Shown: one piece after another, positions 1 to 64,000 of the stretch | Layout of the letters: each line of letters opens with the position of its first letter | Position numbering within the stretch: the stretch's first letter is position 1 | Notes under the pieces: model-generated | What the model saw: only the letters and a program-made list of their open reading frames with translations | The model's database searches: none | Told to the model about the DNA's origin: nothing | Position numbers and translations under genes: made by a program | Assembly: GCF_910592395.1 (NCBI RefSeq) | Contig: NC_088310.1 | Span: 1,619,501 to 1,683,500 of the forward strand | Direction: 5' to 3' | Length of the DNA stretch: 64,000 nt | DNA from: Lineus longissimus | Lineage: Eukaryota > Nemertea > Pilidiophora > Heteronemertea > Lineidae

Positions 1-2328
1 AGCGGCAGAAAAAGTCGGAGAAATTAACCCTCAATCTACGCTCATCTTAATGACAATTAACTCTAGATTATGCAATGCAGGAGACTGCACTCAAAGAAGC
101 GGCTCACAGCAGGTGACGTCATCGCCACGTTTGGGGATGATTAGAGCGAGGACGTAATTCGTGGCAACTCGCAATCTTGGTCGTTCATTGGATGTTTTTG
201 CGGATATCATTCCAAAGATACTCATTAGAAGTTTTTAGAAATTGGTGCCAACGGATTTCCCTGAAGAGACAGAAGACTACTTCTTCCAACAGTTAGGACA
301 GATTACTCCGGTTTCACAAATGTTCTTGGTGACCGTGAACATCAGCCACAATATTCGATCTATTTTCCCTTCTCCGTCTTCTTAAAAATATCATCTTCAA
401 CTTTGGTAAGGTTCCGTTATCTTCCCCAGCAGAAATCCCAGCCTTTCAAACCAAAGCAAAATTGAAGACAGCAGTTGAACACGTTTTCGCGGGTGGCGCC
501 ACTGCTTTGAGTCGAAATCGTGTCTTCACTCGCAGATGGCAGGTTGGGACACCGAAACTGGAGGTTGTTGACAGAACTCCCTGACAGAATAAAGCGGTCA
601 ATGATCAGACAATAACATCGCTGGACGTCATTTCATTATGGGTAGTAGTACGCAGCCGTAAGCACCATCTCTGGTTGTGAATGAAGCGCATGTTTGGCCT
701 TGTGGCGATGAATAAGACGACGGTGACACTTCGTGACACTTCGTCTGTTCATTACAGGTATTTTTCACCAGTTTAAGTATCTCTCCAAGGAGTAAAGCTT
801 GGTGTGATTCTTTAATTTTAGTGTGTTAAACGTATCAAGAATTTTGCTTCAACACGAAGCAAGCATGGAACGACCGTCTCTCCTCCTCACAGAGCGAAAC
901 GCAACTGAAAATTGACCGGGACAAATCAGTTCACCATGTTTCCACGTGGTGACGCAATTCGTCTTGAGGCGAATTTCGGATTGTGTCTTTGCGAGCAAAC
1001 AGAAGCTTGTGACAGCAGGCTAGATATTTGCAAATGAATTGTACTGATTCGACAGGTTCCTGAGACAACAGATGCGTTGAATCGAGGAATGATTGTTGGT
1101 CAGGAGCACCCCTGCAGGATGAGCAACGCGGATGAGCTGAGGGTTTCTTTGCGCCTAATCGGCAAGATGTTTAAGAGGGGGAAGCCAAGGCCTATGACAT
1201 AGGAGTTCCTTTCATCTGTTTATGAAGTATTGCGTCTGTCTGCGCAGCTACTTATGGCTTTCATTCCAGGATAAATGTTGAAAAATTACTGTTACAAGGG
1301 TACACATACAGGACGTTCTGGTTCAGACCGATTTCCCTCATTGTCTTGGGGATCGCTAAAAAAATATATACGCCTTTCTCTCTTTGTCCCCTATCAAAAC
1401 GTCGTGGTCTCTCAATGTCGATAGAATGGAAACATTTGTGACATAGGGAACATTAAAAACGTGACACCAGAAAGCAGAGTTGTGTGGTTCACTGGTTACT
1501 TATCTCTTGAGGGCCCATTCATTGACGGCCAGCACTCGACTCTGAAGGACCACTGTGAGCTGTCGACTACCATCTGCTTATTGTCAATGTATACATGATA
1601 ACACATAATATTCGTCAACTGAGATGGAGCTGAAAGAAGGGGATGTGTGTGATTCTCATACACATAATTGACGTTTGTTGAAATCTCGGTCGCGACATCT
1701 ATCAGAAAATCGTTAAACCATAGTAACGTCAGTCCTGGATCACATATGATTTTGGACTGGGCTACTTGTTTCACCCCCTCCCCAACATTTGGCTGCATTA
1801 TCTATGTAGTTTATTAGTAATATCATTATCATTATCATCATTATCATCATTATCTTGAAGAAAACCCCTGGGCCCGAACTTTATAAACTCACGGTTGTAT
1901 TTCACAAACAATATATCAACAATAATGGCAAAAACAGGATTTTTTCGCGTGGACGAAGAACAATAGCGGCGGTGGCCAATGCATAATGAAAATAATGTTG
2001 GCAAAATCAATAAGAGCTTTCCGCATAATAGTACCTATAGTCAACTCAACTTGTCTGACAGATATGATGCGCTATTTCAAGAGTTTAATTTGCTCCAATT
2101 ATCTGCCATGTTCCACAACCTCGGTCAATAATCGAAGTTTTGGCGTGAACTGTTTTGCGACAACTGTTGAGGGTCGTTATCTAGGCAGGTGAAGACACTC
2201 TGAGCGTGTGTGAATTCCGATGGTGGGCCACATTCGTGTTTAATGTATGATTTTGTCATCATTAGTGTTCCCTTCATTAAACGGAGTATATCAGCAACGA
2301 CGACTTGGGTTATTTTTGTAACCTCAGT
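1..2328. other. No gene recognised
   Basis: I see no convincing exon here on either strand. The open frames are short, mostly lack ATG starts and have no recognisable domain. The only clear structure is the trinucleotide tract near 1818. The stretch could hold upstream regulatory sequence of the lectin gene that starts at 2329, but no specific site is identifiable. Confidence 0.5.
1818..1853. repeat. ATT/ATC trinucleotide microsatellite
   Basis: A run of interspersed ATT and ATC triplets (attatc, atcatt) covers about 36 bp. It is a simple-sequence repeat with no coding value. A small minus-strand open frame over it encodes only Asn/Asp runs. Confidence 0.8.
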
Positions 2329-4611
2329 ATGCAGAGTTTCGCTGTATTTATCTTTGGCATAATGTTTTTGCCATGGAGCTCGGGACGACCGACTGGCGCC
2401 AACGGTAAGTCATCCTTTTGGTCGTCGTGGTTCAACCAGCAGGACCTCCAAATCCATGTCGTATGTAAAGGTCAAGGACGAAAGGTACCATCCCTAGGTT
2501 GGAGTACCATTTGAGGACGATATTTCTAAGATCTATCTGAAATATCACTACGCGTGTGCAACGAGATGGACATATCATAAACAGGGGAGTTAAGGTGGTC
2601 AAGGTGTTAGCTCTGTCAAAACATATATCAGTCACGTGACAGGCGGATCTGACACCTAAATGAATATTGCGTTGATGATCAATGTGTCGTTATTTAATAC
2701 GCAGCATCCATCTTTTAAACGCCATGTGATTGATCACTTAGGCCCACAGCAGTTGCTGTTCCTGTCATCACAGTACATGTACTAAGAAACATTTAAATGA
2801 TCAAATTCAATTTGCAGCTGCTAACATCGCCTTTAAAAAACCTGCCATGCAGAGGGATAACGATTATAAAGGTTATGCCGCGAAAGCAGTTGATGGTGAC
2901 ACTGAGGCGAATTATTTTAAAGGCCAGAGTTGTACCCACACACAAGCAGGTCTAGGCAATAACTGGTGGGCAGTTGATTTGCAGGCTAGATACTCCATCT
3001 CCAGCGTGGTGCTGTACAATAGGAATTTGTACGGTAAGAGTTGGGCGATTATATTTTGCTAACAAGAGAAAATCGCGAAAAGACAGCGCTAAAAATTCAT
3101 TGACATATGCTTGGTGGATCCAGGGGGCGGATATAAGAGGGGGCGTGCACTGCATTTCTCACCCACGATCCGGATCCGTGCCTGAAATGTTGTGATGCAC
3201 TCACACACCATCGATACTTGACGGTCTGGTACTTCGAGGTTTGGTTTGTATTGACAAAATTATAAATTCCTAGCCCTGAAACTCAGATCAATACGACAGA
3301 ACGAACCCAATTCGTCCAGGAGTACCTGAATTGATATTTGAAATAAACGCGCTTTCTTGAGCCGCACCCGAATTGTCATGCTTTATGAACAATAGCGAGG
3401 AGCTATTATCATCTTGAACCTTGAAAATTTAGATTAAAGTAAATATTGAAATGAACAGATGAATGATTTCTACTTTAGGTGAAAGATTGTCCAATTTTGA
3501 TGTTGTCGTGTTGAACTCTCAGCCAGTAACAGGGACGAATCTGTTATACACCAAGAGTCAAGTGTGTGCCCACCAGGATACCCCGGTAAAGACTGGAGGG
3601 TTCAAAAGACTGGCGTGTACAAAAAAAGGCAGATTCCTGGCCATAGTCAAATCAGGGAAAACATATCTCACCCTCTGTGAAGTCCAAGTGTTCGGAGAGC
3701 TAGGTGAGTATATTTTATTTACCGTTGATTCGTCATTTTGAAAGAACCTTGCTCTTTGACGTGCAAACTTAAAACTTTGTCATTTATCTAAAACATTTGG
3801 CTTTAAGTAGCTGTGACAACCACCACGCCACTCACCACCACCACGACCTCGCGTCTAACAACAGCAACTTTATCTACCATCACGATTGCCGGACTTGGAA
3901 CAGCAGTACCTCCCAAAACCACAACGACCGCTTGGCCGGATGCAACGACACCTTTTCCGACCAACGTGGTTGGAAAATCAGTCCCTCCTTCGACAGTCCC
4001 TCCTTCGACAGTCCCTCCTTGGAGCAGCAGTATCTCTCTCACGACCGTTGCACCACGCGGAAAAACACCTTCCCCGACCAAAGGGCTTGGAAAAACAGCA
4101 CCTCCCTCCACCACCTCGACCATATGGCCAGAGACAACAACACCTTCCAAAAACGCCGGTCTTGGAGCAACAGTATCTCTCTCGACCACTTCGACAACCT
4201 GGCCGGAGACAACATCACCTCCCCCGACCGTCAAGCTTGAAACCTTAGTACCTCTTTCGACCACCGGGCCGGGAACGAAAGCGCCTCCATCAACGGCCAC
4301 GATCGCTGGACTTGGATCATCGTTATCTCCCACGACCGCCGAACTTGGAGCATCAGTCCCTTCCTCGACCGACACAACTGCCACGACTGGGCCAAAAACA
4401 ACAGCGCCTCCGTCATTGACCACGATCAGCGGACTTGCGCCTCTCTCGACCACCACGAACAACTTACAAGAGAAAACAACGCCTCACTCGACCACCACGA
4501 CAACCGTGCCTACACGTTCCATGACCGCAACGACCAGCGTGACTCCACCTGCGGTGCCTCCTACCACACCGACGATATTTGCATTCGCAGCTACTTCTAC
4601 ACAAACTGCAG
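2329..4611 (+). CDS. Secreted F-type lectin (fucolectin) with mucin-like stalk; 3' end open
   Basis: Four exons join in phase 1: 2329-2404, 2818-3033, 3479-3703 and 3811-4611. All have AG/GT borders. Exon 1 starts at an ATG and encodes a hydrophobic signal peptide (MQSFAVFIFGIMFLPWSSG). Exons 2 and 3 encode one F-type lectin (fucolectin/tachylectin-4/pentraxin) domain: N-x-A-F-K-K-P start, A-V-D-G, C-x-H-T, W-W-A-V-D-L, Y-S-I-S-S-V-V-L-Y-N-R, then E-R-L-S-N-F and a final C-E-V-Q-V-F-G. Known relatives bind fucose in innate recognition. The sugar-contact His and two Arg have counterparts, but the usual R-x-D and vicinal Cys-Cys are replaced here by R-N-L-Y. Exon 4 is a ~265-residue Thr/Pro/Ser-rich mucin-like stalk with repeated PPST and TTPS-type blocks. 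It ends in another phase-1 donor, so more exons must follow; candidates lie at 6019 and 6578. Confidence 0.8.
2818..3703 (+). other. F-type lectin domain exons (2818-3033 and 3479-3703)
   Basis: The two exons give a single ~147-residue lectin domain, the normal size for the family. The intron between them (3034-3478) starts GTAAGA and falls inside the Tyr-Gly-Glu-Arg loop that normally carries fucose-binding residues. Cys residues occur at C-T-H-T, Q-V-C-A-H, L-A-C-T and L-C-E-V, consistent with the family's disulphides, except the vicinal pair, which is absent. Confidence 0.75.
3811..4611 (+). other. Thr/Pro/Ser-rich mucin domain exon
   Basis: This exon is in frame with the lectin exons. 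It encodes about 265 residues, dominated by Thr, Pro and Ser, with imperfect repeats that alternate TTST(T/I)WPETT-like and GLG-(A/T)-x-x-P-STT-like blocks. Such sequence is typically densely O-glycosylated and extended, and would hold the lectin away from the next domain or the membrane. The other five frames are also open in places because the repeat is low-complexity; those frames are not genes. Confidence 0.75.
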
Positions 4612-6018
4612 GTAAGGATCTGCTCGGTGACTTGTTTGCCATATTCCTTTTCGTATTCCTAAAGGGATGTCTTTAAAAGCAATCAATGACTGTCACTGCC
4701 ATTTTACGAGAAGATCTTAACGAACATCTCAGAGCAATCCTGTAAAAACTTTACACCAGATTCAGTTCTTAACTTCGTTCTAAAAGTGATGAATAACGCA
4801 AAGGTTTGTGCAAGAGTTTTCCTCAAGAACTTACATGATGTCAGTCAAAACTGCTTACTTCAAGTTTAAAGCTGAGACTATCAATTCATGACTGAGGTTT
4901 ATCTCAAACAAGGATGAGGACTGAAATGCTGTCACGAGTTGGACTGCCTTTTAGATACGGGTGAGTATATACCTGCAGGCTAGTTCTACAGTTCTACGGT
5001 ATGTTGCTCAGTGTGGGGTGATTAGTATGGTTGAATGAAGAAGTGAGTGTGGTTGAATGCAGTAGTGAGGCTCAGCTGTGACACGGTTCTACTAGTGAGT
5101 ATGGCAAGTGAGATGCTCCGTTGTTTATTGCTTAGCGGCGTCCCACAACACTCGTTCGAATTCCTACAATGCTGATTTGTTTTACCAAAGTAGGGAATTC
5201 ACCATTGCGATGGGTATGCGATAGGGTGTGGTTGGATAGTTCTATTTCTGGTCACCCCCAGTCGGTCGGGGCTGCACTTACGATTGAATCGCTGAACCTT
5301 TGTCTGCCGAGTTGCTTTTAAGTATACTGAAACTTCATTGCACCCCTATCGCAAGTTCGCCGTCAGACTATCGCAAGCATAACTCGCAATGGTGGAGATT
5401 TCGGTTAAGATTAGTAAGACCTCAGGTCGATATTTAACAAAGTGGATTCTCCTTGATTATACCCAGAAGAATCTACACCAAGAATGGATATATTTCTGCT
5501 ACCACACAATGATACATGTATGTTGAGTGCACCTTTAAAACATAGTTAGCATAACTAATTTACAGCAACAATGTAAATAGAAATACCAGCAGCAGCAAGA
5601 AGAGATTCCGTTCACCTGGCGCTGGGCGGCTTTGATTCAGGTGATCAAAATCAAATTTAACCACGTGACTCGTGATACGATGTTGAGTGACAGCCGGGTA
5701 TATAACAGTTGTTTTTAAGACGATGGACTTCATTTGGCATTTTCGGTCGAGTTGGATTGTATCTGGATTACACACTTCAGGGTGAAAGGCTTCAAGCCCA
5801 TAACAGCAAGTGGAGCAGGAGGAGGTGAGTTTGAAAACCGATCCGATATTAGAATTTCATTGAGGAAATTTCATAAGAAGAGGGAATATCAATAAGATCC
5901 GAACACTCAAACATTCCTGTCCCCTTCCCTTCAATGCAGTGATAGACTTTGAAAACATTCTTTGGTCTCCTGCCTCATTCTTAGTTTCCAAGCCCTTTGT
6001 TTTTTATCCGTCCCTCAG
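4612..6018. other. Probable intron or intergenic stretch
   Basis: This follows the phase-1 donor of the mucin exon. I found no exon here with correct borders, phase and an open frame. One AG at 5780 is followed by a stop in the required phase and was discarded. Confidence 0.4.
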
Positions 6019-6102
6019 AGTTCCACTCATGTGACAGTACCGACGAATGCAGTGTCGTCGTGCCGGACGCATTGGGTGTCATTGTGAGGTTAGCAGGCGA
6101 AA
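6019..6102 (+). CDS. Candidate downstream exon of the lectin/mucin gene
   Basis: The 84 bp segment has a CTCAG acceptor and a GTAAGT donor. It is open in exactly the phase needed after the mucin exon (phase 1 in, phase 1 out). It encodes 27 whole codons with two Cys (FHSCDSTDEC, then VVVPDALGVIVRLAGE). No domain is recognised. Assignment to the lectin gene is inference from phase, order and strand. Confidence 0.45.
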
Positions 6103-6577
6103 GTAAGTACATGTAGTTGCTTGACTAAAGGAATGCGTAAAGCTTTAAAATATGGTGAAAATTTTCACTTAATGTTACTCTGACTTTGATTCAACATGTA
6201 CTGCCATAAATGACTAATTCCTGAAAGCGCGTTTTCGATTTGGTCGTCGCCGTTGCATTTTTTTACTCTGCCAGGCTCTAATTTATTTATAAGGCTCCTC
6301 GCCTACACAGGTATTATGTCGCTGTCATGAAGTCGGCTTGTGTTTATACAACGCTCGCATAGATTAACATGATGCCAACAAAATACTTACATCCGTGAAG
6401 TTAAAAAATGTGCATACTATATCGAGTAGGAAGTAGCTTGCACCATACCACAGGTCATCAGTTAAGCAGGTATAAAAAGGTAAGCGATACCTTTAGGGTA
6501 AGTTTACACCAACTCGCGGGGGTGGGACATAAATCATCGTTTAAATAACTCGTATAATGTATTCTTGTTATCGGCAG

Positions 6578-6670
6578 ATAGAAATACAAATGTGAGTGAA
6601 TGCTATCTACCGACCGGCCGGGAAGGGGGATGGGCCTCTCTGGTATGGCACACACTGTGTCACCCAACAG
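6578..6670 (+). CDS. Second candidate downstream exon, Cys-containing
   Basis: The 93 bp segment is bounded by GGCAG and CAG/GTGAGC. It is again phase 1 at both ends and joins in frame to the exon at 6019-6102. It encodes NRNTNVSECYLPTGREGGW and 11 more residues with a further Cys, plus an N-V-S glycosylation site. Two symmetrical phase-1 exons in a row with paired Cys suggest an extracellular module, but I do not recognise it. An alternative donor lies ~20 bp downstream (GTAAGT after ggaat). The end of the gene was not found. Confidence 0.45.
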
Positions 6671-7368
6671 GTGAGCAGAGGCTTGGAATGTAAGTGAGTA
6701 GTCTAGACAACAGAGAATGGCCGATATCTGGTGTAAGCGTAGGTTCTCCGGAATGCATAACCACTACGGAAGCATTTTCACGCTGTACAAAGCCAATTGC
6801 AGAAAGACGGAGAACATGCAGTGTCTACCAGAAGATAAGCCAAACAGTTATGACGAATTCCAAGGGCATATTAGCATGGGTTACATAAAGTAGCATGGGT
6901 ATATGAAGAATAATGAATGTTTCGTTTGTCACGATATGAATTTGAACAATGGTTGTTGCATCAAATAAAGATCGAAAACATAGCCAAAGGTAAAACATGT
7001 TTAAAATGATGATGACTATCAGATGCAATGAGATCATATTTCATGACACCTAACACATTGCTCTCATCGGTTTTCGCCTATGAACGATACCGCTGATGTT
7101 TGTTTCCAACAATAAACACCATCTTACAAACAAACCACTTTTTATGAACCTATTATTAATAACCCGAACTTGGTTTTTATCTCGCTGAAACACCTTTATG
7201 AATTGCCATTTGTGTTGGCCGAAGAATTATTAAAGAATTTTCAAAAAGTCAAAAGTTTTATTTCTAAGAGCGTAGTCAACATCTGAACGCGCTTGTTTGC
7301 AACATACATGTATATCACTGACACATTCTCGATGTGGCTCGGGAATTCTTTTATTTCTTTAGCATCGA

Positions 7369-7758
7369 GTGTACGCCTACTTCAAAATAATTCAAAGGCT
7401 GGCAGACCTAGAGGATTATGGCGTGTCTATCACTTTCAAGGTGCGTTCCTCGATCAAAACAATTCAGTTATTAGCCCCCAGCGAGGATGAGCTGTTAACG
7501 ATGTTACATGACATGATGGCTTGTCTGATTGTAGAGATAGTAACTCCGATCAAGGGGTTCATTGATATAGAGCACGCAAGAGGGAGATCAAGCCAACATG
7601 AAGTCAAAAGCAGACCTTTGTTACTCGTTACCGTTACCATAACGTTCGTTTGGGAAGTACACGACCATTTCAGAAGGGTTTCAGAAAGGTATGTCCCTGA
7701 ACAATGCAGGGATCGGCCTCTTCAAGGGTTCTTACTATGCTTGTTGACCTCTTCTTGA
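7369..7758 (+). CDS. Unidentified open frame (possible exon), low confidence
   Basis: This ~129-codon open frame follows a good acceptor (tttctttag near 7362). Its first two thirds look coding in composition (VYAYFKIIQRLADLEDYG, later LLAPSEDELLTMLHDMMAC). I recognise no family. Its 3' third runs into the first copy of the tandem repeat that continues to ~8.67 kb, so the open frame overruns any real exon. It could be an exon of a gene shared with the frame at 8879, or a decayed gene fragment. Confidence 0.25.
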   Translation: MYAYFKIIQRLADLEDYGVSITFKVRSSIKTIQLLAPSEDELLTMLHDMMACLIVEIVTPIKGFIDIEHARGRSSQHEVKSRPLLLVTVTITFVWEVHDHFRRVSERYVPEQCRDRPLQGFLLCLLTSS

Positions 7759-8670
7759 CAGAAAAGGAGAAATCAGAATAGTCACCAATGCGTGTTTTTC
7801 TGGTCGGTTGAAGTGTTGACTTCATCCTATTGGGTTTCATAGAATATCTGATATAACAATGAAAATGTCATGTATTTTTCTAGATCCGATCAGCAGATCA
7901 GTATCGACCTGCGATATAGCCACGTTGCATTTCACAACGGACCATGAAAGGACAAATATATTAGCAATTTCAGAAGGGTACCTCCCTGAACAAGACAGGG
8001 ATTAGCCTCTTCAAGGGTTCTTACCATGCCTACCGACCCCTTCTTGAAAAAAAAGGATAGGTCACCAAACCATGTTTTTCGGGTCACCTGAAATTTTCAT
8101 CCCTTGCTATTGTTTTGTAAGGAATACTTTTGATATAGCATAAAATGAAAATATCATGCAACTTTCTAGATCCGATCAGCTCATCAGTATCTGCTGTGCC
8201 TGTGGTAACGCCGCGTTGCATTTTACAACGGACCAGGATAGGACAAATATTCTGACGATTTCAGAATGGTATGTCGCTGTACGAGACAAGGATCAGCCTC
8301 TTCAAGTGTTCTAATAATGTTTATCAGCCCCTTCTTGACAAAAAGGAGAGGTCACCAAAGCATATTTTTCGGGTCAGCTGAAATTCAGACTTCTACCTTT
8401 CAAGCTGCTTGGAATTTCTGATAGACAGTGAAAATATCGTTGATTTTTCTCGATCCGATCAGCAGATCAGTGTCGACCGGTGGTATAGCCACGTTGCATT
8501 TCACAATGGACCATGATAGGACATATACATCAGCAGTTTCAAAAGCGTACGTCCCTGAACATGACAAGGATCAGCCTCTTCAAGGGTTCTTACTATGCCT
8601 ACCAACCCCTTCTTGACGAAAAAGGAGAGGTCAAAGACACGTGTTTTTTTGGGTAAGCTGAAAGTTTATT
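7640..8670 (+). repeat. Degenerate tandem repeat, four ~281-290 bp units
   Basis: Four diverged units share the same landmarks: a CTAGATCCGATCAG-like start, CACGTTGCATTTCACAACGG, a CTGAACA-GACAGGG block, CCTCTTCAAGGGTTCTTAC, then CCCCTTCTTGA and a TTTTTCGGGT end. The CCCTGAAC block recurs near 7690, 7978, 8268 and 8549, giving spacings of about 289, 290 and 281 bp. The first unit lacks its 5' part. Small open frames inside units are by-products. Confidence 0.8.
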
Positions 8671-8878
8671 CCATGTCATTGACTGCATTATGGATGCTCG
8701 GCTGTGTTGAATTTTGTTGCCTAAACCATTGCAAATCTGTGCTTAAAATACGACTCAAAAGAGCAAAGCTCGCCGGCTATCATCAACAGTCAAGATCAAA
8801 TAAAATATCTACCAGTATCGTACAGTGGGTGACCTTCATGTATGTTTCAACAAACAGGTAGCCCACTTTAAACCCCAG

Positions 8879-9334
8879 TATTGTTGTGAAGTTCGAAGGA
8901 GTCATGAAAAATGGGCAGATTTATTTCGAATTTGATACGAATAGAGATGAGATAGACGAGATACCTCGTCATTCGAGATCAAAGTTAAAGTTGGGCTCAG
9001 CGGGACGGGGTATACCTTGGTATCCTCTTCAAAACAACTACCAAGGAATGGGGGTTGTTTTCTGGTATTCAAATATTTGGTTCATCGCACTGAGGATGCC
9101 TTGCATCCGGTTCGAAAGGGATACGCGTGCAATGGATGTCGAATATCACAACTTTACTAAGTTTGTTCAGTGCATAGCTGATAAATTTAACAATTTATAT
9201 GAAGCGGGGTTTATCGAGCAAAATCTCTCCTCGAAACCTCCCCTAAATTCACGAGAATGGACAATGGATCTGTATAAAGCACATGCTAATGAATGCACAG
9301 TGGACACGCGTGGGGGGCTTATGGGTCAATTGAG
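8879..9334 (+). CDS. Unidentified candidate exon, ~150 codons
   Basis: An open frame of about 150 codons sits between a CCCCAG acceptor (ending 8878) and a GAG/GTAATT donor (GT at 9335). Composition is protein-like and rich in aromatic and charged residues (IPWYPLQNNYQGMGVVFW; later FTKFVQCIADKFNNLYEAGF). There is no signal peptide or clear transmembrane run, and I recognise no domain. It lies immediately after the tandem repeat. It may belong to the same unidentified gene as the frame at 7369. Confidence 0.3.
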
Positions 9335-9339
9335 GTAAT

Positions 9340-12300
9340 TGATTTAGTCTATTGATCATTCCCTTTATTATGCAGAGTGTTTCAGACGTAACCACTGGAC
9401 TTGCCTGTATAGTAGGGTATGCTTGTGACAAGCTTGTCCATAGTGGCATCAAGTATAGATTCTTGGTGGCATGTGTGTTTCTCTGATGTCTCAACCATAT
9501 AACGAGAAACTGCAAGGGACGAAATTTGTTTTTGAAAATGGCAAACTAGGTCAAACCTAGAATCTGTAAGGTCAATGATTTCTTCCTCCTTCAACATTAC
9601 TCGTTATGGCAAGAAGAACGTAAATACAAATAGCATGACTGAGAAAACTTATGCCTTCAAGCGACGTATTAGCCTGTGTGTTGGCCTGCGTATGTTGTGG
9701 ACGTAACATTGAGCTAAAGCACTCGCAAAGAAGCCTTCACCTAAATGATTGCATTCCATTTTTAAGACTCCAGACGAAATAACATCCTCTGGAGTTGATT
9801 TCAACATGGCTCAGCATGATCCCGGGGCATGATAGAGGTTATTGCTTTACTTCAACAACCTTGTGGTAAACACTGCGCAAGTAGTTCCAGAATCTGTTAT
9901 TTGTTTTGGCGAATCAGTTCGCTGTGAACATTTCCTTCTTAATTCCAAACTTCAAAACAAATGATAGTAGATGCCCTGCCTGCGTTGCGTTTACCACAGT
10001 CCTCAGGTTTCTTGCGGTACTCAGGAATCGCGGGGCATCCATATTGCAATTTCTCAAGATAATGTTGTCAAAGGCCGGTTATGGTCAGTCCGATTTCAGA
10101 AAGTTATTTCAGTAAAGTGTATGAACAGTAATTACTAGTTCATACCCAAGATCAGGGCGACCCACTGAACTGACAATGTGTCTAAATCATTGTTTATCTG
10201 AGTACTTAGAGCTATTTTTATTGCAATTCAGATATTTTGTTGAGCTACATCTGAGGCCATTGCCTCGCATTTCACGATACTGTGGCATTAAGCACAACAT
10301 TTACCTTGGCAACTCCACGAATGATGTTAATCTTAGACAAATGTTGTGATATTCTATTACGTGATGGTGAACTCAGCTCACATAAACAATTAAGTAGTTA
10401 GATAAGAGTGATGCATATGCCAAGTTGTTGAGGTAAGAAGGTTGAAATGTCAAAATGTTGCCATTTAGGCAGGATAAGGTACGATATTTTCAACTGATAA
10501 GAAAATAAGCTGTAAATGATCGTTGTGTAATAATTCCTATAGACCCATCAGCTAGCCTCCTTTGCTGCTTAACTGCTGATCTCTGCGAACAACCCTCAGG
10601 ATATTGCATCTGGCATGCCTAAGACAGAATACTTTCAGTTTAACGTCTGATCTGGAAGCTCCAAGTTCAAATAGATCCATCACGCATCTATACTGTAGAG
10701 GCTAAGAAGGTGATGACGTGAAATTTTCTTTCGAGAGCTGATAGACTAGCAGTTCATTGGTTTACCTTCCCAAGAGTTGATTTTGATAAATGGCTGGTAC
10801 GCTGTTTATCTACTTCTGAACTCGTTGAACAATTCGTCATTGTGGATAGAACATTCTCTTCGCCTCCACGGACTCGCCAAGATGTTAGTTTTTCGGGAAA
10901 TGCACTGGGAAATGCAACCGACATGGTAGGAACTATTTTCCCTTTATTTCCATTTTACTTTCCTGTCCATTTTAATAAATATGAGTTTGGCCTACCAAAA
11001 CTTCCCACCAATTCGCGCATTATCTTCAGACAAACTCTTTTTTTAGGTTATAAGATGAATGTGATATCTTACATAGGAGGAGATTGATGATGGTTGTTAT
11101 TATTACAGCGTGTCATATATCTTTGATAGTTAATACTGCTGTTCAGCAGGTTGTTCTCTTCACGTAGACACTGGGGCAAAACCTCATCACTTTAACCACC
11201 AAGCCTGGTGCGCTCGCTTCTCCCTAACCTCAAGTAGCACCCGGAATCGATATTCTTAAGAGAAAGGATTGATCCCCGAAGCTATGATGTGGGGACACGT
11301 TGATCAGAGCTTCTTTCCACTATCAAATAAATTGATTCAGGCGCAATCTCAAACAGGTTTGAAGAAGCTACGGGAACCAATGCCAATACCTCACCCAGAT
11401 CCATGTTCTCTCAGACGCCTCCTGGCCAGGCCTTCGGGCAAGGTGATGAGCAAGGTGGCATACTGTAAACATAGTTGCTTAGTCAATTGCTTGAAAATGG
11501 AACAGGGAAAGATGGAGAAAGAAAATATTCGTCTCTCGAAGCAATCAAGAGAGTAAAAGCTCCTTAGCTATATCAAAAATTGGGTTGAGCTTATTTTACA
11601 GACGAATTCTTAGCATGGAGGGGGCCGGGTGATAGCAGACGCATCACTCGGTTAAGTTTGATCAGCAGAGAAAACGATCGTCAAAAGGCCATTCTCTACC
11701 TGCGCCTGATTTCGTAGGTTGAATGCTATTTTTGCTAAAAAACGAACCAAAGATATCATACCAGCAGCGGTACTGACAGGTATATATGCCATGTGCAGCA
11801 ATTCGATCAAATATATTTGATAACTCTCTATTATTTTTTTCATCTCCAAAGCCGTTATGAAGCTGTCTGGTGCGCTATAGATCTATGCACAATCTAGTTT
11901 CTTAGCTACATTCTCGTAGGCACATTCCAGGCGAGGCGGGAGGCCAGATAGGAAAGCCTGGCTCTTAATTGGTTCAAATTGGCGTTGATATGAAAATAAA
12001 GGCAAAAGAAGCTACGGTAACCGATTTTTAGAATTTCTGAGAACGTGTCAATCAAAATTATTCAAAGAATGTTTTGTGAAGAGTCATCACTATCTAAAGG
12101 ACTTCAATTACGGTGGGATCTGAGGGTGGATGAGGAATTTACCTTAGGCTATGATCGGTACATGGAACATATTCAAGTAGTCAACCTTTTTTTATGATCT
12201 TATTTTGATCATCTGTCTGTTAAAAACTAACAGTACTTAGCCGAGTTGGCCACATCATTTTCTCTTCTCCATCTTGAAAACTTACAGTTTTGACAGGTGG

Positions 12301-12666
12301 AGAGTTCTAGAAGGCAACATCGGTAATTGGCGCGGATTGGTGAAGTATTGCGTGTTCACAAATATGCATTTTTTTGCTAAGGAAGCAATCATAACGTGAA
12401 ACAACTTCTTTTTGTGTTGCCACACTGCTTGCTGATGCATAATGATCTTCGTGCGAGATGTCTTGCTCAAAATGATCGTACCGCAATTAGCTCATTGCAA
12501 TCAATATAGTCTAGCCATCAAGAAGGACGAACCGCCTTCTTGCGTTTGCTTCCAGGACGACAACAAGGTCAGGATGCCATGAAGACATGTAATGCGGACT
12601 CAACCATTTCCAACCTTGTTATTGCCACAGTAACACTAATGTCATTGTCTACTTCTGTCTTTGCAG
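9340..12666. other. No confident exon; probably introns upstream of the meteorin-like gene
   Basis: The 5' exons of the meteorin-like gene should lie here or further upstream, because its first visible exon begins in mid-codon. Small frames with a donor-like end exist at 10842-10926 and around 11360-11440. Their phases do not fit the acceptor at 12667, so I do not annotate them. No repeat family was recognised. Confidence 0.4.
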
Positions 12667-14549
12667 GGATCGCCAGGGGGATATTCAGATTCAAGAAAGT
12701 GGCCGCGTGAAGAGAAGATATCAAGTCATACCAGGCATGTCGCACTACTACACTTCAGACGACTACTACAGTCCAAGCAAGCATGTTTTGCCTGGTTCCT
12801 CGGGTGCGTTATATCTTCCGACAAGCTTTGGGAAGAACTCGTACCCTTCGAAGTACTCCGTGGACACGCCGACGAATAGATGCGTCAAGAGTCCGTCACT
12901 GGGTGCCAAACATAGCCACTGCACGTCACATCGATACGAGAAGCCCAGGTCTAACCTAACTGGCAAGTTTTCCAGCATGAGCCTTTCACCCGCCATGGGT
13001 CACCGACCAAATATTTCAACAGAACGCCTGTTGGAGCAGAACACGTCTCTGGTCCCTCTTGGTACGAGTCGCACACAGAACTTGGCGTCCAGACGCCAAG
13101 TTGACCTCAACCGGTCACCAGGAACTCCTCGGCGATCGACGCGAAACATAAAATCCGAATCAGATTCCATCGGGAAACACAACAAGATGACCTTTGATAT
13201 GAATAATGAAGCCCCTAACTTTGATCTACAACCGAAATCCCCGACGTTAAGGCGGTCAACAAAATATAAAGGCGAGACTGAGACACATTCAACTTCACCG
13301 GGGGTTGGCCGGCGGCGAAAGAAACAGGTGGTCACCTTCAATATGTTCACTGATGAAATGGCTCCTCCTGAGAATGGAGTCGGGTATGAGGATGACGATA
13401 GTGGAGATGAGATGAAGGAAGGAGTGTCTTCTAGTGATGCTTCTCGATGGATTGGATGGTAGGTGTTTTGGCGAACCCTTTACAGCAGTGCATGTCTGAT
13501 TATTGGGCGCTATTGTTTACCTTGTCTGTTAAATCAGTTTTCTACTAAAGTCATTGGTAAGGTGAGGCCGGTACGAGAATCTGGACCGATGAAATGGCAA
13601 AATCCAACAAGTTGGCCCAAATCCAAAAGTTATCATTATGCACAGAAATGTATATAACCGGTGAGCTCCTTTCTTTTGTTCCAGTCCATTCTTCTGTTCC
13701 AGTTACATTTATCAATAAACAACTGTTATGTAGTTTCCAGGTTAATGTAATTCTGCTCGAATTTCTGGCTAACAGATGTTTCTAGAATCAACAACCTCAC
13801 AAAAGAACGTGATGGATTGAATAAACCCTATCAATCGAAGCCTTTTTTCGTTCCAGCGGGCAAATCTCCAGTCCATGTGTCCTGACTGCTGATCGTGGCT
13901 ACCTTATCTGGAACCGACCAAAGGGAACGCTTGAGGTGATCTTCAGTTACGGCGAGAGGGGCGAAGATTTCAGGTGAGCTGTGGATGTTGCTGATGAAAT
14001 CTATTAAAAAAAGATGTCGAGTAAGATTTGTTACATCATTTCAGCGACAATCTGTCGACAATCGGAGGACCGTCTGCTCTCTGGTGGAAAGGAAACTCCT
14101 AAAGATATTGTTAGCGAATCTTTTGCTTCCAGACTAAAGGGTAGAGAGGGAACACTTCTTACACATGTCAACCAGCCAGTGACAGCACACCGGGTCCAAG
14201 TGTCCGCGTCTCAAAGGAATTAAACTGTTCATTAAGTAGTCTTCATTCTCTGCAGGCCTATCAATTCTTGTATTTTTCTTTCAGCTGTTTCATGGATCCA
14301 CAATTCAAGGGTGTAAAGGTTTTGCGTGACCGCCAGAATGGTAAATATGAAGAAATCATTGACGGGATGGAGAACCCGAAAGCGAGCAGGAATCGCCACC
14401 ATAGACACAGTGCCTGCAGGAACAGGCCCGAGAATAACTTTGAGTTCAACTCCAAGAATGGCCAGGTCCGATTCATTCTTGAGGCTTTGGAACCAAACGC
14501 GCGGAGCAAGATCCCCGTTTTCAAGATTAATTACACTTTGATTCTGTAA
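12667..14549 (+). CDS. Meteorin-like secreted protein, 3' exons
   Basis: Three exons join perfectly in phase 2: 12667-13458, 13857-13973 and 14285-14549 (stop). Together they give 390 visible residues. The last ~125 residues follow the meteorin/meteorin-like N-terminal pattern: C-V-L-T-A-D-R-G-Y-L-I-W-N-R-P-K-G-T-L-E-V, then C-F-M-D-P-Q-F-K-G, then a Y-E-E-I-I-D-G strand and a closing N-G-Q-V-R-F-I-L-E-A. Vertebrate meteorins carry the equivalent 'LRC..G.VEW.YP.GAL' and 'C.KP' blocks and act as secreted neurotrophic/metabolic factors. The preceding 263-residue exon is hydrophilic, Ser/Pro/Arg-rich and has no domain. It has a basic R-V-K-R-R site near its start (possible proprotein cleavage), two S-P-(G)-T-(P/L)-R-R-S-T repeats and an acidic end. 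The first exon(s) with the start codon were not found. The family call rests on motif order only. Confidence 0.6.
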
Positions 14550-16159
14550 GTGATGCTAAAATCAAGATGTTGAGAGAAGGACGAAGTGTGGCTGACTGGT
14601 TTCAATATCGAGGATGCGTCGTTTCTACAAGGGTAGTTGTGAAAAGTGTAACCACATTTTGGGTGAAAATAACCGTCGCACAACGTTTCAGCGGCAAATA
14701 TACGACCATGTAACAGGTGGAACAAGTTGAGCAGTAGAAAGTGGACTAGAAAGTGGACTATAGGATTTTCAGTTGCTCCATTACAACTTGTAACATTCTC
14801 ATAAACGTTAAAACATGTATGATCTCGAGTTAAGATTTTGTGATATTTGTTGTTAATGATTATAGAACTTTCGACTTAGGTTTTAAAAGCATCAATTGTA
14901 AATATGAGATGTACACATATTACCAGTTGAACCCTACAGGCATGTCAAAAAGTTCAATGTTGACATATAAGTTACGTAAATACGTAGTTCCAAGCTAGAT
15001 CCCTAAGTTCATTAATGAGTAGATTCATGCTGCGTCAAATTTAACAACGGCATCCGAAACGCCTACCGTGGCGGAAGGATGGAAGAGCTCTCAAGACGAC
15101 ATATTTTCCCGGCGAAGTCCTAGCATGTATAGCTGTTTTTTCCTATAGCGTTTTGCATTGCTCAGTCTCACTTCTGTCATCTGCCAGTGTGTCGGCCCAG
15201 CAGGGTTCCGTCGGGAAGCGAAAATATTCGCCAACCTTAGCAGCAGTCGCTCACCACCTCACTTGCATTGGATTGTAGTTGAATGTCAGGTATCTTGAGA
15301 GAGGTAAACAACAGCATCTGCTAACATTTCGAACTATTTCGAAGGTAAAGAAGCTGTTTTACATTGATTAGAATAACAACAAACCCTCTGAGCAAATCAG
15401 TTGTGTTATGATGAGTAAATGTTGTGGTTTGAAAACTTCATTATTGGAGCTCTTCTTATTTGAATACTTTTTCGGTCGATAAACAAAACAGTCATATAGC
15501 TGTACTTTGTATCAGTAATGATTTCAAACCTTGCATATGTTGACCGATTTATAGAATATAGAATAGAATGTAGAACTATTCTATAAGCAATTTTATTACC
15601 ACGATAAAATAAAAATATAAACAAGAGTGCTGTTGTCATTTTAGAATCAAGAGGCATTTAGTGGAGACGAGACCAGTAGACACATAAAGTACGCGAGGTG
15701 TTCTGAACCCGGCTTGGAGTGGTTACCTAACACTCCGTTAGAAAACATAGTCAAGAATGACCAAATATTGCTTTTCTTCGTTCCCATCTTACTAGTTGCC
15801 ATTTAATGTCAAAACTGATGTGTCTCTGCCGGACAACTATATCGCTTGAGTTTATCAAATGGACTTCCCAATGCATAGCTGACCAAAATATCTATATGTC
15901 ATGAATAGAAATAGAATTTCATTGACACCACACTTACATGTGCCTTTATCGAAGACATTGACAGCCTCGATACAAGCAATTACCCTCGCTTTGCTTCAAT
16001 AACTTTGATAGACTGCATTCCTAAGTTAAGTGACTGTATCGATTACTCGTCCCGGTCTATTTGGGTGCATCTCAAATAATATACCAAGCAGGTTTATCCA
16101 GCATTGGGGCATTCATCAATGACAGGTAGTCTTGTCATTTCGGTTCTCACAAATATGTT
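14550..16159. other. Intergenic, nothing recognised
   Basis: AT-rich sequence between the meteorin-like stop codon and the promoter of esterase A. No exon or repeat is supported. The minus-strand frame near 15406-15657 is low-complexity and lacks any recognisable feature. Confidence 0.5.
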
Positions 16160-16167
16160 TATATATA
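16160..16167 (+). promoter_or_regulatory. TATA box of esterase gene A
   Basis: TATATATA lies 62 bp upstream of the ATG at 16229. That would place the transcription start roughly at 16190-16195, with a ~35 nt leader. It is the clearest TATA element in the array. Confidence 0.5.
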
Positions 16168-16228
16168 GACGAAAATGAAATGGTAGGGTTGTAATTTAGA
16201 GCTGTAGGATTGCAGTCTGTACTTTAGC

Positions 16229-17897
16229 ATGGCTTTCACGGTGTTCTTCCTCCAGCTAAACATCGTCCTTTCTAGTGCGATAGCGCAGCAATTGAGCCCA
16301 ACTTTCCTTGGCTACACCTCCGTGAAGATCAATAACAATGTCGACATCGGTGGAACCAACGAGTACGTTGATGTCAACGGCACTAGGTACAACATCCGAG
16401 TATTCCGTGGTATTCCGTACGCTGAGCCACCGATAGGAGAGAGAAGGTTCAAACCTCCAGAGAAGAAAGCGCCATTCGTGACATCATTTAATGCAACTCA
16501 GTTCGGGGATGCCTGTATGCAGAATGCTGTAGGAATTCGGACTGCATCGGAGCCACTCGCTCACACGAATATTAGCGAGGATTGCTTGTATTTAAACATC
16601 TATGCCCCTGCAGACAGAACCAAGAAGAATTCCGTGATGGTGTATCTCCACGGCGGAGCGTGGGTGATAGGTTCCGGAATGCGGCATGATGGTTCCGCCC
16701 TAGCCGGCTACGGCGATGTTGTGGTGGTGACGCTGAACTACCGGCTTGGTGTTTTTGGGTATCTGAGCACAGGTGACGTAAATGCCCCAGGAAACAACAG
16801 TGGTGATGGTGATGCTGTTTTTGAAGTGATGATTCGGAAAGGGCAGTTGCCGGCGCTCGGAATTCAGCCATCTGACTACTATATAACAAACGACCAACTC
16901 AAAAATTTGATACCTGGAATCTTCGAGAACTGGCCCAATCATGACGGGATCGCTGAAGCGGTGTTGCATGAGCTTCTTCCATACGGTAACATTACCGGAC
17001 GGCAAGGACGGGACGCCATAATTGATCTATTTTCGGACGAGACTTTCATCATGCCGGCCATCGCTACAGCTCGAGTCCATGAGCGAATGGAACCAGCCTC
17101 CAGGACATTTCTGTATTACTTTGACTACATCAGTTCGGTTGGTATGTCAAAATTTCGCCCAGAGAAAGCAGCACATAGAGCAGAACAAGCCATGCTGTTT
17201 GGACCATTCGTAAACGACTCATCAATGCTACCCACTAAATTGACAGGCGTGGATGCCCAAGTCCATTTTGCGTTGCTCACGTACTGGACAAACTTTGCAA
17301 AATATGGGTAAGTACAAAACGATTATTGTTTTGATTCTGAAAATTTCCGGCGTTCACTTCTCCGATACCATGACCTTTGATACGACATCAACCACGTGGT
17401 AGTCTTCATTAAATGAGGATTTATTCACTCTGAAAATAACCAGACGAACACATTGTAGATTTATAGATCTAAGCTTTCTAAATGTTGTCATTTATTTCAG
17501 GAACCCAAGTGGTGATGGAACTACGGCAACAAAAACCCGCACCGCGTTTCCCGAATGGCCCGAGTTCACTGTGGACAAGCAGCAATACATGAACATCGCC
17601 GCCAACAGCACCTCAGTACTACTCACAGTCAAGAAAGACTTGCGAGCCAAAGCAGCCGCCTTCTGGTTGGATTACATACCATACCTAGCCAACCAGACCT
17701 GCCCAGTGTTCAGTGTCGTATGCCCTTCGTGTCCCCCGATCATGGATCAGTATATCAGCTATCTCCGCCTGACTGTCGGTCAAGCTGATGTTGTAATCAT
17801 CGTATTCGCTGCAACACTCGCTTTCTTTACTTTCGTTAGTCTTATCCTGCTCATCTGCTACATCAGACTGAGGAAGGAACTGTTGAGGCAGAAATAA
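16229..17897 (+). CDS. Esterase A: membrane-anchored type-B carboxylesterase-like protein lacking the nucleophile region
   Basis: Exon 1 is 16229-17307 and exon 2 is 17501-17897; they join in phase 2 to give 491 residues. It has a signal peptide (1-19), F-R-G-I-P-Y-A-E-P-P, the S-E-D-C-L-Y-L-N type-B signature (~116-123), oxyanion H-G-G-A-W (141-145) and a His in K-A-A-H (316). Between G-N-N and S-G-D-G-D (~residue 190, nt ~16796) about 160-175 residues are missing compared with siblings. The loss is in frame and includes the GxSxG elbow. The frame stays open throughout, so this is either a non-catalytic protein or a young, undecayed loss. Exon 2 encodes a linker with N-glycosylation sites, the family motif F-W-L-D-Y-I-P-Y, Cys-rich C-P-S-C-P-P, a transmembrane helix (~VVIIVFAATLAFFTFVSLIL) and a short basic tail. 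Topology is type I. The 3' part (from 16950) was duplicated into gene C. Confidence 0.8.
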
Positions 17898-18081
17898 TCA
17901 TCATATACTCATGAATTTGAAAGAACCGCATCTAATGCATGAACTTATATGTCTCAGAAGTCAGTATCTAGAGGTCTAGAAATCGCCTGCCATATTGGAC
18001 ATTGACGTAGACTGAATATGAACATGTGATCAATACAGTTACTTCTTTGCCTTCGCCTGATGCTAATGAGTGGCAACAGTC

Positions 18082-18087
18082 AATAAA
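18082..18087 (+). terminator. Candidate polyadenylation signal of gene A
   Basis: AATAAA lies 185 bp after the stop codon of A. The same site is kept at 23182 downstream of chimera C. A second AATAAA at 18495 is also possible. Confidence 0.35.
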
Positions 18088-18612
18088 TGGTAGACTGGTA
18101 CTCATGCTCTTTGCAAGTTTCATAGGTGAGTCTTTGGTAGAAAAAGTATTCGCCTATGTTCACTTAGTTCGTGTTCATTGTTAAAATGATTTCAATCAGA
18201 ACGGACTCGCCCAGTAGCATGTCACTATCACGCAAGATAAATCATGCAGTTGTTGTTTAGCTCGAGTACCTAAAATTGTGCATTTTTCTTGATATACGTT
18301 TATGGCGAATATCTATGGCATAACATCTGACCCATATAACTCGTTTTCATCGATATACAACCGGATTAACTTTATGACTCCTGTCAGTCTTTACAATAGA
18401 TATCTCAACTTGAATAATACACGTAAAGCCCACGTTAATAATGCGCTTCACATGAGAGCGGTTTCATTCACTTCCTCCACAAAGGACCTGTCTTAATAAA
18501 AGCTTTCAAAAATGTGGTTACTTGATCTGTCTTCATTTTTCCCAGGTTGGTCTGGGGTGTGAATCATTCCGGCAGGTGGATGCCTTGTTGATGTCCAGCA
18601 AGACGAAGCAAG

Positions 18613-20938
18613 ATGGCGATTATAAGTGGCACAGTGCTGGTTCTTTCGTTCATCGCTCTTACTTGGGGAGACCAAACTAAGAACCCCTACTTCCGCAAAT
18701 ACCACAGCATCAATCTCGGGAACAAGAGTATCGGAGGCACAGAGGAAACAATCAACGCATTCGGCACTGATTACAATCTTCGCAACTACCGAGGGATTCC
18801 GTACGCTGAACCTCCAGTCGGGAAACTTCGTTTCAAACCACCCGTTCCAAAGGTTTTACCAGACGGTTACAATGCGACTGGTTTTGGTGACGCTTGTCTT
18901 CAAAATAGTCCTGATTTGGTAAAGAATGACACTTTGATAACTGACCCTATGTACCACACGAAGCAGAGCGAGGACTGTCTGTATCTCAATATCTATTCGC
19001 CAGCAGATGCAAGCCCAACCAAGACGAAAGCGGTCCTTGTGTTTTTTCAAGCCCGTGGTGGATGGGTGGCGGCAGCCGGGCATCAACACAATGGGATGGT
19101 ACTCTCCGCACTTGGAGATATTATTGTGGTGACGTTCAATTACCGCCTTGGTGTGTTTGGATTTCTCCAAACAGGGGTGAAAGGATCTGGTGCAAACTTT
19201 GGAGTACAAGACCAACAAGAGGTGATCAAATGGGTAAGCTCGAACATCCAATACTTTGGTGGTGACAAGGACAGGGTGACAATATTCGGAATACGGACGG
19301 GCGGTGTCGACGTGACTCTCCATGCTGCTGTTATAGGGAAGATCCAAAAATTAATCAGAGGCGTCATATTATCTGGAAAAACAGCAACATCTAGCATTCC
19401 TACTGGTCTCGAAATTTCAGACAATCCAGGTAGAGCAAGCATGCTGCTTGCCGAATTCACAGGCTGTAAAGAGAGAGCTATCACCAGCGTTGACGAGACA
19501 GAACGTCTCTTTGAGTGCCTTCGTGGGAAGACAGCAGCTGAAGTGTTCCAGGCGAGTTTAAAAGTGGCAAGGAAAGTGTTGGAACCTAATTCGACCGAGA
19601 CGCCACCTTGGGGACCTAGTGTTGATGGCAGCATTATCAAGTTCCATCCTTCCTATTACTACCGCACCTTGGATCCTCGTTACCGACTTCAACCTCCTAT
19701 GAATGCTAGTGTGTTGATCGGGGTACGATATGTTGACGGTGCAATCTGGAATAGAATTTTCGAGGAAAGGCTAATGTTTTTCTCGGCGGCAAATCTGACA
19801 CCACCAGTAACGAAGCTTTCAGAAACGGTACTAAAGACCATCCTCTTACCACGACTTTTCATCAAACTCAAAAACCGGGATAGAGTCGCCAAAGCATCAT
19901 TCCAAGAGTACTTCGCTGGTTTACCCTCCGATGCCTCCTATGACACGGTGCGAAAGGACAGATTCACTGAAATGATTCAAGACTTGCTTTCCTCCTCAGG
20001 CCTTATCGGGATCGCCAGGTCTCGAGCTCGCGTCCAAATTGGTAGAACATTTATGTACCACTTTACGCAGGAAGATCCTACTCTATTCCAAGGTCAAACT
20101 CTCTCAAGGTCACTAGAACAGACGTATGTGCTTGGCGATATAGCTTTGGTGAACACGACCATGAACGTCCGGCCTAATGTTACCATGGATACCACTGAGA
20201 ATATAACATCAGTGGACAAAGACATGACCATTGCTATGATCAACTACTTCGCCAACTTTGTCAAATTTGGGTAAGTAATACACTTATGCTACGATTCATG
20301 AGGTAATTACTGTGATAGAGAAAGATGAACATGAACAACATCACGAACATGAAACATGAAACAAGAACGATATCATGATGATTGTTCTCGGCTGTTGTAC
20401 TGAACATGGCATTTTACATGGCGATTCAAACTATAAATGCAGCACGAGCGAATTCCATTTGGAATTCTGTATGTTTGCGATTGATTTCAAGCATATGTCA
20501 CCAAAGGAGACTCTTGATTGTCCATCCGTTTCTTATTACCTTTGTAGGAACCCAAATGGTAACATGAGTGATGCATCCCGTTCAAACACCTACCCCGAAT
20601 GGCCAGAATTTACCACGGCCAATCACTTATACATGGACATTGGCTCAAACAGCACCAGTCTCGTCCTGAATGTAAAGAAGGATCTGCGCGCCAAACAAGC
20701 CTCGTTCTGGTTAGAGTATATCCCCTATATCATGGGCAAGACATGCACTGTACCAGAGTCATGCGAGACAAAGTGCCCCTCACTGGAGGGTCGGAACATC
20801 GGTGATCTTGATATAACAGTGGGCCAAGCGCAAGCTGTTATTGTGATCCTGGCAGTAGGTACCGCTGTGTCTGGATGTCTTTCTCTGATTCTCCTCTCTG
20901 CCTGCAGTAAATTGAGAAAGCAGGTCAAACTGAAGTAA
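18613..20938 (+). CDS. Esterase-like B: membrane-anchored carboxylesterase pseudoenzyme
   Basis: Exon 1 is 18613-20270 and exon 2 is 20548-20938 (phase 2; 682 residues). The fold signature is kept: signal peptide 1-19, R-G-I-P-Y-A-E-P-P, S-E-D-C-L-Y-L-N, F-N-Y-R-L-G-V-F-G-F-L. The chemistry is lost. The oxyanion H-G-G-G becomes Q-A-R-G-G (146-150). The nucleophile motif G-E-S-A-G becomes G-I-R-T-G, with Arg228 in place of Ser. The segment that carries the catalytic His in siblings (K-A-A-H-A-A-E-L) reads S-R-S-L-E-Q-T-Y, with no His. It is therefore a probable binding protein, in the manner of neuroligin, neurotactin or gliotactin. Exon 2 supplies a linker, F-W-L-E-Y-I-P-Y, paired Cys, a transmembrane helix (AVIVILAVGTAVSGCLSLIL) and a KLRKQVKLK tail. 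Reading through the donor gives an immediate TAA. The near-identical copy B' is at 23726. Confidence 0.85.
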
Positions 20939-21396
20939 AAGAATGCCAATTCTCCCAAAGATAACCTAGGATTCTCATGAGTTAGAGAGACTGGATTAAC
21001 TGACTGTAACTGGTCAACCAAGCAACTCTGGTCGGCTGCAGAAGTGCCGAAAAATATAAATGCATATTGCGCAATATCTGGTGCGAGTGATAAGCAAACA
21101 ACCTGGAAACAAAATGTACTGATCTCCGTTACATATGGCCGAAGTTTGGGAAATTCTTCACTGATATTCTAACCCAAAAGTATACAATCTTTTTTATGTC
21201 ACCTTGCAGTCTGACCTCGGTAGGTTTCAACCACTTTATGTATTCTCAGTCATTGGCATGTCGAAATCATATGTACAAATGTACATGTATATGTGTAATT
21301 TCATAGATAATAGATTGTACGTTCGCTTTACGGTTAATACAAGAGTACATGTACATTGCATTTCATTTTCATTTCTTTCTGTCTTTGGATATTTAA

Positions 21397-23001
21397 ATGG
21401 ATTCGGCAAAGCTCCCCATTCCTCTGCTGTTGGCGGTGTCATCAGTTTTCTCTCAGAACCCTTTGCAGTATGGCACCATCAGCGTCAACTCCAGTGCCGG
21501 AGTCATCACGGGGATGAAGCAATATACCACTGTCTACGGCAATGCAGCGCCCGTAAAGTGCTTCTTTGGGATCCCGTACGCCGAACCACCTACGGGGGCT
21601 CGAAGGTTCTCACGACCAGTAGCGAAGGCACCTTTCAAGGATGTTTATGACGCAACATCTGTGGATAGACCCATCTGTTACCAGAATATGGAATTACTGC
21701 AGGGAAACCCTGGACCTATTTATAATCAGACCGAGGATTGTCTTCTTTTAAACATTTACGCTCCACTCCACGCTACGCCATCCATTAAGAGAGCTGTGAT
21801 GATCTGGATCCATGGTGGAGGCTGGGTTGTTGGATCTAGTCGGCAATGGGATGGCTCCTTCATAGCCAGCTATGGGGACGTGGTGGTCGTCACGCTAAAC
21901 TATCGCCTGGGGCCTTTAGGCTATCTTGGCACTTAGGACTCGGTGGTTCAAGGTAACGGAGGCCTCTTTGACCAACTCCTGGCCATCAAGTGGGTGAAGG
22001 CAAACATTGGCGCATTTGAAGGCGACGCTGACGCCATCACTATTTTTGGATCGCTGAAGCGGCGTGGCATGAGCTTCTTCCATACGGTTACATTACCGGA
22101 CGGCAAGGACGGGCCGCCATAATTGATCTATTTTCGGACGATAATTTCATTATGCCGGCCATCGCTACAGCTCGAGTCCATGAGCGAATGGAACCAGCCT
22201 CCAGGACATTTCTGTATTACTTTGACTACATCAGTTCGGTTGGTATGTCAAAATTTCGCCCAGAGAAAGCAGCACATAGAGCAGAACAAGGCATGCTGTT
22301 TGGACCATTCGTAAACGACTCATCAATGCTACCCACTAAATTGACAGGCGTGGATGCCCAAGTCCATTTTGCGTTGCTCACGTACTGGACAAACTTTGCA
22401 AAATATGGGTAAGTGCAAAACGATAATTGTTTTGATTCTGAAAATATCCGGCTTTCACTTCTCCGATACCATGACCTTTGATATGACATCAACCAGGTGG
22501 TAGTCTTCATTAAATGAGGATTTATTCACTCTGAAAATAACCAGACGACCACATTGTAGATTTATAGATCTAAGCTTTCTAAATGTTGTCATTTATTTCA
22601 GGAACCCAAGTGGTGATGGAACTACGGCAACAAAAACCCGCACCGCGTTTCCCGAATGGCCCGAGTTCACTGTGGACAAGCAGCAATACATGAACATCGC
22701 CGCCAACAGCACCTCAGTACTACTCACAGTCAAGAAAGACTTGCGAGCCAAAGCAGCCGCCTTCTGGTTGGATTACATACCATACCTAGCCAACCAGACC
22801 TGCCCAGTGTTCAGTGTCGTATGCCCTTCGTGTCCCCCGATCATGGATCAGTATATCAGCTATCTCCGCCTGACTGTCGGTCAAGCTCATGTTGTAATCA
22901 TCATCGTATTCGCTGCAACACTCGCTTTCTTTACTTTCGTTGGTCTTATCCTGCTCATCTGCTACATCAAACTGAGGAAGGAACTGTTGAGGCAGAAATA
23001 A
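21397..23001 (+). pseudogene. Chimeric esterase pseudogene C (D-like 5' part, A-like 3' part)
   Basis: The first 654 bp (21397-22050) match the start of gene D; the rest (22051-23001) matches the end of gene A. The join falls at a shared GGA and is the junction of tandem duplication 1. The open frame from the ATG stops at TAG 21934-21936, where D has GAG (Glu180). Beyond the stop the D frame continues to the join, then meets the A part out of frame. The D-like part holds the signal peptide, T-E-D-C-L-L-L-N and H-G-G-G-W. The A-like part keeps F-R-P-E-K-A-A-H, the donor at 22409 and a complete second exon (22602-23001) with the transmembrane helix. No functional full-length product is possible. 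A truncated secreted 179-residue N-terminal fragment is conceivable. Confidence 0.9.
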
Positions 23002-26000
23002 TCATCATATACTCATGAATTCGAAAGAACCGCATCTAATGCATGAACGTATGTGTCTCAGAAGTATCTAGAGGTCTAGAAATCGCCTGCCGTATTGGAC
23101 ATTGCCGTAGACTGAATATGCACATGTGATCAATACAGTTACGTCTTTGCCTTCGCCTGATGCTAATGAGTGGCAATAGTCAATAAATGGTAGACTGGTA
23201 CTCATGCTCTTTGCAAGTTTCATAGGTGAGACTTTGGTAGAAATAGTATTCGCCAATGTTCACTTAGTTCGTGTTCATTGTTAAAATGATTTCAATAAGA
23301 ACGGACTCGCCCAGTAGCATGTCACTATCACGCAAGATACAAATATAACATAAATCATGCAGTTGTTGTTTAGCTCGAGTACCTCAAATTGTGCATTTTT
23401 CTGGATATACATTTATGGCGAATATCTATGGCATAACATCTGACCCATATAACTCGTTTTCATCAATAAACAACCGGATTAACTTTATGACTCCTGTCAG
23501 TCTTTACAATAGATATCTCAACTTGAATAATACACGTAAAGCCCACATTAATAATGCGCTTCACATGAGAGCGGTTTTATTCAGTTCCTCCACAAAGGAC
23601 CTGTCTTAATAAAAGCTTTCAAAAATGTGGTTACTTGATCTGTCTTCATTCTTCCCAGGTTGGTCTGGGGTGTGAATCATTCCGGCAGGTGAATGCCTTG
23701 TTGATTTCAAGCAAGACAAAGCAAGATGGCGATTATAAGTGGCACAGTGCTGGTTCTTTCGTTCATCGCTCTTACTTGGGGAGACCAAACTAAGAACCCC
23801 TACTTCCGCAAATACCACAGCATCAATCTCGGGAACAAGAGTATCGGAGGCACAGAGGAAACAATCAACGCATTCGGCACTGATTACAATCTTCGCAACT
23901 ACCGAGGGATTCCGTACGCTGAACCTCCAGTCGGGAAACTTCGTTTCAAACCACCCGTTCCAAAGGTTTTACCAGACGGTTACAATGCGACTGGTTTTGG
24001 TGACTCTTGTCTTCAAAATAGTCCTGATTTGGTAAAGAATGACACTTTGATAACTGACCCTATGTACCACACGAAGCAGAGCGAGGACTGTCTGTATCTC
24101 AATATCTATTCGCCAGCAGATGCAAGCCCAACCAAGACGAAAGCGGTCCTTGTGTTTTTTCAAGCCCGTGGTGGATGGGTGGCGGCAGCCGGGCATCAAC
24201 ACAATGGGATGGTACTCTCCGCACTTGGAGATATTATTGTGGTGACGTTCAATTACCGCCTTGGTGTGTTTGGGTTTCTCCAAACAGGGGTGAAAGGATC
24301 TGGTGCAAACTTTGGAGTACAAGACCAACAAGAGGTGATCAGATGGGTAAGCTCGAACATCCAATACTTTGGTGGTGACAAGGACAGGGTGACAATATTC
24401 GGAATACGGACTGGCTGTGTCGACGTGACTCTCCATGCTGCTTTTATAGGGAAGACCGAAAAATTAATCAGACGCGTCATATGTTCTGGAAAAACAGCAG
24501 CATCTAGCATTCCTACTGGTCTCGAAATTTCAGACAATCCAGGTAGAGCAAGCATGCTGCTTGCCGAATTCACAGGCTGTAAAGAGAGAGCTATCACCAG
24601 CGTTGCCGAGACAGAACGTCTCTTTGAGTGCCTTCGTGGGAAGACAGCAGCTGAAGTGTTCCAGGCGAGTTTAAAAGTGGCAAGGAAAGTGTTGGAACCT
24701 AATTCGACCGAGACGCCACCTTGGGGACCTAGTGTTGATGGCAGCATTATCAAGTTCCATCCTTCCGTGTACTACCGCACCTTGGATCCTCGTTACCAAC
24801 CTCAACCTACTCTAAATGAGAGTGTGTTGATCGGGATACGATATGTTGACGGTGCAATCTGGAATAGAATTTTCGAGGAGAGGCTAATATTTTTCTCGGC
24901 GGCAAATCTGACACCACCAGTAACGAAGCTTTCAGAAACGGTACTAAAGACCATCCTCTTACCACGACTTTTCATAAAACTCAAAAACCGGGATAGAGTC
25001 GCCAAAGCATCATTCCAAGAGTACTTCGCTGGTTTACCCTCCGATGCCTCCTATGACACGGTGCGAAAGGACAGATTCACTGAAATGATTCAAGACTTGC
25101 TTTCCTCCTCAGGCCTTATCGGGATCGCCAGAATTCGAGCTCGCGTCCAAAATGGGAGAACATTTATGTACCACTTTACGCAGGAAGATCCTACTCTATT
25201 CCAAGGTCAAACTCTCTCAAGGTCACTAGAACAGACGTATGTGCTTGGCGATATAGCTTTGGTGAACACAACCATGAACGTCCGGCCTAATGTTACCATG
25301 GATACCACTGAGAATATAACATCAGTGGACAAAGACATGACCATTGCTATGATCAACTACTTCGCGAACTTTGTCAAATTTGGGTAAGTAATACACTTAT
25401 GCTACGATTCATGAGGTAATTACTGTGATAGAGAAAGATGAACATGAACAACATCACGAACATGAAACATGAAACAAGAACGATATCATGATGATTGTTC
25501 TCGGCTGTTGTACTGAACATGGCATTTTACATGGCGATTCAAACTATAAATGCAGCACGAGCGAATTCCATTTGGAATTCTGTATGTTGGCGATTGATTT
25601 CAAGCATATGTAACCAAAGGAGTCTCTTGATTGTCAATCCGTTTCTTATTGCCTTTGTAGGGACCCAAATGGTAACATGAGTGATGCATCCCGTCCAAAC
25701 ACCTACCCCGAATGGCCAGAATTTACCGCGGCCAATCACTTATACATGGACATTGGCTCAAACAGCACCAGTCTCGTCCTGAATGTAAAGAAGGATCTGC
25801 GCGCCAAACAAGCCTCGTTCTGGTTAGAGTATATCCCCTATATCATGGGCAAGACATGCACAGTACCAGAGTCATGCGAGACAAAGTGCCCCTCACTGGA
25901 GGGTCGGAACATCGGTGATCTTGATATAACAGTGGGCCAAGCGCAAGCTGTTATTGTGATCCTGGCAGTAGGTACCGCTGTGTCTGGATGTCTTTCTCTG

Positions 26001-27175
26001 ATTCTCCTCTCTGCCTGCAGTAAATTGAGAAAGCAGGTCAAACTGAAGTAAAAGAATGCCAATTCTCCCAAGGATAACCTAGGATTCTCATGAGTTAGAG
26101 AGACTGGATTAACTGACTGTAACTGGTCAACCAAGCAACTCTGGTCGGCTGCAGAAGTGCCGAAAAATATAAATGCATATTGCACAATAACTAGTGCGAG
26201 TAATAAGCAAACAACCTGGAAACAAAATGTACTGATCTCAGTCACATATGGCCGAAGTTTGGGAAATTCTTCACTGATATTCCAACCCAAAAGTATACAA
26301 TCTTTTTTATGTCACCTTGCAGTCTGACTTCGGTAGGTTTCAACCACTTTATGTATTCTCAGTCATTGGCATGTCGAAATCATATGTACAAATGTACATG
26401 TATATGTGTAATCTCATAGATAATAGATAGGCAAACACATTGTACGTTCGCTTTACGGTTAATACAAGAGTACATGTACATTGCATTTCATTTTCATTGC
26501 TTTCTGTCTTTGGATATTTAAATGGATTCGGCAATGCTCCTCATTCCCTTGCTGTTGGCGGTGTCATCAGTTTTCTCTCAGAACCCTTTGCAGTATGGCA
26601 CCATCAGCGTCAACTCCAGTGCCGGAGTCATCACGGGGATGAAGCAATATACCACTGTCTACGGCAATGCAGCGCCCGTGAAGTGCTTCTTTGGGATCCC
26701 GTACGCCGAACCACCTACGGGGGCTCGAAGGTTCTCACGACCAGTAGCGAAGGCACCTTTCAAGGATGTTTATGACGCAACATCTGTGGATAGACCCATC
26801 TGTTACCAGAATATGGAATTACTGCAGGGAAACCCTGGACCCATTTATAATCAGACCGAGGATTGTCTTCTTTTAAACATTTACGCTCCACTCCATGCTA
26901 CGCCATCCATTAAGAGAGCTGTGATGATCTGGATCCATGGTGGAGGCTGGGTTGTTGGATCTAGTCGGCAATGGGATGGCTCCTTCATAGCCAGCTATGG
27001 GGACGTGGTGGTCGTCACGCTAAACTATCGTCTGGGGCCTTTAGGCTATCTCGGCACTGAGGACTCGGTGGTTCAAGTTAACGGAGGCCTCTTTGACCAA
27101 CTCCTGGCCATCAAGTGGGTGAAGGCAAACATTGGCGCATTTGGCGGCGACGCTGACGCCATCACTATTTTTGGA
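22051..27175 (+). repeat. Tandem duplication 1, copy 2 (5125 bp)
   Basis: Second copy of the unit at 16950-22050. It covers the A-like 3' half of C, gene B' and the 5' part of gene D. The parental order was probably A-B-D, and the duplication produced A-B-(D/A chimera)-B'-D. Confidence 0.9.
23726..26051 (+). CDS. Esterase-like B': second copy of the membrane-anchored pseudoenzyme
   Basis: Exon 1 is 23726-25383 and exon 2 is 25661-26051 (phase 2; 682 residues, same length as B). It is nearly identical to B. It shares the same losses: Q-A-R-G-G for the oxyanion hole, G-I-R-T-G-C for the nucleophile elbow (a Cys where B has Gly) and no His at the catalytic position. Differences cluster just after the nucleophile elbow (A-A-F-I-G-K-T-E-K against A-A-V-I-G-K-I-Q-K) and around the Y-Y-R-T-L-D-P-R segment. 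Exon 2 begins with Gly-Asp-Pro instead of Gly-Asn-Pro. Both copies keep open frames and splice sites, which argues that the non-catalytic form is retained, although the duplication is recent. Confidence 0.85.
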
Positions 27176-28116
27176 GTGTCCGCTGGAGGGTTCGACACGT
27201 CCTTGCAGTGCATTTCACCCCTTTCTGCCGGTGCAGGCTTGTTCAAGCGATGCATTCCGCAGAGTGGCGCTGCAATCTTCACTACACCAAATCATATTCC
27301 TTTTACTCGCACACCGTTGAAAAATGCCCAGACTCTTGCAGCCACCCTGAGCTGTACTACAGACAACACAGTCGATATGGTTGAGTGCCTGCGAACAAGA
27401 TCGGTTGACGAGATCCAGAAGGCGGCCAGTACCCTCCTTCTTGACGGTAGACCGGTCAACTTTCAGCCTGTAATTGATGGCGATTTCCTGCCGGAGTCAC
27501 CCCTCGACCTGTTCTCAAACCCAAACATGGAGGCCTTCAAACGTTTCAAATCCATCGACCTTATGATTGGTAGTACCAGCGGTGATGGGGATGTCGGGCT
27601 TGGGAATTTTAGGTATTTGGTGCAACAGGGTCGCGTGCCTGAGAACTTCACCATAACAAAGGAACAGTTTGTTGAACTGCTGCAGTGGTGGCTGGGTGAC
27701 ATTTCCTCTGACGTGATCACAAATGTAGATGAAGTGCTTCAGGCTACGCTCAATGAATACCTTCCGCTTGTTGACATCGACCTGCTCGAGGCCAGGGATA
27801 TCTTAATTGATATGCTGTCTGATCTAATGTTCATCGGACCAGCCATAGCTACAGCACAGACACATGAAAGGATGGCAACTGGTGCCAAGACCTTTATGTA
27901 CTTCCTGTCCTACACAAATGGCCAATACGCGATGTCTAGCTCAAGAAGAGAAAGAACTGCACATGGCGCGGACACACTATATTTGTTCAACATACCGAGT
28001 GAAGAGAATTGGGACTTGGCAAACATAAGCATCCCTTTCTATATAGAAGTCACACCCTCCGACAGAGAACTTGCAAAGGCTATGATCACGTACTGGACTA
28101 ATTTTGCCAAATATGG
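26522..28116 (+). CDS. Esterase D: catalytic-type carboxylesterase exon without a private anchor exon
   Basis: One exon encodes 531 residues up to the phase-2 donor GG/GTGAGT. It has a signal peptide (1-19), the Cys94-Cys115 pair typical of cholinesterases, T-E-D-C-L-L-L-N, oxyanion H-G-G-G-W (139-143), nucleophile Ser220 in G-V-S-A-G-G (Val replaces the usual Glu), acid Asp355 in S-G-D-G-D and His481 in T-A-H-G-A-D. The triad is complete and its spacing is normal for the family. No transmembrane exon lies between here and gene E. If the donor is used, the nearest acceptor with the family tail is at 38070, giving 685 residues. Unspliced, the frame ends in TGA right after the F-A-K-Y-G end, giving a secreted esterase. 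The substrate cannot be predicted. Confidence 0.85.
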
Positions 28117-28753
28117 GTGAGTATAAAATTTGGTTGTCCATTATTTAAATCATACCCTAAACTGTGTCACTGTAATGTCAGCGAAGGCGTGTTCTTGTCC
28201 TAACTCAAGCCGATAGAAGACTTGAGCCAGACAGCGTGGAGGAATGTGATGGTACAAACGTAACTTGAAGATAAGATAACGGTGATGATGAAACTTTTAA
28301 TATTTTGAGTAGGAGCTCATCCAAACAGGGGTTTCTCTGTTGGTGGCTATTCCTGAACTACTATTTAGGTACTCAAGGCCAATACGACATTGTACGGAAA
28401 GATAATAGCGATAAAGACAATTATCAACCTGTTACATAACAAAATAGCTTTGGTCACAAATAAAGTTTAAAAGCTTTGACATATTGGAGTGATTTTAAAT
28501 GATTCATGGTGATGTTACATAGCCTGTACGTATTCCCTGCTATTATTTATAGGCCCTTGCCAATATGCATAGTGTATACATTTGACCGTAGAGCTGTAAG
28601 CCGAACATTATTTGTAAGATTTAATCATGTAATTATAGGCCTAATTGAACTCTTTTAGGCCTATACCTCTTAACTTGTTTTGACGTTGCTAGGAGTTGGT
28701 TTTGGAATGTTTTAAGACAGTCGAAATATCAGTATAGAATAACTTAAACCACG
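28117..28753. other. D-E spacer: no anchor exon present
   Basis: I searched this spacer for the second-exon landmarks (Gly-Asn-Pro start, F-W-L-(D/E)-Y, transmembrane run). None is present. The spacer holds the 359 bp segment that is inverted in the other copy, and presumably the promoter of E. Confidence 0.6.
28360..28718 (+). repeat. 359 bp segment, inverted relative to 31810-32167
   Basis: The segment begins actatttaggtactcaagg and ends ggaatgttttaagac. Its reverse complement occupies 31810-32167. Flanks are colinear in both copies (cctgaact on the left, agtcgaaatatcag on the right), so only this block flipped. Left ACT and right AGT form a 3 bp inverted repeat at the ends. No terminal inverted repeats or target duplication mark it as a transposon. 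It ends 35 bp before the ATG of E and so covers most of that gene's likely promoter. Inside it, tataggcct (28634-28642) and aggcctata (28657-28665) form a 9 bp palindrome. Confidence 0.9.
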
Positions 28754-30312
28754 ATGGAAGCTTCCTATTTATTCGTCACTTCCCTGTGCATTGCCAGTGT
28801 TCTTTCTATAAACCACAAACTCCTCAACTACATAACCGTGAACTCTAATGTCGGGATCATTCGAGGAAGTAAAGAATCGGCACGTATCTTTGGACGAGAC
28901 CACACAGTGAACGTCTTCCGTGGTATACCCTATGCCGAACCTCCCGTAGGGGTGCTCAGATTCAAACGGCCCATTTCAAAGACTGTCTTCCTCGACGTGT
29001 TTAATGCTACAAAATATGGAGATATTTGCATGCAGCCCTACTACCCGGAATTGTCAAGTAACTTCCCCCAGAGTGAGGATTGCCTATCCCTGAATGTATA
29101 TGCCCCAGGTGGGTCAAATGCTACCAACAAAAAGGCTGTGATGGTGTTCATCCACGGCGGTGGTTGGGTGATTGGAGACGGCCGTGGCTATAATGGCATA
29201 CAGTTTGCTGGATTTGGAGACGTGGTATTGGTCACTTTGAACTACAGGTTGGGACCGTTTGGTTTCCTCAGTACGGAGACTGCCGATTTTCCAGGTAACA
29301 TGGCGCAATTTGATGAGCTATTAGCACTTCAATGGGTCAAGAGCAACATTGCCGATTTCGGAGGTGATCCAGATGTTGTGACCGTGTTTGGCGAATCTGC
29401 AGGAAGCTTTGATACAACTTTGCATGCTATATCACCATTGTCGGCAGGGCAGGGATTGTTCCACCGCTGCATTCCCGAGAGTGGCTCAACCATCGTTCCA
29501 TTTCCGAAACACCCAACTATTGTAGAGAATCATCTTGAACGTGCGAAAGCACTTGCCAAGCTTGTAGGATGTACGACTGGTGACTTGAACAACATGGTGA
29601 AGTGCATGCAGACAACGAGACCAGGGGATATTCAAACCAACTCCCAGAAGATGGTTGCTAGTGGCTTCGCTGATTCAGTATGGGGGCCTCGAGTGGATGG
29701 TGACTTCATTCCCGCACCGCCACATGATCTCTTCGCTGACCCACATCTGAGCGCTTACTCCGGGTTCAAGGACATCGACTTACTGATTGGGTCAAATAGT
29801 GCTGACGGAGATGTTTTCCTTCCTGGTGCATTCGAAGAAATGGTAAACACGGGACTTTTACCAATCAATCTCTCCATGTCCAAGGAGTCCCTCGTCAAAG
29901 CCATGCAGAAAATCTTTGAAGGTGTGCCGAATGAAAATGGTGTTATTAAAGCCATTATTCAAGGGTATGTTCCCCCTATTGAAATAAGTGGGCAAGATGG
30001 TCGAGACCTCATGGTGGATATGCTGTCGGACAGCGTCTTTATCATGCCAGCCATTGCATCAGCCCAAACCCACGAAAAGATGTCACGAGAAGCCAAGACC
30101 TTCATGTACTTTTTCGATTTCGTTGACCCTTCTGCACCCAGCTCCACCTATCGACCGGAGAAAGCAGCTCATGCGGCGGAGTTGTCATTTCTGTTCAACT
30201 ACCCCCTCGAGGATTCCTACACTCAGATTAACCAGTCATGGAACATCACTGACAATGACAGGCAGCTCAGCAAGGCGATGCTTTCGTATTGGACCAATTT
30301 TGCCAAATTCGG
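28754..30312 (+). CDS. Esterase E: catalytic-type carboxylesterase exon without a private anchor exon
   Basis: A single 519-codon exon ends at GG/GTAAGA in phase 2. Features are a signal peptide (~1-18), S-E-D-C-L-S-L-N, H-G-G-G-W (134-138), nucleophile Ser215 in the canonical G-E-S-A-G, Asp351 in S-A-D-G-D and His473 in K-A-A-H-A-A-E-L. All triad members are present, so activity is likely. The only oddity is G-E-S-A-G-S, where copy G has the usual G-E-S-A-G-G. The spacer to F is ~330 bp and has no second exon. Splicing to 38070 would give 673 residues; read-through ends at TAA after the F-A-K-F-G end. The tandem copy is G at 32205. The upstream 359 bp is in the opposite orientation in the two copies. 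Confidence 0.85.
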
Positions 30313-30645
30313 GTAAGATTTCATTCTATCTCCGCTTAAAAATGTGAACGTATTCAAATCACCACAACAGATTGATTGCATAGAAATTTTATTGACAACG
30401 CAGCTAGTTCGATGTCGCATATTGCTATCAAAGTATTATCTTAAGCTTTTGTACATGTACATGTATCAAATGATTAGGGTTAATGTGTGCCCAACTATTA
30501 TTGGTCATTTTCATCAAATATCAGTACATATCAGTATATCGAATGGTCTGAGCGAGTTACCCCACAATAGCTCCTGGGACCTTTCCTTAAGGGGTATAGA
30601 TATAGTACGTCAGTACCGGACTATTAAAGAGCACGACAGAGCGAA

Positions 30646-31566
30646 ATGCATTTATCAACAGCACTTCTGGTTTTATTGGTTAACTGTTCGTTGGGGGCAT
30701 TTAACCCCTTATTTAACTCGTATACAACCTTGTACACTCAACTAGGTCGGATAAGGGGGGCCAGGGAGATGTTTTTCTACGCCGGAAACGTGTATAAAAT
30801 CGATGTGTTCAGGGGAATACCATTCGGAGAGCCGCCGACAGGCAATCGGAGATTCACGAAGCCGGTGTCCAGAGTGAGATTTGACGAGACTTTCAACGCT
30901 ACGGAGTTCGGTGATGCCTGCATACAGGATCGGCTTGGGTCGAGCCCCGATCCTATGGTTCATAGTAACATGAGTGAGGACTGTTTGAATCTGAACATCT
31001 ATGTGCCCGTCGACAACCCTACCAACATGTCCCACAAGAAGGCTGTCATGGTCTATATTCACGGTGGAGGTTGGGCCCGTGGTGCTGGCATGTTGGTTCA
31101 CCATAACAAAGGAACAGTTTGTTGAACTGCTGCAGTGGTGGCTGGGTGACATTTCCTCTGACGTGATCACAAATGTAGATGAAGTGCTTCAGGCTACGCT
31201 CAATGAATACCTTCCGCTTGTTGACATCGACCTGCTCGAGGCCAGGGATATCTTAATTGATATGCTGTCTGATATAATGTTCATCGGACCAGCCATAGCT
31301 ACAGCACAGACACATGAAAGGATGGCAACTGGTGCCAAGACCTTTATGTACTTTCTGTCCTACACAAATGGCCAATACGCGATGTCTAGCTCAAGAAGAG
31401 AAAGAAGTGCACATGGCGCGGACACACTATATTTGTTCAACATACCGAGTGAAGAGAATTGGGACTTGGCAAACATAAGCATCCCTTTCTATATAGAAGT
31501 CACACCCTCCGACAGAGAACTTGCAAAGGCTATGATCACGTACTGGACTAATTTTGCCAAATATGG
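30646..31566 (+). pseudogene. Chimeric esterase pseudogene F (H-like 5' part, D-like 3' part)
   Basis: Bases 30646-31097 match the start of gene H: signal peptide, R-G-I-P-F-G-E-P-P, S-E-D-C-L-N-L-N and H-G-G-G-W. From 31098 the sequence matches D from its F-T-I-T-K-E-Q-F segment to the donor at 31567. The join is the junction of tandem duplication 2. It removes the nucleophile and acid regions and shifts frame, so translation from the ATG ends at 31123-31125 after ~159 residues. The D-like part is still open in its own frame and keeps T-A-H-style His and the phase-2 donor GG/GTGAGT. A functional esterase is impossible. A TATA-like tatagatata lies ~48 bp upstream, as in H. Confidence 0.9.
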
Positions 31567-31809
31567 GTGAGTATAAAATGTGGTTGTCCATTATTTAAAT
31601 CATACCCTAAACTGTGTCACTGTAATGTCAGCGAAGGCGTGTTCTTGTCCTAACTCAAGCCGATAGAAGACTTGAGCCAGACAGCGTGGAGGAATGTGAT
31701 GGTACAAACGTAACTTGAAGATAAGATAACGGTGATGATGAAACTTTTAATATTTTGAGTAGGAGCTCATCCAAACAGGGGTTTCTCTGTTGGTGGCTAT
31801 TCCTGAACT

Positions 31810-32167
31810 GTCTTAAAACATTCCAAAACCAACTCCTAGCAACGTCAAAACAAGTTAAGAGGTATAGGCCTAAAAGAGTTCAATTAGGCCTATGATTACA
31901 TGATTAAATCTTACAAATAATGTTTGGCTTACAGCTCTACGGTCAAATGTATACACTATGCATATTGGCAAGGGCCTATAAATAATAGCAGGGAATACGT
32001 ACAGGCTATGTAACATCACCATGAATCATTTAAAATCACTCCAATATGTCAAAGCTTTTAAACTTTATTTGTTCCAAAGCTATTTTGTTATGTAACAGGT
32101 TGATAATTGTCTTTATCGCTATTATCTTTCCGTACAATGTCGTATTGGCCTTGAGTACCTAAATAGT
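31810..32167 (-). repeat. Inverted counterpart of the 28360-28718 segment
   Basis: Reverse complement of the block upstream of E, ~358 bp, with a few small differences (for example gttccaaagc here against the complement of gctttggtcac). It ends 37 bp before the ATG of G. The two duplicate esterase exons therefore have their upstream segments in opposite orientations. Confidence 0.9.
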
Positions 32168-32204
32168 AGTCGAAATATCAGTATATAGAATAACTTAAAC
32201 CACG

Positions 32205-33766
32205 ATGGAAGCTTTCTATTTATTCGTCACTTCCCTGTGCATTGCCAGTGTTCTTTCTATAAACCACAAACTCCTCAACTACATAACCGTGAACTCTAAT
32301 GTCGGGATCATTCGAGGAAGTAAAGAATCGGCACGTATCTTTGGACGAGACCACACAGTGAACGTCTTCCGTGGTATACCCTATGCCGAACCTCCCGTAG
32401 GGGCGCTCAGATTCAAACGGCCCATTTCAAAGACTGTTTTCCTCGACGTGTTTAATGCTACAAAATATGGAGATATTTGCATGCAGCCCTACTACCCGGA
32501 ATGGTCAAGTAACTTCTCTCAGAGTGAGGATTGCCTATCCCTGAATGTATATGCCCCAGGTGGGTCAAATGCTACCAACAAAAAGGCTGTGATGGTGTTC
32601 ATCCACGGCGGTGGTTGGGTGATTGGAGACGGCCGTGGCTATAATGGCATACAGTTTGCTGGATTTGGAGACGTGGTATTGGTCACTTTGAACTACAGGT
32701 TGGGACCGTTTGGTTTCCTCAGTACGGAGACTGCCGATTTTCCAGGTAACATGGCGCAATTTGATGAGCTATTAGCACTTCAATGGGTCAAGAGCAACAT
32801 TGCCGATTTCGGAGGTGATCCAGATGTTGTGACCGTGTTTGGCGAATCTGCAGGAGGCTTTGATACAACTTTGCATGCTATATCACCATTGTCGGCAGGG
32901 CAGGGATTGTTCCACCGCTGCATTCCCGAGAGTGGCTCAACCATCGTTCCATTTCCGAAACACCCAACTATTGTAGAGAATCATCTTGAACGTGCGAAAG
33001 CACTTGCCAAGCTTGTAGGATGTACGACTGGTGACTTGAACAACATGGTGAAGTGCATGCAGACAACGAGACCAGGGGATATTCAAACCAACTCCCAGAA
33101 GATGGTTGCTAGTGGCTTCGCTGATTCAGTATGGGGGCCTCGAGTGGATGGTGACTTCATTCCCGCACCGCCACGTGATCTCTTCGCTGACCCACATCTG
33201 AGCGCTTACTCCGGGTTCAAGGACATCGACTTACTGATTGGGTCAAATAGTGCTGACGGAGATGATTTCCTTCATGGTGCATTATTCGAAGAAATGGTAA
33301 ACACGGGACTTTTACCAATCAATCTCTCCATGTCCAAGGAGTCCCTCGTCAAAGCCATGCAGAAAATCTTTGAAGGTGTGCCGAATGAAAATGGTGTTAT
33401 TAAAGCCATTATTCAAGGGTATGTTCCCCCTATTGAAATAAGTGCGCAAGATGGTCGAGACCTCATGGTGGATATGCTGTCGGACAGCGTCTTTATCATG
33501 CCAGCCATTGCATCAGCCCAAACCCACGAAAAGATGTCACGAGAAGCCAAGACCTTCATGTACTTTTTCGATTTCGTTGACCCTTCTGCACCCAGCTCCA
33601 CCTATCGACCGGAGAAAGCAGCTCATGCGGCGGAGTTGTCATTTCTGTTCAACTACCCCCTCGAGGATTCCTACACTCAGATCAACCAGTCATGGAACAT
33701 CACTGACAATGACAGGCAGCTCAGCAAGGCGATGCTTTCGTATTGGACCAATTTTGCCAAATTCGG
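32205..33766 (+). CDS. Esterase G: tandem copy of E, catalytic-type exon without a private anchor exon
   Basis: A 520-codon exon ends at GG/GTAAGA, phase 2. It differs from E at only a few residues, including F-L-H-G-A-L-F-E-E against F-L-P-G-A-F-E-E (one extra codon), and it has the canonical G-E-S-A-G-G. The full triad is present: Ser in G-E-S-A-G, Asp in S-A-D-G-D, His in K-A-A-H-A-A-E-L. The oxyanion H-G-G-G-W is intact. There is no second exon before H. Splicing to the exon at 38070 (4.3 kb away) would give 674 residues; read-through gives a soluble form ending at TAA. As it is a recent copy of E, differences in expression may come from the inverted upstream block. Confidence 0.85.
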
Positions 33767-34050
33767 GTAAGATTTCATTCTATCTCCGCTTAAAAATGTG
33801 AACCTATTCAAATCACCACAACAGATTGATTGCATAGAAATTTTATTGATAACGCAGCTAGTTCGATGTCGCATATTGCTATCAAAGTATTATCTTAAGC
33901 TTTTGTACATGTACATGTATCAAATGATTAGGGTTCATGTGTGCCCAACTATTATTGGTCATTTTCATCAAATATCAGTACATATCAGTATATCGAATGG
34001 TCTGAGCGAGTTACCCCACAATAGCTCCTGGGACCTTTCCTCAATGGGTA

Positions 34051-34060
34051 TAGATATAGT
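34051..34060 (+). promoter_or_regulatory. TATA-like element upstream of H
   Basis: tatagatata lies ~49 bp before the ATG at 34100. The same element is kept upstream of F near 30598. It suggests that H has its own promoter rather than depending on upstream transcription. Confidence 0.35.
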
Positions 34061-34099
34061 ACGTCAGTACCGGACTATTAAAGAGCACGACAGAGCGAA

Positions 34100-35697
34100 A
34101 TGCATTTATCAACAGCACTTCTGGTTTTATTGGTTAACTGTTCGTTGGGGGCATTTAACCCCTTATTTAACTCGTATACAACCTTGTACACTCAACTAGG
34201 TCGGATAAGGGGGACCAGGGAGATGTTTTTCTACGCCGGAAACGTGCATAAAATCGATGTGTTCAGGGGAATACCATTCGGAGAGCCGCCGACAGGCAAT
34301 CGGAGATTCACGAAGCCGGTGTCCAGAGTGAGATTTGACGAGACTTTCAACGCTACGGAGTTCGGTGATGCCTGCATACAGGATCGGCTTGGGTCGAGCC
34401 CCGATCCTATGGTTCATAGTAACATGAGTGAGGACTGTTTGAATCTGAACATCTATGTCCCCGTCGACAACCCTACCAACATGTCCCACAAGAAGGCTGT
34501 CATGGTCTATATTCACGGTGGAGGTTGGGCCCGTGGTGCTGGCATGTTGGTAAACGGAGCGCCACTGGCGGGATACGGCGGAGTTGTAGTGGTTACGTTC
34601 AACTATCGCTTAGGGGTGTTTGGATTCCTGTGCACGGGCGATGACAACATTCCCGGGAATGCTGGGAGCTTTGATCAGGTCCTTGCGATCAAATGGGTAA
34701 AGGACAACATAGGAGATTACGGAGGAGATCCCGATCGAATAACAATATTTGGGAACTCTGCTGGAGGCGTGGCTGTGATCCACCACTCAATCTCGCCACT
34801 GTCAGCAGGACTTGGCTTGTTTCAGCGGGCTATATCTATTAGTGGCACCCCGATATCAGCTGCTCCAAATCGGAAGAAACCTGTGCCGAGTCCATTATCA
34901 AAGGTACAGAGACTTGCAACAGATCTGGGTTGCTATGACAAATCCGACACGCTAGATTCAAATAAGATGGCGGAGTGCCTACGAGAGAAGCCCTTTGATG
35001 AAGTCCTTAAGTCCAGCGGGAATATCCCTGGCTGGTACCCTGTTGTTGATGGTGATTTTATCCCCGAGGATCCGGCGAATGTGTTAGAAGACAACACCAT
35101 CCCAAAATTCTCCAGTCTTACTTCGATTGATTTGATGGTGGGATCTAACAGTGCGGATGGCGACGGTGGATTCAATATGCTGGTGAGAAGTGGGACTCTC
35201 GCGAGTGCAGAGAGTGACCCTCCGAAATTCTACCTGACGAAACCTGAGCTAGCAGAGGTGATTGAGAAGTACTTCCAACTGGTACCAAATGAGGAAGGTG
35301 TTGTTAAGGCGGTACTTCATGAATATGTCCCTTCTTATGGTAACATGACTGCTTTCGAAGGCCGCAACATCATGGTTGATCTCCTTTCTGATAATATGTA
35401 CATCATGGCATCAATAGCAACTGCTCGTGTCCACGCAAAGATGTTATCAGACCACCTACAAAGGTCAATCACGGCCAAAACGTTCCTGTATTTCTTCGAT
35501 TACGTAAGTCCGCTCAAGAACTCTCAATGGCGGCCTGAAAAGGCTGGACACACGGCCGAGCTTTCCTTCATTTTCAAAGATGCCGCATTGGAAGAGACGA
35601 ATAGCTTGCTGAATATAGCGACAGCCAATGTCTCTGACAGTGATAAGGATGTTAGCGAAGCTTTACTGGGTTACTGGAGCAACTTTGCAAAGTTTGG
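34100..35697 (+). CDS. Esterase H: catalytic-type carboxylesterase exon without a private anchor exon
   Basis: A 532-codon exon ends at GG/GTAAGT, phase 2. It has a signal peptide (~1-17), R-G-I-P-F-G-E-P-P, S-E-D-C-L-N-L-N, H-G-G-G-W (139-143), nucleophile Ser220 in G-N-S-A-G-G (Asn replaces Glu), Asp353 in S-A-D-G-D and His484 in K-A-G-H-T-A-E-L. The triad is complete. Several N-glycosylation sites are visible (N-A-T, N-M-S, N-M-T). The 513 bp to gene I contains no second exon. The nearest family acceptor is 2.4 kb downstream at 38070, which would give 686 residues. Read-through of the donor ends at TAA. Its 5' part was copied into chimera F. Confidence 0.85.
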
Positions 35698-36210
35698 GTA
35701 AGTGTTAATCTTTGAAGATGGCTGACCGTTACATGTATTTTCTATTTGTACTCTTGTGATGAGAGGCTCGCTGTGTATGGCCATGGCAGTTGATTTATCG
35801 CAGCCGGCTGCTAACTAACATGCCGCATGAGAAAAAGCTGCCAACGGGGCTCAAATCTTTGACATTTGAAACTATTCAATGACTGTTCATATTGTGACTT
35901 GATTTTGACCCATCTTTTCCATTACTGATTGTTATCTTGTACATATCGTGTATATGGCTGTTGACATTGTATATAGCCACGCGAAAATATTCTCTTTGAA
36001 CAATTATTATTCAATGTCAATACCGCATATCAGGTCACTCGGTCTAGCAGTTGGTGAATGTTTTGGGCGGCGGAACTCTCTTCTTCCCGTCTGTGCGGAT
36101 TTGGTACATTGAGGTGCTTCTGTGAGAGTACCTAGTCCAGAGGTACCCACCGTCTTCACACTTGAAAAGGATTCAAATGTTATGAGACTTTGTGAAGGTG
36201 TACATTCAAG

Positions 36211-38532
36211 ATGATTCCAGTGGGGGTGTTTCTTCTCCTGTACGTGTGTTCGATGGTCGCAGGCCAAGAGAACCCACTGATGATAGGTAACACAACGGTT
36301 AACACAAAAATCGGGCCTATCTTTGGATTGAAGGAATTCATCGTCACAGAACAAAAGAGGCACGAGCTGTACGTGTTTAGGGGGATACCGTACGCGAAGC
36401 CGGCAACAGGTGACGCCAGGTTTAAGAAGCCTGTTCCGATGGCGCCGTTTTCGACCCTATTCCAAGCGACCAAGTTCGGAGACTCCTGTTACCAGGACGA
36501 AAGCACTGCCGTGTTTACCTTCTTCGGCGGTTATGAGCCTTTGCAACATAAGAACGTCAGTGAGGACTGTCTGTATCTCAATATTTACGCTCCTGTTGCA
36601 GCGACAACGACTAATCAAAAGGCTGTGATGGTTTACATTCACGGCGGGCGGTGGATGAAAGGATCTGGCCAGTCTTTCTCTGGCTGGGCTGTTACTGCGG
36701 GAGGTGATGTCTTGGTGGTTACGTTCAACTATCGTCTCGGGCCGCTTGGATTCCTTAGCACGGGGGATTCAAATGGAAAAGGGAACTACGGATTGTTCGA
36801 CCAGGCATTAGCTCTGAAGTGGGTCAAGGATAACATTGCTAGCTTTGGAGGTGATGTGAATCGGATAACAATCTTTGGTGAATCGTCTGGTGGTGTTGAT
36901 ACTGCTCTACATGCAATGTCTCCAGTGAGTGTGGGTCTGTTCCAACGCGCCATCCCACAAAGTGGAAGTGGTTTGTCGTCTCTTCCGTTTTCCTTTTCAA
37001 TCAGAGATGACCCAGCCGCCTATGCAAAGGGACTTGGGCACCTACTCTCATGCAACACCACTGACACAGCCAAGCTTATGACCTGTTTCCGGTCGAAATC
37101 TGCTGCCGATATACACAGATATGGCGCCGAAGCGTATGCCAGCATACCGAGCAAGTTAACTCTAGAGCGGGGCATTGGCCCTGTGGTGGATGGCGACTTC
37201 GTCCCGAGTCGCCCGACCGGACTCTTCTTTGACACAAACGCCAAAGGCTTCAGCAACTTTCCCAATGTTGACCTACTGATAGGATCCAACAGTGCAGATG
37301 GCGATAATGGCTTCCAGAACTTAGCAAGTAAAGGCAATTGGTCCGGTGCTCCGAACTATTACCTTACCAAAGACAACCTGACCTCTATCATGACAGGATA
37401 TTTCTCTGCCTTGCCGAATTCTGAACGCGTGACAAAAGCTGCTCTACAATACCTTTACCCGGTGGGCGATATAACCGACGAGGAAAGAAGGAACCTGATG
37501 GTTGATATGGTCACCGATGATATGTTCACCATGCCAGCTATAGCCACTGCACAGGTCCACGAAAGAATGGGAAAAGGGACCAAGACGTACCTGTACCATT
37601 TCGACCAAGTCAACAAGCTGTTCGCCTCAAGTGTCAGACCAGGAAAAGCACCTCACGCCGGTGAACTTACCTATCTATTTGGTTGGGTCGCCCTCAACGA
37701 GACACTTGCCTTCCTGAACAGAAACCCACCATCCCCCATCCCTGAGGTGGATGTGGAGATTAGTAAGGCAATGATTATCTATTGGACCAACTTCGCCAAA
37801 TATGGGTACGTTTACCTTACTTTCAGTGGGTGTCTGTCACTCACTTACCGGACCCAAAAGATACCCAAGTTTACTTTGGTCAATGAAGTGCTGCAACATG
37901 TAATCGTCCCTACATTGGTGTAAAGGTAACGCCCACTTTATTTCAGACATGAGGCGAGGTATGTCTTGAAGAAACACAAATGGTACCATCAGTGAATCAA
38001 CGACCCCTTGTTGCAAGAAAACCCCTTACAACCAACGTTTACACTCGCTTTATCTTTGCATCTTTGCAGGAATCCAAATGGTAACACAAGTGACCCCTCC
38101 ACCATCTCTTCCCTCCCGATGTGGCCAGAATTCTCGCTGGACAACCAACAATATCTCGACATCGGCTCAAACTCTACCAACCTTCTGCTGACGGCAAAGA
38201 AAGACCTGCGGGCCAAGCAAGCATCATTCTGGCTCGACTACCTCCCGTACGTCCTCAACCAGAGCTGTCCAGTGCCGTCAACTACTGCTGCACAGTCTCC
38301 TTGCCCGACGTGCCCTCCTATCATGGACCAATACATAGGATATCTCAGGATCACTGTGAGCCAGGCTCAGGCTGTTATTGTGACCTTCGCCGTGCTTACT
38401 GCGTTCTTTGGCTGTCTCACCCTAATCCTCTTGTTTGCCTGTTGCGCTATGAAAAGGAAGTTAAAGGCAAGGGGTGAAAAAGATGAGGCGCCATCTCACT
38501 CTAACCCGGCCTTCTCTTCAATGAGTAACTGA
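36211..38532 (+). CDS. Esterase I: membrane-anchored catalytic-type carboxylesterase with the downstream anchor exon
   Basis: Exon 1 is 36211-37805 and exon 2 is 38070-38532 (phase 2; 685 residues; intron 264 bp). It has a signal peptide (1-18), S-E-D-C-L-Y-L-N, oxyanion H-G-G-R-W (144-148; the third Gly is Arg), Ser225 in G-E-S-S-G-G, Asp363 in S-A-D-G-D and His482 in K-A-P-H-A-G-E-L. The triad is complete. Its donor is GTACGT, not GTAAG or GTGAG, so read-through adds 38 residues to a TAA at 37921 instead of stopping at once. Exon 2 has the family linker (F-W-L-D-Y-L-P-Y), C-P-T-C-P-P, a transmembrane helix and a ~30-residue cytoplasmic tail, longer than those of A and B. I is the nearest user of this exon; D, E, G and H may share it. 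Confidence 0.85.
38070..38532 (+). CDS. Putative shared (constant) membrane-anchor exon of the D-I esterases
   Basis: The acceptor TTTGCAG is followed by G that completes the split Gly codon of every upstream esterase exon. The exon encodes 153 residues: G-N-P-N-G-N start, an N-glycosylated linker, K-K-D-L-R-A-K-Q-A-S-F-W-L-D-Y, four Cys before the membrane, a helix around residues 103-125 (AVIVTFAVLTAFFGCLTLIL) and a polar tail ending F-S-S-M-S-N with no obvious C-terminal PDZ motif. It is the only such exon between 26.1 and 64 kb. Use by I is almost certain; use by D, E, G and H is inferred from conserved donors, identical phase and the lack of any alternative acceptor exon. Confidence 0.7.
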
Positions 38533-38550
38533 AGGCAAAGGTTAGCAGTA

Positions 38551-38728
38551 TAGTAGAACCTCTCTACTAAGGACACCCTCGGGACTGACAAGTGTTGTCC
38601 TTAATAGAGAGGTGTCCTGATTAGAGAGGTCAAATTGAATGGAAAGAACCAATTTGGGACCAAAACTAGTGTCCTTAATAGAGAGGTTGTCCTTGATAGA
38701 GAGGTGTCCGCTAAGGGAGGTTCTACTG
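38551..38728. mobile_element. MITE with Tc1/mariner-pogo-like ends (178 bp)
   Basis: Near-perfect terminal inverted repeats (tagtagaacctctctactaa against the complement of the 3' end, cagtagaacctcccttagcg) are flanked by TA on both sides (38549-38550, 38729-38730). Inside are several copies of a gtccttaatagagaggt motif. The ends resemble non-autonomous pogo/Tigger-type elements. It has no coding capacity and sits 19 bp after the stop codon of the anchor exon, so it is probably part of that 3' UTR or just beyond it. Confidence 0.8.
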
Positions 38729-39187
38729 TACTTCATTCGGGCTATATGTTCTAATTAATGAAGTATCTGTTAAAATAGATATTACTGATACACCTATCAC
38801 GACTTTCTCTCAGTTCGTGTACTCGTCAAGCCCATTAACTACGATTCTATACCGCGACTAACCTTATCTTATCTTAGGTTTCATTTCGCTGTTGCGGCTC
38901 ACTCTCCCCAGATGGTCGCCCCTGCCCCTGTTCTCATCAATTGATCAGGCTAGTTCTTGACAATGCAACCAGAGCGCGCTCATTGATCCCGTCACTCACA
39001 CCAATAACATGAATTCGATTCAAACGCTGGGGCACTCGGCAGTTAGTCAGAGTCAATTTATTCACTCGCTTCTTTGCAGTGCCGTACAACGCTAGTTTAA
39101 GTTTCTTTACGGATTGTACAAAGGTCCCTCCAAACTCCTAGATTAAGGAGGATTAGGGATTAAGTCAGGTTTAATATCACCAATAGG

Positions 39188-39236
39188 ATGACACGGATTT
39201 ACGCTCTCCTGGCTGTAGCATTGCTGGTAACTCAAG
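39188..39236 (+). CDS. Candidate signal-peptide first exon of an unidentified secreted protein
   Basis: ATG followed by 15 codons gives MTRIYALLAVALLVTQ, then one base of a split codon and a GTAGGG donor. A short hydrophobic leader ending at a phase-1 donor is typical of animal secreted-protein first exons. I found no following exon that I could support in the window, so the gene body may lie far downstream or the call may be false. Confidence 0.35.
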
Positions 39237-39239
39237 GTA

Positions 39240-42200
39240 GGGAGACATTTCAATTGGTAGAAATTCAATTCCAGTATTGGGAATTCTTGTCAATTGGACA
39301 CACGAAAGATATAGAAAAGTAAACACAGATTTTCTGAGATATCTACTAATCGTTGGGCTTAGACATTTAACTGAAAGATAACTATCGGAAGATGCCTTCG
39401 GCTATCTCAAAAGCTTGTCATGATTTAAAATATGTCAGACTATTCTAAAATAATTCAGACGCTTGTACATGTAATTCATAGAATATACGATATTACCTGT
39501 CCCTTTATCTTAACAACAAAGTAATGTTCGAGCAAGTTCATATCCGATATAATATCTAACAAGATTGAAATATGTTGGCATATTTGGCCGCGATCTGTAT
39601 CGTCACGGGAGGCCCGCAGGAAACTTGCGCTCTCTCAGGGAGTCGCCCTCTCCATCACTCCGTCGGGGAGTCGAATCTCGGCCCTCAGCCCCGGTTCACA
39701 CTGATCGAGGCGCCGATCTTTATAATGATTGCCCACTGCGCACTTTGCCCAGTTCCTCCATATTTCCGCTCCGAACTGCTGCGTTCCACAAGCTATTAAG
39801 CAGACTATCGTTTCGCAAATACAAGTTTTTTTCAGAATTTGAAATAACCGGGCTGCCTGACAGCTGATATCGGAAGTAGACCACAAATAATACCATGTTA
39901 AATTGTTCTTCTTTGTAGACTTCGTGCAACTTTCGCATCAGAAACTCATCTCCCAATAGTATCCTGACATTAATCGGATCTTCAATCCCCTGAAAAGCCG
40001 CTGACATATGTATTCTTGTTATCATGACTTCCATTAGTTGATTTGAAAAAGTGTAGTCTCGTGAAGGCACGTCTTGGTTTGTCGCCAGAAATCACTCATT
40101 TTTTGCTCGTGCAGATATATTAACCAATTCACTAATTCCTTTTCAAATTAACTTCCTTAGATTTCCCCTCTCCGATATTACATTTTTCATCAGACGCCAG
40201 CTCTCGAACTCTGATGAATGAACGAATGAATTCGGAGATATGCATTTACTTCAAAACTGTATAGAGTAAATTACTGTTTTGAGCCTACGCATGTACGTAA
40301 CAGATCTGGTCAAAGTGGCAATTTCATGACTTTACCAGTCATGACATTTCTCCTTCTATGACAAAACGGGCATTTTCTGGCATTCTGTTACGTTGAAAAG
40401 GTACATTCAGTTTTCATCGAACATTTCGAAGTTTTTAACAAAACCATACAACCATAGTTACTGTAAGAAACATCCTGTTACTACCAGGCATGGGGAAACC
40501 ATTGCCTGACATCGTGGCTCGAGGAAGGGTATGGCAATGGAGAAAAAACCTAGAGAGAGAACTACTCGACCTATATGCTTGAATAGATAGTTCAGTGTTG
40601 CAGACGATCATGAAAAACTCAGGTTGGACAGGGCGAGGTGTACTTGTACGACTACGTGGCTATTATCGGTTAATTTCGTTGCGTTAATGACCAATCGTCT
40701 GATCGAAATATGACTAAAGAGGTCCAGTGTGCATATCGACCGCCGCTTCTCGCCATCGAAGTCTAACATTTGTATTGGCGGACACTATTCGCCACCAGAT
40801 CACCAATGGAAACAGAGTCAACTATTGCCTCCGTCCCGTCGGTAAACAATGGCAATCACTCCCAATGATTACATTATGTATAGTTAACATGCTAGTGAGT
40901 TCCCAGCGGACTCTCACCTGACACGTCCACTGAGTGCAAAATAATGGTTACGATCTCAGCCTGCTATGAAAAGTGTTAGGAAAATACAAAATATTGGAAC
41001 AAGCTGAAGCCAGTAGTATGAGAAGTGTTAAGATCAAGCCAGAAATGAAAATGTTAGGCTAAATACAACATATCGGATCGAAGCAAGCAGTAAAGATATA
41101 ACACCAAACACAACATATTGAATACAAGCTCGAGTCTGATACGAAAAGGGTAGGGTAGATAATACAACATTATTGGATGCAAGCTCTAGCCAGCTATGAA
41201 AAGTGTTCTCTATCTACGGTTGACAGGTTCCATCGTCATCGATCGTAACCGTGACTGATGCATCGATCAATTCGATTAGACGACAACAATCGATCAAATT
41301 TGGTTCAGAATGCCCTGAAAACCAATTCAATGTGTTGTTGTGCCACCATAGTCCACGATATCATACCATATTTTATTCAAGTCAACTACAATGTCTTTCA
41401 AGTCCACAATATTGCCATCCAAGCGCATCAGCATAATAGTTTTTTTACCTTACAAACTCTGGCATCGTGATATGCCAAATGATGGTGCCAGTCAGATGGA
41501 CACAACCGTGACACGAACAAAGATGAGCTCATCTTGGAGGGAAAGCAATATCCTCCTCGACATGACCGATTACCTGAAGTGGGTGTTAGAGCACAAACAG
41601 TTACAGAAAGTCGATGAGAGTGACAAAACACAGTGTGTTACCTTAATGTGTACCATCACTGCAATTTCCTTATTAGCTGATTGAGCAAGACTCGTAATAA
41701 TTCGAAGTCAAACAAATGGAGGTGTTTATTTTTTATGACAAAAATCAAGCAACATTGCAGCCAGCCAAAAGGTGCGAGATAGCAATTGGGAGCCAATTTG
41801 TCTTGTAAAACCCATATTGCAGAACTTGACAACTAAGGCTAGATAACATCCTGAATAGTATTGCTTCCACATTCTTTATCAAGCCTTGGTAATACCCAAT
41901 ACTACCGACATATTTCGACTTTGTATAGCTTCCAACTTTCTCTGTGATGCTGGGGTACAAGTCAGCGCATTCGAACTCGCAAGCCGGCGTATTATCTCGA
42001 AGCTGCGATTGATCATTAAACAGGAGCACGGTTCGTGACCAGGAGCCAGCGGCCGGCATGATTGCTTCGTGTTCGGCTATGACTAAACTATAGTTCCGGC
42101 TCGCATCCTTCAGAGGACAAACGCTGCGTTTTATTGGAGTTGGATCTAATCATGGAAGTAATGAAAGAGCTTATTAGAACCATCAGCGATTACAAAGTCC

Positions 42201-45200
42201 GATGGTTTAAAAGACACCGAGACAGCAGTGATGAGGACCACGCGATGCTGCGTCTTGGCCGCGGGCACACTCATGATTCCCTGGCCGCTCTTGTACTCTG
42301 GATCCTGAACCAGCTTTGTTCAAACACAGAACAAGTGCTTGTTGATTCCGCCGTTAAACGCCTATTGTGAAGAATCGTATTTAGAAAATGAGTGAACGTC
42401 TCATATTGCGGCCAAGAATTAGAAAAAACCGGAGTATATAACGCTGCGGCCGATGCTACTAGCCAAAGTTGCTTGTAGCAGCGTATACTCAGAGTCCATA
42501 TATATTCAAAGTTCATTGTAACACAACATACATGTATTGCGAATTATCACCCCACAGCAACAATGTTTGAGATAGCGAATTATCATCCCAACAGCGACAT
42601 TGTTCTGCTATCTGTAACAACATCAAAATGCAAGTACATCGTACTTCCTATTCCCGACGAGGGAATCAAGGAGTGATGATGCTGTCAATATTTGATAAAT
42701 ATCACCGCTCATGTGTAAACCTCTATCTGCTCATGAATATTGCACATGTGACATGTCTGTTGTTGCCAATCCCATAATATCGTGTTGACAATGTTTTTTA
42801 TTTTGATGGTACTCCGACCAAGCAGTGCGACTGTTCTGATGAGAAAATGAAAAATGATTCCCACGGCATTTTCGTTCCCCATTAGCGAAAAATTGAACTG
42901 TAAATGTCCAGGGGCGTTTTAATCACCTGGCTGTAAATATTTCATGATATGGAATCAAAGGTTTCAGTCGGGAGTGTGACGCATCAGAGGCAATGTATAG
43001 GATGTGGTGAAAACAGTATCGCGACGCATTACAAAAAATCTGCTCTTTATCTTACGTTTCAACATCATTAGTCGTTGCACTGATACCACCTTATACTACA
43101 TGTAGTATATAGTACATATCAAATGTTTTACTGAACTTTAATTCATCCTAAAAGTACATGTCATGCCTCTAGCCAATGTGACAGTACATATGACATCCAG
43201 CATAAGCTTAAATGTCATTACTTCTATCCGTAATGTTAGCGCAGCTTCCATTTGTACTTTAAGGAGATACAAAATAGGCAAAACGGGAACATAATACTCA
43301 AAGTTAAAACGAATATTTAAATCTTCCTGAGGCTTTATTCAAAACTCCCAAAATCCCTGCCTCAGTCCTCCACATAGCAACTAACTCCCAGATTCTACGC
43401 GATCCTGGCGGAACCGCGTGGCATATCAAATGCTAAGCTTTAAAGCCTGAGACGCGGAGCTGCAGTCGGGAATTTAACTTAGCCCTGGGGCAACAAGTAT
43501 TCGCTGACAAGCTGCAATCATTTCGTGTCCTAAAGGTATGTGTTTGAGATTGCCAAAGATTGTCGCATGATTAGATCTACCCGATAGCGACACTTTAGTA
43601 AGTAGGAATGATATCTGTAATCAATGGGAAATGCTATATGCATGCGGATTACATAGCTACTAAAGAAATGAGCTGGGTAACGGAAGCATTTTGGTAGCAT
43701 TATTTACTTGTATCACAAAATTGAAAATATTGAAAAATTGCATCGCTAAATTAATAATTTGACAACTCCTTTCTTCAACTGAAAATCAATGTCAAGGAAC
43801 CGAGTTGGATATTTGCTTGAATGTTTAAGGCAAGTATGGGTTTCATTAATTATTCAACGATCTTTTTTTCTATTACACCCACAAGGTATCTTATACATTT
43901 AGAGTGAAACAAAAGCAGACATCATGCTGTACGTTTCATTGCTTTTGAACGTGGTCAAGTCGACTGTTTTAAAAAGTCCAATGGCCTCACCAACAGTCGT
44001 CTATAACAGACGTTCACGTTTGTCAGCAGGTCCAATCCACATATCAACATAAAAGAGCAGAAGAAAACAGATAGGGAAGTAAAGCTAGATAATGGAATAC
44101 TATAAAGAAAATAGCGAGGAAGAAAATCAAGAGAATTATCAGATGGAGGAAGAACTATAGAGTAGGAACAAATGATAGACAGATCAGCTGCTCTTTGATC
44201 CGCTTCGCATGTAGGATGAATCAACAAAGATTGTGCGCTATATCTATCTACGAAATGGTTTTTGTTAAAGGAGGATATCATTTGGAGGAAGATTTACAAA
44301 AATCTTTGTAACATAGGATGACTTTTTATTCGATTGTGTGTTCTGAATCCACAGATACCGCAGATCGAGGTTTCGTCGTTTGAGCTTTTGGAGCCGTCGT
44401 TTTGGGTAACGTAGGCCAAGTGATCTTAGAGTGCATGGTTGGGGTGGAGTACAGATGAGATAAGTAATGAAGAGCGGCAACACGAAATACGTTTATCAAT
44501 GAGGTAAATCAGGGAACATGAACTGATTGAGAGGATTATTTACAAGACATACGCCTTATAGATGTACATGTATCTTCACAAAACCTGAAGGGAAAGCGTT
44601 TTGATAATTTGTCAAGTATTTATGTTTTGCTAGAAACATACTGCCACGACAGAACCAAGCTTCCAACACTTCTCCAACAGTCGGTGGTGGAGGAGTTACT
44701 GGTCAGAAATGGGCAGAGCCGCTCCTTGCCTAACGGCCTTCTCCATCCTGCAGGCACTGCTGCAAGAAACTGTGACTCCTTGATCCTGACCACACGCTTT
44801 ATGGTCGCCAACAATGTAAGCATAGACCATCTACTATTATTCATTAAACATCTTCTTGGCGGCCGATGTCTGAATAATTCTGCTGATGGCCGGCAAACGC
44901 TTTTATTCAAGGTACGATGGATTTTGTTGTCAGAAACATGGCAGCGTGGATAGCATCATAGCATGTAGCTACAGGTTGCTAGGGTGTGGTCCTTGCAAGG
45001 CGAAGCTTGACATCGCACGCCAGCGACACGAATCCACATCATTTGCAGTAACAAGTTTCATTTACTCGACATTCGCTAAACAACTACTGTTTTATTTGTG
45101 CGTGTCATTCTTGTCTAATGTTAGTTGTCCATGCTCCCTTGCATGAACCCGAGCTAGCAATGATGCTTAGACTAAGCTGGTTTTCCAGTTTCCGTGTTGC

Positions 45201-47250
45201 CTAACCACTTTCTGTATATCGAGCACTAATCGTTTCCTCAAGACACTGATATACCGAACAACGAATCCAATTCCCCTCCATTAAGTCCTCTGACAGACCT
45301 CGTTATTTCTGACCATTAGTACAGAATCCCTATAATCATGGCGTCATCCGCGAACAGCAAAATCATAATACTAATTCGCCAGCTATTACTGTCAAGACCA
45401 TGATAGTGGCTTGTAACGAATGGCCCGAAGATGCGCCACGGCGATGTTACTGAGACTAGAGCAATGTTTCTTGCCTTGTCATCGGGAAGAGAGATCCCTC
45501 ATTATCTTTTCTTATTCATTGAAGTATCTGTAGGGATGGTTAAAACACGGGTAGTTGGGGGGGGGGGGATATTAGGCTATTTACCGGGTGCATGATGTCG
45601 CGTGTTTGGTTCACTGATCTAAGAGTTTCTGCCTCAGAAATACTCATCTATCAGCAGTTGATATTGCCATCCATTCAATGCATTTCTAATAAAAGCAAGA
45701 AATAATGCACTGGCAAGAAATAATGCACTGCTATACCATCCTGAGGTCTTTTAATCGCGGCGCTGTGGGGGATGAGAAAATACTCACGTTTCTGCCTTTT
45801 TTGCATTCGACAACATCCCTAATAGCTACATGTATACTGCATCTGGCTAATAATTGATAGGCTAATAGACAGATGACAATAAGCATGATTGACAATCATC
45901 TCCTCCAGGTTACATTACGAAAACATGATTTAGTCTTGCTCGCATATGTTTGTGTCTATGAGAGTTCTCAAGCTTACTACTGATGGAAAGTTATAATACT
46001 TCACGATCGTCTCTTGTCAAAAACAAGGCGACAAATATAGATGATACTTTTTATGTCGAATGACTCCCATTCAAGCAATAAAAAACTTATGACAACATTT
46101 CTGGCAGCTGAAATCGAATACTATTTGCTGCATTAGTTGTTGTGCATATTGACATATTGACATTTTTTGACACTTCAGCATCCCAGTGGGTTTAAAAGGG
46201 TGCTTCCTCGCATCTTATGTTTGTGTTGCCTCATCGGCATCTGACGTTTGGCAAACTAATAAGATGGTCTTGTTTCGGGAGAGTATTTGTGTATTAGCAT
46301 CAGCCTGGGAAAGACAAGCAGCATGGGTAGCGCGATGGTGTGCTGGCAGGGGCTACACTGCAGGCTGTGTTAAAATCGCTGCTAAACCCCTGACTACCTT
46401 AATGTAGTGGTTTTGTTCGATCCTTGTCGATCTCCACTAAATCTAGCTGCATCTCCCTGATACCCACGAGTGCCTTCGTGGATGTCTTGGACAAATAAAC
46501 ATGGTGGCCTTTCGAAATGATTTGGATGTCTATTGTCCTTGTAACATGATGACATGACGTGCTTGTCCTGTGTGCGCAAACGCGAGCGTACACGTATACA
46601 AACACACATTACAGGCAAAAGAGCTGCTCATGTCTAGAGTTATCAAAATGGATGAGACGAGAGAAAAAAGCATCTTAGATTGCAGACGCCTCCGCTACAC
46701 TAATGTTACACTTAACATGTTGAGCAGTTCAAAGGAAACGTATCGACCTCACGAAAATCATCAGACGAGAACTTTAATCTTCCAGACATGTTAGCGTCAA
46801 GCTAATCTGTTTGAAGTTTAGGTATCAAGCCTAGCTATTGAGAGAAGAGAATCGATAGATTTGTTTTTGGGTCTGGTTTTCAGATTACACTCATTGAAAG
46901 ACTGAAAGACTAACTGCTCCTACAAAGCACTGTAAAAATCTATCTGAAAGTAAAGACTTCTTAAGACAGTAATGTTGTATTGGCTACCGGTTATCAATAG
47001 AGTTATGGGACTCCACTGAGGTTCTTCTGAGATTAATGGTGACAAAGTAGATTTCAAGACAAAGATGAAACATATCAGATGCTAGTTGCTTCTCTGGTGT
47101 AATGTCTTTAATCTAGCGACTTTTAGTCAAAGAAGAAGTAGTTGCATTTGAACGGAGGATCTCCCGTGAAAGCCTTTCCATTAGCTCAAGTAGGCATCTA
47201 TCACTCGACTTCTTCTTCGAACATTGTGTAAAGAAGAAGCAAGACTAGAT
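39240..47250. other. Long stretch without a supported gene
   Basis: AT-rich sequence with only short non-ATG frames. It could be an intron of the gene started at 39188, or intergenic. A homopolymer of 12 G at 45557-45568 and an exact 18 bp direct repeat (gcaagaaataatgcactg, 45695-45712 and 45713-45730) are the only clear local structures. Confidence 0.45.
45695..45730. repeat. Exact 18 bp tandem duplication
   Basis: Two adjacent identical copies of gcaagaaataatgcactg. A recent replication-slippage event is the simplest reading. Confidence 0.85.
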
Positions 47251-47252
47251 CA

Positions 47253-47639
47253 AGTCAAGAAAGAAGTTTGTAAGTGAGGGATTCGCACGGAAGATGCACA
47301 AGTCAAGGATGTAGTTTGTAAGTGAGGGATTCGCACGGAAGATGCACAAGTCAAGGATGTAGTTTGTAAGTGAGGGATTCGCACGGAAGATGCACAAGTC
47401 AAGGATGTAGTTTGTAAGTGAGGGATTCGCACGGAAGATGCACAAGTCAAGAATGTATAGTTTGTAAGTGAGGGATTCGCACGGAAGATGCACAAGTCAA
47501 GGATGTATAGTTTGTAAGTGAGGGATTCGCACGGAAGATGCACAAGTCAAGAATGTAGTTTGTAAGTGAGGGATTCGCACGGAAGATGCACAAGTCAAGA
47601 ATGTAGTTTGTAAGTGAGGGATTCGCACGGAAGATGCAC
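47253..47639. repeat. 48-50 bp minisatellite, eight units
   Basis: The core taagtgagggattcgcacgg begins at 47271, 47319, 47367, 47415, 47465, 47515, 47563 and 47611. Six-of-eight units are 48 bp or end the array; two are 50 bp because of an extra TA (gtatag for gtag). Units alternate ggatg/gaatg in the junction segment. The 48 bp period keeps frames open on the minus strand and creates repetitive peptides that are not genes. There is no spacer/repeat alternation, so this is not CRISPR-like. Confidence 0.9.
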
Positions 47640-47732
47640 TGTTCGCCGAAACAGACATTATTCTAAAAGTTTGGGGTGACGACATTGGAAAGTAAACCGC
47701 AACAGTTACAATCATGATTGCCTTGTATGTGT

Positions 47733-47880
47733 GTTTCTCGCTAAACAGCCATGTGGCCACATCCTACCCAACATCACACCGCGTTCTTTCCCCCTAAACA
47801 GCCTGGTGACCACTTCATGCCCAACATCCAACATCACATCGCATTCTTTCTCCCGAAGCAACGCGGTGATTATTGGATTT
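47733..47880. repeat. Degenerate ~60-70 bp tandem repeat, three units
   Basis: Three diverged units share TTCT(T/C)(T/G)C-C-TAAACAGCC or similar, a GTG(G/A)CCAC block and a CCCAACATCACA-like block followed by CGC(G/A)TTCTTTC. It lies just after the minisatellite. Confidence 0.5.
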
Positions 47881-48176
47881 CTCTTCGTAGCCATCCGCTG
47901 TCACTTGATAAGGGGGATAAATGGATTTTAAGAGGAAAACGCGCTTATTGCTAAAGCATGAAATGACAGCTTGACAGTGCCGGCATTGCGCCGAGAACAA
48001 TCTGACTTGCGGCGAAAAAAGAGTGCAATTGGCGCTCAGGAGAATTCGATTTCTGCCGTACGTTGAAATTGCGTAATCGTTGATTTTGCATGTGAATTTA
48101 TCAGGAGACTCATTCGATGATTGTTATCTCATTTATTTAACTACATTACGTGTATGGCCCTTCCCGGTGATGGCCG

Positions 48177-48212
48177 ATCGACCCCCTTGAAAGCTGTTTC
48201 TAGGGGGTCGAT
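48177..48212. repeat. Perfect 11 bp inverted repeat (stem-loop)
   Basis: atcgaccccct (48177-48187) and agggggtcgat (48202-48212) are exact reverse complements separated by 14 bases. Function unknown. It may be a hairpin end of a decayed element. Confidence 0.7.
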
Positions 48213-50540
48213 GTCATCAAGATTTGCCCTGATAACCATTTTATAAGACAGTGGAACAATGGGCATTTAGGCCTAGGCGCGAGCGGGCTTTGTTTAAAGA
48301 CAATAGACCGTGTAATGGGCTATGCCTGAATTCCTCCAACTACGAGGTACATGTAAGGACGAAAAAGGTAATGTATACGTCTTGATAGCGATTAACGGGA
48401 ACGGATTCTTTCAATTTCTTCCCTATGTGACAAAATGATGGCCATTTCTCACAGAATGTAAGCTACCGGCTACGACAATAATCCTCGCTTTATGCGGTGT
48501 TCGACAACAGGATTTTTCAAAGCCGTGTTGCACGCCAAGATATCGGTTACGTTGAGCTAAAGTGAATATATAAAAATCGCATTAGATCCGATATTTCCTG
48601 CAAGCATTTTTTTACTCGTCTGGCAAATTTTGGGAATTCTCCGTTATTGTAAAGCTCTGCGTCATCTGATATTCCGATAAATGAACCTTTCAACCCGAAG
48701 TGCTATTTTCAAATATCATAACAGAATGCTGGGTCGGTTTTTTCGCCAAAATAGCGCTTGTTAGACAACTGGCTTTTGCGCGCGCACTCAAGATTAACCC
48801 GGTGGCAAACTTACCTCAAAACGTCACCAGTGGGACACAGGTTATTATAGTCCATTCACCAATGAGCGGACATTTTGACCGTTTTTCTTGTGATTCACAC
48901 ATTTTCGCAGGCTTCACCAGGCACTGTCAAGATCAGGCTGCTCGGTCAGTTGAAAGGCCTATCTCCGTCTCGAATTCACAAGGTTAAACTAAGGATTCTC
49001 GGTCAATTGGTAACTGATTCTCATTTCTTTTATGAGTACGAACTCAATGTTTTCTTATTCACGTTCCTGAACCCGGAGCATGATATTGCTGGGTGATACA
49101 TAACAGTAAAAGCTGTAATGAAAGGAAACTAGCAAAAAATGCATTTGCCCGAAAGCTGCGCATCTGATTTTAGCACAAATCTGTTATTTGACAACACCAC
49201 GCATTACTCAGTGTCACCATTTCTCAAGGCAGTTGTCAATGTTTTTACGAACTCAATAACCCAGTTAATGTTGAAAATTATCTTGAAGGTATTTCACCAA
49301 AGAGATAATGTGCGAATGGATCCTTGGTGAATCCGTACAGGCTAATGTTGTTAATACTGACACTAATCTCGAAATAACCTGAGGGAGTTCACCTCCCATG
49401 GCCATTGCTAACTTGATCACGCCGTTGCTCATACCTAAGGTAACTACCAATAAATACGCCAAGGCCATCCAGATCTTACCCAAAAGGCTGTAGGCAAACT
49501 ATCACGGACAACGTCCTCGTCGGCCTCAGCGAAAAAGTGGTTGGAGAACATTAGTTTGACATTTTTTAGGAGTAAGTGTTATCCGGCCGGTTGGACATTT
49601 ACTTCTTCAGACGATTATTGCTTTCCAGGTCACATCGGCTAACGCGTCTCATCAAAGCCAGTGTGATTACGAGCGATAGGGAGGCCGGGTGGCTAACAAT
49701 GATCATTTCTTTGTCAGATAAGCCGGCTACATCACAGGGGAAGTATCCTGGCGATGGTGAGACGATGGTGATAGAGCTATGTATCAGATACAACCTTTCG
49801 GAGGTTGTGCACATCTAAGAGTGGCCTTCTAACCAACGAAGATTGGCAAATGCAAAAGTCAGGTTGACTTCATTCTTTTAGAGCTAAATAGTTCATCAGC
49901 GTTGAGAGTTCATATCCTCCGCGTCCGCCCTTGGGAAATCGTTTGAGATGAAGCAGTGCACCCGATGCAATCTTTGGCCCACCCTCTGGTGATTGAAGTA
50001 TCGCAGCATGCTTCAGAAATACTTATACATGTCCCTTGCTTGCTCATCTCTATTCGAGTAATTCAATAAAAAAGCTAAATCTGTTTATATCATATGTTCG
50101 AAAAGTGGAAAATGTCCTGTAATTGAATGCCCGTTATCCGATTAACAACGGAATTCTAAGGGAAAAATTGAATTCTGACAAATTCGATCCAGCAATATTT
50201 TAAACTGTTTACATGGATGGCTCTTGTTAGAATTCAAGGCTGCAATATTTGTCATTTGTGCAACAATTCGCTGGAAGGAAAACTCGTTGTTAACATTATT
50301 GTGAGTTGGGTTGCCATATCGCTTCAAATAGTCATATTGAACTTCATTAATGCCGTTTTCGAAGACTCATTCTTGCTAGAGTCGGTAGTCGACCGTTGGT
50401 TGTTAAGCTGTTGCTGGCCCGCAGCATTGCTCACACCCTTTAGACAAGAGCAACTAAGTTATTTTTGTTCTCATTCTAGCACAGTATTCACTCATGGTAC
50501 CTAACCCCTTTTTAGCAGCTCACATTCCGCTATGCTTAGT
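48213..50540. other. No gene recognised
   Basis: Only short frames without domains. Nothing further is supported on either strand. Confidence 0.4.
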
Positions 50541-50752
50541 GTGATGGTGCACATGGCAAATTAAGCATTGTAAGCTGTACGGATCGTTCTTGTGCAGCGG
50601 AACACAATAGATCCGGGCCATGCTCATTGATAGGGGTGATGAGGTGACGGCCTGACGCCCCTATCGATGAGCATGGTCCGTTTCCATTGTGTTCAACTGA
50701 AGTAGAACAATGGATCTTCTTACAATGCGGAATCTATCACACATGCACCAAT
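50541..50752. mobile_element. Foldback (long inverted repeat) MITE-like element
   Basis: Two ~100 bp imperfect inverted arms fold on a ~17 bp centre. The best-matched inner arms are 50600-50638 and 50656-50694 (about six mismatches in 39). The outer arms extend to tgatggtgcaca on the left and the complement of tgcaccaatca on the right. There is no coding capacity. This is the architecture of a foldback MITE or a hairpin-forming RNA locus. Confidence 0.7.
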
Positions 50753-53700
50753 CATATGCGTGAAGACATCAATGAATAAGCCAATCTCGTTACGCTCGAT
50801 GTTCAGAGTGACAACGAGTGTGTGTGTCAAGTGACCTGTGAGTTGAAATCGACTCCTCCCCCTTTGATTCAATGAAGAAATGCGATCAACCAATTCCATA
50901 TGAATTGAATTACTGCAGATTGAAGTCTTATAATGTGACCTCAGGCGTTGGGGATTAAGTTCATTGAGTACGAAGTAGCAACAAATGGATTTTACATGCG
51001 CCGTTTGCTGGTCCAGCTAAGGGGCCAGTGCTAAGGCGTTGGTTGAGAATGAGTGCATTTAGTAATACGTATCTCGTCGTTGACATGCTTAACAGGATTA
51101 TAAGACACCGTGTGCCGTATTACTGCCGCGAGTTTCGAATTAAATTCACAAAACACAGCGACGTGAAACCTCATTCAAAGTCATTTAAAAACGTTTATGA
51201 AAATTCCAAACGAACGGAAATGACGCAAGGTGATATGCTCGATTTTGCAACAGTCTATTATCGTAAAGTATCCAGCGTTAAAAGCCCCTCCGCCTCGTAA
51301 TGGCGGCTGCCGGAAGTTGTTAGAATTGGCTTTCGAGGCGAGAATTTGGTACATCAAATGGTGGTGTTTGGTTATGAGAACACGTTCTCACTCAAGCGGG
51401 AGATCGAAATGTGTAGACTGTCATTCTTTATTTACAGAACAGATGTAGGCAAAGAACCTAAAACCTAAGAAGCTTTATTTTTGGGAAACCTGAACAGTGA
51501 ATTTGGTGCAGTGTACTTCCGAAAACTTACTCAACATCATGACTCGGACCGAGAATTAATCTTGCACAGTGTCTTAACATCTATTTCTCAAATATAACCA
51601 AAAGAAATCGTAGGAAAATGCCATATACATTCCTTACTTGGACACAACAAGTCCGTGGATTGCACGACATCAATAATTGAAAATCACTAGAGAGTCGGCA
51701 CGGCAATGTAAACGTGCGAATCGCGAGTCTCGGCGCCTAGCGTTGAAACACTTCTTGTTATGCTGTGCAAACAGAGGGATCATCTGATCAAACTGGTTCT
51801 CACGGAAGTGGAAAGAGTCATTTGAAATGAATTGCTTTGGTAAATGCAGCGGGAGATGGGTTTCTTTACAAGACACCACTGCGAGATTGGAGGATGTTTG
51901 ATAAATCACAAAAAGAGTAGGACGGCATCAGCATCTTTTGGTGACAAATAACCACAAAGGGATCTCAGCATCATCACCCCTTGGATTGTGCGATGAACAG
52001 CTGAAGCTAGGAAAATGTTTACGAGTCGAATCAGCTTGTAATTTGAATGCCATCCTTGGCCTGGTGGCCAACGCCTTGGTATTCTTTCATGAACGCCTTG
52101 AGCAGTATGTAACATGGTAGCAGAACCCGTTTTATCTAGAGTATACTGGGTTAGTGCAGTTGATCCAATGCCAAGCCGTTTCGATCGGTCAGGTGTTGAG
52201 CTTGGTAGACGACCTACACATCTGATGTGATCAGATACCGAAGCCATCCTTTTTGTAAAGCTGCACTTCGACTTGGCTGGCAGACGTTCCGCTTGTTCTG
52301 TTCAAGTATTCATGAGACATTCAGAACAGGTTGGACTCTCTGAAAAATTGTTCATTATTTGGCTTCCATCAGCAACCACCGGAGTTAGAAAAACAGTATT
52401 CGTGACAACAACTCTATGTGATAATCGAAGACAAACTTGCTTGCTGCTGATGGCTTTGCTTTTTTATTTTCATTCAATAAAACAATATGGATAACGACAA
52501 TGCAGGCAATTATCAACGGACGGAAAAGAAGCAATGGAGAATAATGATTTTCCGGGTTTTATTACTGTCTGGGTCACTTCGTCATGCAGCTTCAGTATCG
52601 ATGCTGGGTCGTAATCGATCGGAGTTGTGTTGAAAACGGATCGGTAGGCATGGTCCATGTCTCAGAAGTAAACAGAGCTTTTGGAATACAATGTAAAGCA
52701 GAAGGTTGTTAAGCCATGTTCATAGATACACTCTCGCTGTCATTTCTAAGTGCAATGCTGAAGTTCGAGCTAGTATGATGATATGAATAATCAAATGACG
52801 AAGTGGTCACTCATTAGGTCATTACCAAGCCGTGTCATACTAATGAAGCGCACAAACTTTCTCAGAAGCCGTAACGTTCCAGGCACTCGAGGGAAGTGCA
52901 CTAACTACATAATAAGAAGCCTTTCACTCGGCTCCGATTCTCCTAACCTCGTTATCCGCATTGCTTCCTGCTTATCCAATCTAGCAAATGGCCTGGGCGG
53001 TCACCGTGGTCAACGATACAGGTACGCGGGAAGTGAGAAGCCTGACAATCGCCTGTTTAGAAGAGCTGGCTGTGCAGGATATTGACCAGACCGACTGAGT
53101 GGATGAAGTATAGTCGAAACAAAAAGTACCTTACTATATCCAGATTACCAGGGCTGCAACTGTTAAAGTTTTTGACTGGAGTTACGAAGAAGTAGAATAT
53201 CAAAGCCCTTATGTTGTTGGTACCGACAATAGTCTTGATTGTCTCCATGATAGTCTCTTCAATCATGATTGTTACTAACGCAATTTGAGCAAAATGGCTA
53301 TCGATAATATTCTGTATTGCTGGAGTTCCAATCACTGAGGACAAATATGTTGATTAAACAAGCCATGTATTTTCCGATACTCAGTTCATGACTCTTCTCT
53401 GTCTTAGTGGAAGGAGGTCTAGATTCAGCTGAAGATGCTTGTGCAAGAAGCACGAGTCATTTTTCGAGAGAATGGGCAAAGACTATACAATGAGAGGCTG
53501 ATGGAGATATGCATGGGGACAGCCGAATTCAGTGGTTGTACTTCCTGACTTCACCTTCCTGGCTTGTTGACCTGGCCGCCTTTATCGTATTCACACCAGT
53601 CCTGGAGAAGGATACATATCAAACATGTTACTAACTCAATTTGCACAAAGTGGCACGCGACCACCTTCTTGCACTGACATCCTCAATTATACGAATGGAC

Positions 53701-56700
53701 ACCGAGAACCGAAGGCGATACTTGGTCCCCACAGGGCATATCAGTCACCTTGTCAGCGCTCCGTGTCCCTTATCAGTGACCAAGCCACATCCTTGCCTCC
53801 CTCGGGGAAAACATTCTAGTTGAGTCAGGTAATACAATCATAGCCATTGAACATGGCTGGGAGATTCATTCCACTCCATCAATGACAGAAGAATCCATTC
53901 CCAAAACTTGAGGCAAGGTGTTAGATACTTGGTCGACAAGACAGGAATTGGTGAAAGAAATGCCTGCTTGACCCGCATTGTACGGCTGAAAAGTACGGTA
54001 GCTTGGTGTGGCGTGTCAATGGAAGAGGAATGGGCTCGCCGAATCCGAATAGAGCAACAATGCGACACGAATCAGTTTAAGATGTTGCCAATTAGGCTGG
54101 AAGCATGTCACCCAGTGACAGCAGAACCCATTGCCAAGAGCCCAGGCGAGGGGTTGGTCGATGAGACCGGCATTGGTGAAATAGATAATTCCTTGACCAG
54201 CAGATACGGCCGTTAGGTAATGTAACTTGGTGTTTCGTAAGATGGGGAAAAATGGTGCTACGAGGTTTAAGACTACAGGCGAAGAACCCAAACTAATCCG
54301 AAGATATAGTACGTCGATGACATTGGTACCACTATTCCACTATCCATTCCCACTATCAACAAAAATGCTATCAAAACTGAAAACTTGATCAGTGTGAACG
54401 TTGCTAACTGTACTCGTTACGCAAGTTTTCCAACATCAATTAAGTGACTTTAATTGAGATTTAAAGTCATTTGGTCGTAACCCAATCTGGCTTCCGCACA
54501 TCCACTGGGAGGAAATTGGATTCCTCAGTCGGAGGTTTCGTTGAGGTGAAAGAACGTTGTCAATGGAGGACAATCTCGTGAGGAAATGACAGGATTCTTT
54601 ATGGTTATTGCATGGAAATTGAATGCGGGAGAGAAATTGGTAGCCAAGCGAGCATTGGTATGCGACATTCTGCAGTCTTGGGTGACAAATTATCGTGCTC
54701 GAAGTTGGCTGCGGAAATGCCAACAGGAATAAAAATGTGTCGTCCTTTTGAGTTTTGATATTGAGCTGTATCAAACTGCCTATTTATACCACAGCTCAAA
54801 ATAAATCTATTGCCTGGTCCTTTTTTTCAAACAGCTGAGCCAGACATAGTATGAATGATGCCCCCATAACATCAATATGTTGCTCAATCCCCGCCAGCAC
54901 ATGCTCTTGCTGTTTAGACTGGTGTACCGCCGATCCTAATGTACATGACAACTTGGTGATGGAGTGTGTTAGCAAATCCCAACGTTATTAAAAACTAAAT
55001 GAGAAATTCGATATCTTTTGCTTCAAAGCTATTAAAATTGCTGCCTCCGTTATGATTCGGGAATTAGTGATTTGACAAATGGAGCGTCTCTCTGATAATC
55101 CCGTAGCCCAAGGCATATGCATTTCAAATTCGCTGGCGTCAGCAAAGGAATGAGCCAAGTTTTTCTAAAATGCTATTCAGTTAGAAGCTTTCTGTGATTC
55201 CAGGCTTTTTTTACTGTTTTCACAAAATCCTTAACAACAACGAATACATGGAATAGGAATGGACTCGTTTCTGATACCGTAGTTAATGATGTTTACGGAA
55301 CAGCTAGTAGCACTATACTTAGTATATAGTAATGAAGGGTTGAATGTTGTCCTTGCTGACACAGGACGTCACCCAGATTTCACAGGAGCGTTTTCCTGTA
55401 GCGCGGTGCAGTTGATGCCTTTTGTCAATATTCCGTTTCCCATCAACTCTAATATCAGTCTTACACATTTCTTTCATCTGTGCATGTAAGTACGTACGTA
55501 AACTTTGCGATACCCAAGAAAGATTCGGTCAACCCATAATTCATAACATCCAAGAGGACATCGATCGCTGCTACTTCCGTCCATTCATCATTGGGAGCTT
55601 CCAAAGCTTTCCAAATCCTTTGATCGAAGCAATCTCCCTTCTATTGATGACAAGAGTATTCTTACAGAGATATAGATATGTGGTCCTTCTGACCGCTTTA
55701 TGTCCAATGGTACACGTCAACATATTCTTAATTGTCGAAACTGAGAGCTCTCAATCTGATTGGGTCCTTCTGCAGTTATTGTCAGCGGAGATTGGACTGT
55801 CATGAACAGTTCCTTCTTGCTGAGTTGCTGTGATTGATTCCTGTCCGACCCGGTATAAGATACTGCAAAGAGCAGGCCGCCGTATGTTTAAGTCACACAG
55901 GCTCCGTCTCATAAGACCTTTATATAAGCACCAGTTTTCAGTCGGAAAATGGCTACCTCTGTCGTTCTCTCTAAAGCTTCCTGACATGACATCTATCATG
56001 GAGCTGCATCAATCAATTATTGCTTGTCACTGGGCCAGTAAGAATCGTGCATTTCAGTTGACAATTCCCAGCGTGAATGAAGTAGACAGTAGGACATCCA
56101 ACCTATGTGCCGGATTTTTATTATTCAATACAAACTGGCCCAATATGGACCTACTGTGATACACGTTTTTAACACGCCATGTGAATCATAACCTGCCCTC
56201 TAGCCAGACAGTTATGATAGCCAGCCACCGGTTGGTATCCCCCATGGACGCCGATGATGGTTCGTCATTTTCCCCTTGAGTAGACACTGATGGTATCAGA
56301 AGCGTTTAATAAACGTCAGATTAATTACATACAAGTCACCAAGCAGAAGAGCTGTGTGCACTGCTTAGTGTAGATAAACATTGGGAGAGATTTCCGTTAT
56401 GGTTGAAGTGAAGGCCAACAGAAATGTGTTTACTATTATGTATTTCAAGTAGAAAAATCTATTGGATGAGTTGACGGCACACAAATCTTTACTTCAAATT
56501 TTGTAATGAGACAATCTGAAGTGTGCCAAGACTATATTGTAGACGATAGTCTAAGTATGTATATGGCACATTAATGATGATGGGGACGCTTAGCGTTCTG
56601 AGGAAATTGCTTCCTCAAGTAATTTTTTTTCGTTCATGTCACCGGTGCCATAAAAAGGAAGCTTTGGTGGTTCACAGACAACACAATAAAGGTTATTCCT

Positions 56701-59700
56701 TTGGCCATCGGCACGATGAACCTGGATATACGACAATAAGTAGAAAATACCCCACGTTTCTTGTTAGCGCAAGGTCACCCAATGACCATACGACTTCGGC
56801 GCATAAAGATGATGACGAGGATAATAACGACGACAAATCAGACATCCTGGAAGATCCTTGATATATGCACAGTTTGATGCGGCCCTTAACTGTTCAGTGT
56901 TGTAGAAGCGGCTCTTAATTTCCCGTGCTGCTATTGGACTGGCGATGACGCTGACTCTGGCCTGAGCGTCAGCCGATGATCTTCCTGGTAGACGCGCCTC
57001 CGATGCTGATATACGCAATGAAAGAACAAAAACTGTGGTGACTTCCACTTTCTGCTCAACAATGTCTCACACTTAATCTTAATTGAGAATGATATCCAGT
57101 ACTCAGACTGACGTTTATCGTAGCAACAGCTAAAGGCTGTGAATGATAAATGTGGAAGCGTGTCTGCGCTGAGGGTTGGCCCGCCGTAAATCACCATCAA
57201 AGGGAATGAGATACGCCTCTGGGAACAATTGGCAGCTTATTGGGGTGGTATAAGACTTGGCGACGGCTGAAACACGGTAATGCTCACCAACGCGGAAAAC
57301 AAGACAGAGGGAAAAGTATGGGGATGAAATGTTGATGCAACGGCATTGAGAGAGCTTATTTATCAACACACAGAACACAGTGTTCGGTCGGAGGAAGACA
57401 GGCTGGTTTCTAACATGTCAAAATGGTTCCTCACCTTGTGTTCATATAGTAAGGTAAGGTTATTCTATCACAAACAGTTTATAACTCACAATCGGGCGAG
57501 TCTATTGTTACCGGAAATCTATTCCCGATGCTAGTTAGGTACATCAATTGGACACCGGGTACACTGGTTATGTTAAATCATACAATTTCAAAAACACCGG
57601 GTTGCCGTGCTCAGTATCAATAAACCTATGTATATGTCATACCCGATGGGAAACTGACTTGTCTCATGTTCATCTTTCAAAATAGTTAGATTCGCCCTAG
57701 GTATCAGATAACATTGAAAAGATACGCTGAATGTGGTCTAACCATAATCATGGGTTCATGTTGCCGATGTCAGATATAATAACATCCTTAACTTGATTCC
57801 CGTATTATAAAACTTAGACATCCGAAACTCGATCCTGGTGGCGTAGATTTCCGATATCACATATGCATTTATATTGTTGTGGCCGGGTGATCGCGAGTCT
57901 TTACAATTCTTTTGCCGATATCAGATTGAGCTATCAAAGGCTACAGCCACCGTGATTTTCGAATGCGATTTCAGTTGAGTAAGACAAAAGGGAGAATGTG
58001 TTCGGTGACGTTAATCGTTTGCCTACGTTCTCACTCTGAAGCAACAGCTACACTGACGTGAATGCAAAGATATGTGCATATGTCAATAGTGCACAAGAAA
58101 GGAAGAGAAAAAGCTGAATGTCAACGAGAAGGCAAAGACCTTTGAAACTGCAGTGAGTCAGAGTCTCATGTTATCACCAGACATGGATTCTACCATTGAT
58201 TTCTCATGTTTCCACCTCTTCACAAGAGAGGATGTTACAAATTTAGTGGTATCGTATGGATGATACGCAATTTTGTTTCTTTTCTATATTGCATCTACTT
58301 CAGAGACAACATCTTGATTTATTGTTATCTTGACATCGTCTACGTTTTAGCCTGCCGCGAAATACATGTATTACAAATAAGTCAGTCAGAGTAAGATTAT
58401 ACAGACGTAAGTAAACCGCCCTTTTGCAAAACGATGTCGTGAAACATTTGCATGCCGATGGCTGACATGGTAAAAAGAAGCGTTTGTGTCCGAGAGTTCC
58501 GAATGTACGAGGCCATTAAGCCGATACCTCAAGCGCAAGACGGTACATAGCCACCAGTCTAACAACCAGGTCAATCCATTACAGCTAATTTGAAAACATG
58601 TATCTAAGAAATAGTCTGACTATACCTATACCATTATCAAATCAAACCAACATCGGGAATACAATCAAAGGTCGGACATAAAAGGCGGACAGACGCACGT
58701 ATACAATGCAGCCGAGGGGACACTAATAGCATTGACAAGCTGGATCAACACAAGAAAAAGCCTGGAGCCAACACTCAGACAAACACCGCCTATGATCAAG
58801 CCCAACGATTTACTTGGGAACAACCACAGCACGTCAGTAGGCTGTCGTGAAACCCTCTTTTTTTGCTTTTCCGCAAAGGGCGGGGGCTTATTGAGCGTGG
58901 AATCGATGGATTTTCCCATAGGGATGTTGCCAGCTGGGTGAATCCGTCACAAAGGAGGACTTCGACTGATGGAACAAAATGCCACATGTGTTTCAACTGA
59001 ATAGGAGATCTTACAAGTCCAACTAACTTAGATCTCTACGAAGCTTAATGTACTGAAGATGTCAATATTTCTATTGAGTTGATGACTGTTTAAAGAGTGT
59101 ACACATGCATTTGTTATGTGTTTGAATGTCTTTAATTTCATAAGTTTCATTTTGTATAGGCACGCTTGTACCGGGCAGCACATAGATATTCAGCAGGCGC
59201 TAAACCGCATTTGGTGACCACTCCTTTTTCGTCAAGAAAGGGGTAATAAACAGAGTTAGAACACTTGAAGACATTGATTACGGTGATGATGATGGACATA
59301 CCTTTCTGAAGTAACTATTATTTCTGTCATATTACAGTCTATTGCGAAATACAGCGTGCTTTTTCTTTCCCAGCCACCATAATAATGCAATGGACTACAT
59401 AGATGTAAAGACAAAACAGACCAGCATAAATTTCAAAGCCGGGATAAATTTCCATGCATTATAAACACTGTCCTCTGGGTGGTCGTACAGCCGTGCGTCA
59501 TTGGAAGGCCAGTCTCTCGTGTTTGTTTGATATGAGCTTAGCGTGTCACCAGATAATGCTTTTACATGTTGCGTGTTCTCGCGGATGCTTTGATTGGATT
59601 AGGATGGCAGGACCGCCATGGCTGCCTTCAATTTGGTAGGAAAAACCTCGAGCATACTTCCATTATTGAGGCTGAAACGTATACTCCGGCTTTTTCTGGC

Positions 59701-62700
59701 CAGAATTCGATAATATAGTAACTTGTCTAAACCCAGCATTACATCGGTTTAGGGACTGACATTTTACATGTTTAAGAGATATCGAGCTAGCTTATTTGGC
59801 TTGCGGCAGAATTATCAATTTAACACACTGGCGGGAGTTTTTTTTAAAAATCTTCTATCGCGACATGATACCTTATAATTTGATTAGTGCCTGAAGCTGA
59901 ATATAGCTTTAATCTAATGAAATCGCTAAAGGATTCGCCCATGTGGAAGATGACATTAAAACATACATATTGAAGGAAAGGAGAAGTAGAGAATTGACGA
60001 AAGGTAGGAATGTGGCTTTGACTGAGCCACCGTTGGCTCATTTAGGAGAAGTTCCATGCATTCAGCCTGGTGCAGCTCTCTCCTCACGCAGCCTTCGGAA
60101 ATTATTATTGTTCTGACCAATAGAAGAGTATTTTGGTAAGAATTCAGCTCAATTTTTGCAAGAGGAGGAGAGTGGATATCGAGGTAAAAGATTCACGTTA
60201 TCTCCCTTTTGATCACCAGGCCAAATAAAGGATCACATATATAGTACTGAACACAAGCTCTGGTCAGAAAAAGGCTAATATTGGCCTGCACGGTGTCTCT
60301 GGGATGCGCCAGATGAGATCTATCCGTAATCAATATGGAACAGACCGTGAACTGGTTTGGCCATCTCCGATTGCGTCTGATAGACAAATCTGTCAACTTC
60401 GGAGTATCATGACTAGTCAAAATCTAGAGATATACATGTATATCTTGGAAGTGCATAACAGGCTGTGCCAGATATATAGACCAACTACATGTATCTGTGA
60501 TGGAAGTTCATAGATAGACCGATACTGGTGATAAATTTAGAATAGACTTGTCATCAATTTGGCGCCACCTTTCTGCGTTCAGAACCAGAATGTTCCATTC
60601 TTATACTCAGATATTTTGAACTGTCGATTAGCTTCTCCTTCTCGAATATCTCTTGTGAGAAACCTGAACTCAATATCACGATATTCATATTCTTTTCATA
60701 GCAGTACATTGTATTTGTTCCTGCTAATGGGAACACACGGTATCCAATCTCTTCCTTTATAGCCCTCAAGCAAAAATGTATAAACCGAGCTCGCTTAATA
60801 TATATTTTTACCTGCAGTCACACGGAGGACCATTCGCGTGCTAGCTGATTCAGTCATTATGCTTCGTGATTGATTTTTCATCGATTTTCTTCTCATTAAT
60901 GTGATTTACTTCGTCGTAGTCTTGTGGCTTCCGTCTATTTCCTTGTTTAATGAGGTATTTTCTTGGATATCTCTTCCTGATGGACAGGTCCAATCAATAA
61001 TATCGTTCTCGTTTATTGATTCTTTGCCAAAAGAACCTGAATCGATTTTCGCCGTCCGTTTGCAAGACACGACCATCGATTTTCGGAGCACCGTTCATCA
61101 CAATTCGTATACAGTCATGGTTAATATGCTATTCCATGGAAAAAAGATACATAGAAGGAGTTTCACTGACTGCTTTGACAGGCTTGCTGCGCGTGGCGTG
61201 TTAATCACAAGCTGTCAATACTAGGTTCTTCAGTATCTAAAAAGCCTAAGCGTGGACCCTGCATCATAATAGTTCCTAGAGTAGCTTGGCTGGTGACTTT
61301 AATTGAAGTCACTGACTCGAATCGTCAACTAGGTCTGTATGATAACATCTCCTAGCCACACTACCGTTAGAGCCATTGATAACATCATGCGCTCACACCC
61401 CATCGTTCCTTATCCCTCCTAAGGCTGACGCCTCTCTGACACTTCGTCTCGATCACATCTTCCCTATAGTATTCCTTGTTGATTTCATCATGACGAGATC
61501 TCATGATCGTGACAAAAAAATGACACTTCCATGCTTATTTTCATTGCAAAATTCCCCTCACGAGATAGATCTTGGGGATACTCATTTTATCAACACGCAA
61601 CTTTGCCATGGTGTGTGTTGGTTCACCCTGTTTTCCCCGCTACAGAGCGTAACATCGGCAGAAGCGGGGAGCAGGTTTACCGCCTTCGAAATGTAATTAG
61701 TTGTTCGGAAAATGATCATCTCAAAGTTCTAACCTGGCCCTGTTGCCCAGGAACATCTGGATTCCCAGTGTCTCTGAAGAAGGAATAAACTCGGAGGCGT
61801 AAATCCAGTGGAAAGCCATGTTTCTGCATATTCTTTTTTCATCGTACATAATAAACCAATACTGATCTCAGGGAATACTATAAGCCGTGCAATCTCCGGA
61901 AAATAACCAAGCGTACCTCTGGGATGACTCTGATAAAGACAGATGGATACATACGAAGAAACAACTATTAGAGACTCTCTCGGGGGTGCTTTATCGCATT
62001 TTCATCAAGTAGGAAGAGAGAACATGTCTGTTTAGTGGTGAGGCTGTCAGGCGATAACGAAGGAGTTTATGAAGAGCTTACAGAGTTGTACCAGTATCGT
62101 GAGATTTATCTACCTTGCATCGAGCAAGAACATTTTTAAAAAGATAAAACCATCACAGATGCTCCTGGGATCGCTTGATCACAGTTTCGTGAAGAAGGAC
62201 AAAAGTACAATGTCTCTTCAATTGGCCTGGTAAAATTGCAGAAATTAACAATGGCGTTCATGAGGAGAGACCGCTGTTTGTGCGATTGCTTTGGTGATGA
62301 GAAGAGCATGAAACTATTGGCGAGGCTCTTGGTGATGCTTCATCACACTCTCAATAGCAAAGAGAAGATAAGCAAGAAGTCGAGAGCCGCATTAGTCCCT
62401 TTAGTTGGTGAGGTTGCAGGCAATAACAAAGACCTTCATATGGAGATAAGGCCGGTATCCCCAATATTGTATGATACGTTCCTGTGGTGAGTACTTGTGC
62501 AGTACTGTATAAGAAACAATGAAAGATACGGCGAGGGATGCCTTTCGTCAAGAAGAGATAGGAAACGAAACACCTTAGTTTGCCAGGCTATGTCAGACTT
62601 AACAAGGGTGTTTATACGGAGATACAGCACCTGCATCAATTGAAATGTTTGTTTGTTTATTTTGCTTCAGGTGGTTTTTAGGATTATTGGGTAATTCGTT

Positions 62701-64000
62701 TGCTCTGATACACCAACCATAGTCTATTTGAAATTAAAACCCTGTACATGTGTAGTTAGTTAGTCCTCCTCTATCGACCATCAGTTTAGCGGGGAGAATA
62801 TTTTATTGAAAGTGTCTTCGATTTTATATAGTCATGTGGCGAGCGTTCTGACAGATCAAAACATTAGCATTGGAAATCCCAGGCTGTTTGCAGCGTTTGT
62901 GTACTTATCGCTTGAGATTTATGCCGTTAAATATTGATCAAGTTGGCCAAGTGTCGGTTATGCGATCAAGTGGAAATTAGATGTAGGCGAAATCTCTGAA
63001 TATCTAATTGCTCCGGTCGGTCTTGCTAATGGTAGCATCTATGATTAAAATGTGCTCTAGTCAGACCTACTGAAGGCAGCAACAGGGACATTTTGGTAGT
63101 AGTGTAATGTATTTTTGGTTTAGGTCAGCTACCGCACTGTTACATGAGGTTACATTTGGTCGGATTCCTATTGAGGAATCACTTCTAAATTAGAACTCTG
63201 TGTATCTTCTAAGGCCTACTCTTACTAAAAGAACCTTTAGGAAGATAACAAAAGAACCGTTCCTGAAAGCGGGACCAATGAAGTAACCAATAGAGAAGGT
63301 GCTTCTTCAGTGACAATCGCAACATCACTGGGTATCATTTTCAAATCAGGACTACTTATGCCCAGTGCCATCCAATAATAAACTTACTAATCAAGGGAAA
63401 TACACAAACGCAAGGTACGAGTATCGTTAAATCGGAGATGAGGTAGACGAATAGGGAAATATAGATAAATCGGAAATCAGAGTTTGTACATCACCAAATG
63501 TGCCTTTAGCAAGGTTAAAACAGTCTTGGGAATGACGCGGCGATGCTCAGGAAACGAAATGCCCTGCGTTTAAACTGAGTGGAATTATAAGGGGAAACAT
63601 TAGGTAATCTAGAGGTACCCTGTGCCGTCCGGGTCGCAGGCCTAAACTTAGACAATTTCCAAGAATGTTACGATGAAGACGTCTCAAAGCAGGTCCATAC
63701 GAACACAAAGATTGGGAGAAGTTATGACATCTAAAAACTCTGCCACCTCACCAACAAAGGCATCTATATATTCAAGTAGAATATTTTCGCCGACAATGAG
63801 GTTGGTGAGAATTTTGAAAACAGCCAGGCGCTATGAAAGGAAGTGCCTCATGAGGTTGTAAACATTTTGTTCAATTCCGCACGGTGTCCTCGATACGAGA
63901 TTGTCTCAATCTATTTACACCTCAGCCAACGTGAATGGAATTACGACATGCTCAGATCAGTTTTTATACATTAAGCTTTCTATCACAACAATGAAACTTT
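50753..64000. other. Long stretch without a supported gene
   Basis: No multi-exon gene, tRNA or rRNA could be supported. Two degenerate repeat patches are visible: a ~224 bp pair at 53931-54235 and loosely related ~180 bp units around 62030-62640. Minus-strand hydrophobic frames near 53.0-54.3 kb are discussed under findings. The region is probably intergenic or intronic. Confidence 0.4.
53931..54235. repeat. Pair of diverged segments ~224 bp apart
   Basis: ggtcgacaagacaggaattg at 53931 corresponds to ggtcgatgagaccggcattg at 54156. The similarity continues through a cttgacc block to (g/a)cttggtgt at 54002 and 54226, about 80 bp in each copy. On the minus strand both copies are open over much of this length and read as related hydrophobic peptides. 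Confidence 0.5.

Follow-up and report, generated by a model that had tools for sequence, protein, structure and literature searches.

The vertebrate UGT1 (UGT1A) locus joins variable exons to four constant exons, with a conserved motif 5′ of each variable exon, and its transcripts are established. In the clustered protocadherins (alpha and gamma), a variable exon provides the entire ectodomain as well as the transmembrane segment. Neuroligins are also membrane-anchored, and vertebrate butyrylcholinesterase has a conserved intron site and is known for silencing truncations. The cited part of a report on the chelicerate sDscam genes describes tandem 5′ cassettes, with a promoter before each, spliced to a constant exon; both the cap-proximal and the downstream cassettes can be joined to this exon (PMC4835542). 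For carboxylesterases, the cited part of a Bombyx study lists CCE011a/b and CCE014a/b as isoforms from a single gene, generated by alternative splicing, and a phase-2 intron that is strongly conserved in 45 of the 69 CCEs studied; an array of heads on a common last exon is not described in that part (PMC3017765).

The stretch of DNA analysed here, called the window, comprises 64,000 nucleotides of Lineus longissimus (NC_088310.1, positions 1,619,501–1,683,500 of the forward strand, assembly GCF_910592395.1). It contains esterase head exons and anchor exons, all on the plus strand, and the presence of several heads in a row before a single tail exon suggests that one tail may be joined to interchangeable heads. 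The window sequence is free of N, has no Rfam match at the gathering threshold, and a tRNA scan using the bacterial code came back empty.

Results

Head exons

Five heads, D (26522–28116), E (28754–30312), G (32205–33766), H (34100–35697) and I (36211–37805), are complete esterase exons, as the initial annotation had claimed. Each is open from its own ATG to a common FAK(Y/F)G codon, with the donor placed two bases into the glycine codon (GG/GTGAGT in D, GG/GTAAGA in E and G, GG/GTAAGT in H and GG/GTACGT, the weakest, in I). D, E and H are without a private anchor, while I adjoins the anchor exon. The matches of the five heads to the PF00135 profile score 387–413 bits (cut-off 27), and a motif scan finds the Ser (GxSxG), Asp and His motifs in all of them, a combination that would fit active carboxylesterases. 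The exons are intact, but their number as distinct heads was overstated: G is a 98% amino-acid copy of E, and the distinct heads facing the single anchor are four (D, E, H and I).

Head A (16229–17307), which has a private anchor, carries an in-frame internal deletion that takes the catalytic serine region, and head B (18613–20270) has neither the catalytic Ser nor the His motif; neither of these two private-anchor genes contains a GxSxG sequence or other catalytic serine motif. Head B′ (23726–25383) is a 96% amino-acid copy of B. C (21397–22408) combines a D-like 5′ part, which contains an in-frame TAG at 21934, with a 3′ part that resembles A and is read in a different frame, and F (30646–31566) combines an H-like 5′ part with a D-like 3′ part, also in another frame. 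Every head has its own ATG and a hydrophobic amino-terminus.

C and F are located at the junctions of two tandem duplications, the first and the second respectively. In the first (16947–27175), the segment 16947–22050 is found again at 22048–27175, 97.2% identical. In the second (27647–34551), the segment 27647–31097 is found again at 31097–34551, about 99% identical, with positions 28357–28721 inverted at 31807–32170. C and F are junction chimeras of these duplications, whether real or an assembly artefact, and A-B-D-E-H-I is the older gene order. Being recent copies or junctions, G, F, C and B′ were set aside as independent evidence.

Anchor exons

HMM and tblastn scans locate five anchor exons in the window, starting at 17501, 20548, 22602, 25661 and 38070. 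The anchor of A (17501–17897) encodes 131 amino acids with one hydrophobic segment and that of B (20548–20938) encodes 129; the anchor 3′ of C (22602–23001) is a copy of that of A, and the anchor of B′ (25661–26051) is matched by tblastn and HMM. These private anchors are indeed near their heads, with introns of 193, 277, 193 and 277 bp for A, B, C and B′, respectively. D to I are followed by one anchor exon (38070–38532, 153 amino acids), which has the highest acceptor score of the five. That this anchor is single and the spacers are empty, as initially annotated, is borne out by profile, tblastn and motif scans. A sixth anchor was not found in the window (the next best match has an E-value of 0.47 in tblastn, 3.2 in hmmsearch with --max and 0.55 with a seven-anchor profile), nor was an anchor-like segment found in the D-E, E-F, F-G, G-H and H-I spacers by a relaxed motif scan. 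On these negative scans, overlooked private anchors in the D–I spacers were rejected as an explanation. The 40 kb flanks on both sides of the window contain no head or anchor match in tblastn at E-values up to 0.01.

The anchor exon 38070–38532 encodes the end of the hydrolase domain, a Cys-rich stem, a hydrophobic segment and a short tail. Heads D, E, G, H and I all end at position 472 of the 515 positions of the PF00135 (COesterase) profile. For H, the match covers positions 4–472 alone and 4–515 when the anchor is added; for I, these values are 3–472 and 3–515. In sequence, the anchor-coded residues align with the carboxy-terminal parts of chains of known structure from neuroligins and cholinesterases. 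The description of the shared exon as a membrane tail falls short, as the final part of the hydrolase is also encoded there.

The layout is seen again elsewhere in the genome, on contig C13, where an intact anchorless head (h2) is followed by an anchored head (h3), with the anchor exon at 4366423. Dispersed paralogues (C2 and C11) contain one head and one anchor apiece, with the same donor codon as in the cluster.

Splice sites and transcript ends

Splice sites were scored with an approximate weight matrix, and acceptors were scanned up to about 335 bp upstream. For 1375 background GTs the 99% level is 3.9, which the donors of heads D, E, G and H exceed with scores of 4.3–5.2; for 1482 background AGs it is 4.7, and the acceptor at 38070 reaches 6.9. 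The three older heads without an anchor, D, E and H, retain the aligned donor, with scores in the top 1% of the background GTs; these heads are mutually saturated at synonymous sites, so this retention is more than chance. Two observations count against tandem first exons spliced to a shared last exon: the donor of I, nearest to the anchor, has the lowest score (1.9), and the best upstream acceptor-like sites of D (3.4) and E (4.2) exceed the background 95% level of 2.1. With this approximate matrix and scan length, none of D, E, H and I is preceded by an acceptor at the level of the window anchors (5.3–6.9).

When the heads are read through their donors, a stop codon follows immediately in D, E, G and H, because GTRAG in phase 2 creates it. 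Alternatively, D, E, G and H could be autonomous genes that stop at this donor-made codon (GGGTRA) and encode short, soluble, secreted esterases. Acetylcholinesterase has a read-through form, and an AATAAA at 28459, 343 bp past the D donor, could mark the end of a short transcript of D. We regard this as unlikely: the short proteins would end at position 472 of 515, without a segment that is found in the related chains of solved structure, and the private-anchor genes A and B contain the identical immediate stop, as follows from the GTRAG phase. Furthermore, I, with GTACGT, continues for 38 codons beyond its donor, and the G at +1 and the G at +5 are retained in D, E and H, although the stop codon needs neither. 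The first 970 bp or so 3′ of the anchor end at 38532 contain neither AATAAA nor ATTAAA; poly(A) signals were dropped as a test between these readings, as none follows the real anchor either.

Divergence and constraint

The copies show no evident sign of recent constraint, given the dN/dS values of 0.87 for E and G (3 synonymous and 9 nonsynonymous changes) and 0.78 for B and B′. The E/G value would suit anchorless heads that are decaying remnants, having lost their anchors and yielding no functional protein, as would the broken C and F and the missing catalytic residues of A and B. With B as outgroup, D also shows 62 unique changes to only 34 in I (chi-square 8.2), which counts against tandem first exons spliced to a shared last exon. 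Decay is nevertheless very improbable, since D, E and H remain intact for 519–532 codons, and preserve their catalytic motifs and donors, although their synonymous sites are saturated. When h3 is used as outgroup, no difference in amino-acid rate is seen between the anchored I and D, E and H. On C13, the anchorless h2 has evolved no faster than the anchored h3 (28 and 30 unique changes, respectively, with h1a as outgroup; the protein rates are alike), and their pairwise comparison gives a dS of 0.69, a dN of 0.16 and a dN/dS of 0.23.

Regions upstream of the heads

The upstream regions of D, E, H and I (up to 450 bp) have no 8-mer or longer word in common. A TATA-like pattern precedes A, C, D and G and is absent upstream of B, B′, E, F, H and I. 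These scans say little about promoters and lend no sequence support to own promoters, and a shared promoter motif was dropped as a candidate, there being no common k-mer upstream of D, E, H and I. Palindromes resembling GTACATGTAC are present 5′ of C, D, F and H.

A strong acceptor-like site (18546, score 8.3) is located 67 bp 5′ of the ATG of B, and weaker ones precede D and E. These sites might point to cassette splicing, in which one upstream promoter serves mutually exclusive internal heads, as in insect Dscam1, or to a trans-spliced operon. Such arrangements are highly improbable, as each head has the start codon and hydrophobic amino-terminus noted above and the acceptor-like sites upstream of H and I do not score above −0.4.

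Discussion

Least credible is an assembly artefact in which unmerged haplotypes account for the repeats and assembly removed private anchors: both repeats have mid-exon, non-homologous junctions (overlaps of 3 and 1 bp), and their X-Y-X-Y form and low divergence (0.4–3.5% in the compared parts) are as expected of overlapping haplotype contigs placed end to end, yet an artefact could delete G, F, C and B′ and still leave one anchor behind the series D-E-H-I, the D-E and E-H spacers are each present in two copies (once partly inverted), all without an anchor, and a like layout exists on C13, with the window itself uninterrupted by N. An artefact limited to the copies is compatible with a shared last exon.

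The cluster is best read as having a shared last exon, because C13 repeats the layout and the anchor exon encodes the hydrolase end missing from the heads. We consider it quite probable that the locus consists of tandem variable first exons, each under a promoter of its own and spliced to a common last exon, similar to UGT1A and the protocadherins. The anatomical side of this model is shown in exon layout, phase, donor and acceptor strength and long-term constraint, in the lack of further detectable anchors among the heads and in a second locus of like layout. The initial annotation had already proposed a UGT1A-like organisation; its layout stands, being seen again on C13 and with heads that lack the hydrolase end, while its five heads are too many and its membrane tail is too narrow a term.

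For the esterase cluster we infer a separate promoter for each head, transcription that reads through, and the splicing and topology of the products as follows. Every head exon, encoding a signal peptide and the greater part of the hydrolase domain, would begin its own transcript, and a transcript of any head would extend as far as 38532. The cap-proximal head would be spliced from its phase-2 donor to the sole acceptor at 38070, and the downstream heads, without a strong acceptor, would be skipped. The shared exon would then finish the hydrolase domain and add the Cys-rich stem, a transmembrane helix and the short tail. The product would be one kind of membrane-tethered scaffold with exchangeable catalytic heads.

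The chances seem about even for a wider proposal: that head-only duplication 5′ of an anchored gene made at least two arrays (in the window and on C13), that promoter choice picks the head in each cell, and that the result is either a phase-I equivalent of UGT1A, tethered to the membrane, or a neuroligin-like system of surface diversity, with a constant exon that supplies the end of the catalytic domain as well. If transcripts confirm the model, the layout of one tail and many heads, known from UGT1A and the protocadherins, arose independently in animal carboxylesterases, and two loci in one genome would mean that it evolves repeatedly by duplication of the first exon only. The C13 pair, being younger, would make an early stage of such a cluster open to testing. 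Heads of this kind would otherwise be annotated as truncated genes or pseudogenes, so the esterase repertoires of invertebrates may be miscounted. An esterase locus with such a layout is absent from the titles and opening abstract lines of the literature matches listed, which cover few subscription papers and are weak evidence of absence.

When the cluster is compared with known systems, it has in common with UGT1A and the protocadherins the ATG-started, tandem homologous heads, the common donor codon and phase, and the one downstream anchor; its heads presumably serve as first exons of mRNAs. UGT1 belongs to another enzyme family and has its four constant exons where the esterase cluster has one, the motif before each UGT1 variable exon has no counterpart found in the cluster, and the cluster is known from genomic sequence alone. 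Unlike in the protocadherins, the transmembrane segment is in the shared exon, together with the end of the catalytic domain. As far as the cited part of their description goes, the chelicerate sDscam genes resemble the cluster as an invertebrate case of tandem 5′ cassettes on a constant exon, but those cassettes are multi-exon Ig units of adhesion proteins, whereas the cluster encodes hydrolases. In the cited part of the Bombyx study, CCE011a and CCE011b have their first 62 residues in common, which is the reverse polarity (PMC3017765). The neuroligins and cholinesterases have their domain family in common with the cluster, and I joined to the anchor has a neuroligin-1 chain as its best PDB match (E-value 5.4e-87). 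That chain has a glycine at the serine position, while D, E, G, H and I keep the Ser, Asp and His motifs; the GxSxG serine sets these five apart from neuroligins.

Organization of the esterase cluster

The genome assembly comprises 391 Mb in 30 contigs; the window (contig C3, 1619501–1683500) contains no N and has 43% G+C. Genes with exons and introns, and proteins of the cholinesterase/neuroligin type, suggest an animal source. In tblastn searches with the window's own heads as query (E up to 0.001), the esterase heads, large exons carrying an ATG and most of the carboxylesterase domain (PF00135), are confined to 16229–37806, on the plus strand throughout. Neither a head nor an anchor, the downstream exon encoding the domain end and a membrane segment, was matched in the 40 kb on each side of the window. 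Each of the heads D, E, G, H and I runs complete from its ATG to the FAK(Y/F)G motif that ends all five, with the donor placed after the GG of a Gly codon, as it is in heads A, B and B′, each of which is directly followed by a private anchor. Five anchor exons start at 17501, 20548, 22602, 25661 and 38070. A six-frame search of the window with hmmsearch --max retrieves them at E < 1e-70, with the next match at E 3.2, and a profile of seven anchors finds the identical five, the next-best hit having E 0.55. Nine stretches (those between C and B′ and between B′ and D not among them) were also scanned with a relaxed motif for the segment that completes the domain; this recovered the A, B and I anchors plus one match at 59697 that is interrupted by a stop, and gave zero matches in the D–I spacers. 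The anatomy of the locus is confirmed: as the initial annotation had described, five complete heads with a donor at one Gly codon precede a single anchor (38070–38532), with none in the spacers between them. Elsewhere in the window, an exon-like open reading frame at 2742–3059 matches a galactose-binding/F5_8 type C domain, and repeats spaced at intervals of about 48 bp and 290 bp lie at 47251–47639 and 7679–8667.

Two tandem duplications are present. Positions 16947–22050 of the window recur as 22048–27175 with 97.2% identity, and 27647–31097 recurs as 31097–34551 with about 99% identity; B′ is therefore the second copy of B, and G that of E. The claim of five heads on one anchor thus stands as five intact exons, while its copy number has to be corrected. 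Both junctions are mid-exon and non-homologous. Head C begins like D and ends like A, with the two parts in different frames and an in-frame stop at 21934; F begins like H and ends like D, again with its parts in different frames. Within the second duplication, a 365-bp piece of the D–E spacer (28357–28721) is inverted in the second copy (31807–32170), with sharp ends. The repeats may be real duplications or haplotypes joined end to end; an artefact in the copies is compatible with a true shared anchor, so the explanations of the locus are not mutually exclusive. Collapsing the copies leaves A(anchor)-B(anchor)-D-E-H-I(anchor).

The putative shared anchor and its splice sites

The PF00135 match of the head exons alone ends at position 472 of 515; for H and I, the two heads run with the anchor, it reaches 515 with a gain of about 30 bits. 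When I plus anchor is compared with PDB sequences, the anchor-coded residues align to the C-terminal part of a neuroligin-1 chain, on to residue 595. After the domain end, the anchor exon encodes a Cys-rich stem, a 21-residue segment with a mean hydropathy of 2.6 and a short tail. A head stopping at its own donor would be predicted to have neither domain end nor membrane segment. Directly after the anchor, at 38545–38730, lie repeated tagagaggtgtcct-like units.

Splice sites were scored with an approximate weight matrix, against a background of 1375 GTs and 1482 AGs. The donors of D, E, G and H score 4.3–5.2, each above the 99% level of the background GTs (3.9), and that of I (GTACGT) only 1.9. 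The acceptor at 38070 scores 6.9, the highest among the five anchors (99% level of background AGs, 4.7). With the same approximate matrix, the best acceptor-like sites within the roughly 230–335 bp upstream of the heads score 3.4 for D, 4.2 for E, -1.1 for H and -0.4 for I; B has an upstream acceptor-like site scoring 8.3. A stop directly follows the donors of D, E, G and H and also those of private-anchor heads A and B; such a stop arises incidentally from GTRAG read in this phase.

On the sequence evidence, 38070–38532 is likely to be a shared last exon. Each head would have its own transcription start, the transcript from each would extend to 38532, and the first head of a transcript would be joined to 38070 by splicing, over introns predicted from the coordinates at 9953 (D), 7757 (E), 4303 (G), 2372 (H) and 264 bp (I). 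Promoters were undetectable from sequence, no 8-mer common to the upstream regions being found; a TATA-like pattern lies upstream only of A, C, D and G.

Constraint on the heads

D, E, H and I are all intact, although in pairwise comparison about 80% of synonymous sites differ (saturated) and dN is about 0.5. By motif, all four keep the GxSxG serine, the aspartate at the acid position and the histidine. The catalytic serine is lost in private-anchor genes A (16229–17307), where an internal deletion has removed its region, and B (18613–20270), which has neither the serine nor the histidine motif; the shared-anchor heads retain the serine. Two results count against a reading of constraint: dN/dS is 0.87 for E/G and 0.78 for B/B′, close pairs with few changes, and with B as outgroup D has 62 unique changes versus 34 for I (chi-square 8.2). 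With the same outgroup, E/I (55/42) and H/I (48/45) show no clear difference, and with h3, a head on contig C13, as outgroup none of the pairs differs (D/I 62/52, E/I 53/50, H/I 54/46).

Related loci in the genome

The protein of the I anchor has at least 11 matches in the genome (E up to 0.001; 20 of 20 candidates scored, counts of large families being lower bounds). Five of these lie in the window and two on C13; C2, C4, C11 and the 22.49 Mb region of C3 have one apiece. C2 and C11 (60 kb examined on each) contain one head and one anchor, with donors GG|GTAAGT and GG|GTGAGT, respectively. In the 7 kb seen of C4, a near-full-length head with anchor is a close relative of the C11 gene; a head fragment lies upstream of it at 22762595–22762889. 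A more distant paralogue at C3 22486077–22488244 (3.2 kb seen) has an anchor part split into two pieces with about 290 bp between them.

A second locus with the layout of the window was found on the minus strand of C13 (4366016–4375587; 16 kb examined), in the order h1, anchor, h2, h3, anchor. The coding sequence of h1, which has its own anchor, is split over two frames, reflecting either an extra intron or a break. Head h2 is intact and ends in a donor (GG|GTGAGT) followed by about 1 kb free of anchors before h3, which has the same donor and an anchor with a strong acceptor (8.9). The two are 76% identical (dS 0.69, dN 0.16, dN/dS 0.23). Their protein rates show no difference, with 28 versus 30 unique changes when h1a is the outgroup, and 22/13, 17/19 and 19/17 when the outgroup is I, C2 or E, respectively. 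Pairwise dN/dS alone is compatible with recent loss in h2, yet h2 shows no clear acceleration.

Heads h2 and h3 group as a separate clade with 100/100 support, so the anchorless state on C13 most simply arose independently of that in the window. D, E and the C2 and C11 heads cluster together (97/96 with A, 86/90 without A, 90/87 in a larger set), and H and I are poorly resolved. Since the C2 and C11 genes have private anchors, heads D, E and H probably became anchorless on at least two occasions within the cluster. That such heads have survived for so long would be most readily explained if they make use of the downstream anchor.

Comparison with known systems

Among the matches listed in the open literature (titles and abstract openings, with subscription papers mostly outside this scope), no esterase locus with such a layout was recognised. 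The carboxylesterases of Bombyx include isoforms from a single gene, in one instance with the first 62 residues in common (PMC3017765). Chelicerate sDscam provides invertebrate tandem 5′ cassettes, each with its own promoter (PMC4835542). The nearest layout among the systems compared is that of UGT1, where the signal peptide and N-terminal domain come from tandem variable exons, and the C-terminal domain and transmembrane segment from common ones (PMC1885805; UGT1A is also covered in PMC9209448). The esterase cluster is likely to be a variant of this multiple-first-exon kind of layout.
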